Shown here piece by piece: positions 1 to 64,000 of a stretch of 64,000 bases of DNA (position 1 is the stretch's first letter; the number at the start of each line of letters is the position of its first letter). The notes under the pieces are model-generated. The model saw only the letters and a list, made by a program, of their open reading frames with translations, did not search any database and was not told the origin of the DNA. The stretch spans positions 1 to 64,000 of the forward strand of contig NZ_VOIQ01000019.1 of the NCBI RefSeq assembly GCF_010470675.1, given 5' to 3'. The stretch comes from Desulfovibrio sp. JC010 (lineage in GTDB: Bacteria; Desulfobacterota; Desulfovibrionia; Desulfovibrionales; Desulfovibrionaceae). The position numbers were made by a program, and so were the translations under genes.

Positions 1-2144
1 CGGAAAAACGGGATGTGGCGGAAGCCATATCTCAAGCCCTCGGCGGTCCTGCCAGACCGACCGGAGCGGCTTTCCATGTCAACGGCGACAGCATCACATG
101 GCTCTGGGGTCATTTGTTGCGGCTCACTGATCCAGAAGAACACGATGATCGTTACAAGCTCTGGGATCTCAAAACACTGCCCATGCGATGGCCGGTCAGC
201 TATGTCCCGGAACAAAAGCACGCCGCCCATCTGAAAAAAATCATCGAAATGGCCCATCAGGCTGACGAGCTGATCAACGCAGGCGACCCGGACCCGGAAG
301 GTCAGCGGTTGGTGGATGAGGTCATCGAGTTTGCCGGATTAACGAGTAAGCCGACCAAACGCCTCCTGATCAACGACAACAACGGCCCGGCCATTCTGAA
401 GGCCCTGAAGGTCATGGAGGACAACCGCAAGTACCACGGGCTGTCCATGTCCGCGCTGGCCCGTGCGGTTTGCGACCAGCGTGTCGGTTACAACCTGACC
501 CGCTGTTATTCCACCATGGCCCAGAAAAAGGGCTATCAGGGCGTTCTGTCCGTGGGCCGGGTCCAGACTCCTATTCTGGGGCTGGTGGTTGCCCGTGATC
601 GCGCCCATGAAGGGCACGAAAAGCAGGCTTACCACATCGTCAAAGCCCGGATTGCTATGGCGGGGCAATCGGTGGACGCTGAGTTTATTCCGGCGAAAGA
701 TGCACCCATGGACGACAAAGGACGGATTATTGATGCTGAATTTGCTCTCAAGATTGTGGGCGAGATTCAGGATAAATCGGCAACAGTCCATTCCGTGCAG
801 ACCACCGAGCGCAAGAACGATCCGCCCCTGCCATACAACCTGCTGGCCTTGCAGGCCGATGCTGCCGGACTCTGGAATTTCAAGCCCAAAAAAGTCTTGG
901 AAATCACCCAGCGACTGCGCGACCAGCACAAAGCAATCACTTACAACCGCAGTGATTGCCGTTACCTCAACGACGAACGGCACGCTGAAGCTGCGGAACT
1001 CTTGTTGTCCCTGACTCCGGCCTTCGGAGACATGGCTGAATATGCCGCACCCAAGCTCAAATCCAAGGCTTTCAACTCCAAGAAAGTCACCGCGCACCAT
1101 GCCATCATCCCGACCATGAACGTGCCGGAACTGGACAAGCTCACGCAGGATGAACTGAGCATTTATGAGCTGATCGCCAAGCTTTACATCGCCCAGTTCT
1201 ATCCCCCGGCAAAATTTGTAAGCACCAAGGTTGAACTGGAAATTGCCGGTCACACTTTCAGGGCTGAAGGCAGGGTTAACAGTTCTCCGGGCTGGAGGCT
1301 GCTAGATGAGCTGGCCCTCAAGGAATACGAAAAGGCTGAACGGCAACGGGATTTGTACCGGCTTCAACAAGGAGATTCCGGTCCGCTGGAATCAGCCGAA
1401 TCCGTACAGGCTTTCACCAAGCCCCCGGCACGTTACACCATGAAAACCCTGCTCAAAGACCTGACCTCGATTGCAAAGTATGTGACCGACCCGGAAATCA
1501 AGAAGCTGCTCTTGGACAAGGACAGCGACAAGCAGGACGAAGCTGGCGGAATCGGAACTCCGGCCACCCGTGACGCTCATATCGATACGCTCTTCAGGCG
1601 CGGCTTTCTGGGCGAGGACGGAAAGAAGGTCGTCAGCACCGAGCTGGGTCGCAATTTCCACGATGCCCTGCCGGAATTTGCTGTGAAACCGGATATGACC
1701 GCGCTCTGGCATGAGAAGCAAAAACAGATTGAAGTCGGAGAACTGAACCATCTCAAGTTCATTGAGGAAGTGGAGAGTTCGGTCGCTAGGGAAATTGAGC
1801 GCGTTAAACGCGAGGGGCTGAACATCAGGATTCAAGGGGTGCAATGCCCAAAATGCAAAACCGGAATTCTGCGCTCCCGCAAAGGCAAGACAAAATTCTG
1901 GGGCTGCTCAAATTATTCCGACTGCAAAACAACCTTCCCTGATAAGTCCGGCACGCCGGATCTCACGGCCAAGCCTGCCAAAAAGCTGGCAGCCTCCACG
2001 GAACACAAATGCCCTGAATGCGGCAAGGGCCTGATCCGCAGACCGGCCAAACGCAAAGGGTTGTTCTGGTGGGGATGCAGCGGATTCCCGGACTGCAAAT
2101 TCCGCTGCTTTGACGAGAAAGGAAACCCCAAACTTGAAAACTAA
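1..2144 (+). CDS. topB: DNA topoisomerase III (5' end outside window)
   Basis: Type IA topoisomerase that relaxes or decatenates DNA through a 5'-phosphotyrosine intermediate. The frame is already open at base 3 and reads EKRDVAEAISQALGG, so only the first few residues of the TOPRIM domain are missing. The acidic TOPRIM motif appears as DPDPEG instead of the common DPDREG. The active-site tyrosine lies in TYNRSDCRYL near base 952, and SVGRVQTP is the usual conserved stretch before it. The C-terminus has two Cys4 zinc ribbons (CPKC...CSNYSDC and CPEC...CSGFPDC). The next two genes follow closely on the same strand, and the ArdC/primase neighbour places this copy in a conjugative or integrative element. 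It is probably accessory rather than housekeeping. Confidence 0.93.
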   Translation, partial: EKRDVAEAISQALGGPARPTGAAFHVNGDSITWLWGHLLRLTDPEEHDDRYKLWDLKTLPMRWPVSYVPEQKHAAHLKKIIEMAHQADELINAGDPDPEGQRLVDEVIEFAGLTSKPTKRLLINDNNGPAILKALKVMEDNRKYHGLSMSALARAVCDQRVGYNLTRCYSTMAQKKGYQGVLSVGRVQTPILGLVVARDRAHEGHEKQAYHIVKARIAMAGQSVDAEFIPAKDAPMDDKGRIIDAEFALKIVGEIQDKSATVHSVQTTERKNDPPLPYNLLALQADAAGLWNFKPKKVLEITQRLRDQHKAITYNRSDCRYLNDERHAEAAELLLSLTPAFGDMAEYAAPKLKSKAFNSKKVTAHHAIIPTMNVPELDKLTQDELSIYELIAKLYIAQFYPPAKFVSTKVELEIAGHTFRAEGRVNSSPGWRLLDELALKEYEKAERQRDLYRLQQGDSGPLESAESVQAFTKPPARYTMKTLLKDLTSIAKYVTDPEIKKLLLDKDSDKQDEAGGIGTPATRDAHIDTLFRRGFLGEDGKKVVSTELGRNFHDALPEFAVKPDMTALWHEKQKQIEVGELNHLKFIEEVESSVAREIERVKREGLNIRIQGVQCPKCKTGILRSRKGKTKFWGCSNYSDCKTTFPDKSGTPDLTAKPAKKLAASTEHKCPECGKGLIRRPAKRKGLFWWGCSGFPDCKFRCFDEKGNPKLEN

Positions 2145-2158
2145 ACCAAGGAGAAAAA

Positions 2159-2353
2159 ATGCACACAAACGATGAAATCAAAAAACACATGGATGCACAG
2201 GCCCGGCAGATTGACCGCGAACTAAGCGAGAACCCCGGTGCGGCCATGGAAGTAGATCAGGAGCTGGCCGACCACATGGGTGCTTTTGAGGAAACCGCAC
2301 TCAGCCTTGAAGATGCTGAGGATGCTTCCTTCGATCCTTTTGAGGAGGAATAG
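2159..2353 (+). CDS. small acidic hypothetical protein
   Basis: A 64-residue, strongly acidic protein with no recognised domain. A good Shine-Dalgarno (AAGGAG) precedes the ATG, 14 bp after topB. Its end abuts the next gene: the GAGGAG that encodes its last Glu residues serves as ribosome-binding site for the ArdC/primase gene, so the three genes look translationally coupled. The acidic character would suit a DNA-mimic or antirestriction role, but that is only a guess from composition and position. Confidence 0.6.
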   Translation: MHTNDEIKKHMDAQARQIDRELSENPGAAMEVDQELADHMGAFEETALSLEDAEDASFDPFEEE

Positions 2354-2355
2354 AC

Positions 2356-4671
2356 ATGGCTAAAGACAAAACTCCATACTATCAACGGTTTGCTGAAGAA
2401 ATCATCGAGAAGCTGAAGGACGGCACTGCACCGTGGATCAAGCCTTGGAAGCCCGGTGAATATCAGCCCGCCTTCAATCCGGTTTCCGGCACTGTCTATC
2501 GTGGAATCAACCAGCTCATGCTTGGTTTGGATGATCTCAATGACCCCAGATTCCTGACCTACAGACAGGCGGAATCCAAAGGCTGGCAGGTCCGCAAGGG
2601 TTCAAAATCCCGCTCCATTGTTTTCTGGCAGATGTCCCGCCAGATCGCGCTCAAGGATGATGACGACAAGAACATTCTGGATGAAGACGGCACCCCCCAG
2701 ACGCAGACTGTCATGCTCTCAAAGCCGATTATCCGCTTTTCCAATGTCTTCCACGCCAGCCAGATTGACGGAATCCCGGAATGGGAAGGCCGGGAGATCA
2801 CATGGAACCCGGATGACCGGGCCGAAATCATCCTCCAGAACTCAGGGGCCAGCATCACCCATGATCAGCGCAACAAGGCGTTTTACAGGCCGTCCTCAGA
2901 TGAGATTCACCTGCCGCCGCACGCGGCCTTTGGCAACTCTGACCAGTATTACAGCACAGCCCTGCATGAGCTGGGACACTGGACCGGACACGAATCACGT
3001 CTCGACCGGGAATTCGGCCCCTTCGGTTCCGAGATTTACGCCAAAGAGGAACTGCGTGCCGAGATTGCAAGCTGGATGATCAGCGCGGAACTCGGCCTCA
3101 GTCACGATCCCAGCCAGCATCTCAGCTACGTTGATAACTGGGTCAAAGTGCTTGAGGAAGATCCCTTTGAAATTATCCGGGCCTGCCAGAGCGCGGAAAA
3201 GATCAAGGATTACACGCTGGATTTTGAAAAGGACCGCAGCCAGCAAAAGACAAGAGAAGAAGGTATCTTAATCTCCGCTTCGGACAAGGCCAAGCTTGAG
3301 CAGCGGGAATCAATGTATGGACTCCCGACCAAAGGCCGGACCTATCTCAAAGTGCCATTCTCAGAAAAAAATGAAGCTAAAAAGCTTGGGGCCAAATGGG
3401 ATAAGGACAAGAAAATGTGGTTCGCTCCCGAAGGCACCGACCTTGATCAGCTCGCCCGCTGGATGCCTAACGCAAAGGGGCAAGAACCTGCCACCAAACC
3501 TGAACAGCAGAAAGAAAACACCGTGAAAAATATTGCAACGGAAAAGACCTATCTGAACGTGCCGTATAAACAGAAATGGCTGGCGAAAAAGCACGGAGCA
3601 CGCTGGGACAAAACCTCCAAGCTCTGGTTTGCGCCCACGGGAACCGATCTTGGTCCGCTTGCCGAGTGGCTGCCGAAAGAAAGGATCATCACCCCTGAAA
3701 CAAACGCTATTCAGGAATTCGCCAAGGCCATACAGGAAGCCGGACTTGATCTTCAGGGCCAGATGCCGATCATGGACGGAACTCTGCACCGCGTGCCTGT
3801 CATAGACGGCAAACCCAATTCCAAGGACGGCGCATACAAGGGTTTCCTTGACGGCCACCCCGCCGGGTTCATCCAGAATCACAAAACCGGCCTGAAAATG
3901 AATTGGAAGGCTGAAGGAACAGAGCTGACAGAAGAACAGAAAGCCCAGCTCAAAGCACAAGCTGCCCAGAAAAAGATGGAACGGGAAAAGGCCATCGCCG
4001 AACAGCGAGAAAAGGCCTCAAAACGTTCCTACGCCAAGTGGACCAACGCCAAATGGGCCACCAAACAGCAGGAATACCTGAGCAAGAAAGAAGTCCCCAA
4101 CTACGCGGTGAAGGTAAACGAACGCGGGGATCTGCTCGTACCGGGCCGTGACGTCGAAGGCCACATCCACACACTGCAAACCATCACCCCGGACGGCAAG
4201 CTATTCGAAAAAGGCGGCTTGAAAGCAGGCATGTTCCACACCATCGACCCCGGCGAAAAGATCGCCAAAGGCGGGCCGATCCTCATTGCCGAAGGCTATG
4301 CCACAGCAGCCAGCGCACACATGGCAAGCAATATGCCCACAGTCGCAGCCTTTGACGCTTCCAATCTCGAACCGGTCGCCAAGGCCCTAAAAACCAAATA
4401 CCCCAAAAGCACCATCGTGCTGGTCAGCGACAACGACCATCACCTCAAAAACAATGTCGGGGTAGAAAAAGCCGAGGCCGCAGCCAAAGCTGTCGGTGGC
4501 CTGCTGATAACACCCAAATTCAACGAGGCAGAAAAGACACAGGGGCTGTCAGACTTCAATGATCTGCACCAGTCTCGTGGAATCGGAGAAGTACAGAAAC
4601 AGCTCTCCCAGACTATCAAGATGGCAAAATCCATGAAGGCCGGGGAATTGCCGTTGGCTATGGCGATGTAA
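2356..4671 (+). CDS. ArdC-type antirestriction / TraC-like primase fusion
   Basis: A 771-residue multidomain protein of mobile elements. Residues 1-120 look like the ArdC N-terminal ssDNA-binding region (APWIKPW, YRGINQLML). A zincin-type metallopeptidase motif follows: HELGH at 204-208 with a downstream acidic residue near 236. Two DUF5710 repeats lie at about 329-365 and 398-435 (TYLKVPF...KKLGAKWD and TYLNVPY...KKHGARWD). A charged helical stretch leads to a C-terminal TOPRIM domain with E646 in IAEGYATA and D692 in SDNDHH. Known relatives protect incoming single-stranded DNA from restriction or prime complementary-strand synthesis after conjugation. Full length; the start is supported by the upstream GAGGAG. 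Confidence 0.85.
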   Translation: MAKDKTPYYQRFAEEIIEKLKDGTAPWIKPWKPGEYQPAFNPVSGTVYRGINQLMLGLDDLNDPRFLTYRQAESKGWQVRKGSKSRSIVFWQMSRQIALKDDDDKNILDEDGTPQTQTVMLSKPIIRFSNVFHASQIDGIPEWEGREITWNPDDRAEIILQNSGASITHDQRNKAFYRPSSDEIHLPPHAAFGNSDQYYSTALHELGHWTGHESRLDREFGPFGSEIYAKEELRAEIASWMISAELGLSHDPSQHLSYVDNWVKVLEEDPFEIIRACQSAEKIKDYTLDFEKDRSQQKTREEGILISASDKAKLEQRESMYGLPTKGRTYLKVPFSEKNEAKKLGAKWDKDKKMWFAPEGTDLDQLARWMPNAKGQEPATKPEQQKENTVKNIATEKTYLNVPYKQKWLAKKHGARWDKTSKLWFAPTGTDLGPLAEWLPKERIITPETNAIQEFAKAIQEAGLDLQGQMPIMDGTLHRVPVIDGKPNSKDGAYKGFLDGHPAGFIQNHKTGLKMNWKAEGTELTEEQKAQLKAQAAQKKMEREKAIAEQREKASKRSYAKWTNAKWATKQQEYLSKKEVPNYAVKVNERGDLLVPGRDVEGHIHTLQTITPDGKLFEKGGLKAGMFHTIDPGEKIAKGGPILIAEGYATAASAHMASNMPTVAAFDASNLEPVAKALKTKYPKSTIVLVSDNDHHLKNNVGVEKAEAAAKAVGGLLITPKFNEAEKTQGLSDFNDLHQSRGIGEVQKQLSQTIKMAKSMKAGELPLAMAM

Positions 4672-4733
4672 GGATTAATAGATGGGCTCTGAGGGGGGAC
4701 CATCCAGGATGCTTAGACTGCAATTAATACCAA

Positions 4734-4788
4734 TTGACAAAATCTATTTGAATTTGTATCCATGACTCAAATTGAGATTCAATTTCAA
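4734..4788 (+). promoter_or_regulatory. promoter with Fur-like operator
   Basis: TTGACA at 4734-4739 and TATCCA at 4757-4762 are 17 bp apart. Just downstream, 4772-4788 (TTGAGATTCAATTTCAA) is a near-perfect 17-bp palindrome. By my count it agrees with 14 of 17 positions of the Desulfovibrio Fur consensus as I remember it (W-TGAAAAT-N-ATTTTCA-W). It would control the small membrane protein at 4817 and perhaps the fez-like operon beyond it. Confidence 0.45.
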
Positions 4789-4816
4789 ACTCAACAAAAA
4801 AACACGAGCAACAATC

Positions 4817-5107
4817 ATGAATACATTCCCCGAAAATTCAAAATATTCTTTCCCCGAAGTGGAAATTAAAAAGAAGAAAACCAAAACAAAAAAGTTCCGC
4901 CAGTGTAAAGACTGTCCCTTGCAGCCCAGCACAACCAAGACTGTTTCCAAAGTCGGCATGGTTGCCACACTTGGTGCTTCGGCTGCTTCTGGCGTGCTAA
5001 AATTCAAAGCAGCAAAACCCCTACACATTTGGGCATCAGTTGCATTCCTAGGCTTCACTGCCCTCCACTGGGCGGTTTCAGCCAGACCGGCAAGGCCTGC
5101 GAAATAA
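4817..5107 (+). CDS. small membrane protein with CxxC motif
   Basis: A 96-residue protein of unknown family. After a polar, Lys-rich N-terminus comes CKDCPLQP, then a small-residue hydrophobic stretch (GMVATLGASAASGV) and a second hydrophobic segment (ASVAFLGFTALHWA), ending ARPARPAK. This suggests one or two membrane passes with a basic tail. I chose ATG 4817 over the in-frame TTG at 4772 because the TTG lies inside the proposed operator; no strong ribosome-binding site supports either. Its place between the mobile element edge and the ATPase operon, and its Fur-like box, suggest it belongs to the iron locus. Confidence 0.55.
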   Translation: MNTFPENSKYSFPEVEIKKKKTKTKKFRQCKDCPLQPSTTKTVSKVGMVATLGASAASGVLKFKAAKPLHIWASVAFLGFTALHWAVSARPARPAK

Positions 5108-5419
5108 TACTCATGCCATTCAGTGAATTATTTTCTTAAAAATGTCATTCATAAGTCACTACTTCCAGATTCAAATGCGCTGATTTCCGTCTGCGCGTGG
5201 GTGATTTTGCTGCAATATCTCCACGTTCACCCTCTTTATTTTAATTCTCTTCTATCAATTATAATAAACTCGTGACAATGACTTGGAATTTCATTATCAA
5301 CCTCATGTTCGGCTTTTAATACATTATTTATAATTCCACCCCGCAATTATACTGCGAGACTTTGTGAATTATAGCCGGACAAGGCAAACCCTGTTTAATT
5401 GAACAAATCGAGCTCTGCA

Positions 5420-5454
5420 TTGAAAATGAATATCACGTTCTCGATTTGTATAAA
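5420..5454 (+). promoter_or_regulatory. Fur-box-like site before the fez-like operon
   Basis: TTGAAAATGAATATCAC at 5420-5436 fits 14 of 17 positions of the recalled Desulfovibrio Fur consensus. The overlapping 5422-5440 fits 13 of 19 of the classic GATAATGATAATCATTATC. A TATAAA at 5449-5454 could be the -10 element, with the site covering the -35 region. The rest of the 380-bp gap from 5108 is AT-rich and shows no gene. Confidence 0.45.
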
Positions 5455-5491
5455 AACCAAATATGACTATTAAAATTAGTTGGGATTAACT

Positions 5492-7726
5492 GTGAAACAA
5501 AATATTGTATTACGACATTCCACTCGCGGCAGAGTAAGATTCAACATCCGCAATCTTGTCAGAAATGACCACCTTGCCCAGAATCTTGACCTGGAACTGG
5601 GCAGGACCGGATATGTTGAAAATGTGCGCACCAATATCCGCTGCGGAAGCCTCATCATCCGTTTCAAGGCAGATAAAACCAGTGCGGAACAGCTTTATGC
5701 GTTTCTTAATGAGCTGCTCGGCTCGGCTGAAATCAACAGACCGCTGGGCATCGGCGGTCCCGCCTGTGCTTCCGACCTCTGCGAATGCAACGCCTGTGAA
5801 GTGACCCATGCCGGATGCAATCCGGTAAAATCAGCTTTCAGACGGTTTGTTGCCGTCAGTGCCGTCATGGGCGTTGTCTTTGTACGCACATCCATTCTGG
5901 GACTGACTGTGGCTGAAACCGCGCTTAGCCCCTTGGGCATCATTGCCATGGGACTTTCGCTGCCGCTCTTTAAAAAGGCATACGACCAGTTGAAAAGGAA
6001 ACGGTTCACACTTGAAGCCTTCCTTGGAGCCAGCTGTGTTGCCGCTGTTGCTGCCGGAGAAGCCCTGACCGCCTTTGAAGTGCTCTGGATCAACTCCGGT
6101 GCCGAGCTGGTCAAAGCGTGGATTACCGAACGTTCCCGCAAATCCATCAGCAGTATTCTGGAAGTGACTTCCCATCACACCTTTGTGCTGGTGGACGGAG
6201 TGGAAGTTGAACGGGAAGTCAAGGACCTGCGCAAAGGCGATATCGTTGTCCTGCACACCAGCGAAAAGGTCTGCGTGGACGGCGAAATCATCGACGGCGA
6301 GGCCCTCATGGACGAATCTCCCATTTCCGGGCGTTCAGACTTCGTGCCCCGTCAGGTAGGTGATGAAGTTCTGGCCGGAACCTTTGTCCGTCAGGGTGTT
6401 ATCTATGTACGGGCCAATGAAGTGGGCGATCGTACCTACCTCTCAAGGGTTCTGAAAATGGTTGAAGATTCGCTTGAAAACCGCGCCCCCATTGAAGGCA
6501 TCGCCGACCAGCTGGCCGCCAACCTTATCAAAGTGGGCTTTGTGACCACTGCGGGAACATGGCTCATTACCGGAAGCCTCTACCGGGCATTCACTGTGCT
6601 GCTGGTCATGGCCTGCCCCTGTGCAACTGTTCTGGCGGCCTCCACTGCGGTTTCCGCAGCAATCAGCGCGGCAGCCAAACGCAACATTTTAATCAAGGGC
6701 GGACGTTACCTTGAAGAGGTCGGTAAAACAGATACCGTCTGCTTTGACAAAACAGGAACCCTGACCACCAACGAACCGGTGCTGGCTAAGATTGTTCCTT
6801 TGAACGGCTCAAACGAAGAGCGCATCCTGCAAATGTCTGTTTCAGTGGAAATGCACAACCATCATCCTCTGGCACAGGCCATTAAAATGGAAGCAGATGC
6901 CCGCGAAATCGCGCCTGAAGAACATTCAGTATGCGAATATTTTCTGGGCATGGGCATGCGTGCGGAAGTCAGCGACAACGAAATTCTGGTCGGTAACCGC
7001 AAGCTCATGGATAAACATGAGGTGGAAATTGCGGATGCGGCGAAAAAAACAGCTCCCCTGCGCAGGCAGGGCCGCACAGTGCTCTTCGTAGCAGAAAGCA
7101 AAAAAATCATCGGACTGCTGGCCTTCGACAACCTGATCAGGCCCGAAAGCACCGAAGTATTGCAGCAACTGAAACACAACGGTGCTGAAAATATCGTTCT
7201 CATCACCGGCGATGAACCGAACACTGCCAAAGAGCTTTCCAGACGTCTGGGCATCCCCAAGGTTCATGCCTCGGTAATGCCTGAAGACAAGGCAAATATT
7301 GTCGATGAAATGCAGGCCGCAGGCGCAGCAGTGCTCATGGTCGGCGACGGCGTGAATGACGCTCTGGCCCTGACCCGCGCTGACGTCGGCGTCGCCATGG
7401 GAGCCGGGGGAAGCGAAGTCGCCATTGAAGCGGCGGACATCGCTCTGGTAAATGATGACTTAAACGGACTGGTTTATGTGCAGTCTTTAAGCCAGCAGAC
7501 CCTGAAAGTGGTTCACCAGAACTTCTGGATCGCCACCGGATCAAACCTTGCCGGGGTTGTCTTCGGTGCCTTAGGCATGCTGACCCCGATCATGGCCGGT
7601 ATGATCCACATTGGACATTCTCTGGGAGTACTGGCAAACTCAGCACGTTTGCTGCGCTATGAGCCGCCCGCGCTGGCAATAGAAACAACTCCGATAGACG
7701 TAACTCCAAAGGAGCAATTGACATAA
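5492..7726 (+). CDS. P1B-type metal ATPase 1, HMA-like N-terminus, TGE motif replaced
   Basis: A 744-residue P-type ATPase. Residues 1-80 form an HMA-like fold with an Arg motif (TRGRVRFNI) where a CxxC metal loop would be. A linker holds five cysteines between 92 and 109 (CASDLCECNACEVTHAGC). Membrane segments follow, then the actuator domain, CPC at 375-377, phosphorylation site D419 in DKTGTLT, an NHHPLA nucleotide-binding motif and GDGVNDALAL. The actuator loop reads ISGRSD (279-281) where TGE is expected, so the dephosphorylation glutamate is missing although everything else looks intact. The start is GTG 5492 with GGGA six bases upstream; TTG 5480 is the alternative. The stop overlaps the next ATG (TAATG). 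Probably a ferrosome FezB relative, or a partner of the other two ATPases. Confidence 0.85.
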   Translation: MKQNIVLRHSTRGRVRFNIRNLVRNDHLAQNLDLELGRTGYVENVRTNIRCGSLIIRFKADKTSAEQLYAFLNELLGSAEINRPLGIGGPACASDLCECNACEVTHAGCNPVKSAFRRFVAVSAVMGVVFVRTSILGLTVAETALSPLGIIAMGLSLPLFKKAYDQLKRKRFTLEAFLGASCVAAVAAGEALTAFEVLWINSGAELVKAWITERSRKSISSILEVTSHHTFVLVDGVEVEREVKDLRKGDIVVLHTSEKVCVDGEIIDGEALMDESPISGRSDFVPRQVGDEVLAGTFVRQGVIYVRANEVGDRTYLSRVLKMVEDSLENRAPIEGIADQLAANLIKVGFVTTAGTWLITGSLYRAFTVLLVMACPCATVLAASTAVSAAISAAAKRNILIKGGRYLEEVGKTDTVCFDKTGTLTTNEPVLAKIVPLNGSNEERILQMSVSVEMHNHHPLAQAIKMEADAREIAPEEHSVCEYFLGMGMRAEVSDNEILVGNRKLMDKHEVEIADAAKKTAPLRRQGRTVLFVAESKKIIGLLAFDNLIRPESTEVLQQLKHNGAENIVLITGDEPNTAKELSRRLGIPKVHASVMPEDKANIVDEMQAAGAAVLMVGDGVNDALALTRADVGVAMGAGGSEVAIEAADIALVNDDLNGLVYVQSLSQQTLKVVHQNFWIATGSNLAGVVFGALGMLTPIMAGMIHIGHSLGVLANSARLLRYEPPALAIETTPIDVTPKEQLT

Positions 7727-8037
7727 TGGATTTTCAATTGTTGATGGAACTTCGGGACTACCTGACGATAAAACATCATGTTCCCGGACGCATCCGCATA
7801 AAATTAGCCGCAAAACTGCTGGCTGATCCAAGGACTAAAAAGCTGAAAGAGGAGGCAGGGGAAACCCCGCCTCCTTGTATTATTAGCAGCAAGTTCAATT
7901 TTTTTACCCGCAACGCTGTCATTGAGTACGACCCGGAAGTAATTAGCCCGGAAAAACTGCATGAGGCGTTGACCACCGACGACCCGGAAAGATTTCAGGA
8001 ACTGGCTGCGGAATTTGAATCAATCATGACCGCATAA
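7726..8037 (+). CDS. HMA-like domain protein
   Basis: A 103-residue soluble protein whose ATG overlaps the stop codon of ATPase 1 (TAATG), so the two are translationally coupled. The N-terminal IKHHVPGRIRIKLAAK is the Arg-motif strand seen in HMA_2-type domains. The last strand appears in FTRNAVIEYDPEVISPEKL. There is no CxxC. The order of motifs and the C-terminal helix (DDPERFQELAAEFES) match the proteins at 15812 and 29001, so it is one of at least three stand-alone copies of this fold here. Proteins of this type occur in ferrosome gene clusters; a role in targeting or metal hand-over to the ATPases is inference. Confidence 0.75.
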   Translation: MDFQLLMELRDYLTIKHHVPGRIRIKLAAKLLADPRTKKLKEEAGETPPPCIISSKFNFFTRNAVIEYDPEVISPEKLHEALTTDDPERFQELAAEFESIMTA

Positions 8038-8063
8038 CCATGTTTAATAAAGGAGACGAAAAG

Positions 8064-8729
8064 ATGGAAGACACCAGACAGGCCTACGCCGCCCCCGGCG
8101 ATCCCGCTGAGAATGCTCAGGCCCAGCCCAGTGTCCAGCAGGCCGCACCACAGCAACCGGCTGCGCCGCAACAGGCAGCGCAGCCCCAGATGACTGCCCC
8201 CCAGCAGCCCTCTGCCCAGTACGCTCAGCCCGCCATGGGCTCAGTGCAGTACACCCAGCCGCAGGCCGGGGGATTTTACCAGTATGTACCCGGAGCAGGA
8301 TTCGTGCAGGTTCAGCCGATGCAGCAACCGGTACAACAGTCCGCGCCGACCATGCAGTCAGCCCAGACGTTTCAGCCTGATTTAAAAACTCAGGCCGCTG
8401 CCCAGCCCGTTGCTGGTGCCGCAGCAGCACAAGCCGCACCCGAAACCGCCCAGACCAAAGTTGACCAGAACAAACTCGGCCAGATGTACGGCGTAATGAC
8501 CGACATCATGAACGGTGAAGCCGATCCCGAAAAAATCATGTCCCTGTTTCAGGATACTGACGGTGATTTCTGGAAAGGTGCCATTGTCGGTGCCGCAGTG
8601 GGGTTCCTGGCCAGCAATGAAACTGTACGCGGTACTGTGGCCGGAGTAGTCGGTTCCATGCTCGGCGGGGAAAAAGATCCCGAAGGGCCGCAAGTAACCG
8701 TACCCACCGACACTGAAAACGAATCTTAA
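8064..8729 (+). CDS. Pro/Gln/Ala-rich protein with glycine-rich membrane segment
   Basis: A 221-residue protein in two parts. Residues 1-140 are low complexity, full of P, Q, A and Y (repeated QPAAPQQAAQPQ-type stretches, QYAQP, QYTQP), hence probably disordered. Residues 141-221 hold a short helix (LGQMYGVMTDIMNG), then the small-residue segment GAIVGAAVGFLASNETV and GTVAGVVGSMLGG, then an acidic tail. The segment resembles those at 9396 and 15210. I moved the start from ATG 8040 to ATG 8064, which has AGGAGA in front. Such a protein could coat or scaffold an organelle membrane; that is inference from composition and context. Confidence 0.7.
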   Translation: MEDTRQAYAAPGDPAENAQAQPSVQQAAPQQPAAPQQAAQPQMTAPQQPSAQYAQPAMGSVQYTQPQAGGFYQYVPGAGFVQVQPMQQPVQQSAPTMQSAQTFQPDLKTQAAAQPVAGAAAAQAAPETAQTKVDQNKLGQMYGVMTDIMNGEADPEKIMSLFQDTDGDFWKGAIVGAAVGFLASNETVRGTVAGVVGSMLGGEKDPEGPQVTVPTDTENES

Positions 8730-8762
8730 TACTATTCTCTACCATAATCGAAGGATTTTAAC

Positions 8763-9374
8763 ATGGCACAAAACAACGATAAAACAACCCTGCTCCAGAC
8801 AACCCTCGGCACCGCATTCCTCGGTGCAATCATCGGCGGCACCGGAGCGGCAGCAAAAGCAATCCGTGAAGTGAGCAACGAGCAGAAAAGCAAAGAAGAA
8901 GCTGTAATCGACGTTGCCAAGGAAGCCGGGGCAACAGCTGTTGCGGCGGGTGTATCCGCTGCGGCAGTCGGTGCTCTTAAACTCGGTCCGGTCCTCTCCA
9001 CTGTGGGCATCATCGCCGTGGCAACCGGAACGAAATACGCCATGGACAGCGTGCTCAAGCCTGCTGAAGCCCTTGCGGAAGTGAAGGCTCCGGCCAAGAA
9101 AAAGCACGCTCCTCTGGTCATGGAACCCAAGGCCAAGCCGAAGAAAAAACACGCCCCTCTGGTAATGGAATCAAAGGAAGAAAAACCTAAAAAAACAACC
9201 AAAGCTGCTGCCAAGAAAACCACGACAAAGAAAACAACAGCTAAAAAGACTACAGCCAAAAAAGAAACAACCCAAAAAGCCGCACCCAAGAAAACCACCG
9301 CGAAGAAGACAACTGCTAAAAAAGCAGAAGTCGTTAATATTGATTCCAGCAAAAGCGAACCAACCGAAAAATAA
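8763..9374 (+). CDS. glycine-zipper membrane protein with histone-H1-like Lys-rich tail
   Basis: A 203-residue protein. Residues 1-100 have small-residue hydrophobic stretches (GAIIGGTGAAAKAI, GVSAAAVGALKLGPVL, VGIIAVATGTKYAMD) typical of glycine-zipper membrane helices. Two near-identical segments follow (KKKHAPLVMEPK, KKKHAPLVMESK), then a run of AKKTT-type repeats to the end. The N-terminal half is clearly paralogous to the 110-residue protein at 15448 in the opposing operon, which lacks the tail. The basic tail could bind DNA, phosphate or iron-phosphate mineral; these are guesses. An AAGGA ribosome-binding site is present. Confidence 0.7.
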   Translation: MAQNNDKTTLLQTTLGTAFLGAIIGGTGAAAKAIREVSNEQKSKEEAVIDVAKEAGATAVAAGVSAAAVGALKLGPVLSTVGIIAVATGTKYAMDSVLKPAEALAEVKAPAKKKHAPLVMEPKAKPKKKHAPLVMESKEEKPKKTTKAAAKKTTTKKTTAKKTTAKKETTQKAAPKKTTAKKTTAKKAEVVNIDSSKSEPTEK

Positions 9375-9395
9375 GACGAATAGAAGGAATAAAAA

Positions 9396-9752
9396 ATGAA
9401 CGACTACATCAATCAGCCCCAGCCCGGCACGTCTCCCGACGAAACTGTTTCACAGTCCAGCACCGAGAATTTTGTTGTACAGCAACCTACCCAGACCGCA
9501 GTAGCCGCAGCCCCGGAAGCTGCTCCGGCAACGACTGATTCCTCCTTGACTTCATGGGTAAATGTAACCAATACGGACTACCTCAAAGGTCTGGCTCTCG
9601 GCGCGGGCATCGCCCTTGTTGCAACCAACCCCACCGTGCAGAAAGCAGTGGTCTCCGGCACTGTCAAGCTCTGGGCTGCCCTTCAGGGCGGAGTGGAAGA
9701 GCTGAAAGAACAGGTTCAGGACGCAAAAGCTGAAATCAGCCAGCAGGATTAG
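9396..9752 (+). CDS. small glycine-rich membrane protein
   Basis: A 118-residue protein. A Gln/Thr/Ala-rich N-terminus (about 1-60) precedes the membrane segment YLKGLALGAGIALVATNPTV, followed by an amphipathic acidic helix (VEELKEQVQDAKAEISQQD). The KG-x3-GA-x-G...TN-x-TV pattern recurs at 8064 (WKGAIVGAAVGFLASNETV) and 15210, defining a small family inside this locus that looks a little like YtxH-type proteins. Ribosome-binding site AAGGAA. Its stop is 12 bp before the ATG of ATPase 2. It is probably a membrane component of the same compartment. Confidence 0.65.
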   Translation: MNDYINQPQPGTSPDETVSQSSTENFVVQQPTQTAVAAAPEAAPATTDSSLTSWVNVTNTDYLKGLALGAGIALVATNPTVQKAVVSGTVKLWAALQGGVEELKEQVQDAKAEISQQD

Positions 9753-9763
9753 TGAGGCAAACC

Positions 9764-11899
9764 ATGACCGTGAAAACGGAACCCAAAAAAGCCTTCTCCA
9801 TTGCCCATGAGGTGAAAAAAAGGATCAGACTGCGCAGTCGCAGACTTTTCGATCCCTCGCTGGACCTCAATTATCTTGAAGCAATGGTTGAAAACCTTCC
9901 CGGCGTATCCAGTGTCAGGACCAATAAATGGGGTTCAAGCATTGTCATTGAATATGACGGCAACCGGAAAAACCGGGAACGCATCCTCAACCTGCTCGAA
10001 AATATTCCCATGGAAGCATACATGCCCGGCGGAGTGGAGAATGAAGAAGTTTCCCTGCCCACAGTGGCAGCGCAGGGTGCCACAGCAGCCCTGACCCCCT
10101 TCCTGCCTCCGCAGGCAGCGGCTCCGGCAAGCTGGCTCATGGGCATGCCGACCATGCTCGAAGGTCTGCATACCCTGCTCTATGACGGCGTAAAAGTTGA
10201 AGTGCTCGATGCTTCGGCTGTCGCATTTTCCCTGCTCAGACAGGACTATTTTACGGCCAACGCCATTGTCGCCATGCTCGGTCTCGGCTCCTACATGGAA
10301 AGTCTGGCCGAGAAAAAATCAGATGACCTGCTTAAAAGTCTGCTCCGCCCGCAGGTGGAAATGGTCTGGGTTGAGCGTGATGCTCAGGAAGTCCAGATTG
10401 AGTTCACTGACCTTGTCGTCGGCGATCTGGTCATCTGCGGTTCCGGGGAACTGATTCCCGTAGACGGCGTGGTTGTGGACGGCGACGCGGCCCTGAACCA
10501 GAGTTCCATTACCGGGGAATCCCTGCCTGTTGCCGTTACCGAAGGGGACGAAGTCCTTTCCGGCGCGGTTGTTGAAGACGGACGCATCAAAATCGCGGCC
10601 AGCAATGTCGGCGGCGAAACCAGCATGGCCCGCATCGGAAGATTTCTTGAAAACTCCCTGCGCACCCAGTCCACCTCCCAGAAAAAAAGTGACGAACTGG
10701 CCGACAAGCTGGTGCCCATCACCTTCGGCCTCGGCCTCGGTCTCTTTGCCCTGACCCGCGACATTACCCGTGCGGCTTCCGTGCTCACCGTTGACTACTC
10801 CTGCGCCATCAAGCTGGCTTCCCCGGTAGCGGTCAAGACCGGAATGCACGCGGCAGGACACAGCGGCGTACTGCTCAAGGGTGCGCAGGCTCTCGACAAC
10901 CTTGCCCGCATCGATACCATTGTTTTTGACAAAACCGGAACCCTGACCCGTGGCGATTTACAGGTTGCCGATGTCATACCCCAGCCGGGCATGTCGGCTG
11001 AAGAACTGCTCTCGCTGGCCGCCGGGGCTGAAGAACATTATTCCCACCCGGTAGCCCGTGCGGTCGTAGCCGAAGCAAAATCCCGCGAACTGGAACTGCC
11101 GCCCATAAGTCAGGTTGACTTTATCGTGGCCCACGGTGTTTCCGCCTATGTTGAAGGAAAGCAGGTGCTGGTAGGCAGCCGCCACTTCCTTGAAGATGAC
11201 GAAGGCGTTGACTGTTCCGGCGTTGAAGAAGCAGGCAGAGAACTGCGCGCCAACGGCAAATCCTTGCTCTACGTGGCCCGTGCAGGCAAGCTGCTCGGTA
11301 TCATTACCCTGCGCGACGAACTGCGCGAGGAAGCCTCCGAAGCCCTTGCCATGCTCAAGGAACGGGGCATCAAAAAGATCGTCATGCTCACCGGGGACCA
11401 TCAGGATACCGCCAAAGCAATTGCCGCCGAACTGGGCTGCATTGACGAAGTCCACTGGGAGCTCAAACCCGAAGACAAAGCGGATCTGGTCAAGCAGCTT
11501 CAGGAATCCGGCGATTTCCTCGCCTTTGCCGGAGACGGGGTCAACGACGCCCCGGCACTGGTTTCCGCCGATGTGGGTATCTGCATGCCCGGCGGAGCGG
11601 ACCTTGCCCGCGAATCCGCACAGGTTGTGCTCCTAGAAGACGACCTGCGCATTCTGGCCGTGGCCCGCGATGTAGCCGAAAACACTCAGCATGTGCTTAA
11701 AAGATGTTTTCAAGCCGCTGTGGGCATCAACTCCGCAGTGCTCGTCGGAGCCACCACCGGAAAACTTTCCCCGGTTGTCTCCGCATTCCTGCACAACGCC
11801 AGCACACTGGGCATTCTGGGCTACGCTGCCGCAGCAGGCAATAAGAAACCGGCTTCCGCAGACCTGATTTCCTCTGCCGCAACTCTGGAGAAAAACTAG
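9764..11899 (+). CDS. P1B-type metal ATPase 2, YSC in place of CPC
   Basis: A 711-residue P-type ATPase. The N-terminal HMA-like domain (about 12-85) carries KKRIRLRSRRLF instead of a CxxC loop. The actuator motif TGES is intact at 250-253. The metal-site helix reads DYSCAIKLASP with C347: the CPx proline is replaced by Ser, but a Pro remains at C+7. D389 is in DKTGTLT, SHPVA is the nucleotide-binding HP motif, and GDGVNDAPAL is normal. The C-terminus has HNASTLGILGYAAAAG. I start at ATG 9764 with GTGAGG upstream, not GTG 9752 inside the previous stop. This looks closest to the ferrosome-type (P1B-6-like) FezB ATPases, but the subclass needs a phylogeny. Confidence 0.85.
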   Translation: MTVKTEPKKAFSIAHEVKKRIRLRSRRLFDPSLDLNYLEAMVENLPGVSSVRTNKWGSSIVIEYDGNRKNRERILNLLENIPMEAYMPGGVENEEVSLPTVAAQGATAALTPFLPPQAAAPASWLMGMPTMLEGLHTLLYDGVKVEVLDASAVAFSLLRQDYFTANAIVAMLGLGSYMESLAEKKSDDLLKSLLRPQVEMVWVERDAQEVQIEFTDLVVGDLVICGSGELIPVDGVVVDGDAALNQSSITGESLPVAVTEGDEVLSGAVVEDGRIKIAASNVGGETSMARIGRFLENSLRTQSTSQKKSDELADKLVPITFGLGLGLFALTRDITRAASVLTVDYSCAIKLASPVAVKTGMHAAGHSGVLLKGAQALDNLARIDTIVFDKTGTLTRGDLQVADVIPQPGMSAEELLSLAAGAEEHYSHPVARAVVAEAKSRELELPPISQVDFIVAHGVSAYVEGKQVLVGSRHFLEDDEGVDCSGVEEAGRELRANGKSLLYVARAGKLLGIITLRDELREEASEALAMLKERGIKKIVMLTGDHQDTAKAIAAELGCIDEVHWELKPEDKADLVKQLQESGDFLAFAGDGVNDAPALVSADVGICMPGGADLARESAQVVLLEDDLRILAVARDVAENTQHVLKRCFQAAVGINSAVLVGATTGKLSPVVSAFLHNASTLGILGYAAAAGNKKPASADLISSAATLEKN

Positions 11900-12643
11900 A
11901 TGTATACAAGCTTATTCAATGCCCCCACCGGGGTTCCGCTCAAGATATCACGCATCAACGATGAAGATCTGGAAGCCCGCATGGGCCGCATGGGCCTTTT
12001 CATCGGCGGGGAAATCACCCGCCTTGATGAAGAAGTAGCCCTGCAAACCATCCGGGTCAAAGGCCCCAAGGGTGAAGTTGTCCTTGGCGGCGGCATGGGC
12101 GGCAAGGTTATCGCCCATCTTGATGACGGACGCATGGTTCCCCTGCTGGAAATGAAACCCGGCGAAACAGGGCACGTGGAATGCGTCACCGCCGGAGGCC
12201 CCCTGCGCGAAGGCATGGCCGCCCTTGGCCTGAAGGATGACGATAATATTGAAATGATCCGTATCCTGCCGCCCATGGAATTTGTCGCCGTAATCGAAGG
12301 GCGCGGACGCATCCGCCTTGCCGAAGGCATGGCCGCCAAAATTCTCGGACACATGGGCGATATTGAATGCCAGTTCGCCAATGCCCAGGCCGGGGTTGAT
12401 TTTGTGGTCGACAAGATCATCGGCGGCAAACGCGCCCAGCGGGCCATCGGTTCCCTTGAAATCACCCCCGGACTGACCCTGCGTCTTGAATCCGTGGAAA
12501 AAGCCCCCAGCTATCAGATGACCGGACGCAGCCGCTGCGTCATCAGCACCCATGAAGGCTTGCGTTTATTCCTGCGCCACGACCAGTCCGACATGGTCAT
12601 CGTCACCTATGACGATGAAGACGAGACCGGGGAAGAAGCATAA
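11900..12643 (+). CDS. triple FeoA-domain protein
   Basis: A 247-residue cytosolic protein built from three FeoA-like SH3 modules, roughly 10-80, 82-160 and 165-240. Repeated signatures are the 'RMGRMGLFIGGEI' and 'GMAALGLKDDDNIEMI' type helix-turn followed by short strands. FeoA normally has about 75 residues and acts with FeoB. Here it starts immediately after the stop of ATPase 2 and ends immediately before the ATG of ATPase 3, so it is locked between two ATPases. A regulatory or assembly role for the transporters is the natural inference. The domain call rests on pattern and length, since the modules are diverged. Confidence 0.65.
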   Translation: MYTSLFNAPTGVPLKISRINDEDLEARMGRMGLFIGGEITRLDEEVALQTIRVKGPKGEVVLGGGMGGKVIAHLDDGRMVPLLEMKPGETGHVECVTAGGPLREGMAALGLKDDDNIEMIRILPPMEFVAVIEGRGRIRLAEGMAAKILGHMGDIECQFANAQAGVDFVVDKIIGGKRAQRAIGSLEITPGLTLRLESVEKAPSYQMTGRSRCVISTHEGLRLFLRHDQSDMVIVTYDDEDETGEEA

Positions 12644-14728
12644 ATGAGCACAGCAAAAGCTCACGGACCGCGCATAGTCCATGAGACTGCCAAGCGTATC
12701 CGCTTCAAATGGTCCAGACTTCTCAGCCCGGAGCTTGACCCGGATTATCTGGAAGCATGGCTCAGCAATCTGCCCGGAGTGGATGCGGCAAGGATCAATC
12801 CCCCGGCCCGCAGTCTGGTCATTAAATATGATGGCACAGCGGACAACCGCGAGCAGATTCTCGCCGGGTTTGAGCGCATTCCCAGTGATGCCTTCGGTAA
12901 AAAGGAACCTGCCGGGCGCAGGCGCAGATTGATTGACGCCGCCTTCAGCGCACATCTTGCCGCAGTCCTGCCCTTCGTGCCTCCGGCTGTACAGGCCCCG
13001 GTAGCCATTGCCATGGGCGGACCGGTGGTTCTCAGCGGACTCGATTCTTTGATCAACGAAGGGCTTACGGCCCGTGTTCTCGATATGACCACCATCGGAG
13101 CCAGTCTGCTCAGAACCGATTTCACCACCGCCGCTTCAATCGCGGCCATGGTGGTGGTCGGTGATTATCTGCGCACCATGACTGACGACAAATCCAACTC
13201 CCTGCTCAAAAGCCTGACCGCCGATCCGGTGGACAAGGTCTGGGTCAAACAGGACGGCAAAGAACAGGGCATCAGCTTCGATGAAGTCAAAATCGGCGAT
13301 ACAGTCCTTTGCGGCAACGGAGATCTGGTCGCCGTGGACGGGGTGGTCACAAAAGGTGAAGCCCTGCTCGATAAAAGCTCCATCACCGGGGAATCAACTC
13401 CGGTCACTGTCACTGCGGGTGATGAAATCATTTCGGGCAGCGTGGTTGTGGAAGGTAAGTTGGAGATTTCCGCCACACAAACCGGTGCCGACACCAGCAT
13501 GGCCCGCATTGCCGAGTTCATGACCCGCGCATTGCAGGAACAATCCAAAGCCGAAAAACAAAGTGACCGCCTTGCCGATGCACTGACTCCCATAACACTG
13601 GGACTCGGAGCCGCACTTTACGCTGTCACCGGCGACATGGAGCGGGCTTTATCCGTACTGACCATTGATTTCGCCTGCGCGGTAAAATTCCCGGCTCCGG
13701 TGGTCATCAAGACCTCCATGCACACCGCCGCCAAGGAGGGGATACTCTTTAAGAGCGGATCTGCCCTTGAATATCTGGCCGAGGTTGATGCCGTCGTCTT
13801 TGACAAAACCGGGACCCTGACCTGCGGAGAACTGGCAGTCACAGACATCGAACTCTGCGCCGACTATGATGAAGATGAATTCATCAGGCTGGCCTCGGCG
13901 GTGGAAGACCGCTACGGGCATCCTGTCGGTCTGGCTATCATCCGCAATGCCGAGGAGCGGAACCTGACACCGCACCCGGCCACGGAAATCGACCTGACCA
14001 TAGCCCACGGTGTCAGCGGCATGGTGGGCGGGAAACTGATCCGGGTCGGCAACCGCCATTTTATTGCTGATGATTGCGGGGTGGACTGCTCCGCTGTTTC
14101 CGAAAAAGCAGCAGAACTACGCGCTGAAGGCAAAACCCTTGTCTATGTTTCCGCTGACGGAGAGCTGATCGGTATTGCCGCACTCATGGACACCATCCGT
14201 GATGAAGCCGCAGAGATTGTTGAATCATTAAAGGAAAACGGCATCAAAAAAGTAATCATGCTTACCGGGGACCATAAAGGGACCGCAGATTTCTTTGCCG
14301 CGCAGTTCCAGCACGTGGATGAAATCAGGGCTGAACTAACCCCGGACAAAAAGGCAGCCGAGGTAAAAAGACTTCAGGACGAAGGATACAAAGTCGCGGT
14401 GGTGGGTGACGGGGTAAATGATGCCCCGGCCTTCACTGTAGCCAACGTGGGCATCTGCATGTCCCAAAGTACCGGACTGGCCCGTGAATCCGCACAAATT
14501 GTCCTGACCAAGAATTCCCTGCACGGGTTGCTTGATGCACGCAGCATTTCACTGCGGGTTAATACTATTCTGAAGAACTGCTTCAGGACCGGAGTGGGAG
14601 TCAATGTGGGACTCATGGGCGCGGCCACTGCCGGGCTGCTTAAGCCCACCGCAGCAGCAGCCCTGCATAACCTGAACACCTTCGCCATACTCGGCGCGGC
14701 AGCTTGGAGTTCTTCTCGAAGAATATAG
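12644..14728 (+). CDS. P1B-type metal ATPase 3, FAC in place of CPC
   Basis: A 694-residue P-type ATPase paralogous to ATPase 2 throughout. Its N-terminal HMA-like domain (about 8-85) has TAKRIRFKWSRLL in place of a metal-binding CxxC. TGES lies at 248-251. The metal helix reads DFACAVKFPAP with C345, again lacking the CPx proline. D387 is in DKTGTLT, and GDGVNDAPAF follows. The C-terminus runs HNLNTFAILGAAAW and ends SSSRRI. The ATG follows directly on the upstream TAA. Last gene of the plus-strand operon. The close similarity to ATPase 2 suggests duplication followed by specialisation, or a heteromeric pump arrangement. Confidence 0.85.
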   Translation: MSTAKAHGPRIVHETAKRIRFKWSRLLSPELDPDYLEAWLSNLPGVDAARINPPARSLVIKYDGTADNREQILAGFERIPSDAFGKKEPAGRRRRLIDAAFSAHLAAVLPFVPPAVQAPVAIAMGGPVVLSGLDSLINEGLTARVLDMTTIGASLLRTDFTTAASIAAMVVVGDYLRTMTDDKSNSLLKSLTADPVDKVWVKQDGKEQGISFDEVKIGDTVLCGNGDLVAVDGVVTKGEALLDKSSITGESTPVTVTAGDEIISGSVVVEGKLEISATQTGADTSMARIAEFMTRALQEQSKAEKQSDRLADALTPITLGLGAALYAVTGDMERALSVLTIDFACAVKFPAPVVIKTSMHTAAKEGILFKSGSALEYLAEVDAVVFDKTGTLTCGELAVTDIELCADYDEDEFIRLASAVEDRYGHPVGLAIIRNAEERNLTPHPATEIDLTIAHGVSGMVGGKLIRVGNRHFIADDCGVDCSAVSEKAAELRAEGKTLVYVSADGELIGIAALMDTIRDEAAEIVESLKENGIKKVIMLTGDHKGTADFFAAQFQHVDEIRAELTPDKKAAEVKRLQDEGYKVAVVGDGVNDAPAFTVANVGICMSQSTGLARESAQIVLTKNSLHGLLDARSISLRVNTILKNCFRTGVGVNVGLMGAATAGLLKPTAAAALHNLNTFAILGAAAWSSSRRI

Positions 14729-14776
14729 TTTGGATGCGCTTCGCGTTTTTTGATTGAAAGATTTTGCCTCCGGCGG

Positions 14777-14804
14777 CTTAAACCCTTTTGCAAAAGGGTT
14801 TAAG
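14777..14804. repeat. 28-bp perfect palindrome in an intergenic repeat
   Basis: CTTAAACCCTTTTG followed by CAAAAGGGTTTAAG is a perfect 14+14 palindrome. It is flanked by GCCTCCGGCGG at 14766-14776 and ACGGCTTCGCCG near 14823. The composition recalls short intergenic hairpin repeats of Desulfovibrio genomes. The element lies just after ATPase 3 and may end its transcript or stabilise the mRNA. Confidence 0.6.
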
Positions 14805-14915
14805 AATCCCAAAACCTTTTATTACGGCTTCGCCGTTTTGGATTTCAAAGATCGTCTTAATAAACTATATGCGATAGCTAACTAAAACGTCTTTGAAAGA
14901 GAGGGGATGGGGTCT

Positions 14916-14970
14916 GGGGAAGGGGAGAGAAAAGCTTTGGGCGTTAGCAAAGTTTTCTCTCCCCTTCCCC
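14916..14970. repeat. long near-perfect inverted repeat
   Basis: The arm 14916-14939 (GGGGAAGGGGAGAGAAAAG, then CTTTG) pairs with 14948-14970 apart from one bulged base, leaving an 8-base loop. The stem is about 23 bp. It has no adjacent T-run of its own, and lies in the gap between the convergent operons, so it may be a mobile intergenic hairpin or part of a compound terminator. Confidence 0.6.
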
Positions 14971-14988
14971 AGCCGCCGGAGGCATCAA

Positions 14989-15028
14989 AAAAAGCCCATG
15001 TTTCCATTACCGGAAACATGGGCTTTTT
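14989..15028. terminator. bidirectional terminator between convergent operons
   Basis: AAAAAGCCCATGTTTCC (14989-15005) pairs perfectly with GGAAACATGGGCTTTTT (15012-15028) around a 6-base loop. A/T runs on both sides let it serve both the ATPase operon and the opposing small-protein operon. Confidence 0.85.
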
Positions 15029-15048
15029 GATCTTCTCTTAGGGACTAA

Positions 15049-15195
15049 CTATTTACCGCGCTTGCCGCCGCCTTTTTTCGCGACAGGTCCGCCCTTTCTA
15101 TGGGTATGACGATGACGGTTCTTGCCGCCGAATATCATGGGGACCAAAACAAGAGCCGAAACAGCTCCCAATGCAAAGGTAAACAGAGAATTCAT
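15049..15195 (-). CDS. 48-residue membrane microprotein with basic His/Lys/Gly tail
   Basis: A short reading frame encoding MNSLFTFALGAVSALVLVPM followed by IFGGKNRHRHTHRKGG and a Lys/Gly-rich end. One N-terminal membrane helix (about 4-22) carries a strongly basic, histidine-containing tail. The start is supported by an unusually strong ribosome-binding site (AGGGAGGG) on the minus strand. It is the last gene of the minus-strand operon, directly before the shared terminator. The His-rich basic tail could bind metal or anionic mineral. No family recognised. Confidence 0.7.
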   Translation of the reverse strand: MNSLFTFALGAVSALVLVPMIFGGKNRHRHTHRKGGPVAKKGGGKRGK

Positions 15196-15209
15196 AATCC
15201 CTCCCTGAT

Positions 15210-15431
15210 CTAAGCTTCAACCTCGGCTTCAGCCTTGGCGTCTTTGATCATTTCTTTCATTTCGTTGCTTGCTTTCTGAAAAGTGTCAACGGTCCAGTCT
15301 TTAGCCTTGATACCGGCCTTGATGGTGCACTGGGTTGCTTTTTTAACTGTTTCAGATTTGGTGGCTGCGTATCCGAGGGCTCCACCGACAACAGTACCTG
15401 CTGCAAAAATAGCTACTCTTCCGAGACTCAT
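15210..15431 (-). CDS. small glycine-zipper membrane protein
   Basis: A 73-residue protein with one N-terminal small-residue membrane helix (AIFAAGTVVGGALGYAATKS) followed by an amphipathic, charged helix ending AKAEAEVEA. The arrangement matches YtxH-like small proteins and the KG/GA...TV family at 8064 and 9396 of the opposing operon (here GGALGYAATKSETVKKA). Second-last gene of the minus operon, 17 bp after its upstream neighbour. It is probably a structural membrane component of the iron compartment; function inferred from context only. Confidence 0.65.
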   Translation of the reverse strand: MSLGRVAIFAAGTVVGGALGYAATKSETVKKATQCTIKAGIKAKDWTVDTFQKASNEMKEMIKDAKAEAEVEA

Positions 15432-15447
15432 AATTTTCTCCTTATAT

Positions 15448-15780
15448 TTAAGCTGAAACTTCTTCAGCGTTGGGTTCGGGCTTGAAAGCGAATTTCTTGT
15501 CCCAAAGGTGTTTGGTCCCGGCGGCCACGCCCACGATGCTGACCACGCCCAGCAGCCCGGTCAGGCCGAGAATACCGGTCACGGCGACTCCGGCGGCTGT
15601 GGAAAGGCCGGTTCCAACCGCTTCTTTGCCGATGTCGGCTGCGGCTTCGCTTTTGGTCATTTCGCCATCGCTAATACGTTTAATATCTTTGGCTGCTGCG
15701 ACAGTAGCACCGACAACAGCACCCACAGTACCTGACGCGCTTACTGCGGCAGGGAGTAATACTCTGGAATCTACAGCCAT
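15448..15780 (-). CDS. glycine-zipper membrane protein, paralogue of 8763 gene
   Basis: A 110-residue protein with small-residue hydrophobic stretches (GTVGAVVGATVAAAKDI, GILGLTGLLGVVSIVGVAAG) separated by a charged helix containing KSEAAADIGKEAVGT. It aligns over nearly its full length with residues 15-90 of the Lys-tailed protein at 8763 (KSKEEAVIDVAKEAGAT, IIAVATGTKYAMD against VGVAAGTKHLWDK). It ends in a short polar tail rather than the Lys-rich repeats. The paralogy ties the two convergent operons together. Confidence 0.7.
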   Translation of the reverse strand: MAVDSRVLLPAAVSASGTVGAVVGATVAAAKDIKRISDGEMTKSEAAADIGKEAVGTGLSTAAGVAVTGILGLTGLLGVVSIVGVAAGTKHLWDKKFAFKPEPNAEEVSA

Positions 15781-15811
15781 AACGGAACTCCTTAAAACCC
15801 GGAAACCGGGG

Positions 15812-16159
15812 CTAGTTCAAAAATGTGGACAAATCAAAATTCACTACGTCGGCCAGTTCCACTGCGGTTTCCTGAAACTCGTCCGCGCTTTCACAGGTAA
15901 AAAGCCTGTGCATAAGCTGAGGATCGATAATTTCATCATCGTACTGCATGGTCATGGAACGGGTCAGCGGGTTGAACGAAGTCTTGCCGATACCGGGCAT
16001 ATCCTGCCCCTTGGGCGGTCCGAACCCGTTCACCTTTACGTACTTTATTACCTTGGGATTTCCGATAACGCCAAGGTCGAATTTGAGTTTCAATTTACCG
16101 GGAACATGACTGCCTACGGTGATATGGTCACGCAGGCCCAGCATGAGATCAAGATCCAT
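15812..16159 (-). CDS. HMA-like domain protein
   Basis: A 115-residue protein starting MDLDLMLGLRDHI. The Arg-motif strand of the family is changed to VPGKLKLKF. A conserved central stretch (VKYVKVNGFGPPKGQDMPGI) and the C-terminal helix ending DLSTFLN follow. It is closely similar along its whole length to the gene at 29001 and more distantly to the one at 7726. No CxxC. It overlaps the upstream HMA-like gene by one base (TAATG). It likely belongs to the ferrosome-associated HMA_2 group; the ligand is unknown. Confidence 0.75.
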   Translation of the reverse strand: MDLDLMLGLRDHITVGSHVPGKLKLKFDLGVIGNPKVIKYVKVNGFGPPKGQDMPGIGKTSFNPLTRSMTMQYDDEIIDPQLMHRLFTCESADEFQETAVELADVVNFDLSTFLN

Positions 16160-16398
16160 TACATAACCCTCTGAGTAGCCTGATTTTTAAACATATCGAC
16201 TACTTCCTTTTCAGTATATACAGAACCGTCAAAACGGACCACGAGTCCGGCGCAAAGCCTGTTTGCCCGTGCCCAGTGGATGCCTTCAATATCTTCAGCG
16301 TATTTTTCAAGACTGCTGGCAGTCTTGGCATTGCGCACAGCGGGAAGCTTAATTCTCACTCGGTGGGGCAAACTGTGTTTTACTCTAACTTTTTCCAT
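16159..16398 (-). CDS. small HMA-like domain protein
   Basis: A 79-residue protein consisting of one HMA-like fold: RVKHSLPHRVRIKLP (Arg-motif strand), a helix, GIHWARANRLCAGLVVRF and a final helix. Its pattern matches the N-terminal domains of the three ATPases in the plus operon (strand RVRI/RIRL, then LVVRFDGS or IVIEYDGN). There is no CxxC; a single Cys lies in the third strand. First gene of the minus-strand operon, with a ribosome-binding site AAGGAG. It could act as a detached N-terminal domain, exchanging with those of the ATPases. Confidence 0.75.
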   Translation of the reverse strand: MEKVRVKHSLPHRVRIKLPAVRNAKTASSLEKYAEDIEGIHWARANRLCAGLVVRFDGSVYTEKEVVDMFKNQATQRVM

Positions 16399-16457
16399 AG
16401 CTAGACTCCTTAAATGGCAAATATTCTAAATCAATTATGGACAATTAATATGAGCCC

Positions 16458-16538
16458 ATTATACGCCGCAAAATCTTTTAGTAAAACGTGGACAGTGAGT
16501 TCCATTTTCACGTGAGATCGAAATTGATATACATTACC
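16458..16538 (-). promoter_or_regulatory. promoter and Fur-box-like site of the minus fez-like operon
   Basis: On the minus strand TTTACT (16485-16480) and a perfect TATAAT (16463-16458) are 16 bp apart, 60 bp before the first gene. Further upstream, 16520-16538 (GAAATTGATATACATTACC) matches 14 of 19 positions of the classic Fur box. The distance from the -35 would suit an upstream operator. Confidence 0.5.
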
Positions 16539-16581
16539 AAATCAAATACATTTAAATTCAACTACTTACGGGAAGCAAAAC

Positions 16582-16621
16582 AAAAAAAGATAACCCTGCC
16601 GAAATAGACAGGGTTATCTTT
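16582..16621 (-). terminator. terminator of the ABC-transporter operon
   Basis: AAAGATAACCCTG (16586-16598) pairs perfectly with CAGGGTTATCTTT (16609-16621). On the minus strand the stem is followed by a T-run, as expected downstream of the binding-protein gene ending at 16670. Confidence 0.85.
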
Positions 16622-16669
16622 CATAATTTTTTTTAAATCTTTTTTGGTATAATAAAATCAAATTCAGCG

Positions 16670-17569
16670 TCAACTCTTTCCAACAAGAGCCGAAAGATTA
16701 CTCTTATACCACTTTAAAAGCTGCTCAAGGGGAGCCGCTCCTTTTGAATAAACAAATTTATTCAACACCACCGCCCGCGCCCCGGAATCAGCGATTACTT
16801 TGGCAGCCAATTCGCCCGGTTCCCAAGGGCAGATCACGGTTTTGACTTCATCCTGTTTGATCAATGCACCGAGGTTCTGCGCATCGCCTTCGGTCCAGTA
16901 ATCTTCCTGTTTCAGGAAATGAAAATGCACATTGAGACCGAATTCATCAGCAAGATAAACGTAACCGGCGGTCAACGCGCCGAATTCGTTGGACTCCAGA
17001 TCAAGAAATTTATCCTCATATTCAGCCCGCAACTTGAACAAAGCAGCCTGTAATTTCTTCAAGTTACCGTTAATCTTCTCTGCCTGATCCGGGTACATCC
17101 GGCCCAGATCATCTGTCACGATGGATGCCATGCGGGTCAGGTTGGCCGGACTGCGCCAAACGTAAGGAACATAGGTTCCGTTAATTTCCGTGAGCGGCAC
17201 CCCGGCACCGTAGCCGTCAAGAGGCTTCCCGGCATCAATGTCCACAATACGGATATTGCCCCTTCTGGCCCACAGGTAAAGGGGGTCGGCAGCCCAGACT
17301 GAAGTGACAGCAACTACAGCATCGGCTCTAGCTGCCTTGGCAAAAAATTTCTTTTGGTGTTTTTTGAAATAGGCCTTGTGTCCGGCCATGGAATAAACTC
17401 CCGGCACCACGTTCTCTACATTAATATATGTATCCGCACAAAGCACTTCGCAAAGCACCTGCGTAATATCGAGTGAGGTCAGCACAGTTGGCCTTTCTTC
17501 TGCCTGAGCGACAGAACCTGCCCCGAACAAAACCACCGCCAACAAAAAGATAAACACTGATTTCTTCAT
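16670..17569 (-). CDS. TroA-like metal ABC transporter binding protein (second SBP)
   Basis: A 299-residue periplasmic protein with a Sec signal (MKKSVFIFLLAVVLFGAGSV, cleavage after AQA). It looks like a cluster A-I (TroA/ZnuA) metal-binding lipocalin-free fold, with the pattern of two lobes joined by a long helix (YPDQAEKINGNLKKLQAAL). Its metal-ligand motifs are less canonical than those of the first binding protein at 19203. Start overlaps the permease stop (TAATG), so it is co-translated as the last gene of the operon. Two binding proteins for one permease suggest different metals or chelates, or sequential hand-over. Confidence 0.8.
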   Translation of the reverse strand: MKKSVFIFLLAVVLFGAGSVAQAEERPTVLTSLDITQVLCEVLCADTYINVENVVPGVYSMAGHKAYFKKHQKKFFAKAARADAVVAVTSVWAADPLYLWARRGNIRIVDIDAGKPLDGYGAGVPLTEINGTYVPYVWRSPANLTRMASIVTDDLGRMYPDQAEKINGNLKKLQAALFKLRAEYEDKFLDLESNEFGALTAGYVYLADEFGLNVHFHFLKQEDYWTEGDAQNLGALIKQDEVKTVICPWEPGELAAKVIADSGARAVVLNKFVYSKGAAPLEQLLKWYKSNLSALVGKS

Positions 17570-18474
17570 TACGCACCAGCCTGTTTGAATGAACCGGAAA
17601 CAGAACGCAGAGCCGCAGTTCCGGCAAAAATGAACGAAGCCACAAGGATGATCGCACCGCCGGATGGAACCGGAATCTCAAACTGCATGGGAATAATAAT
17701 CCCCAGAATGCAGCTCACGGTGGCGAAAAGAACACTGTAAAAAAAGAATCCTTTGATGGAACGGCTCACGTTACGCGCCGCCGCAGCCGGAATAATCAGC
17801 AAAGCTTCCACCAGCACCGCGCCGACAATTTTCAAACAAGCCACGGTAATAACAGTGATCATGAGCACGAAAATATAGTCGTAGAGCTTGGCGTTGATTC
17901 CCCGGACCATGGCCAGCGAAGGATTGAAACTGGCCAGCAGCATGCGGTTGTAGAGCGGAAACCCGATGCCGATACACAGGGCGGCGATAATCAACAGCAC
18001 GTTCATATCGGTATCATTGACCGTCAGAATCGAACCGAAAAGGATGTTGTCCAGCACATGCATATTCACTTTACCGGTCACATAAAGCAGCACGCAGGCC
18101 CCCACCGCAAGGGAGATGGAAAGAAAAACCCCGATGACCGTATCCTGTGTCATGCGGGTCCGGTTGCGGGTATAGTTCATTGCCAGCGCGAAAATTATGC
18201 AGAACCCGAAAAGCGATGCATAGGGTGCGGTAACAGGCTCACCCAGCAGAACACCGATGGCCACCCCGGTCAAAGCGGCCTGCCCCACTGCCTGCGAAAA
18301 AAAAGCCAGTCGCTTAGCCACAACCATGGTCCCGATGCCGCCCAGAAGCGGCCCGGCCATTAAAGCGCAGATCAAAGCATTAACAACAAAAGCGTATTGC
18401 AAGAATTCGGGAAGCAGACCTGCTTTGGCCCATTCCATAATAGGAAGACGGATCAAATCGTATATGTATTCCAT
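17569..18474 (-). CDS. ABC-3 family metal permease (ZnuB-like)
   Basis: A 301-residue polytopic inner-membrane protein with about eight to nine hydrophobic segments. Family features include LLGGIGTMVVAKRLAFFSQAVGQAALTGVAIG near the N-terminus and the VGAVLVEALLIIPAAAARN stretch late in the protein. It forms the channel for a Zn/Mn/Fe-type importer with the ATPase at 18484. It follows that gene by 9 bp. Confidence 0.9.
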   Translation of the reverse strand: MEYIYDLIRLPIMEWAKAGLLPEFLQYAFVVNALICALMAGPLLGGIGTMVVAKRLAFFSQAVGQAALTGVAIGVLLGEPVTAPYASLFGFCIIFALAMNYTRNRTRMTQDTVIGVFLSISLAVGACVLLYVTGKVNMHVLDNILFGSILTVNDTDMNVLLIIAALCIGIGFPLYNRMLLASFNPSLAMVRGINAKLYDYIFVLMITVITVACLKIVGAVLVEALLIIPAAAARNVSRSIKGFFFYSVLFATVSCILGIIIPMQFEIPVPSGGAIILVASFIFAGTAALRSVSGSFKQAGA

Positions 18475-18483
18475 GTTTGTGCC

Positions 18484-19203
18484 TTAATTAGAAGAAAAAA
18501 CAGTAAAAATACGTTCGGTAGTAAGTTCCTGCTGCGGATCACCGGAAAAGAGCACAGAGCGGTTGATGCAGGTCACCCCGTGGGCCATATCACGCACTAC
18601 TGCGAGATCGTGGTGAATAATAAGCACGGTGGTCCCGGCTGCACAGAGGTCTTCGATGATCTTATGCATGATAGCCGCTCCGGCCTTATCAAGCCCGGTG
18701 GCGGGTTCATCAAGGATGAGCAGCTTGGGACTGGGCATCAGCGACTGGGCCAGCAGCACCCGCTGCCTCTCACCGCCGGACAGGGAGCCGAAAGGCCGCT
18801 CCATCTTTTCAGCCATCCCGACCCTTTTCAGGGCCTGCAAAACTTCCGCGCTCCGGTCCTTTTTCAAACCCAGAAATGCGGGACGCCTTTTCTGACCGAC
18901 CATGGTCATGAAATCGACTACGGTCATGGGCAGGGTATCGTCAAAATCAAGAGCCTGCGGCACATAACCTACGGTGGATTTGCCGTTCCAGCAGACCGTA
19001 ATATCCCCGCTGTGCGGCATCTGGCCCAGCAGGCAGCGCAGGAGCGAGGTCTTGCCGCCGCCGTTGGGACCGATAATGCAATGAATGGAACCGGATTCAA
19101 CCTTGAACGCGACTTTATCCAGAATTTGATTGCCGCCCAGCTTCAGGCCTACATTATTAAAATGAATGGAAGGCCCTTTTTCCAAACTGATTTCAGTCTT
19201 CAT
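18484..19203 (-). CDS. metal ABC transporter ATPase (ZnuC-like)
   Basis: A 239-residue ATP-binding subunit. Walker A is GPNGGGKTS, the signature is LSGGERQRVLLAQSL, Walker B is LLILDEPATGLD, and the switch His lies in VLIIHHDLAVV. The Q-loop is in YVPQAL. Drives the ABC-3 permease at 17569. Its ATG overlaps the stop of the binding protein (TAATG). The metal cannot be told from the ATPase. Confidence 0.93.
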   Translation of the reverse strand: MKTEISLEKGPSIHFNNVGLKLGGNQILDKVAFKVESGSIHCIIGPNGGGKTSLLRCLLGQMPHSGDITVCWNGKSTVGYVPQALDFDDTLPMTVVDFMTMVGQKRRPAFLGLKKDRSAEVLQALKRVGMAEKMERPFGSLSGGERQRVLLAQSLMPSPKLLILDEPATGLDKAGAAIMHKIIEDLCAAGTTVLIIHHDLAVVRDMAHGVTCINRSVLFSGDPQQELTTERIFTVFSSN

Positions 19204-20114
19204 TACTTGCCTTCCTTCAACTTCTGGGCATCTACAAGGGCATCGGTCAAGGCTTTCAGGTTGGCCTCAATGCCCTGCTCAAACCCTTCTTCTGTGTATT
19301 GGCCGTTGGTCAGGTGGGAAAGATGGCGGATACGGATTCCGGTTTCCTTATGGATGGTGTCCACATATTTGTCCGGGAAAGCCATCTCAGTAAAGATAAC
19401 GTCCACGCCCAGCCGTTTGATCTCGTCAATGGTTTTGGCGAGCTGGCTGGCGGTGGGCTTCAAGCCGTGGCCCGGTTCGATGACCGCCGTGACCTGCAAG
19501 CCGAAATCCTGAAACAGGTAATCGTAGCCGCCGTGGATGGTGGCGCAGCGGAATTCCATAGTCGGCAAACCGGCAATGCGCTTCATGTAACCGGCCTTGA
19601 GTTTGCGCAGCTTGCGGGCGTAGTTGCGGGCGTTCTTGCGGTAAAGTGCCGCATTTTCGGGATAAAGCTTACCGAGTTCCTTGGCGATGGTGTAGACCTG
19701 CCGCACGGAAGCAGTGATTGAAACAAAAGTATGCGGGTTGACGATCTTGCGCCCGTCCAGGGTGCCGCTGACCGGGATAAGCGAGACATCCTTGTTGGCC
19801 ATGATCAAAGGCAATTTGCCCTTCATGTCCGCAGCTTCAACAATTTCAAAAGCGAACTCATCATGGCCGATGCCGTTGACCACCAGAGCGTCAAGGGTCA
19901 TGCATTTTTTAATGTCTTCGGGCTGGGGGCGGTAGTTGTGGGGGTTGAACCCTTCTCCGATGAGTGGAATAACTTCGGCACTGTCACCCACAACGGCCTT
20001 GGTAAAGCTGTAATAGGGATGCAGGGTCACCCCGATACGCGGTTTGGCGTTTGCAAATACGGCAGCCGGGAGCAGACAAACAAAAAGCAGTGTAAAAATT
20101 ATTTTTCTAAGCAT
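19203..20114 (-). CDS. ZnuA-like metal-binding periplasmic protein
   Basis: A 303-residue cluster A-I binding protein with signal peptide (cleavage about residue 22, VFANA). Likely ligand histidines lie in GIGHDEF, VNPHTFVS and the IEPGHGLKP region, and EMAFPDK holds the last acidic ligand position. There is no long His-rich loop as in E. coli ZnuA, so Zn, Mn or Fe are all possible. Coupled by TAATG overlaps to both neighbours. Known role: capture of divalent metal in the periplasm for the ABC-3 permease. Confidence 0.88.
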   Translation of the reverse strand: MLRKIIFTLLFVCLLPAAVFANAKPRIGVTLHPYYSFTKAVVGDSAEVIPLIGEGFNPHNYRPQPEDIKKCMTLDALVVNGIGHDEFAFEIVEAADMKGKLPLIMANKDVSLIPVSGTLDGRKIVNPHTFVSITASVRQVYTIAKELGKLYPENAALYRKNARNYARKLRKLKAGYMKRIAGLPTMEFRCATIHGGYDYLFQDFGLQVTAVIEPGHGLKPTASQLAKTIDEIKRLGVDVIFTEMAFPDKYVDTIHKETGIRIRHLSHLTNGQYTEEGFEQGIEANLKALTDALVDAQKLKEGK

Positions 20115-20926
20115 TAATTGAACTCCTCGCCCTTGGTGCGTTTCATTTCGTCTTCTCCGCTGCGGGAGACTATTTCCTTCCAGCCAGCGTTAATCAAGGC
20201 CTGATCCGTAATTATGGTGGGAAAAGATTTATCGTTTGCAGCATGAAACCAGATTTCATAAGGAGCGTGGCCCTGCTTGACCTTATGCCCCCCCTGCGGG
20301 TGAACATGCGGCTGCTCGGAATCCATCTCCTCCATACCTGTGGTCATGGCAGGAAATTTTTTCTCTGCGGGCTGCGGAGTTGTCTCATAGGAATCTATTT
20401 TAAAAGAATCGAGTTCCGCCTGTGCATCGGACACGGCATTACCCTGCTTTTTTACATGGTCATGAATCATAGCCAGCAGGAAAGTTCCCCTGATCTTATC
20501 ACTCTCTTTTGAAATGCCCCGGTAGAGGGCCAAATGTGAATATCCGCTGTCCAAAATTTTTCTTTGCCAAAAGATACGGCCATCTTTTTCCCAGCCGCTG
20601 TCCTTAGTAAAAGGGGGAATAAAATCTTCTTCCAACTCGGCAACGGTCGGCCAGCGGTTATTATCATCCGCGTGGATGGCATCGATTTCGGCCCCGGCAC
20701 TTACCAGTCCGTTGTACACCGCAAGTTCCTGCGGGTTGAGTGAATCAAAGGCATTGATCTGCCAATCGGGAAGGGAATATTCTTTTTTGGAAATATGCCT
20801 GAGTGCGATGCTGGAAGCACAAACAACAAGCGTAAGCAGCATGGCCGCGAAAACAAATTTTGTTTCCGTGCCGGAACTGGAGGGACGGATCACTTTTACG
20901 CAACCCGCATTATCTGTATGGCCCAT
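20114..20926 (-). CDS. membrane-anchored accessory protein of metal ABC operon (DUF6162-like)
   Basis: A 270-residue protein with one N-terminal membrane anchor (FVFAAMLLTLVVCASSIALR) and a large periplasmic part. It contains HVHPQGGHKVKQGHAPYEIW, a His-rich stretch that could bind metal. I believe this matches the DUF6162 family found beside metal ABC transporters, though that name is from memory. First gene of the five-gene operon, coupled to the binding protein by TAATG. It could deliver metal to, or dock, the binding proteins. Confidence 0.65.
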   Translation of the reverse strand: MGHTDNAGCVKVIRPSSSGTETKFVFAAMLLTLVVCASSIALRHISKKEYSLPDWQINAFDSLNPQELAVYNGLVSAGAEIDAIHADDNNRWPTVAELEEDFIPPFTKDSGWEKDGRIFWQRKILDSGYSHLALYRGISKESDKIRGTFLLAMIHDHVKKQGNAVSDAQAELDSFKIDSYETTPQPAEKKFPAMTTGMEEMDSEQPHVHPQGGHKVKQGHAPYEIWFHAANDKSFPTIITDQALINAGWKEIVSRSGEDEMKRTKGEEFN

Positions 20927-20941
20927 GTGGAAACCTCGTCA

Positions 20942-20981
20942 CAAAAAAAATACGGCGGGCCGGGGAGAAACGGCCCGCCGT
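20942..20981 (-). terminator. terminator after the DUF4198 gene
   Basis: ACGGCGGGCC (20952-20961) pairs with GGCCCGCCGT (20972-20981). On the minus strand the stem is followed by eight T residues. It separates the Feo-linked genes from the ABC operon. Confidence 0.9.
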
Positions 20982-21022
20982 TATGGAGGATACTCTGTTA
21001 CGGTAGAGTACGCTTTGGAATC

Positions 21023-21850
21023 TTATTTCATGTCTTCGGCTTTGATCCAGATAACTGCATCCTGACCGAGTTCTTTACCTTTGTATTCTTTTTCAGGACC
21101 TACGCCCAAAGCTGCGAAGCCCCACCAGCCAGCCTTGGGAATACCGAAGGTGATGTAGCCGTTTGCATCGGAGAAAATGGTCTGGGTCACGAAGGAATCG
21201 TGGGGGTAATCAACAGAGGATTCTGCGGGCATGGAGTTGGTTTTGAGATTGGGCATGTGGCTCATGTACTCAACTTCAACTTCAGCACCAGCAACAGGCT
21301 TGCCTTCGGAAAGTACCTGAGCTTTGAACACGTTTCCGGTCCATACGCCGTAAGGCTTGATCAGAGGCACGATTTCGCAGGGAAGACCTACAGGCTCAGC
21401 CCAGTTACCGGGAACGCCGCCAACGTTAGCGATGAGTTTGGTGATCTGCTGCATGTAAACGTCTTCTTCTTTTTCAAAGTAGTAGCCGGGCTTCATGACA
21501 AAAACATAGTCACCCATAGAACGAACGAGCTTCTTGGGGATCTTAGCTTCATAAGCGGGAGCACTGGAGTGGGGGTTTTTCCAGGTAATTTCTTTCAGGT
21601 ACTGCTTGAGGTCTTTTTTCTTCGCTTTGGAATCACCGCGCTGGCTGATGACATAGAATTCCTCAATGCCGCCCATGTCCATCATGTGCCCTGCTTCAGC
21701 CGGGTGGGTGAATGCGATACGCATGTCCATTTCCTGCCCCTTATCCATAGCGATTTCAGGAGTGTACATTACCATGAAGTGGGCAAAGGCACTGCTGCCG
21801 AATGCGAGCACGAAAAGTGCGGCCAAAGGAAGAATAAAACGAGCTTTCAT
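21023..21850 (-). CDS. DUF4198 periplasmic metal-uptake-associated protein
   Basis: A 275-residue protein with a Sec signal ending FGSSAFA, so the mature chain would begin His-Phe. It contains the DUF4198 (nickel/cobalt-uptake type) pattern: a first beta domain, then a carboxypeptidase-like beta domain ending AVIWIKAEDMK. Relatives include periplasmic helpers of Ni/Co importers. Here it lies downstream of feoAB, so iron is at least as likely. I moved the start from 21934 to ATG 21850, seven bases after GGAG; ATG 21853 is the alternative. Confidence 0.75.
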   Translation of the reverse strand: MKARFILPLAALFVLAFGSSAFAHFMVMYTPEIAMDKGQEMDMRIAFTHPAEAGHMMDMGGIEEFYVISQRGDSKAKKKDLKQYLKEITWKNPHSSAPAYEAKIPKKLVRSMGDYVFVMKPGYYFEKEEDVYMQQITKLIANVGGVPGNWAEPVGLPCEIVPLIKPYGVWTGNVFKAQVLSEGKPVAGAEVEVEYMSHMPNLKTNSMPAESSVDYPHDSFVTQTIFSDANGYITFGIPKAGWWGFAALGVGPEKEYKGKELGQDAVIWIKAEDMK

Positions 21851-21938
21851 CATCGTTCTCCATTTTTGACTTTGAGTACTAATCTCAATATTACTACAAA
21901 AAATTAAGCACAGGACCATCCCATGCTTAATCAAAACC

Positions 21939-22256
21939 TTACTCTACGATGTCGGCGCCATTGACTTCGATCTGATGTCCTTCGCCAGCATCAAAAATTA
22001 CCATGTACGCACCAGCGGGCTTGTTAAATTCGTATTCACTGTCTTCGCTCATCGCACCCTTGAGGATGGTTTTGCCGTTGCCGTCTTTAACGTACATCTT
22101 AACGCCTGCAGCGGAAGAACCATCAGAGAATCCACCTTCGCAGGTGATGGTGTTGTCACCATTATCGAAACAACTCACGAGCGGGGTGTGGGCAAAAGCC
22201 TGTCCGGCGAACGCTAGAAGTGCGGCCAAAGCCAGAACTACTGTAATCTTTTTCAT
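21939..22256 (-). CDS. small periplasmic protein, N-terminal His after signal cleavage
   Basis: A 105-residue exported protein (MKKITVVLALAALLAFAGQ, cleavage after AFA, mature chain starting HTPLVSC). It has two cysteines (SCFDNGDNTITCEGG) and a compact beta-rich pattern. Similar small proteins occur beside nickel/cobalt uptake systems (NikL-like), but I am not certain of the family. It is flanked by feoB and the DUF4198 gene on the same strand. The paired His-first mature termini of this protein and its neighbour suggest copper/nickel/iron-type amino-terminal coordination. Confidence 0.7.
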   Translation of the reverse strand: MKKITVVLALAALLAFAGQAFAHTPLVSCFDNGDNTITCEGGFSDGSSAAGVKMYVKDGNGKTILKGAMSEDSEYEFNKPAGAYMVIFDAGEGHQIEVNGADIVE

Positions 22257-22350
22257 TTCAATCTCTCCTGTGAACGATTTATGGAACTTTTATAATTCAG
22301 GGTGATCCGGGGACGGAAACCCCATCCCCGACCCCCTGTTTTCAGACTTA

Positions 22351-24879
22351 TTACTCGGTCACCCGTCCGCTGAAATCAGGCAGCGGTTCCGGGTCCTTGC
22401 GCCAGCTGTTGAACAGCCCCAGCGCAATGGTCAGCAGAACCGTGAATCCGTAGAATATCCCCATCATCTGGATTCCGCTTAGGTTCGCGGCACTGCCGCC
22501 GGTATAAACCACCGATGCAGCCAGAAAGCCGAGGGCGGTAGGAAAAAGAATGGAGAAGGTCATCCATTTATACGATCCGGTCTGGACTTTGATCATGATG
22601 GTGGTCGCCAGACAAGGCGGGTAAAGGGCGAAGAAAATCATGACCGCCAGAGCGTGCAGCGGGGTGAATCCGCCTTCGCCGGACTCGCTGCCCACGCGCT
22701 CTTCAAGGCTTTTATTTTCATCCGCGCCCTGCTGGTAAAGCACACCGATGGTGGCAACGCTGGATTCACGGGCCGCAAAGGATGACATGATCGCCACGTT
22801 GATTTTCCAGTTGAACCCGGCCCACTGGGTCACAGGTTCAAGGCTGCGCCCGACCATGCCCAGAAAGCTGTTGCTGATGCGGACTTCCTTCATCTCACGG
22901 CGCAATGACTTACGGGAGGAAGAAAGTTTACGCAAAGCACGGTTCACAACCTTGGCGTCCTTATCCGCTCCGGGCTTGAGGAACATGTACATGCCCGGAT
23001 ATTCAGCTTTGTACTTGTCATTAAGAGCCAGTGAAGCTTCCTTGCCGCGGATGGACATCTTGTCGTTCTTGTAGTCGTGGTACAGGTTGAGCAGGTTCAC
23101 AACAGACTGAACATCGCCAAACTGTCCGGCATAGGAACTTTTCTTGATTTTGGTCTGGAAGGTCACCAGAGCCTGATCCATACGCCCCTCGAATTCAGCC
23201 ATCTTCTCAGCCGGAAGGCCGGGGAACTGAAGCAGGGTGAACACGCAGACGGAAACGGCAACAACAATGGAACCGACCTTCTTGATGTACTGCCATGTGC
23301 GCTCAACAGCCCTCTGCCCTACTCCGAACAGGGTAGGGGGATGGTACTTGGGCAGTTCCATGACAAAGGGAGCGGTCTCCATGGTTTTGAGCACCGTGGA
23401 GGTCAAAAGCTTTGAAATCAGCAGGGCCGCGAAGATGGTAAAAGTGGACAGAAAAAGCATGGCCCACGATTTATACTCAACAAAAAATACGTTGATCAGC
23501 AAAGTATAAAACGGAATCTTGGCCAGGCAGTTCATGTACGGAACAGTGAGAATAGTAGCCATTCTGGAACGCTCGTCCGGGATACCTTTGGTAGCCATAA
23601 CACCGGGAACCGCACAGCCCCCGGCGAATACGCCGCCCAGAATATAAGGTAGGGTCGACTGCCCGTGCAGACCGAAGGAATGGAAAAGTTTATCCAGAAT
23701 AAAAGCGATACGGGCCATGTATCCGCTGTCTTCCAGTATGGCGATCAGCGAAAAGAGGATCACAAAAATAGGAATATAGTTGAGCAGACCGTTGGCGGAG
23801 TCCACCATCCACAAGCCCATGGAACGGACATAGGGATCTTCCAGCAATCCGGCAGCGGGCAGGAGATCAGCGATGAAACTTCTCACTTTGGCGAGGTAAG
23901 GCCACCAGTAGTTGGTCAGCTCATAGCCCTGCACAATGGCAAGCTGGTAAATGACGAAAACAGTAGCCACCAGAAAAAAAGGAGCGGCAAAGCGGTTCAG
24001 GACGATATTATCGATCATGTCGGTAATTGTGTCGCGGCCTTCTTTCTCTTCAGTCACGCAGGATTCGACAATATCGGTGGCAAGGCGGTCACGGCAGCCG
24101 AGCATGAAATCGGCGACATCCATGTAATGGTCTTCCTCGAACTTGTCCCTGATCTCGTTCGCCTTGGTCTGCGCTGCGCTGTTTTCGCCGAGCTCTTCGC
24201 GCACAATGCGCTGCGCTTCACTGTCGCCCTCAATGAGTTTGACCGCCATCCAGCGCAGGGGATATTTGCCCTGCATCTTTGTTTTGCCAAGCTCCTCTTC
24301 AAGAGCGGCAACTTCGGGCTCCAGCTCTTCGTAGGTCACGCGCAGAACATTATGTTCCTTCCTGTTGGCGGTGGCGATAATGGCGTCACGGAGTTCGTTC
24401 TTACCCTTGCCCCGGCGGCCCACAGTGGGGATGACGTCAACACCCAGACGGTGGCTGAGCTTCTCCACATCCACATGGGTTCCGTTACGCTTGGCAACGT
24501 CCATCATGTTCAGGGCCACGGCAATGGGAAAATCCATTTCCAGCACCTGCAAAGTAAAATACAGGCTGCGTTTCAGGGATGAGGAATCCAGAACATTGAC
24601 AATGACATCAGGCTGCTCGGTAAGCAGAAAGTCGCGGGCAACCCGCTCTTCCAGTGAAAAGGAAGTCAGGCTGTAAGTTCCAGGAAGGTCAACGGTTTCC
24701 ACCCGCACATCTTTGTAGCGGTAGAAACCTGTCTTCTTGTCCACGGTTACACCGGGATAGTTGGCGATATGCTGGTTCGCCCCGGTAAGCATATTGAAAG
24801 TCGTCGATTTACCGGCGTTCTGCTGTCCGGCCAGCCCGACCAGAAGATTATCTTTGCGGGCCTCGTTGCTGCTGCTCAT
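22351..24879 (-). CDS. feoB: ferrous iron transporter FeoB (first copy)
   Basis: An 842-residue inner-membrane Fe(II) transporter. The G domain has G1 GQQNAGKST, G3 DLPG and the NMMD motif; switch I is around YPGVTVDKK. A helical GDI region follows. The membrane part has two Gate regions with the FeoB pattern GGVFAGGCAVPGVMATKG and the LAKIPFYTLLINVFF cysteine/serine area. A long insert at about 560-680 (with many charged residues) lies between the gates. It is longer than the other FeoB (729 residues). Follows feoA by 24 bp. Confidence 0.95.
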   Translation of the reverse strand: MSSSNEARKDNLLVGLAGQQNAGKSTTFNMLTGANQHIANYPGVTVDKKTGFYRYKDVRVETVDLPGTYSLTSFSLEERVARDFLLTEQPDVIVNVLDSSSLKRSLYFTLQVLEMDFPIAVALNMMDVAKRNGTHVDVEKLSHRLGVDVIPTVGRRGKGKNELRDAIIATANRKEHNVLRVTYEELEPEVAALEEELGKTKMQGKYPLRWMAVKLIEGDSEAQRIVREELGENSAAQTKANEIRDKFEEDHYMDVADFMLGCRDRLATDIVESCVTEEKEGRDTITDMIDNIVLNRFAAPFFLVATVFVIYQLAIVQGYELTNYWWPYLAKVRSFIADLLPAAGLLEDPYVRSMGLWMVDSANGLLNYIPIFVILFSLIAILEDSGYMARIAFILDKLFHSFGLHGQSTLPYILGGVFAGGCAVPGVMATKGIPDERSRMATILTVPYMNCLAKIPFYTLLINVFFVEYKSWAMLFLSTFTIFAALLISKLLTSTVLKTMETAPFVMELPKYHPPTLFGVGQRAVERTWQYIKKVGSIVVAVSVCVFTLLQFPGLPAEKMAEFEGRMDQALVTFQTKIKKSSYAGQFGDVQSVVNLLNLYHDYKNDKMSIRGKEASLALNDKYKAEYPGMYMFLKPGADKDAKVVNRALRKLSSSRKSLRREMKEVRISNSFLGMVGRSLEPVTQWAGFNWKINVAIMSSFAARESSVATIGVLYQQGADENKSLEERVGSESGEGGFTPLHALAVMIFFALYPPCLATTIMIKVQTGSYKWMTFSILFPTALGFLAASVVYTGGSAANLSGIQMMGIFYGFTVLLTIALGLFNSWRKDPEPLPDFSGRVTE

Positions 24880-24903
24880 TATTTTAGTCCTGTATATTCC
24901 GGC

Positions 24904-25194
24904 TTAGTACTGCTCAACTTCAATGAGGCAGGCTTCTGATTTTCTAAGTGCCACCTTGTAGTTGGCAACACGGCACTCAATGGGGTCTCCAAGGGGAGCC
25001 CTGCGAATCACTTCAATATCGGTCTGAGGTACGAAGCCGAGATCAAGCAGTCTCTGGCGAACCGCACCTTTGGCATGATGGCAGCGAATCTTTACCTTTT
25101 TACCAGAGCTTACTTCCCTGAGTGTGCAGCACTTGCAATTCCTGCCATGCCCCTGCCCTTTTCCACGTCCATGACCTTTTCCACGTCCCGGCAT
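24904..25194 (-). CDS. feoA: FeoA with basic Gly/His-rich, Cys-containing N-terminus
   Basis: A 96-residue FeoA. The SH3 core (TLREVSSGKKVKI to the end) is preceded by MPGRGKGHGRGKGQGHGR and then NCKCC, an extension not in normal FeoA. I start at ATG 25194 because GGAGG lies six bases upstream; the longer frame to 25230 has none. FeoA is a cytosolic partner of FeoB. The Gly/His/Lys and Cys extension could sense or bind metal or nucleic acid. Operon with feoB and two periplasmic genes. Confidence 0.88.
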   Translation of the reverse strand: MPGRGKGHGRGKGQGHGRNCKCCTLREVSSGKKVKIRCHHAKGAVRQRLLDLGFVPQTDIEVIRRAPLGDPIECRVANYKVALRKSEACLIEVEQY

Positions 25195-25209
25195 ATCCGC
25201 CCTCCGTAA

Positions 25210-25293
25210 TGATCTTGAAATTGAATTCATTTATCGACGATTTTGAAGTTGAATACAGTTATCGGCGATTATGAATTTGAATACGTTTCTCAA
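25210..25293 (-). repeat. three tandem 28-bp repeats upstream of feoA
   Basis: 25210-25237, 25238-25265 and 25266-25293 are imperfect copies of a unit containing TTGAAxTTGAAT-x5-TTATCGACGAT-like sequence. They sit just upstream of the feoA ribosome-binding site. The shared TTGAA(A/G)TTGAAT core recalls, but poorly fits, the Fur consensus. They may be tandem regulator-binding sites. The remaining gap to the fur gene (25294-25502) is AT-rich with no gene seen. Confidence 0.6.
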
Positions 25294-25502
25294 TTACCCA
25301 AAAGAAAATCTTTTTTGCTCTTTTAAGTGAAAAATAGCAAGGATAAATTTACAAATAAAATTTGCCTATCATTCTTGCTTTGGTTAAAGTTAAAGGATTT
25401 TCTTTTCTTTTTTCAAAAAAAAAGCAAAAAAATTATTTTTCGCGGATAAATTCATCAATAAAATTCAAATTTTAAATTCACGTGACGGCTGTTCTTAAAA
25501 AA

Positions 25503-25952
25503 TCAGGCTGTGGGAATACCTTTTTCCTGACACTCGGAGCAAATGCCGTAAAGGACCACCCGGTGACGGGTCAATTCATATCCGTGCCTTGCCGCAAAAA
25601 CACCCTGCTGACGCTCAAGACATTCGCATGTAAACTCAACCTTCTTTCCACACTTGGTACAGACCAGATGATCGTGATGGGTATGTCCGTATGCATGCTC
25701 GTACAAATCTACTTTGTTTCCAAGATCAAGACAGTCGGCCACCCCGGAGTCCACTAAAAGCTTCAATGTCCGGTATACAGTGCTCATACCTATCTCAGGC
25801 GTGCGTTCACGCACATATGAGGCTAATTGTTCAGCTGTGAAATGACCTTCGGTCTCCAGAAATGTCTCTACAATTGCCCTGCGTTGCGGGGTGATGTTCA
25901 AACCATTTTTATTCAGATATTCAATGAATACGGTTTGCGGTTCTTTTTGCAT
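25503..25952 (-). CDS. fur: Fur-family metalloregulator
   Basis: A 149-residue Fur-family repressor. The winged-helix domain reads ITPQRRAIVETFLETEG...IGMSTVYRTLKLLVDSG. The regulatory site is HTHHDHLVC, with structural zinc cysteines in CTKCGK and CSECQ. Start supported by AAGG upstream. It lies between the feoAB operon and the chemoreceptor, and Fur-type boxes occur at many nearby promoters, including its own, so an iron-responsive role is likely. Whether it is Fur rather than Zur or PerR cannot be settled from sequence alone. Confidence 0.9.
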   Translation of the reverse strand: MQKEPQTVFIEYLNKNGLNITPQRRAIVETFLETEGHFTAEQLASYVRERTPEIGMSTVYRTLKLLVDSGVADCLDLGNKVDLYEHAYGHTHHDHLVCTKCGKKVEFTCECLERQQGVFAARHGYELTRHRVVLYGICSECQEKGIPTA

Positions 25953-26089
25953 GGCGGAACCTTCTTTTTGATGGATTTAATAAATGTACCGTATGTCCGC
26001 TCATTAAAAGACCAAAGCACTCCCCCTAGGGGTACGTAATCAGGGAAGCACTTTGATCTTCCAAAAAAGACATACACATGCGATTGCAA

Positions 26090-26106
26090 TTGAAAACGAT
26101 TGTCTA
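26090..26106 (-). promoter_or_regulatory. Fur-box-like site upstream of fur
   Basis: TTGAAAACGATTGTCTA agrees with 14 of 17 positions of the recalled Desulfovibrio Fur consensus. It lies 137 bp before the fur start, and could be for autoregulation. The remaining gap to 26184 has no gene. Confidence 0.4.
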
Positions 26107-26184
26107 TTTCTCTTGCTGTGGGCGATAATATATTTATGACAGGAGAGTCAACCTCCTAAATTAGTATGAATACTTCGGCACAAA

Positions 26185-28365
26185 TCACTCTTCGTTCTTT
26201 AACGAATCGATCAAATCATCAAGTTCTGCTGCCAGTTCTTTAAGAGCCTGTGTCGCAGAACTTGACCTGGACATAGTCTCAGCCATATCCATAGCGGAAG
26301 TGTTTATGTTCTCGGTTGCCATACTGATATTATCCGCTGCAACAGACTGCTCATCCACTGCCGAAGCGATTGTATGCACCTGCGTGTTGGACTCTTCGGC
26401 GTGCTTGACTATTTCACGCAAAGACTGCTCGGCATCTTCTGCAAACCCTGTGCTTTTGGCCACTGCCCGCTCGGCACTTTCCATGCCTTTCATGTTTTTG
26501 GCCGTACTCTGCTGGATAGCCTTAATGGTATCGCCTACATCAGTGGTGGCATGAAGCGTTTTCTCCGCCAGCTTGCGCACCTCATCAGCCACAACAGCAA
26601 ACCCGCGCCCGGCTTCGCCTGCACGGGCGGCCTCAATAGCCGCGTTAAGGGCCAGTAAATTGGTCTGGTCCGCGATCTCGTTGATCACAGTCATAATCTG
26701 CCCAATATCATCAGCACGGGAACTCAGATCCTCAAGACTTGTTTTGAGCGTGTCAGTCTCGGTCCTGACTCCGAAAATAGCCTGCTTGGCATCATCCACC
26801 ACCTCGGCCCCGCTTCTGGCAGTACGCATGACCTGATCCGCACTTTCCGCCGCGCCGGAGCTGTTGTTGGAAACTTCCTGAATGCTGACTCCAAGCTCGG
26901 TCAATGCAGAGGAAGACGAAGCGGTCTGCTGCTGAAGCTCTTCCGAACCGGCAGCCGCTCCGGCTATCTGGTCTGACAAGTCTTCCGAGGCCCCCACCAG
27001 AGACTCAACAATCCGCTCAAGGGAAGCCACAGCCCGGAGAATACCCTCTTTCCGTGCTTCAGCCGCTTTTGCTTCAGCCTCCTGCGCTCTGGAAAGAGCC
27101 TTGCGGGCAGACTCGGCCTCGCCTTCAGCCACGGCAAAAGCCTTGGCTGTTTCGGCATTGCTGCTTCCAATAGCAGTGAGCATACTGTTGAATGAACCGG
27201 CCAGATCACCGAGTTCATCGGTGCTTTTGCTCTCAAGATATTTAAAATCTTCCCCGCCGGAAGCAATGGAATCGCCGACCCGTTTAATATCCCGGACAAT
27301 CTTCCTGATCGGTCGGACAACACCAAACATATTCAACGCAATCAACACAAAAGAAACAGCAACAGCCAATATGGAGAGCAACCACATAAGCTGTTCCGCA
27401 GCAAGCTGCGCCTTTGCATAATCCCCGGCACTCTCTTCCCTGATGGAGGTGCCCAGATCACGCAGCGCGATCTCCGCCTGAACCATCTGGGCCATGGCTT
27501 TGTTCATATTGCCGTTCTCGGCAAAATATCCCTTAAAGGAGTTCAGGTAATCAGCAGTTAAATCCGTCAATTGCTTAAAAAGCTTGGCTTCACGACCATT
27601 AGGAAAGGTTGCGGACATCATAGGCAGACTTTTACCCATGGTAGCTTCCTTGTCGATTCCAAGCAGTTTTTCCATATCAACAATAAGGCCGCGTCCGCTG
27701 TCTTCATCTTTGTACAGAATAAAATCCTTGGCCATTTCCTGAAAGCCGAGAGGTTTGTTCAGCAGGATGGCGGCAATCTCTTTTTGCTCTGCAAGCAAAT
27801 TCATTTCCACCATAATGGACTGCAACGCAGCCGCATCGCTATGTCCGGCAGCCAGTTTCTTTTTCAGCTTCCGTGATTTTCTGGCTACAGCCTTGTTCAG
27901 AGACTGGGCTTTAGCGAGAATGCCTATAGAGGCTTCCCGTAGCCCCCGGACCATTTCAGTTCCTTTATTGAAATGAGACTGATAGGAGATAAAAGCTTTA
28001 TGAAAGGACTCAAATGCCGCTTTGTATTTTCCGGCAGCCAGTGCATCAGCCCCCTGATCCTGTTTTCCGCTGATCAGAACTATCTGCCCCTCCAGATTCT
28101 TGAACAGCTCGTCATACTTAAGAAGAGGTTCCGGGTGCTTACCGTCTTTGCTCACAGCAAAAGTTTCGCGGTTTATCAACCAGTCAAAGGCTGCCGACTG
28201 AGCCTCCTGACCGGTTGAAATAATTTCATCCAGAGAACTGCGGGCTTCCATTTTTTGGGAAAGTGTATGCAGACTGTAAAGTCCCATTCCGCCAAGCATC
28301 AAAGCACATGCAAGCAGGACGGCGAAAGCACCGGTCAATTTATGGGCAAGTCTTAATTTAAACAT
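26185..28365 (-). CDS. methyl-accepting chemotaxis protein
   Basis: A 726-residue chemoreceptor: first membrane helix near residues 7-30, a large helical periplasmic domain (about 35-330), second membrane helix ([20 protein letters not shown]), HAMP ([11 protein letters not shown]...), and a cytoplasmic signalling domain with the hairpin tip [21 protein letters not shown] use ATG 28365, with AGGAGA seven bases upstream, instead of ATG 28395. Ligand unknown. It is alone on its transcript and ends in [12 protein letters not shown] without an obvious CheR-tether pentapeptide. Confidence 0.93.
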
Positions 28366-28553
28366 GCTGGAATCTCCTATAGCTCCGAAAAGCAAACGAC
28401 ACTCATTATCAGATTCATTCCGTCAATGAATCCAAAAAATCAATATTTATGCATTATGCAAATAGCAGGGAAAGACTCAGTAAAAACATAATTAAATTCA
28501 GTAAACAAAAATCTGATTTAACCCAAAAATTAAATTTAAAAATATATTTTTCC

Positions 28554-28585
28554 TTGACATTGTTCTGACAATGAATTTCATTGTC
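28554..28585 (+). promoter_or_regulatory. promoter overlapped by a perfect 19-bp Fur-type palindrome
   Basis: TTGACA at 28554-28559 is followed by GACAATGAATTTCATTGTC at 28567-28585, a perfect 9-1-9 palindrome matching 14 of 19 positions of the classic Fur box. A second, overlapping half-palindrome is present (CATTGT/ACAATG at 28559-28573). A -10-like TTTCAT at 28576-28581 would lie inside the box, so a bound repressor would block polymerase. The rest of the gap from 28366 is AT-rich with no gene. Confidence 0.7.
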
Positions 28586-28633
28586 GCCATGTCCGAAGCA
28601 AATGAAAAAGCCCAGTTCAAGGGGACTACCAAC

Positions 28634-29032
28634 ATGAAAAAAATCGCTTCCCTCCCGTTAGCCGCTGTTGCCGAAGCACTGGCAGGAACTGACGGATATC
28701 TGGCGGTGGATGATTTCTTCAGTCGGGCAAAGCCGGATTTTCCTGATGTCGATCACGAAGATATTCAGCGCGTGCTGGATTTACTGGTCGCCTACGGCAT
28801 GGCCCGCCGCCTTGATTTCGGCTGCGGGGTATTTTTGTATTCAAAAAAACAGGTAGAGGCTCCCCCCTTCTTTCCTGTCAGTGATGGTGGCCCGTTAACG
28901 ATTGAGCACTCAAATCAGGAACAGGCTGAAACGAATAAAACCATAAGCTTCTACCAACCGTTAAAACGTTTAACTATGCTGTTCAAAAGGGAAAAAACGT
29001 ATGGATCTGGAACTCATGCTTGGTCTTCGTGA
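28634..29032 (+). CDS. mini-Fur-like DNA-binding protein
   Basis: A 132-residue protein whose residues 8-75 read like a Fur winged helix (LAVDDFFSRAKPDFPDVD, HEDIQRVLDLLVAYGMARRL, DFGCGVFLYSK; compare AEQLASYV...TVYRTLKLLVDSGV in the Fur at 25503). The metal-sensing dimerization domain is missing and replaced by a polar tail with no known motif. Start at ATG 28634, eight bases after AAGGGGA; ATG 28571 lies inside the operator. The 3' end overlaps the HMA-like gene by 32 bp. It is presumably a dedicated regulator, or an antagonist, of the iron-store genes. Confidence 0.6.
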   Translation: MKKIASLPLAAVAEALAGTDGYLAVDDFFSRAKPDFPDVDHEDIQRVLDLLVAYGMARRLDFGCGVFLYSKKQVEAPPFFPVSDGGPLTIEHSNQEQAETNKTISFYQPLKRLTMLFKREKTYGSGTHAWSS

Positions 29033-29348
29033 CCATATAAATATTGAAAAACATACTCCGGGCAGCTTGAAACTTAAATTCGGCATGGAGCTGATCGTTA
29101 ATCCCAAAGTGGTTAAATATGTTAAAGTCAACGGTTTCGGACCACCCAAGGGAGAGGAAATGCCCGGCATGACCGGAACCAGATTTAATCCGCTGACCCG
29201 TTGCATGACCATTTCCTATGATGAAGAGATCCTCAAACCGGAACTCCTGCAAAAACTTTTCACCTGTGAATGCGAAGATGAATTCCAACACGCAGCTCAG
29301 GAACTGGCCGATGCCGCCCATTTTGATCTGGCTACTTTCCTGCACTGA
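29001..29348 (+). CDS. HMA-like domain protein, close paralogue of the 15812 gene
   Basis: A 115-residue protein starting MDLELMLGLRDHINI, with TPGSLKLKF in the Arg-motif position and VKYVKVNGFGPPKGEEMPG. By eye about 70% of residues match the protein at 15812. It overlaps the mini-Fur gene and has AAAGGG before the ATG. It lies 12.5 kb from the main locus, behind a Fur-type operator, so it is a dispersed third member of the family that could link regulation to the same compartment. Confidence 0.75.
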   Translation: MDLELMLGLRDHINIEKHTPGSLKLKFGMELIVNPKVVKYVKVNGFGPPKGEEMPGMTGTRFNPLTRCMTISYDEEILKPELLQKLFTCECEDEFQHAAQELADAAHFDLATFLH

Positions 29349-29418
29349 TTAAAAACAGGGTCAACATTTCCAAATTTCTCAGTAAAGCCCTCATCTCCTC
29401 ACTGAACCATCCCTGCGG

Positions 29419-29460
29419 AAAACCCCTCCTTAGCGGCCATCGGCACTAAGGAGGGGTTTT
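29419..29460. terminator. bidirectional terminator
   Basis: AAAACCCCTCCTTAG (29419-29433) pairs perfectly with CTAAGGAGGGGTTTT (29446-29460). It serves the HMA-like gene on the plus strand and siaC on the minus strand. Confidence 0.88.
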
Positions 29461-29472
29461 CATTTGTTCAGT

Positions 29473-29859
29473 TTAATCACCGAACTCCACCAGATTGAAC
29501 TGTATGGAGGATACATCTTCCATAAACTCCTCCCCGCATTCCATGGCAGTCTCATTTTCTTCGTGATAACGCCAGTTCACGATAACTTCACGCCCGTTTT
29601 CAGACTGTTCATCGAGCAGGTCGAAGAAATCCATAAACGTCTTGGAGGACGAACTGTTGAAATATAAAATCTCCATATCAAACACTATTGGAGCATGGGC
29701 AGCATTTGCAAAATAATTTTCCAGCCATTCAAACATGGGTTTGTAAAACGCCCAGCAATTTTCCGGGTATGATTCACCACGGATTTCAAAAAGGTTCCTT
29801 GCCGGGTCCAGATTGATTGCCGGAGACGACTTTGTCCCTTCTATTATATATTTTTTCAT
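29473..29859 (-). CDS. siaC: SiaC-family regulatory phosphoprotein
   Basis: A 128-residue DUF1987/SiaC protein. The phosphorylation loop is YFNSSSSKTFMDFFDLL; in Pseudomonas SiaC the modified residue in this loop is a threonine, and Ser occupies the corresponding position here. In that system SiaC binds and activates the diguanylate cyclase SiaD when unphosphorylated. I use ATG 29859, which has AGGA at good spacing, over ATG 29868 where AGG abuts the start. Last gene of the sia operon. Confidence 0.85.
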   Translation of the reverse strand: MKKYIIEGTKSSPAINLDPARNLFEIRGESYPENCWAFYKPMFEWLENYFANAAHAPIVFDMEILYFNSSSSKTFMDFFDLLDEQSENGREVIVNWRYHEENETAMECGEEFMEDVSSIQFNLVEFGD

Positions 29860-29869
29860 CTTTGCCATC

Positions 29870-30427
29870 CTAAACAGTCACGACTTTCATCATGAAAAAA
29901 GAATTTTCGCCGTCGATGGGAGTTATTGAATAATCCAGAGGACGGGAGGATTTGCGGGCCATATCGATAAAACCGAGCCCGGCTCCTTTAACGCTGTCGG
30001 CTTTTTTCTTTTTCCGGCACTCTTTATAGTAGGCCTTCAGCTCGTCCTTGTTCATCCCCTGAAGAATATCAATTCTTCTGGCGATTTCCGTACTCTCGGC
30101 AGTTTTCACCCGGTTGCCGCAGGCGATATAGTAGCTGCCGTCTTCCTCCTCGTGACCGACCATGAGTGTTCCAAAGGCTATTTCGCCGTCAAATCCTTTA
30201 TTGCCTTCAATCCTTTCAGCAGAGTAACGCACGATGTTCTGCATCTGCTCCACCAGAACGGCAAAGACCCTCTGCACAGAGCCCATGCCGGTCTCATCCG
30301 CACGCAGCTTGTCCCGCAGCAGTTCGGCAATCCCTTCAACCACTGTCTGGGAAACCGGGCCGTTGAAGTAAAGGATTGTCCCCTGTTTCTGCATTTCCTG
30401 ATAATATGAATATAATTCCATCGACAT
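29870..30427 (-). CDS. siaB: SiaB-family kinase (DUF6272)
   Basis: A 185-residue protein with a GHKL-like pattern: EQMQNIVRYSAERI (N-box-like) and GAGLGFIDMARKS (G-box-like). Known SiaB phosphorylates SiaC. I start at ATG 30427 with GGGAG seven bases upstream; the longer frame to 30565 runs into siaA. Stop and siaC start nearly touch. Its opposite number is the phosphatase SiaA. Confidence 0.83.
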   Translation of the reverse strand: MSMELYSYYQEMQKQGTILYFNGPVSQTVVEGIAELLRDKLRADETGMGSVQRVFAVLVEQMQNIVRYSAERIEGNKGFDGEIAFGTLMVGHEEEDGSYYIACGNRVKTAESTEIARRIDILQGMNKDELKAYYKECRKKKKADSVKGAGLGFIDMARKSSRPLDYSITPIDGENSFFMMKVVTV

Positions 30428-30440
30428 TCTTGTGCTCCCG

Positions 30441-31619
30441 TCAGATAATTTCAAAGCCCAGAACGGTAACATCGTCCCGGCGCGATTCACGGCCCTGATA
30501 GCCAACCAGAACCCTTCCAAGAGACTCGCCCTGCGCTGCAATGGGCGAATCAAAATTTTCTTCAAAAAAACGCATCAGTCTGCGCTTCCCAAACGGGAAG
30601 CCCTTTTCCCCGCCGATCTGGTCGGTAATCCCGTCAGTGGTCAGGTAAAAACGCATGCCCTGACGCAACTCCAGTTCATGATCTGTAAAAACAAAATCAC
30701 CGGGTGAGCGGACATAGCCCAGTCCGCAACGGTCTCCCTTAATCAGCCGGACACCCTCATTGTCTGCGATGTAGAGAGGATTGTTGGCCCCGGCGAAGGT
30801 CATTTTTCCATTTACCGGGTCCAGATAGCAAAGCGCACAATCCATACCGTCATCGGACCCGGACTCTTTATCGTGCTGGCTGAGAGCTTCCTTGATCTGC
30901 CTGTTCATGTTGCCCAGAACTTCAGCCGGGCTGGCCGACTGCACAGTGGATGAACGGTCTAAAAGGGACTGCACAATCAGGGTCATGAAAGCTCCGGGAA
31001 CACCATGCCCGGTACAATCAATAACCCCGACAAAAAAACCTTCCCCCCATTCCTTGAACCAGTACGAATCACCGCCGACACTGTCACGCTGCTGCCAAAG
31101 CAGAAAACTCCGGGGTAAAAACTTTTGCAGACGATTGGTACCGGGTAGAAAGGCGGTCTGGATAAAACTCGCATACTCAATACTTTCATCAATCTGCTGC
31201 TTGGCCTCAGCCAGCCTGCTTTTTGCGTCGGCCAATTTCCGCTCTCTGGCCGCAATGGCATGGCCCATCCAGAACATATTACGCTTGAGGTTGATGAAAT
31301 CATGACCTTCCACTTCCGCCGGAGGCTCTTGAACAAAAGAGTAATCACCGCTTTTAAGCCTGTTGCAATGGTCATTCATTTCAGTAATGGGCTTCAAGGC
31401 CACAATGCGGCTGATCCAGCGGGAAAAAGGGATCAGCAACAGGACCGTAAGGCTGAGAATGCCCATGAGCAGACCGCTGGCATATCTGGCCCCTTTCATT
31501 TCTATCGCTGCAAGCAGGCCGAGCGGGCCGATAATGGTCAAAAAAAACATAATGATAAGCATCTTGCGCTGCACGGACCAATTCATCAGGTAATTCAGAA
31601 AACTGACAATATGACTCAT
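30441..31619 (-). CDS. siaA: SiaA-type membrane PP2C/SpoIIE phosphatase
   Basis: A 392-residue protein. Two N-terminal membrane helices (about 18-38 and 48-68) border a very short periplasmic loop, followed by a HAMP-like segment, a coiled coil (about 120-150) and a PPM phosphatase domain: VGGD at 181-184, DCTGHGVPGAFM at 201-212 and a late TTDGITDQIG. It dephosphorylates SiaC in the model system. In Pseudomonas SiaA the sensor loop is longer; here input may come from the membrane or from cytosolic partners. ATGA overlap with siaD. Confidence 0.88.
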   Translation of the reverse strand: MSHIVSFLNYLMNWSVQRKMLIIMFFLTIIGPLGLLAAIEMKGARYASGLLMGILSLTVLLLIPFSRWISRIVALKPITEMNDHCNRLKSGDYSFVQEPPAEVEGHDFINLKRNMFWMGHAIAARERKLADAKSRLAEAKQQIDESIEYASFIQTAFLPGTNRLQKFLPRSFLLWQQRDSVGGDSYWFKEWGEGFFVGVIDCTGHGVPGAFMTLIVQSLLDRSSTVQSASPAEVLGNMNRQIKEALSQHDKESGSDDGMDCALCYLDPVNGKMTFAGANNPLYIADNEGVRLIKGDRCGLGYVRSPGDFVFTDHELELRQGMRFYLTTDGITDQIGGEKGFPFGKRRLMRFFEENFDSPIAAQGESLGRVLVGYQGRESRRDDVTVLGFEII

Positions 31620-32764
31620 TGCGGCTGGACCTCCCCGCCCGCTTCACTTTGTACAATACCGGAAAGCCGGGTGCTGCTGTCCCGATACTCCTCTACACGG
31701 TCCCGGCCTTTTTTCTTTGCGGCATAAAGGGCGATATCCGAGTTCTTCATAAGCCGCTCAAGATCATCTCCAAGACAAAGCGTTGAAAGGCCCATGCTGA
31801 TCGTGATGCCGAATTCATCTTTTCCGGCCTCAATGACGGTATTACGGACATTTTGAGCCATCCGCCCGGCCACATTGCGGGCTTCACCCATACTGGTCCC
31901 CGGAAGCAGGGCAACGAATTCCTCACCCCCGATCCGGGCCACCAGATCAGTCTCGCGCACCGAATCGGACATGATGCCTGCCAGCTCTATCAAGACCTTG
32001 TCACCCACATCGTGTCCGTAGCGGTCGTTGACTTTCTTGAAAAAATCCACATCGATAAGCAGCAGGGAGCAGGCTTCCATATTGCGGATGCTGCGCAGGA
32101 CCTCCCGGTTGCCCAGCTCCATAAAATAGCCCCGGTTCCAGAGGCCGGTCATGCTGTCGGTGCGGGCCAGTCGGCAGAGTTCTTCCATCATGCTCCTGCG
32201 CTCGGTTATATCTGTGAGGACACCGACAATACCCGAGCATTCACTGTCATCGGAATCATGCATGACACTGGCACTGATCTCCGCCCAGATGGTCTTCCCT
32301 GCGGGGGTGCAGGCTGTCACCTCCAAACGTCTGGAAAACCCGGTTTCAAGAGACTTCTGATAACGGGCATAATCTTTGGAATTACAAAACAGGGCTTTGA
32401 TATTCTTTACTTCACCCACAAAAGATTCAGGGCTGTCGTAGCCGAACATGGCGGCCAGAGCCGGATTGGCTTCGACAATCTCCCCGGCTGCGGTGCAGCG
32501 ATAAATTCCCTCGGTAACATTTTCAAATATACCGCGAAATTTCTGCTCACTGACCGTAAGGTTGCGGTTTACTTCATTCAGGGTCATCTGCATGCGATCA
32601 CCCATGGTGACCAGACGCCTGCTCTGGCGAAGCAGCTTGCGGTACCCCTTAAGCAGAGAATTCAAAACACCCTTTGCCGCCGCCTCGCTGCCTTCTCCGT
32701 CTTTTAAGGCTGCTGCGGCTTTATCCAGCAAACGCTGTTCTTTATGAAAGGGATCATTAACCAT
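31616..32764 (-). CDS. siaD: PAS-GGDEF diguanylate cyclase (SiaD-like)
   Basis: A 382-residue cytosolic enzyme. An N-terminal helical stalk (about 35-75, YRKLLRQSRRLVTMGDRMQ) resembles the SiaC-binding region of SiaD. A PAS domain follows (75-190), then GGDEF with active-site GGEEF at 279-283 and an inhibitory RETD I-site at 270-273, so product inhibition is expected. Makes c-di-GMP from GTP. The added PAS domain suggests a second input. First gene of the sia set; ribosome-binding site GGAGG. Confidence 0.9.
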   Translation of the reverse strand: MVNDPFHKEQRLLDKAAAALKDGEGSEAAAKGVLNSLLKGYRKLLRQSRRLVTMGDRMQMTLNEVNRNLTVSEQKFRGIFENVTEGIYRCTAAGEIVEANPALAAMFGYDSPESFVGEVKNIKALFCNSKDYARYQKSLETGFSRRLEVTACTPAGKTIWAEISASVMHDSDDSECSGIVGVLTDITERRSMMEELCRLARTDSMTGLWNRGYFMELGNREVLRSIRNMEACSLLLIDVDFFKKVNDRYGHDVGDKVLIELAGIMSDSVRETDLVARIGGEEFVALLPGTSMGEARNVAGRMAQNVRNTVIEAGKDEFGITISMGLSTLCLGDDLERLMKNSDIALYAAKKKGRDRVEEYRDSSTRLSGIVQSEAGGEVQPQ

Positions 32765-32857
32765 AGTCTACATACCTCCAAGGCCTGACGGGCCTCTCCT
32801 CCTAAGCGACTATAAAAATCATTTTCATTCATCGCATATAGCAATGTGCAAAATCAG

Positions 32858-33955
32858 TTATTTCAGAATACGCATCTTCGATTCATCAGCAGCCCAGTAT
32901 TCTTTGATTTCCAGTATGCGATCAGAAATGGAAAGAAATGTTTCAGCCAGTCTGGGCTCAAAGTGACCTTTGCTGTCGGCTATATATTCAAAAGCCTTCT
33001 TTACCGGCCACGCCTCCTTGTAAGGACGGCTGGAGGTCAGTGCGTCAAAAACATCGGCCACGGCTACTATTCTGGCAACTTCCGGTATCTCTTCTCCTTT
33101 CAGGTTATGCGGATAGCCGCCGCCGTCCCAACGTTCATGGTGGTGCAGAGCGATCTCCGCAGCCATCTGGAACAAAGGACAGCTCGAAACTGAAAGTATC
33201 CTGTGGCCCAGTTCGGAATGTTTGCGCATCTCCACCCATTCCGCTTCTGTCAGCTTGCCCGGCTTTTTCAAAATAGCATCAGGAATGCCTATTTTACCGG
33301 TATCGTGCATGGAAGCCGCCAGCTGAATCAGCCTTTGCTGTTCAACTGGCCAGAGCACCGCTTTAGCCAGAGCCTTGGAATAATCAGCCATGCGCCAGAT
33401 ATGGACTCCGGTATCGTCGTCATTATAATGCCCGGCAGTTCCGAGCATAAAGACCGCATCCTCCTGAGAATTCCTGATCTCCAGCACCTGCCGGTTTATG
33501 CGTTCTTCAAAAGCACTCTGCTTGCGGCTGAGTTCAATGTGGGTGGCAACTCTGGCCTGAAGCACAGGCGGTGAAATCGGCTTTGCAATATAATCCACAG
33601 CACCGCAGGCAAATCCTTCGGCCTCATTATCTTCCTGCGTTCTGGCGGTGATGAAGATGACCGGAATCTTCGCCGTAGCGGAGTTGCTTTTAAGCCTCCT
33701 GCATAGTTCATATCCGTCCATGCCCGGCATCATTACATCGAGCAGGATGATGTCCGGGGTAAAATTTTCCAGAAGCTCCAGACACCTCTGCCCATCCAGG
33801 GCGACCTGCAAACTGTATTGATCCTTAAGGACCTCAACCATCAGGTCGATATTGAGATTATTGTCATCAACTATGAGTACCACAGGCTGTCCCGGATCTT
33901 TGGTTGTCAATTCAAAAGTTTCAGGACATTCCTTTTTTTTCAAAGCCATATTCAT
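32858..33955 (-). CDS. REC-HD-GYP response regulator, probable c-di-GMP phosphodiesterase
   Basis: A 365-residue protein: receiver domain (25-140; acidic pocket DD near 30, phospho-Asp in [11 protein letters not shown], Lys in AKPIS) and HD-GYP domain with [11 protein letters not shown] and [16 protein letters not shown] proteins hydrolyse c-di-GMP. Its ATG overlaps the kinase stop by 4 bp, so the kinase and regulator are a pair, and they lie just before siaD: one unit to break down and one to make c-di-GMP. Confidence 0.92.
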
Positions 33956-36900
33956 TTTACTCTCTCCATATCAAAAAGCTTTTGGTCAATGACACCAAGC
34001 AGTTCAATCCCTTTTTTAAATTCATAGCCGGAGACATGTTTAAACAGGCTTTCCAAATCAACGGACAGGCTGTCAGGCCAGTACAGGGAGCGCAGTCCGT
34101 TAATTTTTTCCATACTCTCCACCGGAGAACCTTTAACCAGAAGCGGTTCCATTTCAGCAAGACCGTTGCGCAGCTCTGCTATATCAATCAGACCCTTCGA
34201 AAACTCTGAAACAAAAACCGAACTGCAATCTGCTTCTTCCACCCGTAATGTCTCAAGCCCCTCCATCACTTCAGCAAGCTTTTCACTGAACTGGGCAAGT
34301 TTCTCCTGCGTATCGTCATCTCCATGAGCGATTGCAAGTTCAAGAATCCCGGAAGATTCAGCAAGATCAGAGGCACCCAACATCGCAGCGGACCCTTTGA
34401 TGGTATGAGCCAGCATCACGGCTTTCTCCCGCTCGCCAGAATCCAGCAATTTATGGAATTCCCGGTCTGCATGGGAAAAGTTCTCGCTTATGTCGGCGAG
34501 CATGCGGCGATACAATTTTTCATTGCCCCGGACACGCCTGAGTCCGACAGCGGTATCAATTCCGCTGATGCTGCAAAATTTTTCTATGGAATCCGCGACC
34601 TTTTCACGCACACCGGACTCCCACGATGCCGGAGGGGCTGTCTTTACATTGACAAGACCGGAAAGAACCTTGAACAGATCTTCAGGATCAAAAGGCTTGG
34701 CAACATGCCCGTTCATACCCACTGCCTTACTTCTGGCCTTATCCTCGGTCATGGCATGGGCGGTCATGGCAACAATGGGCAGTTCCCGGAATCTTTCCTG
34801 CTCCCTGATGCGCGTAGTGGCTTCATAGCCGTCCATCACGGGCATCTGAATGTCCATCAAAACAACATCAACTTCATTTTCTTCCAGAAATTCCAAGGCC
34901 TGTCCGCCATCCTCAACTTCATGAACCCGCACCCTTGTCTCGGCCAGAATTTCGCGCACCACTGTCCTGTTTATTTCATTATCTTCCACAACTAGAACAC
35001 TGGCCCCTTCCAGATACGGAACCGGGACAGTTGCGCACTCTTCCTGCAAAGCCAGCATTTCATGCCGGGTTCCGAAGTTCGCCACCAGCAGTTCATGAAG
35101 CAATGCCGGATTCACAGGCTTATACAAAAGACCTATAAAATCGTACTTCTCCATTCTCTCAAGAAGGTATCTATCTGCGTATGCGGAAACCAGCATCATG
35201 GGCGGGACCTTGCTAATATTTTCGTCATCTGAAATTTTTGCCGCCAGCTCAAGACCGTCCATACCGGGCATGCGCCAATCTATTGCCACTAATCCGAATG
35301 ATTCCCGGTCAGGAATGTTGCGTAAAATCTCCAAAGCCTCATTCCCGGACCCTGCCGTAGTAACCTCCAGACCGGCCTGTTCAAACATCTCCCTGAGAAT
35401 GGAAAGTGATGTGGGATTATCATCCACTATTAAAGTACGCAGCCCCTTGAATGAACTTTCCAAATATTCTTTTTCTTCTTCCTGCCCGGCAACCTCAAAA
35501 TCCATTTCAAACCAGAAAGTACTGCCTTCGCCGTAAATGCTGTCCACCCCTATTTCACCGCCCATAATCTCCACAATCTGGCGGCAAAGACTTAAGCCCA
35601 GCCCTGTGCCGCCGAACTTGCGGGTGGTGGAAATATCTGCCTGCGCAAATGGCTCAAAAACAGCGGTCATCTGCTCCGGGGTCATGCCGATCCCCTCATC
35701 GCGCACTGAAAAACGCAGCTTTACCCGTTCATCACTGCGCCGGACAACCGCTATGCCCAGCAGAATCCCACCATGCTCGCTGAATTTAACGGCATTGTTG
35801 CAAAGGTTTATGAGTATCTGGGAAATGCGCAAAGGATCACCCATCAGACTTACCGGAACGTCCCTGGCAACATCGATCAGGAATTCGAGCTTTTTCTCAT
35901 GGGCCTTGAATGAAACCACGGTCCAAGCCTGTTCCAGAATCTGGTCAATACGAAAGCGCGTTTTCTCGACACGCAGCATTCCGGCTTCCACCTTGGATAA
36001 ATCAAGAATGTCATTAATTATTTTAAGTAATGAACGGGCAGAACTGTCAATTTTTTCAATATAGTGCCGCTGAGAACTGTCCAGATCGGTTTTGGAAGCA
36101 AGATAGGCCATGCCGAGAACAGCATTCATGGGGGTACGAATTTCATGGCTCATATTGGCCAGAAAATCACTCTTGGCCCTGCTGGCCAGCTCTGCCGCTT
36201 CCTTGGCATCATGCAACTCGGAAGTGCGTTTGCCGACTTTATGCTCCAGAGTGGAATTCAACTGCGCCAACTCCGCCGTGCTCCTGTCTAATTCTTCGTA
36301 CCTTTCACTTAGTTCCCAAACCATATCCTTGATGGAATTCTTAACGCTGACAAATTCTTCGCCGGGACCGGTTTGGACATAGGCATTCCTGCCCTGCTGC
36401 ACTTTACGGGCATAATTCTCAATAGACTTAAGCGGCAGAATTATGACCCGGCGCAGGCTGAAATAGAGCAAAAATATTAAAAACAAATTCGTAACAACCA
36501 CCCGCAACGCGGTAGCAAAAAAAATCCGGCGCAACTCTTCATGAATAAACTTATCCGTGGAACAAATTTCAAGCTTGGCAATGGGCCTGCTGTCCGTCCA
36601 GATATCCCGTTCTGTGCGCACATGTTCAAGTCGGCACCGGCTCTGCTCTGAATCAACAAACAGTGGTCGCCAATTGGAATCACGCCTAAGGGTCAGCAGC
36701 TTGTCAGAAGATTTCAAACGAATGGTGCAGATCTGTTTTTCAGCCATTGCCGCCAGCATAAGCTTACGGACCATTCCCATATCAAGCGACCACAACGGCT
36801 CTGCCAGAGTCATGCTCAGGTTGTCCGCCAAAAAGACCTGCGTATCCTGCAACCGGGAATTGCTTTTCTCTCGCAAGTCCAGAGAATCAAGAATACCGAA

Positions 36901-36975
36901 CAGGCTTAAGGCTACGGTTGTAGTGGAAACAATTATCAGCACTACAATTCTGGTCACGGAATATTTTTTTCTCAT
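33952..36975 (-). CDS. hybrid sensor histidine kinase with two receivers and HPt
   Basis: A 1007-residue protein. Two membrane helices flank a periplasmic domain of about 130 residues, then a HAMP-like and coiled-coil linker, HisKA ([18 protein letters not shown]), HATPase with [10 protein letters not shown], a first receiver ([11 protein letters not shown]...[10 protein letters not shown]), a second receiver ([11 protein letters not shown]...[10 protein letters not shown]) and a C-terminal HPt with [14 protein letters not shown] complete BarA-like phosphorelay. Likely signals to the HD-GYP regulator next to it. Confidence 0.92.
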
Positions 36976-37220
36976 AACGGCACAATGCTATCCAGACAGC
37001 AGACAGCTTAAGCCTGACAGAACAACATTTCTCCCTGCATGTTTAACGTTTGATACAACGCCTCTACTTCAACCTTGCCTAAACATCAATCTAAATGATA
37101 AAGAATTTCAAAATCACCATAGGATTTCATGAAAACAGACATATTGCAGAATAAATACTTTTAATATTAATTGTAGCGGGATATTAAAATCCGGACTAAA
37201 AATACAGGGGAGCACTTTAC

Positions 37221-38021
37221 ATGGAAAAGCAAGAATGTCCGCCAGTGGAATTAAAAAGCATGTTGCTGCTGTGTTTCCTGCTGTCTGCTCTTTTGTTCTC
37301 AAGCCCGGCACCTGCCGCAGAGCCGCTGACCATAGCCAGCAGCCACTGGCCTCCCTTTGCCAGCACAAGCCCCGGAGAACCCGCTTTTTTCAATGAGGTG
37401 GTAACTGAAGCATTTGCCCTCTCCGGCATAGAAGTGCGCTACATCGAACTCCCCTGGGCCAGATGTGTTCAACAAATAAAAAGCGGAAGAACTTTTGGCG
37501 GAATCCCGTTTACCAAGACAATAGAGCGTGAAGGATTCGCACTGTTCAGCGATGCGCTGTTCATGACCCGCAATCCGGTTGTGTTCAACAAAAAGCTTAA
37601 TCCCGCATACGATTATCAGGGACAGGAAAGCCTGAAAAACTACCGGCTGCTGGGCCTCCTCGGCTGGTCCTATCTCGAAGCATGGAAAAAAGCAGGCATT
37701 AAATACAAAACGGTCAAGAATCAGGATTCAGCCTTTAAGATGATCAATCTGAATCGTGCCGAGCTGACTGTTTTTGATGAATTCGCAGCAATGGAATATT
37801 TCAGGAAACACCCGGAAATCGGAAAAAACATCGGTCTTTCCCGGACCCCATATAGCAACAACAAAATGCACCTCATGGTCTCGCGAAAATACCCTGAAGC
37901 GCATAAGCTGGTTGATATTTTCAACACAAATCTGCGCCAGCTGAAATCAACAGGATTTCTTGACCGGCTGGCACAAAAATACGGTTTTCCCCTTGAACTG
38001 GTCATGCCGCAGGGAGAATAA
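37221..38021 (+). CDS. SBP_bac_3-like periplasmic binding protein
   Basis: A 266-residue exported protein; signal peptide ends near PAPAAE. The mature part begins LTIASSHWPPFAS, typical of family-3 solute-binding proteins. The central WARCVQQIKSGRTFGGIPFT is a variant of the usual substrate loop. Similar proteins occur at 58207 (truncated) and 63647, and none has an ABC permease nearby, so it may feed a sensor kinase or be a stand-alone binding protein. Ribosome-binding site AGGGGA. Confidence 0.85.
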   Translation: MEKQECPPVELKSMLLLCFLLSALLFSSPAPAAEPLTIASSHWPPFASTSPGEPAFFNEVVTEAFALSGIEVRYIELPWARCVQQIKSGRTFGGIPFTKTIEREGFALFSDALFMTRNPVVFNKKLNPAYDYQGQESLKNYRLLGLLGWSYLEAWKKAGIKYKTVKNQDSAFKMINLNRAELTVFDEFAAMEYFRKHPEIGKNIGLSRTPYSNNKMHLMVSRKYPEAHKLVDIFNTNLRQLKSTGFLDRLAQKYGFPLELVMPQGE

Positions 38022-38024
38022 ATC

Positions 38025-38057
38025 AAGGCGCACCCTGAAATCAGGATGCGCCTTTTT
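38025..38057 (+). terminator. terminator of the binding-protein gene
   Basis: AAGGCGCA (38025-38032) pairs with TGCGCCTT (38047-38054) around a loop that itself contains CCTGAAATCAGG; a T-run follows. Confidence 0.85.
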
Positions 38058-38077
38058 CAACCCATTTAAATATTGGT

Positions 38078-39361
38078 TTATTTCGCAAGTAATTTATTAA
38101 AAATATCCAGCTCATATTCAAACTTCAAACGCACTTCCATACCGTCCTGGCCGCCCTGCCCCTCATCCTGATCAAGGTAGGCGTACTGGTTGGTCAGGGA
38201 AAGCCCATCAAGCGCACCGTCGAATGCGTAATCTATTTCAAAGTCATATTCGTTCTGATCCGGGGATGCGTTGGGTCCTGAATCCGGGGTCTGAGACAAG
38301 GTAATCATGGCCGCCACGTTAAGATTGTCCACCCCGATTTCGCTGAAATCGTAAGATGCTCCGAGAAAGAAAGTCTGCTCTCCGGCGCGGTCATTGTCGG
38401 CAATGGTCATGGAGGTGAAGAAAGGCACACCGCCCCAGGGGCAGGTAATGTCCCGTGTGTCGTCCACAAATGTTCCACCCACATCTATGCCGAAGCCCTT
38501 CCAGACAAATCCGGCCAGCACCCCGAACTCAGCGGAATTAAAGTCTCCACCGTCCTGAGAACCTGAACTGCGCTGGTCCAGCCCAATGACTGAACCGTGT
38601 ATCTCAAGGTCGTCATTAATGCTGTGGGTCAGGTCGATCTGGGCAAAGGCCATGTTAATGTAGTCCGGGGAATTGTAGTTCCAAATCTGAGTAGAGATAA
38701 ATTCTGCCGGAGTCCATTCAAGACCTGCCATGATTACACCGCTGTTCCGGGACTGCACTCCGTCATCATCAGCCAGCCTGGTCATGCTTTTAAAAACATC
38801 CGAATTTTTGGCCTTCATTTTATCCACATAACCGAGGGTAAAATTTACATCCGGGAGAAGGGAGGTTCCGGCGGTATAGGCTTCAAACAGGTTGGGGACC
38901 ATCTTGTCGTCGTCACCGTTGATGAGCGGGGTTTCAAGGTCCTGCCGATAAACTTTAATGTAAGAATCCCAATGTTCGAGCAGGGCGTAAGCCTTACCGA
39001 GTACGGCGTAGCCTTCATTGTTGTCGTCCAGCAATTCCGTGCCGCCCCGGTCTTTCTGGTCGAAGACGCCCACCGGGGTAACCCCGTATCCGGTCAGTCC
39101 GAAGCTGAAAATATCCCCGAACTTGGGAGATTCGTATTCAAGGCTGCCGCCAAGGGCCAGCGACTCGGAAATGTTGGCGTCAAAAAACTCACCTTCCTTG
39201 TCCCGGTGGGTCAGATAATAGGCCCTGAAATTGGCTTTGAGGCTGCCGTATTTTGTCATGGAGGAATCCTCGTCGGTTTCCGCTGATCCCAATGTGGGGA
39301 AGGCCATGCTCGATAGCAGAATCAATAGTATTAACTGTATCGTTTTTAATTTCATTGTCAT
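38078..39361 (-). CDS. outer-membrane porin (OprD-like)
   Basis: A 427-residue exported protein with a signal peptide (cleavage after GSAE region). The sequence is rich in alternating aromatic/polar strands (SLKANFRAYYLTH, FSFGLTGYGV, YDFEIDYAFDG) and ends in FKLEYELDIFNKLLAK-like beta pattern, as in OprD/OprM-family outer-membrane channels of the Campylobacter/Desulfovibrio type. It follows the binding protein gene on the same strand and may be its outer-membrane entry. Confidence 0.75.
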   Translation of the reverse strand: MTMKLKTIQLILLILLSSMAFPTLGSAETDEDSSMTKYGSLKANFRAYYLTHRDKEGEFFDANISESLALGGSLEYESPKFGDIFSFGLTGYGVTPVGVFDQKDRGGTELLDDNNEGYAVLGKAYALLEHWDSYIKVYRQDLETPLINGDDDKMVPNLFEAYTAGTSLLPDVNFTLGYVDKMKAKNSDVFKSMTRLADDDGVQSRNSGVIMAGLEWTPAEFISTQIWNYNSPDYINMAFAQIDLTHSINDDLEIHGSVIGLDQRSSGSQDGGDFNSAEFGVLAGFVWKGFGIDVGGTFVDDTRDITCPWGGVPFFTSMTIADNDRAGEQTFFLGASYDFSEIGVDNLNVAAMITLSQTPDSGPNASPDQNEYDFEIDYAFDGALDGLSLTNQYAYLDQDEGQGGQDGMEVRLKFEYELDIFNKLLAK

Positions 39362-39397
39362 TTCTCATACCTGTGCGATATAGGGACAGATTTTTTT

Positions 39398-40357
39398 TTA
39401 CATGGACAGCGCGTTCTTCCATTGTCTGAATATTTTCGGATACTCCAACACACTGGAATCAACGTACATGGGCAGGCATATTACGGCCCCATTCTTAATT
39501 GCCGGAACTTCAGCAAGGGACGGTTTGTCCTTTAGGGCCTTGGCTATAGCCCGCTGAACGGCATCAGCATCACCGGTGATGACAATAACATCGGGATTGG
39601 CCTGATCGAGATCGGTAAATTTTCTCTTGGTCGCAAAACCTTTACTTACCTTCATTTTTTTACTGAAAATTTTTGCGCCAATGTTTTCGCAACCGAGTTT
39701 GGAAAGTATGTAGTGGTCAGAGTATCCTCCGGGGGCCTCAACCTGAACAAAATATTTGCCTGAAGCCATGTTCAGCCCTTTGAGCACAAGCACCCGCTTT
39801 CCAAGATTTGCAACTTTAATTGACTCCATGCCCTTTTCATATTTTTGGACAAGGTCAATTCCCAGCTGCTCTTTATCCAGTATTAAAGCTATCTGCTTAA
39901 TGGCTGAAGCTACTCCTTGGGAAAAATCCACATATTCAACCTGCACTCCGGGAACGTCGGCTACCAAACCAACAATATTCACAGGGTTAACTTTTTTCTT
40001 GTGCAGGCAGAACTGCGGACTTTTTTCAACAATAATTTTCTTCAAACCATACTTTTTCATATATGCGGCAACGGCTTTGGGCTTTTTCTTAGTTGCGTAT
40101 AGTGGGCAACCCAATATGTCAGTTGCCAGTTTCAACTGTGCTCCCTTTTCCCATTGTGATCCCCTGATCACCATAGCCTGAGGAATAACTCCCAGACCAA
40201 GAGCAATATCAACCACACGGTCCCCGACCATCACCGCTGCGATTTTTTCAGGAGCGTAGGTAGGTCCGGCATGGGCTGTTACTACACTCAGTTGCATAAA
40301 CAGCCCTGCGATAAGCAGGCTGAACAAAGTTGCGTGTTTGTACGATTTTTTACTCAT
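39398..40357 (-). CDS. class III periplasmic binding protein (siderophore/corrinoid/iron type)
   Basis: A 319-residue exported protein. The fold pattern is that of TroA-like class III binding proteins (VGDRVVDIALGLGVIP, long central helix, then GDADAVQRAIAKAL). Relatives bind iron chelates, cobalamin or metal. There is no permease in view. Placed between the porin and the second feoAB, so iron is a fair guess. The ligand cannot be derived from sequence. Confidence 0.72.
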   Translation of the reverse strand: MSKKSYKHATLFSLLIAGLFMQLSVVTAHAGPTYAPEKIAAVMVGDRVVDIALGLGVIPQAMVIRGSQWEKGAQLKLATDILGCPLYATKKKPKAVAAYMKKYGLKKIIVEKSPQFCLHKKKVNPVNIVGLVADVPGVQVEYVDFSQGVASAIKQIALILDKEQLGIDLVQKYEKGMESIKVANLGKRVLVLKGLNMASGKYFVQVEAPGGYSDHYILSKLGCENIGAKIFSKKMKVSKGFATKRKFTDLDQANPDVIVITGDADAVQRAIAKALKDKPSLAEVPAIKNGAVICLPMYVDSSVLEYPKIFRQWKNALSM

Positions 40358-40428
40358 TTTAACCTCGTTTCAAATGAATTTAACTTTCAAAATCAATCAG
40401 ACAGTATAGTAGTGCATCAAAATAAAGA

Positions 40429-40466
40429 AAAACCGCATGCCCTGCCCAAGCAAAGCATGCGGTTTT
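40429..40466 (-). terminator. terminator of second feoAB operon
   Basis: AAAACCGCATGC (40429-40440) pairs with GCATGCGGTTTT (40455-40466), a perfect 12-bp stem followed by a T-run on the minus strand. Confidence 0.88.
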
Positions 40467-40479
40467 CAGCATTCTTGAT

Positions 40480-42669
40480 TTAACCGAAACCGAGTGAGGT
40501 GCCAGCCTGATAGACAATGACAGCCAGAGCGTAACCGAAACCGAGTGAACCGAAGACCGAGAACAGCCCCCATTTCCAATTGGTTTCGCGGATGATTACC
40601 GCCACCGTGACCATGCATGGCACGTAAACCAGCAGAAAGACGATTACCGACCAGATGACCGCAGGTGTCCAGGCCGGGTCCGCCGCCAGCTTGGCACTGA
40701 GCGAAGTCGCGTCCTCGGGATCTTCCTCGCCAAGAGAATAAGCCGTTGACATGGTCGAGACAAAAACCTCCTTGGCCGCGAACGCCCCGATAAAGGCGAT
40801 GTTGGCCTGCCACGGAAATCCTGCGGGATCAGTTACAGGGGTGATAGCCTCACTTATCTGTCCGGCGTAGGAATTTTTCAGGGCTTCCTCGCCTTCTCTG
40901 TTACTGATCCTGGCAAGGGCGTCATCAAGTTTTGTTTTTACCTCTTCAGGAGTCCCACTCCATGTTTTGCTCTGCTCGGTGACCTGCGCACGCTGGGTAT
41001 CGAAAGCCGCCACCTGACCCGGAGTCGGCTGCGGGAATGTCATCAAAGCCCACATGAGCACAGAAATGGCCAGAATGACGGTCCCGGCTTTTTTGATGTA
41101 TTCCCAGACACGGTCCCAGGTATGGATGGCAACCCCGCGCAGGGTGGGGATGCGGTAAGGCGGCAGTTCCATGACAAAGGGAGTGGCCTCACCTTTGAGC
41201 ACGGTCCAGCGCAGCAGACGGCCCACGCACAGGGCCAGCACCCACGAAAGCAGGACAATACCGAACATTACATCCGTGGCGTTATCAGGGTAAAATGCTC
41301 CGACAATGAGGATATAGGCGGTGGTTTTCGCTCCGCAGACCATGAACGGTGCGGTGAGGATGGTGGCGATGCGTTCCTTGGGACTGCGCAGGGTCCGGCA
41401 GGTCATGACTCCGGGAACAGCGCAGCCGCCGGGAAGTCCCCCGGACATAATGAAGGGCATGATGGACATGCCGTGCAGGCCGAAGGCCCGGAAAACCCGG
41501 TCAACCATATAAGAAACGCGGGCCATGTAGCCGAGGTCCTCCAGAAAAACGAGCATAGCGAACATGATCAGGATCAGCGGGGTAAAGCCCATGACCGCGC
41601 CCACGCCGTCGATGGCCCCGGAGATAATCATGGATTTGAGGAGTCCATCCGGCATGAGCGTATCAACCACACCGGAAATCCAGCCGAAACCGTCTTCAAC
41701 CCAGCCCTGCGGGATAGCACCCACGTTAAAGGTGATGTAGAACATACCGTACATCACCGCCAGCATGATCAGGGGGCCGAGAAGTTTGTGGGTCAGGATC
41801 ATATCCACTTTATCGGAGTTATCGAAACGCAGGTTGTCTTCGCGGCTGATTACTCCCTGCTTGAGCAGTGAGTTGATGAACCCGTAGCGGTAGTCGGCCA
41901 GCACTGCTTCAGGATAAGTGTCCATGGTTTTCTTGATGTGTTCCGCAACTTCTTTGACCTTGCTTTCCAGCAAGAGGGCCACCTGAGGATTTACTTTCTG
42001 GCCGTTTTCAAGAATGATTTCATCTTCTTCAATATATTTGACCGCCAGCCAGTGCGGATTGTAGCGGTCGGTCATAAAATTGTTCTCTTTGATGAGCTCA
42101 CTCATTTCCTCAATGGCCTGATCAAGGTCATGGCCGTAGGAAATATCCATGGGTGTCCATTTGCCGCCAGTCCTGTCAGCGACTTCCTTGACGTGCTCCA
42201 TGAGTTCGTCGCGGCCTTCGCCTTTGCGGGCCACGCACTCCACAACCGGAACGCCGAGCAGTTCGGAAAGTTTTTCGGAATCAATGCGGATGCCTTTTTT
42301 GCGCACCTCGTCCATCATGTTCAGGCCGAGAACCACCGGAACACCGATTTCCATAAACTGCACCGCAAGATAGAGTGACCGCTCAAGAGAAGTCGCATCC
42401 AGCATGTTGATAACCACATCCGGCATCTCGTCAACAATCACATCACGGGCGACAACTTCTTCCATGGAATAGGAAGTCAGAGAGTAAGTTCCGGGAAGAT
42501 CGACCAGATCAGCCCGGAAATCACCCTTTTCATAATGTCCTTCAGTGCGGTCCACGGTGATACCCGGATAGTTCCCCACACGGGCAGTAGCCCCGGTCAG
42601 GGCATTGAACATGGTACTTTTGCCGCAGTTGGGCTGGCCGGATACGGCTACATAATATTTCTTAGCCAT
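40480..42669 (-). CDS. feoB: ferrous iron transporter FeoB (second copy)
   Basis: A 729-residue Fe(II) transporter. G1 is GQPNCGKSTMFN, with GNYPGITVDRTEG in switch I, DLPGTYSLTS and NMMDEV. The membrane part holds MSGGLPGGCAVPGVMTC and the second gate in CGAKTTAYILIVGAF. The periplasmic insert is shorter than in the copy at 22351, and the two are clearly different orthologue groups. Preceded by feoA with a 3-bp gap; behind a Fur-type promoter. Confidence 0.95.
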   Translation of the reverse strand: MAKKYYVAVSGQPNCGKSTMFNALTGATARVGNYPGITVDRTEGHYEKGDFRADLVDLPGTYSLTSYSMEEVVARDVIVDEMPDVVINMLDATSLERSLYLAVQFMEIGVPVVLGLNMMDEVRKKGIRIDSEKLSELLGVPVVECVARKGEGRDELMEHVKEVADRTGGKWTPMDISYGHDLDQAIEEMSELIKENNFMTDRYNPHWLAVKYIEEDEIILENGQKVNPQVALLLESKVKEVAEHIKKTMDTYPEAVLADYRYGFINSLLKQGVISREDNLRFDNSDKVDMILTHKLLGPLIMLAVMYGMFYITFNVGAIPQGWVEDGFGWISGVVDTLMPDGLLKSMIISGAIDGVGAVMGFTPLILIMFAMLVFLEDLGYMARVSYMVDRVFRAFGLHGMSIMPFIMSGGLPGGCAVPGVMTCRTLRSPKERIATILTAPFMVCGAKTTAYILIVGAFYPDNATDVMFGIVLLSWVLALCVGRLLRWTVLKGEATPFVMELPPYRIPTLRGVAIHTWDRVWEYIKKAGTVILAISVLMWALMTFPQPTPGQVAAFDTQRAQVTEQSKTWSGTPEEVKTKLDDALARISNREGEEALKNSYAGQISEAITPVTDPAGFPWQANIAFIGAFAAKEVFVSTMSTAYSLGEEDPEDATSLSAKLAADPAWTPAVIWSVIVFLLVYVPCMVTVAVIIRETNWKWGLFSVFGSLGFGYALAVIVYQAGTSLGFG

Positions 42670-42672
42670 GGA

Positions 42673-42906
42673 TTAATTCTCCACGTCAATTGTTATGTAG
42701 TCAGCCTCATTATTGCGCAGGGTCAGGGTAAATCCCTTCATGCGCAGGGCTACCGGATCTTTCAGAGGCGCACGGCCAACGACAACCAGCTCGGTTCCCG
42801 GAACAAGTCCCATATCCCTGATTCTGCGTCCCAGTTCACCGCTGGCGTTGACAGAAGAGACAATTCCCTTTTGATTTTTTGGCATTTTTCTGAGTGAAAT
42901 AGACAT
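42673..42906 (-). CDS. feoA: FeoA (second copy)
   Basis: A 77-residue FeoA of standard length: the SH3 fold with LGRRIRDMGLVPGTELVVVGRAP and DPVALRMKGFTLTLR. It lacks the Gly/His extension of the other FeoA. Directly precedes feoB. First gene after the Fur-type promoter at 42968-42999. Confidence 0.9.
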   Translation of the reverse strand: MSISLRKMPKNQKGIVSSVNASGELGRRIRDMGLVPGTELVVVGRAPLKDPVALRMKGFTLTLRNNEADYITIDVEN

Positions 42907-42967
42907 AACTATCCTTTTGTTATTTTATCAAAAAAATTGACATTCCCTCGACCTATGATGCATGAGG

Positions 42968-42999
42968 ACATTACTGAAATGAAAATGAATGTCAATATC
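42968..42999 (-). promoter_or_regulatory. promoter with Fur box, second feoAB
   Basis: On the minus strand TTGACA (42995-42990) and TAATGT (42973-42968) are 16 bp apart. The -35 is covered by ATGAAAATGAATGTCAA at 42979-42995, which fits 15 of 17 positions of the recalled Desulfovibrio Fur consensus, the best match in this window. The rest of the gap to 43244 shows no supported gene. Confidence 0.65.
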
Positions 43000-43244
43000 T
43001 ACAATCATAGATAAAGAATCTTCTTTGTTTACTGCAAACAATATCAAGATTAACCCGGTATTAGAGTCGGTCAGCAATTTTTGCCCGGCTCACAACACTA
43101 AAATGTTTGCCATGCCTGAATATGCAACCGACCGCAGGCATTTACTAAATATGCTGATCTTGTCAAGAAGCTTCACGGACAGATAATAGTCTTTTCATTA
43201 TTGCCAAATGAAGACAAAACAATTGAAGGATAAAAAAGATTACC

Positions 43245-43582
43245 ATGCTGATAGCAAAAACATTTCTTCTCTTTGTTGTTACTGCGCTGGCCGAGATCAT
43301 AGGCTGCTTTTTACCCTACTACTGGCTGCGCAAGGACGGCCCAGTCTGGCTGCTGATTCCGCCGCCGCGAGTCTGGCTGTTTTCGCATGGCTTTTGACCC
43401 TACACCCGGCAGCCAGCGGACGTGTCTATGCTGCCTATGGATGTGTATATGTGGCAACCGCCCTTGCATGGCTTAAATTCGTAGACGGAATGTCCCTGTC
43501 AATAACAGATATAGTCGGGGGAATTGTTGCTTTGCTGGGAATGCTCATTATTATCAGCGGCTGGGGAAAGGCTGTTCTTTGA
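43245..43582 (+). pseudogene. ynfA: frameshifted YnfA-family membrane protein
   Basis: UPF0060/YnfA small inner-membrane protein. From ATG 43245 one frame gives the usual N-terminus ([20 protein letters not shown], then [10 protein letters not shown]). It closes shortly after. The typical C-terminal half ([20 protein letters not shown]...) is found in a different frame. The change falls at about 43360-43368 in a CCGCCGCCG tract, consistent with loss of one G. Either a recent pseudogene or a sequencing error. The start seen at 43208 is an artefact of the downstream frame. Confidence 0.8.
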
Positions 43583-43712
43583 TCTGAAAGGAATAAATCA
43601 GTTTAGCATTACTTAAAAGAACGGTTCTATTCCGTGAAGACTTGCGATCCGAAGGGGAAAAAGGTATCTCCATGAAAAATGACCCAAGTATACGTTTTAT
43701 CAGGGGGATGCA

Positions 43713-44351
43713 ATGAAGATCATAACTATGCTGGCGCAAAAAGGCGGAACAGGGAAAACAACCCTTTCCATCCACCTTGCTGCCGTGGCAGCCGGGGGGA
43801 ACCGTAAAGTTGTCATCGCAGACACCGACCCTCAAGGCAGCTCTTCTGTCTGGAGTGAACGCCGTTCAAAAATTCTGCCTGAAGTTCATAAATATACTGC
43901 GCAAAGCCTGAAAAAAGACATCGAAGCCCTCACCGGAGCCGGAACGGAATTCCTCATCATTGATACCCCGCCGCACTCGACCGAGAACGCAACCATTGCC
44001 GCTTCCATGGCTGACTTCATTGTCATTCCAAGCCGTCCGGCAATTCTCGATCTGGCAGCAATCGGCGACTCCGTATCCATTGCCAACAAGGTAGGCAAAC
44101 CCGGTGCCATTGTCCTCAACTGCTGTCCTCCCCCGACCCGCTACGGTGAGACCGCCATTGTGCAGGAAGCACGTGAAGCCTTAGAAACATATGGTATGAA
44201 TGTAGCCCCCACAGCCATATCCCAGAGGGCCGCGTTCAGTCATGCACTTATCGACGGCAGGACGGTGACGGAATTCGAAGCAAAGGGAAAAGCGGCAGGC
44301 GAAGTGCGAACTTTCTGGAAATGGCTGAAAAAGGAGTTGGACCGTGGCTAA
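43713..44351 (+). CDS. parA: ParA-family ATPase of the mobile element
   Basis: A 212-residue ParA/MinD-type ATPase. The deviant Walker A motif is KGGTGKTT at residues 10-17; DTDPQGSS (A') and LIIDTPPH (Walker B) follow. The C-terminal region has AFSHALIDGRTVTEFEAKGKA, as in plasmid and integrative-element ParA proteins. Start supported by AGGGG. No ParB seen; its partner may be the small protein next to it. Confidence 0.9.
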   Translation: MKIITMLAQKGGTGKTTLSIHLAAVAAGGNRKVVIADTDPQGSSSVWSERRSKILPEVHKYTAQSLKKDIEALTGAGTEFLIIDTPPHSTENATIAASMADFIVIPSRPAILDLAAIGDSVSIANKVGKPGAIVLNCCPPPTRYGETAIVQEAREALETYGMNVAPTAISQRAAFSHALIDGRTVTEFEAKGKAAGEVRTFWKWLKKELDRG

Positions 44352-44568
44352 TCGAGCAAAATTAACTCTGCTCCCCAAAAAAGAAGAGTCTGCACTGCCA
44401 GAAATTGAGGCTGCGAACCCGGAAATTGATCTTGTGGAGAACGCTCCCAAGTCTAAACAGGAGCAAGCTGCTCACGCCCCCTCCAAAAGTGGAACCCTCG
44501 TCAAAGGTTTGATTTTCGCCGGGCTGACCATTGCTTCGGTGGTTATTTTCAGGCGAAAAATATTTTAA
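44344..44568 (+). CDS. small C-terminally anchored protein, ParA partner candidate
   Basis: A 74-residue protein with GTG start overlapping parA by 8 bp. A polar, acidic N-terminal part (LLPKKEESALPEIEAANPE) and a C-terminal membrane helix (LVKGLIFAGLTIASVVIF) ending RRKIF. The overlap implies co-translation. Its role is unknown; a membrane anchor for ParA is an inference. Confidence 0.6.
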   Translation: MANRAKLTLLPKKEESALPEIEAANPEIDLVENAPKSKQEQAAHAPSKSGTLVKGLIFAGLTIASVVIFRRKIF

Positions 44569-44660
44569 GATCTTTGAATGGTTCTATCTAAATTTACTTA
44601 TTCTTATGTACAGTGAAGGCCACTCGTCCAATCATCTCAGATGAATCTGTCAACGGGAAA

Positions 44661-46289
44661 TTATATTAAACTTCCCAGACTGGGGGACAATCCCCTCCCC
44701 CGCTCGATCATATTACTTGAAACAACAGCCTTCCTCCCAAACATTACCCGTGCAAAATCCTGCGCCACCTGCCTTGCTCCTGAATCATTCACGCTGAAGA
44801 AAATCTTATCGCCATTGTCCTTAACCATGGCTCCACTCTTGAGCGTGTAGAGGATATTTCCAGACGAATCCACACGCCAAGTCATTTGATCCAGACTACG
44901 TTGATTAGGATCGTTTACGCGCTTGGCCTCTTCTGCCTGCAACTGGAGCATTTTGGAAATGGACAGCAGCCTGCGTTTGTCTTTCCAAGCGAGGCTTGAA
45001 TCTGATTTGAATTGGCTCTGCTTGATCTTCAGGTCTGAAACGTTTGATGCCGTGCCAGCAAATTCAGGTGAGGGGGTGCTATGAATCGGCTCCTTCTTTG
45101 ACCGTAAAATCTGCAAAGCTGTTTCATCACCATTTTCAGCCTTCCATTTCAAAAAATCATTCCAACGATTGAAAGGTGTTTGCTGGCGCAACTCCGCACG
45201 TTTTTCAGCCATGTCTCTTTTTAAAACTTCCATAGCCGCCGTTTTCCTACTGGTAGCCATAGCAATCAACCGGCTTCGGTCTTTGGGCCTCAGCTTGTTG
45301 TCTTTTCTTATGGCCTTGACCTTGGCATCCCAATCAGAATTAATCTGCTTCCAGCGGCCATCCTCTTCTTCGCGCAAAGCCTCATAAACCTTTTTCCTCT
45401 TGGCTACAGCGGTCTTGTACTCAGCATAAAGCTCACCCCGCTGTTTATGCTGAGGACGGGCTACGTACCTATCTTTTTCATTCACCATGAACCCTACAGG
45501 CTTTTGATAGTGGCCGAGTAGGGCTTCAAGCTTGGGCTTACTAAAATCACGATCAAGTCGGCTGGCCTTGATGGCCGTTTTGGAATGTCTGTCTTTGATG
45601 ATACAGCCGTTCCCGCGCAGCCGGACCTCGACACCGATCTGTGCCAATGACTTATGAAACTCCTGCCACCCATGCGCAGAGCGCAAGGACTCCAAAATAA
45701 AATCCTTGCGCTCCTTTACATATGAATCAAAGGACTGCTGGCCGGAATGGGCTTCATAAGTAGCCGCACGGTCATTATTTCGTTTGGGCTGCAATTCTTT
45801 TTGCCTGCCGTTATCGGATTTCAGACCAAACTTTTGTTCCAGATAACGGTGCAGCCGGTCTCGCTTATGAAAATCCCGGTAAGGGTCATGTCGGGTCAGC
45901 TTCTCCGGGTGAATCATGTTGTATGCGATGTGCATATGCAGGTTGTTGGTATTCTCATGCACTCCACAATGCCGCTGGTGTTCCTCAAGACCTAAAACCT
46001 TGGAAAACTCCTGCTCAATCTCTTTAAATTTTTCAGGCGTAAGGACGGACTCATCTTCCGGCCTGAAGGACACGATCAAGTGATAGGTCTTTTCCTTACG
46101 GGTTCGTTTATTCAGATCCTGAGTATCGAGCACTTCCTGAATCGCCAACTCGTAATCATCACCGGCCCAGCAACCAGCACACCATGACATAAGGCTCTTT
46201 TCGCCCTTGTGCTTGGCATCAGCAATATATTGGGCCAGCCTCCGGTAATTGTCATTTTGCGGCTTACAGGCAACCCTGCGGCTAATCAT
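44661..46289 (-). CDS. MOBP-type relaxase (TraI/VirD2-like)
   Basis: A 542-residue relaxase. The catalytic tyrosine candidate is in the N-terminal part (DNYRRLAQYI near residue 15). The metal-binding motif is HMHIAYN in HENTNNLHMHIAYNMIHP. The rest is a charged helical extension. It nicks the plasmid strand at oriT and pilots it into the recipient; here it is likely to need a helper transfer system. It overlaps the upstream mobC-like gene by 4 bp. Confidence 0.88.
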   Translation of the reverse strand: MISRRVACKPQNDNYRRLAQYIADAKHKGEKSLMSWCAGCWAGDDYELAIQEVLDTQDLNKRTRKEKTYHLIVSFRPEDESVLTPEKFKEIEQEFSKVLGLEEHQRHCGVHENTNNLHMHIAYNMIHPEKLTRHDPYRDFHKRDRLHRYLEQKFGLKSDNGRQKELQPKRNNDRAATYEAHSGQQSFDSYVKERKDFILESLRSAHGWQEFHKSLAQIGVEVRLRGNGCIIKDRHSKTAIKASRLDRDFSKPKLEALLGHYQKPVGFMVNEKDRYVARPQHKQRGELYAEYKTAVAKRKKVYEALREEEDGRWKQINSDWDAKVKAIRKDNKLRPKDRSRLIAMATSRKTAAMEVLKRDMAEKRAELRQQTPFNRWNDFLKWKAENGDETALQILRSKKEPIHSTPSPEFAGTASNVSDLKIKQSQFKSDSSLAWKDKRRLLSISKMLQLQAEEAKRVNDPNQRSLDQMTWRVDSSGNILYTLKSGAMVKDNGDKIFFSVNDSGARQVAQDFARVMFGRKAVVSSNMIERGRGLSPSLGSLI

Positions 46290-46612
46290 ATAGATCTCAC
46301 CTTCTGAACTATCTCTTTTTGAATCTGACCGATTTCTTTGAGCAGTTTCTCGGCTGCATTTCGGTTATCGTCATCATCGAGAATCAGCATCTTCAATAGC
46401 CCACCCAGACGGCCCTGATCTCCATTAAGTTTCAAAAGCTCCCGGCGGACTTGCTGATCAGTGCTGCTCTTAATTTCGTGCCCCAGACATACGGCCTTGG
46501 CAAAAGCAGACAGCGACAAACTGCACTGTTCTGCGCTTGCATAGATTTGCTCATATTCCTCTATGGAAACGTAGACTTTAATGATTTGTTTTTTACTGGG
46601 CACGCATTCCAC
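46286..46612 (-). CDS. MobC/TraJ-like relaxosome accessory protein
   Basis: A 108-residue protein with a ribbon-helix-helix-type N-terminus (KKQIIKVYVSIEEYEQIYASAEQC, LSLSAFAKAVCLG) and a helical C-terminal part. Such proteins bind the inverted repeat of oriT and help the relaxase. The gene lies between the relaxase and the oriT-like sequence and is translationally coupled to the relaxase (ATGA). Confidence 0.8.
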   Translation of the reverse strand: MECVPSKKQIIKVYVSIEEYEQIYASAEQCSLSLSAFAKAVCLGHEIKSSTDQQVRRELLKLNGDQGRLGGLLKMLILDDDDNRNAAEKLLKEIGQIQKEIVQKVRSI

Positions 46613-46639
46613 TTCCTGCTGTTTGTCTTTGCAAATTGC

Positions 46640-46745
46640 GTTGAGCGAAGACGAATAAGTGCCCTCAACCCCAAGGTTGAGCAGGACGTAAGGTACGCCG
46701 CTTTGAAAAAGTGGGCCTACCTTACCTGTCCTGCCTTCGGACGCC
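46640..46745 (+). other. oriT, IncP/RP4-like
   Basis: The stretch GGGCCTACCTTACCTGTCCT, then GCC, at 46714-46736 closely matches the nic region of RP4 oriT (GGGCCTACTTCACCTATCCTG as I remember it). The cut would fall between 46733 and 46734. Inverted repeat arms 46681-46698 and 46713-46734 flank it, and a second hairpin CTCAACC/GGTTGAG lies at 46664-46681. CGAATAAG at 46652-46659 recalls the RP4 sequence as well. It lies upstream of mobC and the relaxase, as in mobilizable plasmids. Confidence 0.75.
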
Positions 46746-46927
46746 AGTGGTATATAATTGATTTTGCTTTATTTGGGCAAGAAATTAAAAAAATACACAA
46801 TAATATCGTATAGTAAACTATCACAAACGATAATAAAGCATAATAAACTAAAATACAGCAAAAAGGGATGAGTCAGTGTTAAGAATTGCTCGCCAAACAA
46901 AAACCTAAAGTATTGGTTTAAAAAATA

Positions 46928-47416
46928 TCAAAACACGATAAAATTGGACTTCGGATAGACAAATTCATCTTCATACAGATCACCTAACCAACCGCAAACC
47001 CAATGCCCAGCGTCATAAACTTCGAGTTGATTTGTAAAAAAATTAAAATCTGCATTCTCTGTCAGAGATTCGCCGATCGCTCCGATATGAGGCAGTAGCA
47101 GAATAAAATCATCAATATCCTGCTGACATTGAGATAGCAGTTCATGCACCCCAGGAGCCTTGCCAAGGCTCTTCAGCAAAGAGTCTTTACATTCTGAGAA
47201 ACATCTAGCCCACTCCCCTTTTCTGTCACGAGGGATATTACTCTTGAATGCCTCCCATGCAACGGAATGAGCCTCTTCAAATTCAGCCGACCTCCATAAG
47301 CCCACAGCTTGTTCCAAAGAAACGGCACTTGTATAAAAGTCGTTCTGCTGACCTAAATTTTTAAACCAATGGGTCTTGTCTATTTTTTCAAGGACTTCGC
47401 TATAAATTAGTACCAT
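46928..47416 (-). CDS. candidate immunity protein for the AHH nuclease
   Basis: A 162-residue acidic cytosolic protein with no domain that I recognise; no signal peptide. It follows the AHH protein gene on the same strand and overlaps its end by 10 bp. In polymorphic-toxin loci the gene downstream of the toxin commonly encodes its inhibitor, which is the reason for this call. The acid/aromatic-rich C-terminus (YDAGHWVCGWLGDLYEDEFVY) would suit binding to a nuclease active site. Confidence 0.55.
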   Translation of the reverse strand: MVLIYSEVLEKIDKTHWFKNLGQQNDFYTSAVSLEQAVGLWRSAEFEEAHSVAWEAFKSNIPRDRKGEWARCFSECKDSLLKSLGKAPGVHELLSQCQQDIDDFILLLPHIGAIGESLTENADFNFFTNQLEVYDAGHWVCGWLGDLYEDEFVYPKSNFIVF

Positions 47417-47976
47417 GGGTCTTTTGCTCCATATTTTTCATGCAATGGCTCCCCTTCTTCAAGCCGTTCACGGAAATTGGACTGAATCTTCGATACTAGT
47501 TCTCTTGTTTTAGCCGCAGAAGCATTTGGAGGAATTTTATCAAGCTCATTCTTTACAGCGGCAGTGTATAATGGATGCCCGCCTCGATGAAGAGGCAAAA
47601 TTGGATCAACCCCCGGTTTAGTTGGCAGAGCAATACCGTTTGCTTCTTCATCCATATCCATCCCAATTTTTCTTAGTGCCCTATGGTTTCTTAGCTGAAG
47701 GGGAATAATGTGGTGTGCAGCATAGTTTCTCATAAAATCGCAGCCAATCCTACGCCTTAAAACATCACTCGATCCTCCATAGGTTCTACCTAGACCTCGG
47801 CTTATCGAATTTATTTTAATATTCGCCGTATTGTTAGCTGCTGAAGCAAACGATTTAGCTATCTTTTCATGTACCGATAGGACATCTGCATTTGAATTTT
47901 CAACTGTGCCGCAGCCAGTCAAAAGCAGTATGAAAACCGCCATGACCAGAGATAGAATCTTTGTTCGCACTAACAT
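47407..47976 (-). CDS. AHH-family nuclease toxin with lipoprotein signal
   Basis: A 189-residue protein. The signal peptide has lipobox LLTGC with Cys22, so the mature protein would be a lipoprotein. The C-terminal half carries the AHH signature (AAHHIIPLQL, H88-H89) and downstream His at 130 and 134 (LPLHRGGHPLY), as in the HNH/endonuclease VII-like toxin family. A secreted or surface-attached DNA/RNA-cutting toxin is implied. Unusual here is the lipid anchor and its place on a mobilizable island. Confidence 0.7.
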   Translation of the reverse strand: MLVRTKILSLVMAVFILLLTGCGTVENSNADVLSVHEKIAKSFASAANNTANIKINSISRGLGRTYGGSSDVLRRRIGCDFMRNYAAHHIIPLQLRNHRALRKIGMDMDEEANGIALPTKPGVDPILPLHRGGHPLYTAAVKNELDKIPPNASAAKTRELVSKIQSNFRERLEEGEPLHEKYGAKDPWY

Positions 47977-48004
47977 AATGAAATCAACCCAACGGAGGCA
48001 GTTA

Positions 48005-48035
48005 ATGAGTTAAAAACATGATTTTCCTAACTCAT
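48005..48035. promoter_or_regulatory. inverted repeat between XRE gene and toxin gene
   Basis: ATGAGTTA (48005-48012) and TAACTCAT (48028-48035) form an inverted repeat with 15-bp spacing in the divergent gap between the XRE regulator and the AHH toxin gene. It is a plausible operator; no experimental hint beyond its position. Confidence 0.4.
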
Positions 48036-48133
48036 TTTCAAGAATTAGCAAGAATTTATGGCTTTATTTTTCCAAAATTAGCATGTTTTAATAAGTCAAC
48101 GACACGGCCATTATATGATTCAAGGAGTCATAT

Positions 48134-48457
48134 ATGGCTGAAATTTCGATATTAGTTGGCAAAAGGATACGAGAGCTACGTAAGAAAAAAGGGCTGACTC
48201 AAGCCCAATTAGGCAGTGAAGCTGATATAAATGATAAATATATCAGCGAAATAGAAAGAGGTTCGAGCAAGCTTACTGTGAATGCTTTAAATAAGATTGC
48301 CCTTGCTCTGAAAGTATCTGCCAAAGACATTCTGGACTTCGACACAATCAAACCGACGCGCAAAGAACTCGAAGAAGATTTGGCGTGGATGATCGGGAAA
48401 ACAAGCGATGAACAAATTATATTTCTTCATAAGCTTGTTACTGAGATATTGAAATAA
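48134..48457 (+). CDS. XRE-family transcriptional regulator
   Basis: A 107-residue DNA-binding protein. The HTH_3 domain (about 8-65) reads IRELRKKKGLTQAQLGSEA...YISEIERGSSKLTVNALNKIALAL. The C-terminal 40 residues are helical. Start supported by AAGGAG. Transcribed away from the toxin/immunity pair. It may regulate the element or act as an immunity-gene regulator. Confidence 0.9.
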   Translation: MAEISILVGKRIRELRKKKGLTQAQLGSEADINDKYISEIERGSSKLTVNALNKIALALKVSAKDILDFDTIKPTRKELEEDLAWMIGKTSDEQIIFLHKLVTEILK

Positions 48458-48537
48458 TTGATGGCAGAACTAAAAGCGAACTAGGTAGATACGCAACAAA
48501 ACATCTACCAAACAATGCATATGCTTAACTAAATTTC

Positions 48538-48573
48538 AAGGACTTGCGTCAACCAAACGTGAGTCCTTTTTAT
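48538..48573 (+). terminator. terminator after XRE gene
   Basis: AAGGACTTGCGT and ACGTGAGTCCTT (48538-48568) form a 12-bp stem with two G-T pairs, followed by a T-run. Confidence 0.8.
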
Positions 48574-48661
48574 TTGGGCAACAGGTATATATTTTCATCC
48601 AAATTGATTATAGGTTCAGACATGCGAAAATCTTTCATCAAATTCAAATAGGTAGGCAGTG

Positions 48662-49312
48662 ATGGATATTTGGAAACAGGAATGGGGCGAACTTCTTCAA
48701 ACAGCTTATAACAACGCAGCTGACGGCCTTGAAAAATCTGACTCAACGCGAAGTATCGATCAAGTCTTTGCAACCATACTCCAGCTTTGGGTCAGTAGCA
48801 TAAAAGTGAAAGATGAATGGGAGTTTTACTTAAGCAACCCAGAGAATACTAGATACTACTATGGCACCGCTAGATCAAAGAAATTTGAAGAAGACTTCAC
48901 TTTTGGTCTGTATGACGGAAAACTGTACCTTGATATCAGTTTTGTACACCCATATCGTCTTCAGTATATGAGTGACGAATTCTGGGCCCATTTGATTGAA
49001 TTGGACAAATGCGGAAATTGTTCATTTATTGAAAACGCGGGCCTAGGTGGAGAAGGCGGTAAAATTTCAAAAAAATATACATCTTCAAAAAGCAATATTT
49101 TTAATATCGTAAAAAATTATCTTTTACTTGAAATATATGGCGAAGGCTCAGGAGACTTAGGAGGAATAGAAGTAATGTGGCCTATGGATGTAGACAAAAA
49201 TGAACTACTATTGAATGGAGCTACAGCCGTATATCACATGTATAAAATGAATTACCTGCTTTACCGAAGCTACAATCAATATTTGAGTAGTTGGAAGAAA
49301 AAACATTCGTAG
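48662..49312 (+). CDS. hypothetical island protein
   Basis: A 216-residue cytosolic protein without a recognised domain. Sequence features: a helical N-terminus (MDIWKQEWGELLQTAYNN), an aromatic-rich middle (WEFYLSNPENTRYYYGTARS) and a C-terminal YHMYKMNYLLYRSYNQY. AT-rich compared with the core genes, so likely transferred. I take ATG 48662; a GTG at 48659 directly precedes it. It lies between an XRE regulator and an AbiTii protein, which hints at a defence role, but nothing in the sequence proves this. Confidence 0.6.
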   Translation: MDIWKQEWGELLQTAYNNAADGLEKSDSTRSIDQVFATILQLWVSSIKVKDEWEFYLSNPENTRYYYGTARSKKFEEDFTFGLYDGKLYLDISFVHPYRLQYMSDEFWAHLIELDKCGNCSFIENAGLGGEGGKISKKYTSSKSNIFNIVKNYLLLEIYGEGSGDLGGIEVMWPMDVDKNELLLNGATAVYHMYKMNYLLYRSYNQYLSSWKKKHS

Positions 49313-49376
49313 CCCACACCATAATTTATTTTCTCCAAATACTCACTGACATCTAACTAAGGTATACTATAAAATT

Positions 49377-50297
49377 ATGACACTTCTTTATGAAATTCAG
49401 GAATCCATAGTCCAGAATGACGCAAACCTAGGTCCTATTCTTTTAAAACTTAGATTTTTAGCTTCGCGACTTGGGAGTAACGACTTAGCAGACTGGATTA
49501 ATTATGAATCGGAAGGTTATCCTAAAAACGTAGAAGTCCCCCCATATAGAACGACTGACCTAACGTACCGAGGAACATTTTCTGGACCGTTTGGTTCTGG
49601 TATTCAAAATGCTCAGATTGCCCCATATATAATCGAAAAATACGCAGGTGAAAGCTGGGTAAAGTACAGCATTAGGGAAAGCATAGCCACAATTGACGAT
49701 TTAGCTAAACAAAGCAAAGAGGGTGGTGGTTCATTGCGTATAGATGCTTCAGACTTAATTTTGCTAATGCAAAATAAAATATATGAAGGGTATGCATGCA
49801 ATGAGATCATCGCTTCGATTTCATGCTCTGCCCTTTCAAACATACAGCAAGCTGTTAAAAACAAAATACTAGAATTAACAATCGAACTAGAAAAATCAGT
49901 ACCGGAATCAGTGAACATAACATTTGGAGCGCGAAGCAATAAGGACGTTGACTCAAATAAAGTTACACATATATCACAACAAATAATATATGGGGATGTA
50001 ACAAATGCCGTCTCAGGAACAAATTCATCACTAACAAACAACCTTCCTGAGGGAGATATACAAGCCTTAATTGATCATTTCAGACATGCTGGAATCAATA
50101 CTAAAGACGCTACAGAATTAGCGGGTATTATGCAGAATGATACTCCAGAAAGTACAGAAGAACCTCTTGGTACCAGAACCAAACAATGGTTAACTTCCAA
50201 CTTAGACAAAGCGGCAAAAGGTGCATGGAAAATTGGATTTACCGCAGCAAACAGCCTCATAACAGAAGCCGCTTTAAAATATTATGGCTTGAAGTAA
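49377..50297 (+). CDS. AbiTii-domain protein (abortive-infection-like)
   Basis: A 306-residue protein. Residues 1-190 match the AbiTii pattern: LLYEIQESIVQNDANLGPIL, LRFLASRLGSNDLADWINYE, SEGYP. The C-terminal third (NITFGARSNKDVDS... and LPEGDIQALIDHFRHAGI) is a separate, predominantly helical part. AbiTii proteins are associated with phage defence; the mode of action is not known. AT-rich, with the typical composition of the island. The small helical C-terminus may bind partners. Confidence 0.75.
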   Translation: MTLLYEIQESIVQNDANLGPILLKLRFLASRLGSNDLADWINYESEGYPKNVEVPPYRTTDLTYRGTFSGPFGSGIQNAQIAPYIIEKYAGESWVKYSIRESIATIDDLAKQSKEGGGSLRIDASDLILLMQNKIYEGYACNEIIASISCSALSNIQQAVKNKILELTIELEKSVPESVNITFGARSNKDVDSNKVTHISQQIIYGDVTNAVSGTNSSLTNNLPEGDIQALIDHFRHAGINTKDATELAGIMQNDTPESTEEPLGTRTKQWLTSNLDKAAKGAWKIGFTAANSLITEAALKYYGLK

Positions 50298-50325
50298 AAT
50301 GCGTTATACTATTTTTTCATAAACA

Positions 50326-51426
50326 CTAGCTCAGCCGATAACTAGTACTCCGCCCACCTCCGGGGTTCTGGACCAGTATTCCGCGCTCTTTCAAATCCTT
50401 AATGTCACGCAGAGCGGTATCTGTGGAACACTTGGCCAACTTGGCATACTTTGAAGAGTTCATGTATCCCTTGAAGTTTTCGTCGAGCATACGCTCAAGC
50501 ACGGACCGCTGACGGTCATTAATCGGTGATTGCTGGGAGATCCGTTCCCAGAGGCTGGCTTTATGGAGCACATGGCTCAGTGTGGATTCGGCATTGATCA
50601 GGGCTTCTTTCAGGCAATCCAGAAACCACTCCAGCCATTTGGTGATTTCCGGCGTGCCGCGCTGCTGCCGTTCCAGATGGGAATAGTAATCCTTGCGCTT
50701 CAGCTCAATCTGCGTGGACATGCTGTAGTACCGCTCTGCCGCGCCATCAGCACGAGCCAAGGCCATATCCGCGATTGTACGCGCAATACGTCCGTTACCG
50801 TCTTCAAAGGGGTGAATGGTAACAAACCACAGGTGGGCTATTCCGGCACGCAGAACCGGATCAGTATCATCTTCGCTCTCGAACCATTCCAGAAATTTTG
50901 CCATCTCATCTTCAAGGCGATCAGCATCCGGTGCTTCAAAATGGACTTTCTCGCGTCCCATTGGCCCGGAAATAACCTGCATGGCTCCAACTTCCGCAGG
51001 CCGCCAGTCTGCAACGGTAATCCGCTTGATGCCGCTGCGCCCCATTGGGAAAAGAGCCGCGTGCCAGTCACAAAGCCGATCCTTGGTCAACGGTTCCGCA
51101 TATCGCTGCGTGGCATCGAGCATCATTTCAACTATGCCGTCCACATCCCGCCCTGCGGGTTTCAGTCCGGCAATGTCGATTCCCAGTCGCTGGGCAATAG
51201 AGGACCGTACCTCTTCTGGATTGAGGAGTTCCCCTTCTATGGCTGATGAATGAACGATGTCATTGGTAAGAGTCTTCAGGCCCGCCTCATTTCTCAGATC
51301 AAAGCCCAGATTACCAATCTTACCCAGCAGCACGCCCTGCCGATGGCGCACGTCTGCCAGTTTGGAAATGAGCTTTTCAGCGTTCCATGAGAAGTTCGGC
51401 CAGTCTTGATGTTCGTGTATCCACAT
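50326..51426 (-). CDS. Fic-family AMP-transferase (DUF4172-Fic)
   Basis: A 366-residue protein. The N-terminal DUF4172-like part holds SSAIEGELL, fitting the inhibitory motif (S/T)xxxE(G/N) that auto-inhibits Fic. The Fic core has HPFEDGNGRIAR. A C-terminal winged helix (YAKLAKCSTDTALRDIKDLKERGILV) would bind DNA. Fic proteins transfer AMP, or other groups, to hydroxyl side chains. GC content is higher than that of the neighbouring AT-rich genes, and it may be an older insertion. Confidence 0.9.
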   Translation of the reverse strand: MWIHEHQDWPNFSWNAEKLISKLADVRHRQGVLLGKIGNLGFDLRNEAGLKTLTNDIVHSSAIEGELLNPEEVRSSIAQRLGIDIAGLKPAGRDVDGIVEMMLDATQRYAEPLTKDRLCDWHAALFPMGRSGIKRITVADWRPAEVGAMQVISGPMGREKVHFEAPDADRLEDEMAKFLEWFESEDDTDPVLRAGIAHLWFVTIHPFEDGNGRIARTIADMALARADGAAERYYSMSTQIELKRKDYYSHLERQQRGTPEITKWLEWFLDCLKEALINAESTLSHVLHKASLWERISQQSPINDRQRSVLERMLDENFKGYMNSSKYAKLAKCSTDTALRDIKDLKERGILVQNPGGGRSTSYRLS

Positions 51427-51526
51427 TGCTTTTGCCCTTGTTTGCGGGGAATGTGGGTGTTATTCGCCGCAGGTTTTGCGGTGATTGTAAGTTTTATTTA
51501 CCGCAAAGGCAATGAACAAAATATCA

Positions 51527-51853
51527 CTAGTTCGTGTAATAATCCTCATCACTTGGTTCAAGAGACTCAGTAATCCAAGTTGTATCTTGACCTTGCATTT
51601 CAGTATACTGACTTAACAAAAACATATCAGGATCTACTGGTTCAACCGTAAAGGTCTGCATAGTTCCTTCAGCAAACATTAAATCAGGATCTCCAGGCTC
51701 AATTGTCCGAGTCTCAACTGTTGAATCACTCAAGTATAAATCTGGATCAGTTCCTTCAATCGTTTTTGTTACTGTAGTTTCATAATTTGAGTTAGCTTGG
51801 TTTGAAGGAGCCAACTTTATTGTCTGTGAATAGTTCATAATATAAGGCTTCAT
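51527..51853 (-). CDS. graspetide-like precursor with four T-rich/E-D-D repeats
   Basis: A 108-residue protein: a leader (about 1-25) followed by repeats starting at T26, T45, T64 and T92, each TxxTx(T/S)(I/V/L)E(P/G)xD(P/E)D. The first three are spaced exactly 19 residues apart. Each repeat offers three hydroxyl side chains and three carboxylates (E, D, D), which is what an ATP-grasp ligase would join into ester macrocycles (omega-ester-containing, or graspetide, peptides). An excellent AGGAGA precedes ATG 51853. Last gene of the minus-strand cluster with the ligase at 52646. Start and reading frame are clear; product structure is inferred. Confidence 0.7.
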   Translation of the reverse strand: MKPYIMNYSQTIKLAPSNQANSNYETTVTKTIEGTDPDLYLSDSTVETRTIEPGDPDLMFAEGTMQTFTVEPVDPDMFLLSQYTEMQGQDTTWITESLEPSDEDYYTN

Positions 51854-51863
51854 AATATATCTC

Positions 51864-52649
51864 CTAAAAATTTAAAATAACATTAAATGTGTTGTTAAAA
51901 TCAGCTATAAATATTTTTTTAACTAAATATGAGACTGCCGCAGTTATAAAAAACCAAAATATTTTTTGCTCTAAATTTAAAACATAATTTGAAATACAAT
52001 AATTCTGAGCTTCATTCATTACTTTGTGTGCGTAATACATTTCTAAGAGCTTTTGCTTAGAAGGATTTGTTTTCAGTTCTTTGAAAGTTGGCTTTTCATA
52101 GCTTTTGGAAGCCATGTATTTAATTAGAATATTTATTATGCCTACTAAAAAATATACTCCATACATTGATAGTGCAGCAAAAATGAAACCCCAAACAGAA
52201 TCGAAATTACGTCCAAAAGCACTAGGCAACAAACTAATAAACAGAGGGATAAAAATTGAAAGAATAACGAGATATATAGATACCTTTGTATGGAAATGAT
52301 TCTTGGTATCTGTAGCTAGACCAATGGAATCTTTGATGTAATCAAGCTCCACTTCAACCCCTTCATCACCCAATCCTTTAGAATGTTCCCGATAATCAGA
52401 AATGGCCTGATCAAATTTAGACAAATTAGGCCAAGGGCTAATATCATCCAATGCTAGGCCCTTAAAAAGCGAAAACTTTTTTTCATAAAAAGAAAAAAAG
52501 TAATATATTTTAGTGCCAAAGGAAAATCTTAATAAAGAGATTCTTAACTTTGCTCCCAACCTATAATCATCATAACAACTGTCACAAGTGAAGGAAATGA
52601 ATGGGACTGCACGTAGCAAAATCAAAATAATTTTTTGGACTAGGCTCAC
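51864..52649 (-). CDS. membrane protein of the graspetide-like cluster
   Basis: A 261-residue protein with hydrophobic segments at the N-terminus (IILILLRAVPFISF), in the middle (VSIYLVILSIFIPLFISLL and WGFIFAALSMYGVYFLVGI) and near the C-terminus (FWFFITAAVSYLV). No family recognised. Its ATG overlaps the ligase stop (ATGA), and the precursor follows in 10 bp, so all three are one transcript. A role in export, immunity or membrane targeting of the peptide is plausible; the sequence itself does not say. Confidence 0.65.
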   Translation of the reverse strand: MSLVQKIILILLRAVPFISFTCDSCYDDYRLGAKLRISLLRFSFGTKIYYFFSFYEKKFSLFKGLALDDISPWPNLSKFDQAISDYREHSKGLGDEGVEVELDYIKDSIGLATDTKNHFHTKVSIYLVILSIFIPLFISLLPSAFGRNFDSVWGFIFAALSMYGVYFLVGIINILIKYMASKSYEKPTFKELKTNPSKQKLLEMYYAHKVMNEAQNYCISNYVLNLEQKIFWFFITAAVSYLVKKIFIADFNNTFNVILNF

Positions 52650-53551
52650 TTCATTAATTCCTTTATCAGCTCATCTGAAATACATATCCCTGTTTCAAAC
52701 TCTAACCATCCCCACTGCCCATTCGCATTTAGCTCTAAAAAATAGTACTCATCATCTTTAACAACAAAATCAAAACAGCCAAATTGCATATCTACCTCAT
52801 CCAGCATCTGACAACACTTCGAATAAATATCATTAGGTAGCTCTACTACAGAATACTTATTCTTAGCTTCCGGCTTTCTCCAATCGATATGATTAGTTGA
52901 ATGTATTGCAAATGAATAAGCCTTTCTGCCCACAAAAACAATTCGTACATCAAAATCCTTAGCAACAAAATGTTGAAAATAAGCAGGACAGCACTTGAGT
53001 TGATCTAAAGGAATAGAATGGTCAAACAAATTAGTTTGCACAAACTCCTTTTCATCAGAATGTATAACTTCACCATAGGCGATAGGTTTCACTATCGATT
53101 TTGTAGCACATACATTTTGTACAGTAGAAATAGAATTAGTTATTGCCATATAAGGCAAACTCAATCCACATTTACGGGCAATTTCAATCTGATATATTTT
53201 ATTATTCGCTCTTCTAAGTATGCTTGGCTTTGTTATACACTTTCCAGTATGTGATTCTATAATTCCATCAATTACAGAAAAAATTTCTCTGTAGGCAAAT
53301 TCATGATATTCATTACTTAAAAAAGGACTTAGGTCAGGAAGACTAGGTTTTCGATAATATATCGAATCTGAATGCTTGAAATCATAATGATCATTTTTAG
53401 ATTTGATTGATATACTATCAATTAGAATTGATATTTCAAATTCATAAAACAAATCCACATCTAGCCTAAAAAAAGAAATATCACTATATTTACCTACAAG
53501 ATAATCCACTGTACGATCATTTGAGCTAGTGATCACAAATATTTTCTTCAA
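52646..53551 (-). CDS. ATP-grasp ligase, MvdD/PsnB-like
   Basis: A 301-residue protein of the ATP-grasp ribosomal-peptide maturase type. It starts KKIFVITSSNDRTVDYLVG with FFRLDVD, as in MvdD-type enzymes. The central part has SIVKPIAYG (nucleotide lysine), and the C-terminal motif is FGCFDFVVKDDEYYFLELNANGQWGWLE with the Mg-binding E-x-N pattern. This family makes ester or amide bonds between side chains of the core peptide. The start is TTG 53551 with GTGAG eight bases upstream; the longer frame begins with another TTG at 53599. AT-rich, suggesting horizontal origin. Confidence 0.82.
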   Translation of the reverse strand: MKKIFVITSSNDRTVDYLVGKYSDISFFRLDVDLFYEFEISILIDSISIKSKNDHYDFKHSDSIYYRKPSLPDLSPFLSNEYHEFAYREIFSVIDGIIESHTGKCITKPSILRRANNKIYQIEIARKCGLSLPYMAITNSISTVQNVCATKSIVKPIAYGEVIHSDEKEFVQTNLFDHSIPLDQLKCCPAYFQHFVAKDFDVRIVFVGRKAYSFAIHSTNHIDWRKPEAKNKYSVVELPNDIYSKCCQMLDEVDMQFGCFDFVVKDDEYYFLELNANGQWGWLEFETGICISDELIKELMK

Positions 53552-53778
53552 AACAATCTCACTACATTTAATCAAGCATACGAATCGACTTTGAGCCAAC
53601 CAACCGAAAGAACGTCAGCGTCATAAATATACCCTTTATCACCAAAATCCAATACCGAACCACATAGGACAAAAAACCAAATTTTTATTCAGAATTTCCT
53701 CCACCACGAGTACCCACACGAGTACACCAATTTTTCAAACACAAAAAATCAATACATCCCGACATCATACACCATCAA

Positions 53779-53800
53779 TTCGATGTCCCCCGCCTCCACC
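53779..53800 (+). other. tRNA/tmRNA 3'-end-like sequence, possible att remnant
   Basis: TTCGATGTCCCCCGCCTCC, then ACC, reads like the T-loop, acceptor stem and NCC of a tRNA or tmRNA 3' end. The matching 5' T-stem is absent, so this is not an intact gene. It lies at the end of the AT-rich island and just before a terminator, where an integrated element would leave an att copy. No integrase and no second copy seen in the window. Confidence 0.4.
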
Positions 53801-53818
53801 GTTTCATTTCGCCCGAGA

Positions 53819-53855
53819 AAAAATCCCGACCTTTCTTGGAAAGGCCGGGATTTTT
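53819..53855 (+). terminator. strong terminator downstream of the att-like sequence
   Basis: AAAAATCCCGACCTTTC pairs with GAAAGGCCGGGATTTTT around a 3-base loop, with a single A/C mismatch and T-run. It would fit as the terminator of the RNA gene once adjacent. The 420-bp gap from 53552 to 54019 shows only this, the att-like sequence and a 9-bp direct repeat (CACGAGTAC at 53705 and 53717). Confidence 0.8.
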
Positions 53856-54019
53856 GTTGCCCTAAAGGATTTTCTACTGATCATAATCAGTAAACGAAAC
53901 ATACGGTAATACCCTTAACTATGTATCCTGTCCCACATTAACTTTATTTCTATACCCTGCCCCCAAAGCTTGATTCCAATTCAAAGTAATGGAAATATAA
54001 TTAATTAAAGGAATCAAAC

Positions 54020-54652
54020 ATGAAAAAAACACCCTCCCCCATCATCTACGCAGGACTTATACTGGCGTTAATATCCATCGGATATTTCTTTCTGGATCGC
54101 CCTATTTCGCTGGTAGCCTATGAATTGCGGGATACTTTCTGGCACACTCTGGCCGTTAATGTTTCAAAATTCAGCAACCACTTTGTGACCAATGTGCTCG
54201 TGGCGGCAGGACTGGTTTACGCAAGCTGGGACGGAATCAAAAACGGCCTGACACACCGCTCCAAATCCATCATCTATATTTGCGCTACTGTGGCCTGCGC
54301 CATGATCATCGGTGATACTTTCAAGGAACTTTGCGGTCGGGCCAGACCGCCGCTGCTGTTTGAAAAAGGGATCTACGGATTCTTTCCCATGTCGGGCGGC
54401 TATTTGCACCATTCCTTCCCGTCCGGGCATACCCTGCGCATATTTTCATCTATGACCGCAGTTGGTTTCATATTGCCGAGACTTCGCGTTCCGGCCCTGA
54501 CTCTGGCCGTGCTTGTGGGGGCTTCCCGGGTATTTGCACTCAAGCATTACCCCTCTGATGTCCTGTTCGGAGCGGCAATCGGTATAACCACTGCTGTCTG
54601 CGGCTGGCACCTTTTCGCATCCGCCCTGTCGGATAAAAGCAGCCGCAACTAA
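54020..54652 (+). CDS. PAP2-family membrane phosphatase
   Basis: A 210-residue protein with about five or six membrane segments. The three PAP2 signatures are KELCGRARPP, FPSGHTLR and SRVFALKHYPSD. Hydrolyses lipid phosphates such as undecaprenyl pyrophosphate, lipid A or phosphatidic acid; the substrate cannot be told. Ribosome-binding site AAAGGAATC. Confidence 0.88.
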   Translation: MKKTPSPIIYAGLILALISIGYFFLDRPISLVAYELRDTFWHTLAVNVSKFSNHFVTNVLVAAGLVYASWDGIKNGLTHRSKSIIYICATVACAMIIGDTFKELCGRARPPLLFEKGIYGFFPMSGGYLHHSFPSGHTLRIFSSMTAVGFILPRLRVPALTLAVLVGASRVFALKHYPSDVLFGAAIGITTAVCGWHLFASALSDKSSRN

Positions 54653-54747
54653 AAACGAAAGATAGACACACAGCCCCACTTGAATGAACAACCGCATAGA
54701 GTTAAACTCAACCTACAAATTACCCGCCAACTTCCAAGGGAGCCAAG

Positions 54748-55764
54748 ATGAAAATACGCAATTCGAACGGAATAAAATTCCTGACCATACTCTTTTTACT
54801 CATATCGATCCTCTGGATTCCGCATGCTGCCGATGCAACCGACAGTGCTGCATCCAAAAAATTACGTATCGCGGTAATCCCGGAACGTCCTGATCTGGAC
54901 TTCTGGAAATTACTTAGAAAAGGTGTCAGGAAAGCCGCAATTGACGATGGCAGCGTCAAGGTTCTCTGGATCAGCCCCAAGGGAGGAAGCCTTAAGGCCC
55001 AGCAAAGAAAAGTTGAATGGTGCATTGAGAACAAAGTTGATGCCATTGTTGTTTCACCGCTGCACGGCTTGAAAATGAAACCGGTGATAGATGAAGCCAT
55101 ACGCAACGGAATACCTGTAATTCAGATGGTTTCCCGCATTACCTTCGGTGAGAATACAAGCTATATTCATTCCAACAATTTTCATGGCGGAGAGTTGGCC
55201 GCCCAGTATCTGGATAAAAAGCTGAAAGGCAAAGGCTCTGTTGTTCTGGGTATGTTTGAAAGAGGCAACTCACCTGTTGTTCAGCGGGTGGACGGATTTA
55301 AACACCAGCTTGAAAAATCCGGATCAAAAATTAAAATCGCCAAATCTTTCTATTTAGATGAACATGCAAAACACAACCGGGCAAAAATCCGTATTGCCAT
55401 GTGGGGCGACAGAGAAAGCCTGCGTAAAAAATCCAGAATCGCTGCTGTTATCGGCATGAGCGAAAGCAGCTGCGAAACATTAATCAATATCCTCAAAAAA
55501 ATGGGCAAGATGAATGATTACACTTTTGTTTCATTCAATCCCGACCCGAACATGGTTCAGGAAATTAAAAATGGAGTAATTGCCGCAGGCATCGCACAGG
55601 ACCCGTACGAAATAGGAAGGCTTGCAGTTGAACAGGCGGCAATGGCTGCCAGAGGGCATAAAATTCCCGCAGAGACAATGACCGAAGTTTATCTGGTAAC
55701 CAAAGAAAATTTATCGCAGCCTAAAATTCAGGAAATACTGGGCTTGAAAGACCGCACTATGTAA
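54748..55764 (+). CDS. sugar-type periplasmic binding protein (type 1)
   Basis: A 338-residue exported protein; signal peptide ends near AADA. It shows the PBP1 (ribose/galactose type) fold: IAVIPERPDLDFWKLLRKGV, DAIVVSPLHGLKMKPVIDEAI, and a C-terminal GVIAAGIAQDPYEIGRLAVEQA. No ABC permease near, so it may pair with a sensor or distant transporter. Start follows AAGGGAG. Confidence 0.83.
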   Translation: MKIRNSNGIKFLTILFLLISILWIPHAADATDSAASKKLRIAVIPERPDLDFWKLLRKGVRKAAIDDGSVKVLWISPKGGSLKAQQRKVEWCIENKVDAIVVSPLHGLKMKPVIDEAIRNGIPVIQMVSRITFGENTSYIHSNNFHGGELAAQYLDKKLKGKGSVVLGMFERGNSPVVQRVDGFKHQLEKSGSKIKIAKSFYLDEHAKHNRAKIRIAMWGDRESLRKKSRIAAVIGMSESSCETLINILKKMGKMNDYTFVSFNPDPNMVQEIKNGVIAAGIAQDPYEIGRLAVEQAAMAARGHKIPAETMTEVYLVTKENLSQPKIQEILGLKDRTM

Positions 55765-55775
55765 ATCTCAAAAGC

Positions 55776-55820
55776 AAAAGCAGCGCATTCCACCATTTGG
55801 CGGGATGCGCTGCTTTTTTA
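55776..55820. terminator. bidirectional terminator
   Basis: AAAAGCAGCGCATTCC (55776-55791) pairs with GGGATGCGCTGCTTTT (55802-55817) with one G-T pair. T-run on the plus side. Lies between the convergent sugar-binding gene and ccdA. Confidence 0.85.
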
Positions 55821-55829
55821 TTATCAGAT

Positions 55830-56537
55830 CTAAATCAGCGTCATGAATGGCCGGACTACAAAATATAACCCCAGACAGCCGATTGTTACCCCGGCCAGCT
55901 TGCGAAAGATATTTCCGCCCTGCTGCCAGCTGCTGCTTTCCAGCATTCGCCGGACCAATGCAGTGGAGCTTCCGGCAACGGCAATAGGCAGACAATGACC
56001 GATGCCGAAAAGAAGGATCAGCAGAATCCCGGTTGCAACCTGACCCTGCACGGTAATTATCGCCAGAATAGGCGCGATAAAACCGAATGTACATGAGCCG
56101 GAAAGAATTCCGTATGCCAGCCCGAGCACAAAAGCTCCGGCGTATCCCTTAAGTTTGAGCCTGCCCATAAGGCTACCGGGCATGGAGCAGCTGGTGAGAC
56201 CGAGCATATCCATTGCCACCCAGATGAGCACCGCACCGACTATAATTGTCCACCACGGCCCCACATCGCCCATGAGCCTGCCCAGCATTGCGCAGACTGT
56301 ACCGATAACGGCAATGGTAATGAACAGACCAAGCGTAAACAGGCCGGCATAGACAGATGCCCTGCGCCCTTCCACCAGCTCATTCTGCCCGCCTACATAG
56401 CCGACAATAAGCGGTATGGAAGCAAGATGGCATGGCGAAAAAAGCACACTGACCATCCCCCAGAGCAGACACCCCAGAGCGGCTAAGGCCGTGCCGCTGA
56501 CCATCCATTCATTAATAGCTATCAGAAATTGATCCAT
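55830..56537 (-). CDS. ccdA: CcdA/DsbD-type thiol-disulfide transmembrane protein
   Basis: A 235-residue membrane protein with six hydrophobic segments. Redox cysteines sit in FSPCHLASIP (first) and SGSCTFGFIAPIL (second), the usual CcdA placement. It carries reducing equivalents from cytosolic thioredoxin to periplasmic partners such as the lipoprotein next to it. Last gene of a three-gene operon. Confidence 0.9.
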   Translation of the reverse strand: MDQFLIAINEWMVSGTALAALGCLLWGMVSVLFSPCHLASIPLIVGYVGGQNELVEGRRASVYAGLFTLGLFITIAVIGTVCAMLGRLMGDVGPWWTIIVGAVLIWVAMDMLGLTSCSMPGSLMGRLKLKGYAGAFVLGLAYGILSGSCTFGFIAPILAIITVQGQVATGILLILLFGIGHCLPIAVAGSSTALVRRMLESSSWQQGGNIFRKLAGVTIGCLGLYFVVRPFMTLI

Positions 56538-56540
56538 GGC

Positions 56541-56963
56541 TTATTTGACGCCCAGTTCAGTCAGTTTGGCAACGATGCTCTTCTTGTCCATGAAACCCAC
56601 ATGCCGATATTGTTCCCTACCCTGCGCATCATAAAAAATCTGGGTAGGAATGGACCGGATGCCGTATTTGGAACCTTCTTCGCGGTGCTCCCAGACATCG
56701 ATAAAAGCAATGGCCGCCCGCCCGTCGTACTCCTTGGACAACTCCTCAATTATCGGAGTCATCATCTTGCAGGGAACACAGGAATGAGCACCGATATCCA
56801 CCATGGTAACCATCCCCTCAATGGGCAGTTTGTGCGGTTTCCCTGAAATAAGTTCTGCAGCTCTGGCCGCGTTTTTGTTCGATTCTTCAGCATCCGCAGC
56901 ACACGCGCCAAGGCTGACCACCAGCAACAGACATACAATCAGCAGTAAAATTTTCTTGAACAC
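56541..56963 (-). CDS. thioredoxin-fold lipoprotein
   Basis: A 140-residue exported protein with lipobox SLGAC and active site CVPC in AHSCVPCKMM. It probably accepts electrons from CcdA in the periplasm. I chose GTG 56963 with GGGAG upstream over the longer frame from 56999 that overlaps the previous gene. The C-terminal half shows thioredoxin-fold strands (YGIRSIPTQIFYDAQG). Confidence 0.85.
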   Translation of the reverse strand: MFKKILLLIVCLLLVVSLGACAADAEESNKNAARAAELISGKPHKLPIEGMVTMVDIGAHSCVPCKMMTPIIEELSKEYDGRAAIAFIDVWEHREEGSKYGIRSIPTQIFYDAQGREQYRHVGFMDKKSIVAKLTELGVK

Positions 56964-56983
56964 AATGACTCCCGAATATCGAT

Positions 56984-57217
56984 TTATTGCTTCAACCATT
57001 TAATTACATCATTTTTAGCGGGAACCTTACCCACAACCTTTACATCACCGTCAATGGCCACCGCAGGTGTGGAAAATACGCCCATCATAGCGATCTCCTG
57101 AAAATCGCTGACTTTGACAACTTCTGCGTCAATGCCCAGTTCAGCAACAGCTTCCTTTACAATCTTTTCAGCCTTGGCGCACTTAGGGCAGCCGGGTCCG
57201 AGTACTTGAATTTTCAT
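56984..57217 (-). CDS. small CPxC thioredoxin-like protein
   Basis: A 77-residue protein MKIQVLGPGCPKCAKAEK..., a small redox-active disulfide protein with the conserved PxxAI cis-proline region (STPAVAIDG). Start at ATG 57217 after GGAG. Cytosolic by lack of signal. First gene of the operon. Confidence 0.85.
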   Translation of the reverse strand: MKIQVLGPGCPKCAKAEKIVKEAVAELGIDAEVVKVSDFQEIAMMGVFSTPAVAIDGDVKVVGKVPAKNDVIKWLKQ

Positions 57218-57253
57218 TATTTTCTCCATACTTGAATTTAAACTCAACCAATA

Positions 57254-57288
57254 TATTTGGCAATATTGCCAAATAGAAAAACTGTCAA
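57254..57288 (-). promoter_or_regulatory. 22-bp palindromic operator over the redox operon promoter
   Basis: TATTTGGCAATATTGCCAAAT, then A (57254-57275), is a perfect 11+11 palindrome. A minus-strand promoter (TTGACA at 57288-57283, TATTGC at 57265-57260, 17 bp apart) overlaps it. It resembles an ArsR-family operator; the regulator gene is not in this window. Confidence 0.65.
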
Positions 57289-57323
57289 GTATGATTAAAA
57301 TTTAGGCAGTTCAAACAGGCAAA

Positions 57324-57360
57324 AAAACCTCCTGAACCGCTAACGATTCAGGAGGTTTTA
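57324..57360 (-). terminator. terminator of the 57383 gene
   Basis: AAAACCTCCTGAA (57324-57336) pairs with TTCAGGAGGTTTT (57347-57359), with T-runs on both strands. Confidence 0.85.
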
Positions 57361-57382
57361 TCATGATCTTTTTAGACAGATC

Positions 57383-57697
57383 CTACTTCATTCCACGCTT
57401 GGAAGCCTTAAGCGGGTTAACCATCTTGGCCTTACCAGCGGTAACAGTCTTGATCAGATGTTTATTCTCTTCGAAAAGATCAAATGTTTCAAAGCCGTTT
57501 TCTTCCAGCAAATCCCAGAAAACCTGCCGAGTTACTCCATACCGATTCACATCAGCATGTTTTTTATCAACCCTGCTCTGTTCAGTAAGGTACAAACCTT
57601 TACTGTCAATTGCGAGCAGCTTCTTTTCCCCATTAAGCTCTACTTCCTGAATAATCATATCTGAAGTGGTGCCGAATCTGTTTACTCCGTCAAGCAT
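57383..57697 (-). CDS. hypothetical protein
   Basis: A 104-residue soluble protein, no signal peptide or membrane segment and no domain recognised. Basic C-terminus (PLKASKRGMK). It sits with its own terminator between the redox operon and the DUF5675 gene. An alternating beta/helix pattern (MIIQEVELNGEKKLLAID...) suggests a small compact fold. It is a conserved-looking reading frame but of unknown role. Confidence 0.6.
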   Translation of the reverse strand: MLDGVNRFGTTSDMIIQEVELNGEKKLLAIDSKGLYLTEQSRVDKKHADVNRYGVTRQVFWDLLEENGFETFDLFEENKHLIKTVTAGKAKMVNPLKASKRGMK

Positions 57698-57724
57698 ATG
57701 CTTCTCCGATTTTATGTTAAAACA

Positions 57725-58159
57725 TTATTGAGATTGAATTTCAGATTCACTTAAACCGGATATGGAAATAATGTCAATCTCAGCCTGACTGCTTCCGGAC
57801 ATGGCATTCATAAATTCCCTGAAACCATCTCTGCTTCCAAGGACAGCCCTTTTGCCATTCAGGTATCCGGGCCTGCTTCCAGTCAGCGGGCACCCTTGCG
57901 TGTCATCGACCGTATTACCTTTATGGATGCGCACATAAGAACGATGCGGGACATCCTTTATAGTCCAAAGTTCGCATCCTCTTGACGGTGAAAATTCCAA
58001 TCGAAGCGGATAACGTCCTTGCGGGATGCACGAAACATCCGTCCTGTTATTGCGCCACGGCTCCTCAAGACTCCAGCAAACCGACCTCCCTTCCACCAGC
58101 ATAACACCGAGAGTTGCTTCTGTGCCCTGCTCAACGCGAATCAATTTTACTTTCTTCAT
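57725..58159 (-). CDS. DUF5675-family protein
   Basis: A 144-residue protein whose middle (CIPQGRYPLRLEFSPSRG, HRSYVRIHKGNTVDDTQGC, LTGSRPGYLNG) fits the DUF5675 family, sometimes found in prophages and toxin systems. I use ATG 58159 with AAGGAGG upstream; the listed longer frame at 58192 has no such site. No known enzyme activity. Confidence 0.72.
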   Translation of the reverse strand: MKKVKLIRVEQGTEATLGVMLVEGRSVCWSLEEPWRNNRTDVSCIPQGRYPLRLEFSPSRGCELWTIKDVPHRSYVRIHKGNTVDDTQGCPLTGSRPGYLNGKRAVLGSRDGFREFMNAMSGSSQAEIDIISISGLSESEIQSQ

Positions 58160-58206
58160 TAAAACCTCCTTAAAATGATTGGTGCAGCCCACCTGTTATT
58201 CATTTT

Positions 58207-58713
58207 ATGGATCAAGCGGTCTTAAGAAATCTTGACAAGGTCCATTATTGCAAACCAGTCCGCATAAAGGCATTAAAGTGGAAAAGTATTGAGGACCTGA
58301 AAGGCAAAAGAATCGGCGGAACAGCCCACACTGCCTACCCGCTTTTTGAAGAAGCCCAAAAACAGGGAATCCTAACCATCGACCGTGGCGGCAACTATGA
58401 TATTTTACTGAAAAAACTTCGTCATAATGAAATTGACGCTGTGCCGCTCATCAAAGCTGTTTGCCGTTATTACCAGCTGACAACCATGAATAAAAAAGAA
58501 CGCGGACAAATCACCTACTCTCCCACGGTCATAGAAAGCAGGCGTTACTACTTGATTTTAAATAAAAAACTTCCTGAAAACAAAACCCTGATTGCTAAAT
58601 TTAATAAAGGTCTGAGGATTATACGTGAAAACGGTACATACGATAAAATCATCAACGATTCCATCTTCACGAGAGACATAATACTGATACCGGATAATCA
58701 GGCTGATCAATAA
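58207..58713 (+). pseudogene. truncated SBP_bac_3-like binding protein
   Basis: A 168-residue frame that matches only the C-terminal half of a family-3 binding protein (KWKSIEDLKGKRIGGTAHT, ..., YYLILNKKLPENKTLIAKFN, KGLRIIRENGTYDKIINDS). The signal peptide and N-terminal lobe are missing, so the protein could not be exported. Most likely a gene remnant. Intact relatives lie at 37221 and 63647. Confidence 0.75.
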
Positions 58714-58715
58714 AA

Positions 58716-58866
58716 TCAGGACTGATTGTTATGAATAGTTACGCGGCCTGAAACGGATTGCAGGACCAGAATGGTCAGCACCGCTACACCCAGATAACGT
58801 ACGGTCTGTATGCAGTTGCGTGGGTCAACTGCGAGCTGAAAATCTTTCAAACCAATATACGGACGT
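58716..58866 (-). pseudogene. C-terminal fragment of a membrane protein
   Basis: On the minus strand one frame reads LKDFQLAVDPRNCIQTVRY, LGVAVLTILVLQSVSG, RVTIHNNQS to a stop at 58716. It has no start codon and begins after a stop near 58867. It has a helix-like hydrophobic segment, so it may be the tail of a degraded membrane protein gene. Together with the neighbouring pseudogene it marks a decayed region. Confidence 0.35.
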
Positions 58867-58957
58867 TAAATATAGAACATCTTTAACGTTGCATTTTGGA
58901 ATGTGATAAATTAATTATCACTAAGTAAGATTAAAACCTCTAGCAGAAACAAAATCC

Positions 58958-60481
58958 ATGCTCACACAATACCAGCACATCACTCCATTATCAGACGAAG
59001 ATAAATCAAATGGTTCCGAAGGTCTAAGTTCCATTTTCAAATCATGGATGGACATCAAAAACGATATTTCTGAAAATAGCGAAACACTGAAAGACTTTCA
59101 TGAAAAACTTGCCCGCAGCTGGAGTATTGAAACGGGTGTAATTGAAGGGATATATACAATTGATGAAGGCACGACGACAACACTAATTGAGCACGGATTT
59201 GTAAGCGGCCTTGTCGCCCATGACGCCAGCAACCTTGATGAAAATGAACTCTACGAAATACTCAACGACCAGAAAGAAGCTCTGGACTGGGTCTTTGCTT
59301 TTGTAAAAGAAGAACGCAAATTAACCACATCCTACATAAAAGAACTTCACGCCCTGCTGACCAACAGCCAGCACAGTCTGACCGTAGTCACCACAGAAGG
59401 TAAAAGCGAAAAAAGACCCTTTGAGCTTAAAGGCACCTGGAAAAATCAGCCTAACAACCCGCAACAACCGGACGGAACAGTTTTCCACTACTGCCCTCCT
59501 GAACAAGTGGCGCAGGAAATGGACAATTTGGTTGAATGGTATCAGGAATACAGCAACAACGACATTCCACCAGAAATGCTGGCGGCTTGGTTGCATCACC
59601 GCTTTGTGCTTATTCACCCATTTCAGGACGGCAATGGACGCGTTGCCCGTGCCCTAGCATCAATCGTACTCATAAAGGCAGGACTATTCCCGCTAAATGT
59701 CAAGAGAGAAGAGCGGAAACAATACATCGATGCTTTGAAAAAGGCAGATGGTGGAGAGCTGAAACCGCTGAGTGATTTTTTTGCTGAGCTGCAGAGCGGG
59801 ATTGTTTATAAGGCTATTGATTTGGCTAGGGCGGCGCAGATTTCTCAAGAAAAAACTACAAATAATTTTTCTGAAAAATTGAAAAAACGGGAGTTTATTG
59901 CAGGAAGAGCGAACAGATTAACAGCAAACGCACGAGAACTACTTGAGTTCACTACAGCACTCTTAAAACCATACATAGAACAAATCGACAACGCTTTGGC
60001 ACAAACAAATCATAAATACACTGCCAGATCATATGAAGACACTATAACAGACGAGTCACTTAATTCAATCAAATCAACAATCATCAACAGGAAAGACTTA
60101 GCAACAGACGCCCAAAGAGCCCTATCAACTGTTGTTGCAATTAAAGAATTTAAAAATTATGATATATGTTTTATAGCAATTCCGCTAATTTCACAAAAAT
60201 TTGCAATGCTTGCAACAATTATTGACTTTTCAACTAAAACCAGAAGCATTACAAAAATAAAAGACAAGCCAAAAACACTTGTTGGAAGCACACTGGGTGA
60301 TATGTTTGAGTATGTTGATGAAGAATATACCCATTATGATGCCGAACTAATTACCTACAGCCCATTCTTCTTCTCAATAGATGAAGATGTCGAAAAAATT
60401 AAAGACAAATACAAAGAATGGTTCGACACAGCCATAACCCTCTGCCTAGCCAGCCTCGAAAAAAGAGTCTCAGGCCAGTAA
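58958..60481 (+). CDS. Fic-family AMP-transferase
   Basis: A 507-residue protein with an N-terminal helical domain, the inhibitory-motif fit TGVIEG (residues near 59-64), and the Fic motif HPFQDGNGRVAR. The C-terminal 200 residues are helical and beta-rich with no known domain. Class II, auto-inhibited Fic by motif position. Differs strongly from the Fic protein at 50326 in size and C-terminus. Confidence 0.88.
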   Translation: MLTQYQHITPLSDEDKSNGSEGLSSIFKSWMDIKNDISENSETLKDFHEKLARSWSIETGVIEGIYTIDEGTTTTLIEHGFVSGLVAHDASNLDENELYEILNDQKEALDWVFAFVKEERKLTTSYIKELHALLTNSQHSLTVVTTEGKSEKRPFELKGTWKNQPNNPQQPDGTVFHYCPPEQVAQEMDNLVEWYQEYSNNDIPPEMLAAWLHHRFVLIHPFQDGNGRVARALASIVLIKAGLFPLNVKREERKQYIDALKKADGGELKPLSDFFAELQSGIVYKAIDLARAAQISQEKTTNNFSEKLKKREFIAGRANRLTANARELLEFTTALLKPYIEQIDNALAQTNHKYTARSYEDTITDESLNSIKSTIINRKDLATDAQRALSTVVAIKEFKNYDICFIAIPLISQKFAMLATIIDFSTKTRSITKIKDKPKTLVGSTLGDMFEYVDEEYTHYDAELITYSPFFFSIDEDVEKIKDKYKEWFDTAITLCLASLEKRVSGQ

Positions 60482-60486
60482 CTGAA

Positions 60487-60519
60487 AAGCCCGGCATTCC
60501 ATCCAGAAATGCCGGGCTT
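60487..60519. terminator. terminator between Fic and nitroreductase genes
   Basis: AAGCCCGGCATT (60487-60498) pairs with AATGCCGGGCTT (60508-60519). It serves the Fic gene and the convergent nitroreductase operon. Confidence 0.82.
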
Positions 60520-60541
60520 CTAAATTTACAACAAACTTAAT

Positions 60542-61372
60542 CTAATCTCCCCACTCTACCCGCCGTACCCGCGCCTCACCGCGTTCAACTGTGCGCTGGT
60601 ATTTAACAGCGGGCTTGCCGAAGAGCATGGCGTAGCCGAGTTCGTGATCTGCGGGGATGCCGAGTTTTTCTTTCAGGTCCGGGAGAATGGATTCAATTAC
60701 CCGCTTGAGCAGGCCGTTCCAGAGGGTACCTATTTTCATGGACTGGGCCATAAGCTCGAAATATGAAAGGAAAATGGACATATCCGCCATCCGGCTGGGG
60801 GCTGTTTCCGGGGCGGAAACGATGATGAAATGCGGGGCATCGCGGAAAAGCATATCCACCCCGTTTTCTTTCATATTGTTGCTGATCATCTTGAAAAGGT
60901 TCGCAACGTACGGAATTTCGGATACGCCTTTTTCAATGGCTTCATCAAGACGGGCATAAACCTCATTGCTGAACTTCTTCACCGAATCAGGGTCATCCAT
61001 AAGGGTAATGTGCACGCAGCGGGAATTAACACCTGTGGGAGCGTGCCATGCAGTGTCGAGCAGTTTTTGAATTCTTTCCGGTTCCAGCGGTTCCGGCTTG
61101 TAAGCACGAACAGAGCGACGGCCTTTGATGAGCGCGGAAACCTGATCTTCACCCGGCATGTTGCCCTTCAGCGGAGTACAATCTTCAGCAGACTTACCGA
61201 GTATCGAAATGGCACCGGTGGGACAGATGGACAGACAGTGCTGACATTCGAAGCATTTATCATCGTCTGAAATTTTAGGATATTCATCCAGCTTGATAAG
61301 TCCGAAAAAACAATCCTGAGCGCACAGGCCGCAAAGAACGCAAAGCTCTTCATTTACCGAGAAATTCTTCAT
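60542..61372 (-). CDS. ferredoxin-nitroreductase fusion
   Basis: A 276-residue protein. The N-terminal 60 residues have two 4Fe-4S sites (CVLCGLCAQDC and CFECQHCLSICP). A nitroreductase (FMN) domain follows: RRSVRAYKPEPLEP and HAPTGVNSR. Such enzymes pass electrons from ferredoxin or NADH to flavin and then to nitro or other acceptors. Cytosolic. Confidence 0.92.
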   Translation of the reverse strand: MKNFSVNEELCVLCGLCAQDCFFGLIKLDEYPKISDDDKCFECQHCLSICPTGAISILGKSAEDCTPLKGNMPGEDQVSALIKGRRSVRAYKPEPLEPERIQKLLDTAWHAPTGVNSRCVHITLMDDPDSVKKFSNEVYARLDEAIEKGVSEIPYVANLFKMISNNMKENGVDMLFRDAPHFIIVSAPETAPSRMADMSIFLSYFELMAQSMKIGTLWNGLLKRVIESILPDLKEKLGIPADHELGYAMLFGKPAVKYQRTVERGEARVRRVEWGD

Positions 61373-61400
61373 CTCACCCCCGCAATATAATTAGTGCCGC

Positions 61401-61892
61401 TTAAACTGCTGTAATAGCGTGATCCTGCCCGCTTATAGCGGACAGCGCAACCACCTGAGTTTGAACTGCGGCCAAACTGCATTCACCCCTGAAGTAAACG
61501 CCTTTGGACCAGCTTCCGGTAATCTCTGCCATAACAACTGAGGATTTATCAAGATCAACCACTTCATATACCGTGCATTCAAGGGCCAACGGAGCAGCCT
61601 CAAGCATGGGCATATCATCATGATTGCCGTAAAAACTGGTACAGCGGGAATCGCAGCACTTCTTCTTTTCAGTCAAAGTATCCGCAAGCCCCAAACAATT
61701 AAGCACCCTGCCGGAGAACATGTTCAGACTGAACCTGCCCTCTGCAATGATCCGGGCATGCTGCTCGCTGCCTTTTTCTATCTCAATGGCAGCGAGGGAA
61801 AGCTTGCTGTTAATACGCGGTTTCGCTGCCAGAGGCAGGTAGTCAGGGCGGCCGTCAATATGGCCGCCCAATAAAGTATGTGTATATCCCAT
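61401..61892 (-). CDS. flavin-reductase-fold protein
   Basis: A 163-residue protein with split-barrel FMN-binding features (GRPDYLPLAAKPRINSKLSLA, RIIAEGRFSLNMFSG). Diverged from the flavoredoxin gene next door: CDSRC appears in the loop where the cofactor helix normally lies. A probable FMN-binding electron carrier or reductase. Part of the redox gene group, same strand. Confidence 0.75.
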   Translation of the reverse strand: MGYTHTLLGGHIDGRPDYLPLAAKPRINSKLSLAAIEIEKGSEQHARIIAEGRFSLNMFSGRVLNCLGLADTLTEKKKCCDSRCTSFYGNHDDMPMLEAAPLALECTVYEVVDLDKSSVVMAEITGSWSKGVYFRGECSLAAVQTQVVALSAISGQDHAITAV

Positions 61893-61905
61893 TTAAAGTC
61901 ACCGA

Positions 61906-62478
61906 TTATTTTATAAACTTTTTGCCGATCTTAAACCCCTTGCCCAGTCCATCGCCAAGCCCGACATATTCACGGGTGGCATGGGCATAAGCAATGGGAT
62001 TTACTGCATCCATCATAGGCATGCCTTTCTCGTTAAGGATGGTTTCATCAGCCTGAATGCCGACAATCTCACCCACGAACTGGGTATGCAGGCCAAGCTC
62101 TACTGTTTCAACAACCTTGCACTCAAATACGAGCGGAAATTCACTGACATAAGGAGCATCCACAACCTCAGAACGTACCGGGGTCAGGCCGGACACTGCG
62201 AATTTGTCTGTATCTTTACCGCTGGCAATACCGAAATAGTCAGCTTCAGCCGCGTATTCGGTTGAAGGGATGGAAACAGTGTATGCTCCGCGTTCAATGA
62301 TGGAGCCATAAGTGTATGTCGCCTTACGCAGGGAAACAGTCAGCATGGGAGGAACAGAACAGCAGATGCCGCCCCAGGCAATAGTCATAACGTTGGGTTT
62401 ATCATCTTTATCGTAACTGCCCACACACCAGACCGGGGTCGGCATGGCAAGGGTGTTGGGTTTAATTGATCTCTTCAT
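61906..62478 (-). CDS. flavoredoxin (flavin reductase family)
   Basis: A 190-residue FMN protein of the flavoredoxin type: TPVWCVGSYDKDDKPNVMTIAWGG, RKATYTYGSIIERGAYTVSIPS, and YVGLGDGLGKGFKIGKKFIK at the end. Flavoredoxin is an electron carrier in Desulfovibrio sulfur metabolism. Start ATG 62478 with AGGAG; the longer frame begins at 62535 within the next gene. Confidence 0.88.
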   Translation of the reverse strand: MKRSIKPNTLAMPTPVWCVGSYDKDDKPNVMTIAWGGICCSVPPMLTVSLRKATYTYGSIIERGAYTVSIPSTEYAAEADYFGIASGKDTDKFAVSGLTPVRSEVVDAPYVSEFPLVFECKVVETVELGLHTQFVGEIVGIQADETILNEKGMPMMDAVNPIAYAHATREYVGLGDGLGKGFKIGKKFIK

Positions 62479-62479
62479 T

Positions 62480-62794
62480 TTATACTCCTGTTTTTTCAAG
62501 CATAGTCCAAAATTTAACCTCAGGACCTTCTTCAATAAGCCCTACCATCTCATCATAGGTCTCGCGTATGGGGGCACTGTCCATATGCATCCTGTATGAT
62601 GCCTCGGAGGAAAAGTGACCGTAAAGCAAAAATAAATCAGAATCATCATTGTCCTGATGCAGATTGTATATGAGCAATCCTTCCTGCCCGGAACACTTGC
62701 ATGTCCCCTTCTCCAGAACACTTTTCAACTCTTCTGCGCGTCCGGGCTTTGCCTTGATACGGACTGTCAGAATAAAATTATCCCTGCAAAACAC
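62480..62794 (-). CDS. ABM-family (antibiotic biosynthesis monooxygenase-like) protein
   Basis: A 104-residue small alpha/beta barrel protein (ILTVRIKAKPGRAEELKSVLE, GLLIYNLHQDNDDSDLFLLYGHFSS). The start is GTG 62794 after AAGGG. These small enzymes often detoxify quinones or accompany nitroreductases. One of a run of five minus-strand redox genes. Confidence 0.8.
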   Translation of the reverse strand: MFCRDNFILTVRIKAKPGRAEELKSVLEKGTCKCSGQEGLLIYNLHQDNDDSDLFLLYGHFSSEASYRMHMDSAPIRETYDEMVGLIEEGPEVKFWTMLEKTGV

Positions 62795-62798
62795 GATG

Positions 62799-63440
62799 CT
62801 ACCCTTTAAAGGTGTCCTTATGGATACGTTCAGGTTTGAAACGGTTCACGGCTTTATGTGCTTTCTTGGGATGGCCGATTACAACCAGTGCCATGGGTAC
62901 AATGTGTTCGGGCAACTTTACCAGATCACGGAATTTTTCAACCCGGTCGGTCATGGGATAAATTCCGGTCCAGACCGCGCCAAGGCCCATGGCATGGGCA
63001 GCAAGCAGGATATTCTGGGTGGCAGCGGAAACATCTTCAATCCAGTAGCCGCCGAACTTATCACGCTCCAGGTCACCGCAGACAAGAATGGAAACCGGGG
63101 ATTTAGCCGCATACCCGGCGTATTTGTTGATTCTTTTAACCTGCGAAAGAATATTTTTATCGCGAATAACTACAAATTCCCAGGGCTGTTCGTTTCCGGC
63201 ACTGGGAGCACTCATGGCCGCACCGAGAAGCTCATTGATCTGCTCTTCACTGACATCCTGAGAAGTATAAGACCGGACACTGCGGCGGGTGCGCAAAGCG
63301 GTCATGGCGTCCATGGATGTGGGAGTCCACCATTTTCTGGCTGTACCAGCTGCTTTTGCAGGCAGTGCCGAGAGGATGGAACCGCTTGCAGCGAGTGCCG
63401 CGAAAAGTTTCATTGCCGTACGTCTGGATTGCTTTTTCAT
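62799..63440 (-). CDS. Tat-exported nitroreductase-family protein
   Basis: A 213-residue protein with a twin-arginine-like leader (SRRTAMKLFAALAASG), so export to the periplasm is likely. The nitroreductase fold shows LRTRRSVRSYTSQDV, SAPSAGNEQPWEF and GAVWTGIYPM. Cofactor FMN. Usually nitroreductases are cytosolic; a Tat signal fits a folded flavoprotein. Confidence 0.85.
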   Translation of the reverse strand: MKKQSRRTAMKLFAALAASGSILSALPAKAAGTARKWWTPTSMDAMTALRTRRSVRSYTSQDVSEEQINELLGAAMSAPSAGNEQPWEFVVIRDKNILSQVKRINKYAGYAAKSPVSILVCGDLERDKFGGYWIEDVSAATQNILLAAHAMGLGAVWTGIYPMTDRVEKFRDLVKLPEHIVPMALVVIGHPKKAHKAVNRFKPERIHKDTFKG

Positions 63441-63646
63441 TTCTAGTTTCCTTTATGCAAATGGGTTAATTATAACTTAATCAGGAAGGGCTTTCGGGCT
63501 CGCCTCATCCATTGATAATTGTATACCCAAATGAAGCAGCAAAAAGCATCCACCGGAAAGATGAACATAAAACAGTAACATACACGACATTTGTCGTAGA
63601 AATTAAAGGATGGAATTGCTACCCTGTACGGTACATGGAGAAATAA

Positions 63647-64000
63647 ATGAGATTTAACTGCACATACATATTGAAAATTATCTTCCTGCTCTGCGCAATT
63701 CATATTCTTCCCACCCCTGCAGCACAAGCTGAAAAGGCTCCCTTCATCATTGCCCACAGTGAACTCTGGCCTCTTCTCAGAACGGAAGAGAACGGGACGA
63801 AATCGGGTATATTTTATGAGATTATATATGAATCCATGAAGCGGCTTAACATAAAAATTAAATGGGAATATTACCCATGGGCCAGATGTCAGAACCATGT
63901 AGAATCAGGGATAGCTGACGCGATTCTGACAGTTCCAACTGACGAGAGAGCCACGTATACGGAAACCCACCCAACACCATTTTATCATTCATACACGCAA
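63647..64000 (+). CDS. SBP_bac_3-like binding protein (3' end outside window)
   Basis: Partial gene of at least 118 codons. Signal peptide (LLCAIHILPTPAAQAEKA) and an N-terminal lobe beginning FIIAHSELWPLLRTEENG, then YPWARCQNHVESGIADAILT. Similar to the proteins at 37221 (WARCVQQI) and 58207. GGAG lies seven bases before the ATG. The window ends before the stop. Confidence 0.85.
   Translation, partial: MRFNCTYILKIIFLLCAIHILPTPAAQAEKAPFIIAHSELWPLLRTEENGTKSGIFYEIIYESMKRLNIKIKWEYYPWARCQNHVESGIADAILTVPTDERATYTETHPTPFYHSYTQ

Follow-up and report, generated by a model that had tools for sequence, protein, structure and literature searches.

Ferrosomes, small iron-storing compartments, are known from studies of a few organisms. 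Their pump, FezB, is of class P1B-6; in the present work pumps were placed by clade and motif comparison alone. MamC is a magnetosome protein known for its control of magnetite size. The fez operon of R. palustris has six genes (RPA2333-2338; PMC12016538), the description given for FezC is that of a DUF4405-like cytochrome (PMC10979944), and Fur control of fez is reported in C. difficile, although not claimed as defining every fez locus (PMC12574912).

The window (the whole 64,000-nucleotide stretch of Desulfovibrio sp. JC010 DNA that was analyzed) has, between positions 4772 and 16398, two convergent gene runs that encode three intact P1B-type ATPases and three stand-alone HMA-like proteins (Table 1, which gives the gene letters used below). 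Plasmid clusters of Azospirillum, Cereibacter, Vibrio, and Arcobacter, like the window, carry HMA-like, small membrane, and FezB genes together. These clusters were equated with the six-gene fez operon by gene number and content. A plasmid search with G matched 4023 records, and 4 of the 20 listed were opened. The FezB proteins of the plasmid clusters (98/91) join the G/I lineage of the window at 100/99, and in the Vibrio and Arcobacter operons a MamC-like protein is encoded directly before F and FezB, a feature shared with the window. The opened plasmid stretches have one pump, and what the window has beyond them is B, I, the double-FeoA protein, and another convergent gene set. When B was the query, at least 5000 plasmid records matched, with identity below 60% throughout among the matches listed, whereas a plasmid search with K gave no match.

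An RS-1-like genome (G143), which we take to be D. magneticus RS-1, has a small FezA-like protein, FezB, and an HMA_2 plus DUF4405-like FezC encoded side by side, and the window has putative counterparts of these. However, its FezC carries the HMA_2 domain, unlike that of the window, the 20 kb opened contained only one pump, and the closest protein to B in that genome matches it at 34%. The C. difficile FezB falls in the same clade as G and I and has a J-like small protein encoded upstream, but profiles detected no B, I, H, or MamC-like gene in the two C. difficile records, and the locus has a single pump in the part opened. From its gene content, the window probably contains a fez locus in expanded form, the products of which would build and load ferrosomes.

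Layout, recurrence, and setting of the locus

The locus has the parts of a six-gene-type fez set, namely the HMA-like C, D, the MamC-like E, F, the FezC-like A, and the FezB-type G. The additions are a pump of a second class (B), the double-FeoA protein H, the FezB paralog I, and the convergent set J-K-L-M. Position 4772 is the first TTG of the open frame of A, and the ATG at 4817 was taken as the start of this FezC-like gene. The preliminary description held that the convergent runs share small-protein families. This is the case for C and L (33% identical, E 2e-25) and for E and K (36%), whereas the similarity between F and J is weak (E 1e-4; profile probability 27.5%). Its three stand-alone HMA-like proteins (C, L, and M) and another at 29001 (N) were all recovered. 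The FezC-like A, the double-FeoA H, the relation to MamC, and the mobile setting of the locus go beyond that description.

Table 1 Features of the probable expanded fez locus and its surroundings in the window.
Feature	Description	Coordinates	Strand	Basis
A	FezC-like small membrane protein, DUF4405-like, two conserved His	4817..5107	+	Pfam DUF4405 18.5 bits, cut-off 26.7
B	P1B ATPase, TM4 ACPCAT, HMA_2 R-motif N-terminus; own clade near FezB	5480..7726	+	
C	Stand-alone HMA_2-like protein	7726..8037	+	PF19991 25.5 bits, cut-off 30 not reached
D	Pro/Gln-rich protein, Gly-zipper C-terminus related to F	8040..8729	+	Profile comparison
E	MamC-like membrane protein, Lys-rich tail	8763..9374	+	NF038051 56.3 bits, E 3e-15, cut-off 100
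F	Small membrane protein, position as FezA/YtxH-like proteins	9396..9752	+	Profile matches
G	FezB-type P1B ATPase, TM4 DYSCAIKL, TM6 LHN	9752..11899	+	Tree, motifs
H	Double FeoA-domain protein, between two pumps	11900..12643	+	PF04023 54.6 bits, two stretches
I	FezB paralog, TM4 DFACAVKF	12644..14728	+	47% identical to G; own clade
J	Small membrane protein, DUF6110-like, FezA-like	15210..15431	-	PF19605 18.7 bits, cut-off 26
K	Second MamC-like protein	15448..15780	-	NF038051 54.8 bits, E 9e-15, cut-off 100
L	Stand-alone HMA-like protein, Lys motif	15812..16159	-	PF19991 15.5 bits, cut-off 30
M	Stand-alone HMA_2 protein	16159..16398	-	PF19991 33.4 bits, above cut-off 30
N	Paralog of L	29001..29348	+	66% identity to L; no Pfam match of its own
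ABC	ABC-3/ZnuA-type metal uptake system; possible supplier, outside core	16670..20114	-	

Gene clusters were compared within the family, as had been proposed earlier. Of 247 genomes from the same family, a B-type pump was detected in 46 and a MamC-like match in 48, and all 46 genomes having a B-type pump have both. In the 20 loci that were opened, F, G, and a MamC-like gene of either kind were always present, B, C, D, and H were each present in 19, J in 16, and I in 12. A FezC-like ORF was found in 19 of the loci and in 18 of these it lies between F and G. Since the genes recur in other genomes, mostly in the same order, the set is not a chance assembly.

The locus adjoins conjugation-type genes, and a second, core fez locus is located elsewhere in the same genome. 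Another genome (G193) contains a copy of the locus that is 87-93% identical. The wider neighborhood encodes two FeoB proteins and a Fur-family regulator. A search of the window for canonical Fur boxes, allowing up to three mismatches to an E. coli-type consensus, gave none; the Fur motif of the host may differ from this consensus.

The three P1B ATPases and the HMA-like proteins

The DKTGT, TGD, and GDGxND motifs are kept in B, G, and I. These ATPases had been described as having HMA-like N-termini that lack CxxC and hold an Arg motif, and this was borne out. The R-x-R motif is present in all three and CxxC is absent from all three HMA-like domains (B has one CxxC, at residue 103, downstream of the domain). 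The PF19991 scores were 43.4 bits for B, 26.7 bits for G, and 18.6 bits for I, of which that of B alone passes the cut-off of 30. The Arg motif is also present in the stand-alone proteins C and M, whereas L and N have Lys in its place (KLKLK and SLKLK).

ATPases outside the FezB clade had been named as what would refute the preliminary description, and by this test G and I support it whereas B does not. The FezB clade (29 rows, 100/100) contains G and I plus the pumps of the RS-1-like genome, of C. difficile, and of the four plasmid fez clusters, whereas the clade of B (9 rows, 100/100) is close to it but outside. Relative to E. coli CopA and ZntA, B forms a group with FezB and one additional pump (99/97), and B, G, and I are all separate from those two proteins, of which the ZntA row is a long branch. 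At the same TM4 position B has CPC, G has YSC, and I has FAC, and the D-[YF]-S-C-A sequence is common to G and the pump of the RS-1-like genome. B was first taken for FezB because it gave the best HMA_2 match, an assignment rejected following inspection of the RS-1-like operon and the trees; the FezB-type pump is G. Likewise, the best match to B in the RS-1-like genome (L077) was rejected as the FezB of that genome; it is of the CPC type and has no fez neighbors in the ORF list. With G and I in the FezB clade and the HMA-like partners real, the enlarged ferrosome-type locus of the preliminary description is well supported, whereas the several loading pumps and the different or compartmented store that it proposed are speculative.

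One reading of the additional pump is that I arose by duplication of FezB and is retained for dosage, the product being a normal ferrosome with more of the same. The identity of I with G extends over nearly the full length, I forms a clade of its own (100/99) inside the G/I lineage, and it was not seen in 8 of the 20 opened loci, all of which are consistent with simple redundancy. However, I has its own conserved TM4 motif (D-F-A-C) and a J match, in some cases weak (18-25 bits), accompanies it in all 12 opened loci that contain I, although J is also found in 4 loci that lack I. We regard redundancy as quite possible, although somewhat short of an even chance.

MamC-like and other small proteins

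E and K align to positions 5-91 and 5-92, respectively, of the 97 positions of the NF038051 profile for magnetosome MamC. As their scores are about half of the curated cut-off (Table 1), they are MamC homologs rather than members of the NF038051 equivalog. The Glu residue of the GKE motif is kept in all 29 MamC-like proteins, whereas the putative equivalent of the MamC Glu66/Asp70 acidic pair, the positions of which were mapped without a MamC sequence for reference, is complete in only 11 of the 29, both window copies included. Modeling of K gave a low-quality structure (mean pLDDT of 54), and a PDB search with the MamC-like profile gave no credible match (best E 0.024).

Ferrosomes form without a MamC-like protein, since the RS-1-like genome is not among the 48 genomes having a match and profiles detected none adjoining the best 80 of 574 FezB loci in a scan of named genomes, which leans towards RS-1-type operons because its query was the FezB TM4 segment (MamC alignments being too variable to serve as query). 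Note that one MamC match (23.5 bits, in G156) adjoins an RS-1-type FezB and may be real. Another (22.4 bits, in G243) lies inside a 607-residue frame and was taken as chance.

Among the other small proteins, D and F are related (profile comparison, 97% probability, E 5e-11). The F profile matches, at 47 and 58 bits, a YtxH-annotated protein encoded directly ahead of FezB in Azospirillum and Arcobacter. That of J picks up the small protein that precedes FezB in the RS-1-like genome (E 3e-4) and, at 29 and 27 bits, its counterparts in the two C. difficile records. Both His residues of A are present across 20 aligned proteins, as read by eye from the alignment, and the Pfam score of A is below the cut-off. 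The MamC-like, FezC-like, and FezA-like assignments are putative and rest on sub-threshold matches. H differs from FeoA in having two such domains in one protein and in its gene position, which is between those of two P1B ATPases and not with FeoB.

Possible mechanism and competing readings

In an expanded fez locus, G would transport Fe(II) into a membrane vesicle, the shape of which may be set by the FezA-like small proteins, and the FezC-like cytochrome may tune the redox state of the iron. The basic HMA-like domains would hold the parts to one another or to the pumps and would not carry metal on cysteines. H could gate the pumps, as FeoA acts on FeoB, and I could serve as a loading pump of the same organelle in different conditions or at a different stage. 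B, which travels with the module in the genomes examined, could transport a second metal or act at an earlier loading step. E and K might reside in the ferrosome membrane and aid mineral formation as MamC does in magnetosomes. For B, H, I, E, and K, each proposed role, taken separately, has well under an even chance.

A second-metal store besides that of iron, for example of Zn or Mn, would have B or I as the loading pump and the ZnuA-type ABC system as supplier. The differing TM4 motifs of the three pumps are consistent with this, and ABC uptake genes adjoin both the locus and its G193 copy, with similar genes a few kb before a FezB-type pump at two other loci (L082 and L086). However, an ABC substrate-binding gene was found in only 1 of the 20 opened loci, the G193 near copy, and the two FeoB proteins point to iron, although the Fur-family regulator could serve another metal. 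We consider such a store improbable. Least probable is a resistance island in which the three ATPases expel excess metal and there is no organelle: P1B ATPases are best known as exporters, the locus adjoins conjugation-type genes, and B has the CPC motif of E. coli CopA and ZntA, but G and I group with ferrosome-operon pumps rather than with CopA or ZntA, and FezC-like, small membrane, and MamC-like proteins travel with the pumps.

Returning to ferrosome construction, the parts can be joined in a broader proposal, which we put forward tentatively and consider rather unlikely in its entirety. A MamC-family mineral-handling protein would be common to ferrosomes and magnetosomes, its presence in ferrosome operons predating that in magnetosome islands, and the locus would be a transferable kit in which three non-equivalent pumps (B, FezB, and the FezB paralog), gated by the FeoA-type protein, form an organized rather than amorphous iron store. 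In the literature covered by our search, which stopped short of the two papers that founded the ferrosome field, neither a fez locus with several pumps nor a link between MamC and ferrosomes was found, and the novelty of both is provisional.

The locus shows that fez gene sets can expand to three pumps belonging to two classes, with a FeoA-type protein among them, and the adjoining conjugation-type genes suggest that the ability to build the organelle may move between bacteria. If the MamC-like proteins are ferrosome parts, a second kind of iron store contains relatives of a protein that controls magnetite size, and the evolution of mineral-forming organelles would become directly testable. 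Three pumps together with relatives of a magnetosome protein give a testable link between two bacterial iron organelles.

Gene order and pump classes

The plus-strand genes follow the order A-B-C-D-E-F-G-H-I and encode a FezC-like protein (A), three P1B ATPases (B, G and I), an HMA-like protein (C), a Pro/Gln-rich protein (D), a MamC-like protein (E), a small membrane protein (F) and a double FeoA protein (H), several of the locus family assignments scoring under curated cut-offs. Intergenic distances from B through I are -1 to 33 bases and the A-B gap is 372 bases. The minus-strand row of M, L, K and J has a spacing of -1 to 31 bases. Catalytic motifs are retained in the three pumps, and the TM4 motif is clade-specific: ACPCAT in B, D-Y-S-C-A-I-K-L in G and D-F-A-C-A-V-K-F in I. 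In TM6, L-H-N-x-x-T is common to G, I and other FezB proteins, whereas B has H-x-x-H instead. Protein A carries a CKDC motif, which is present in 5 of 20 aligned FezC-like proteins.

Features of the window and of related stretches
Feature	Location	Strand	Content
Row A to I	4817-14728	+	nine genes
A	4817-5107	+	FezC-like, CKDC
Row M, L, K, J	16398 down to 15210	-	four genes
Left of locus	15-4671		topoisomerase III, ArdC-type genes
Metal gene run	16670-42669		ZnuA-type ABC uptake system, DUF6162, DUF4198, FeoB, Fur-family regulator, second FeoB (40480), periplasmic binding protein
FeoA-like ORF	24904		FeoA-like as read by us
Relaxase	44661-46289		MobA-type
Palindrome	4771-4783		AWTGANNNTCAWT, upstream of A
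Palindrome	28570-28582		AWTGANNNTCAWT, at start of open frame 28571-29032, which precedes N
L034	G000:C4:25001-44000, 6192-13540		MamC-like, B, C, D, F, FezC-like, G, H
L090	G000:C10:1-12000, 2539-4653		orphan FezB-like ATPase, TM4 DYVCSVKF
L208	G452, 5137-7467		further P1B pump in fez-type row
L124	360 and 9074		pair of FezB-type pumps some 9 kb from each other (Desulfovibrio MAG)
L082	1321-8911		ABC genes of the same kind and HMA-like gene, a few kb before FezB-type pump
L086	848-9170		as L082, another genome
L215	G156, 8448-11072		weak MamC-like protein directly adjoining RS-1-type FezB

With an E limit of 1, genome G143, which we take to be Desulfovibrio magneticus RS-1, gave two matches to the Pfam HMA_2 model: the first is a P1B ATPase (E 0.18), the second the gene directly 3' of it (E 1.2e-9). 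The latter gene also contains a stretch matched by the FezC profile (E 1.7e-8), and the gene directly before the pump is matched by the J profile (E 3e-4). One report describes D. magneticus FezC as homologous to DUF4405 proteins and heme binding as demonstrated for FezC of Desulfurispirillum indicum (PMC10979944). Given this homology and the profile matches flanking the pump, the row is very likely the fez operon of G143. Its pump scored 407 bits against G, 344 against I and 265 against B.

From the collected pumps we selected 43 rows (including 4 of the 80 named loci) for a careful tree, in which a FezB clade of 29 rows (branch supports 100/100) contained G, I, the G143 pump, a C. difficile pump, three further named fez pumps and four from plasmid fez clusters. 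The B pumps formed a separate clade of nine rows (100/100). The preliminary description of three ferrosome-type ATPases agrees with this tree for G and I, whereas B falls outside FezB. The two clades and the L208 pump, which belongs to neither, join at 99/97 with their branching order not settled, and E. coli CopA and ZntA lie outside this grouping. A quick tree of 80 selected rows (12 named fez loci) gave the same picture; the ZntA row and L077 are long branches. I, its relatives and the orphan pump of contig C10 form a seven-row group (100/99) within the G/I lineage (17 rows, 100/100); support is weaker (92/79) where the I group joins some G pumps.

Conservation of the locus and of its MamC-like proteins

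B-type pumps were found in 46 of 247 same-family genomes (E 1e-130 or better) and MamC-like matches in 48 (E 0.001 or better). Comparison of the two tables by eye showed that all 46 B-pump genomes also have a MamC-like match, versus an overlap of about nine expected under independence with kinship ignored; the MamC-like matches beyond the 46 are in G156 and G243. In 45 of the 46, both genes share a contig and have starts less than 5 kb apart; G244 has them on separate contigs. With four candidates scored per genome, G-type pumps (51% identity or more) were present in at least 44 genomes, all among the 46 as judged by eye, and I-type pumps (a further FezB-like pump adjoining G) in at least 14. 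Two of the 46 (G202 and G182) lack a listed G-type pump, and in both B is at a contig end.

Twenty loci picked from the G matches, some cut by contig ends, were opened. Profile matches were obtained for F, G and any MamC-like gene in all 20, for B, C, D, FezC-like and H in 19, and for J, I, L and M in 16, 12, 9 and 6, respectively. These matches point to two apparent versions of the locus: a core made up of MamC, B, C, D, F, FezC, G and H, and an expanded version that adds I, with the convergent J-K-L-M set in part of the expanded loci.

In a sample of 395 phylum genomes that partly overlaps the 247, MamC-like matches occurred in 13, five of them from the window's family. We opened all eight non-family loci; each lies beside fez-type small genes, and a pump is visible in six. 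The entire core from B to H is found in G413, G453 and G261. G452 carries B, C, an additional P1B pump, D, MamC, F and FezC; the G398 row, cut by a contig end, comprises D, MamC, F, FezC and a pump of FezB type. Three loci are on short contigs: G516, with D, MamC, F, FezC, G and H, and G412 and G315, with just D and MamC (G412 also F). The curated 100-bit cut-off of the MamC model NF038051 was reached in none of the 247 family or 395 phylum genomes. With this model, plasmid fez clusters of Vibrio (35.8 bits) and Arcobacter (29.1 bits) gave a MamC-like protein, while no match came from their Azospirillum and Cereibacter counterparts. Among the best 80 of 574 confirmed named FezB loci, which are biased to RS-1-type pumps and include many short contigs, profiles detected neither a MamC-like protein (E 0.01 or better) nor a pump of the B clade or I type. 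Other P-type ATPases, scoring low with every profile, are present in a few of these 80, and one (L124) has a second FezB-type pump. Because they occur in non-family and plasmid fez loci and were not detected in these 80 named FezB loci, MamC-like proteins look like a component of one large fez operon class, rather than of the window locus alone or of every class. The L215 arrangement suggests that the link may extend to the RS-1-type class.

Genomic setting

As the core-type locus L034 lies on contig C4 of the same genome, the window organism has two fez loci. The 12 kb opened around the C10 orphan pump gave no other profile match, and a relative of this pump occurs in G088 (L095). The window B and G pumps are 95-96% identical to those of a near copy in G193, and 80-84% identical to pumps of another genus (G240 and G198) versus 56-60% to their own C4 copies. 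Either intergeneric transfer or an ancient duplication followed by losses would fit these identities. Over window positions 1 to about 25984 the matching G193 stretch shows 87-93% identity; to its left (L221) are genes for a T4SS coupling protein, a TrbI protein, a secretin, a secretion ATPase and a shufflon-type pilin. Given these T4SS- and pilus-type genes and the topoisomerase III, ArdC-type and relaxase genes of the window, we infer that the locus is probably carried on a conjugative element, the ends of which were not found.

The gene arrangements of L082 and L086 hint that the ABC uptake system feeds the store. In the 80-row tree, which lacks the L086 pump, that of L082 groups with the RS-1 class. 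The palindrome is a possible operator; its type occurs three times in the window versus 0.77 expected, and 6 of 100 shuffles reach three.

MamC likeness and proposed mechanism

MamC is held to template magnetite via a loop for which Glu66 and Asp70 are named (PMC6584501). In 29 fez-linked MamC-like proteins, with positions mapped without a MamC sequence, the first presumed acidic site is acidic in 21, the second in 15 and both in 11, including both window copies (E and K). The Glu of a GKE motif located after these sites is present in all 29. This pattern fits homology to MamC and would allow a mineral role.

The established part of the mechanism comprises gene content, clades, motifs and co-occurrence. 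Judging from the named families, FezB-type pumps would load iron, FezC would handle redox and FezA-like proteins would shape the membrane. More speculatively, H might gate the pumps in the manner of FeoA, B and I might provide a second loading step or handle a second metal, and E and K might act on the mineral.
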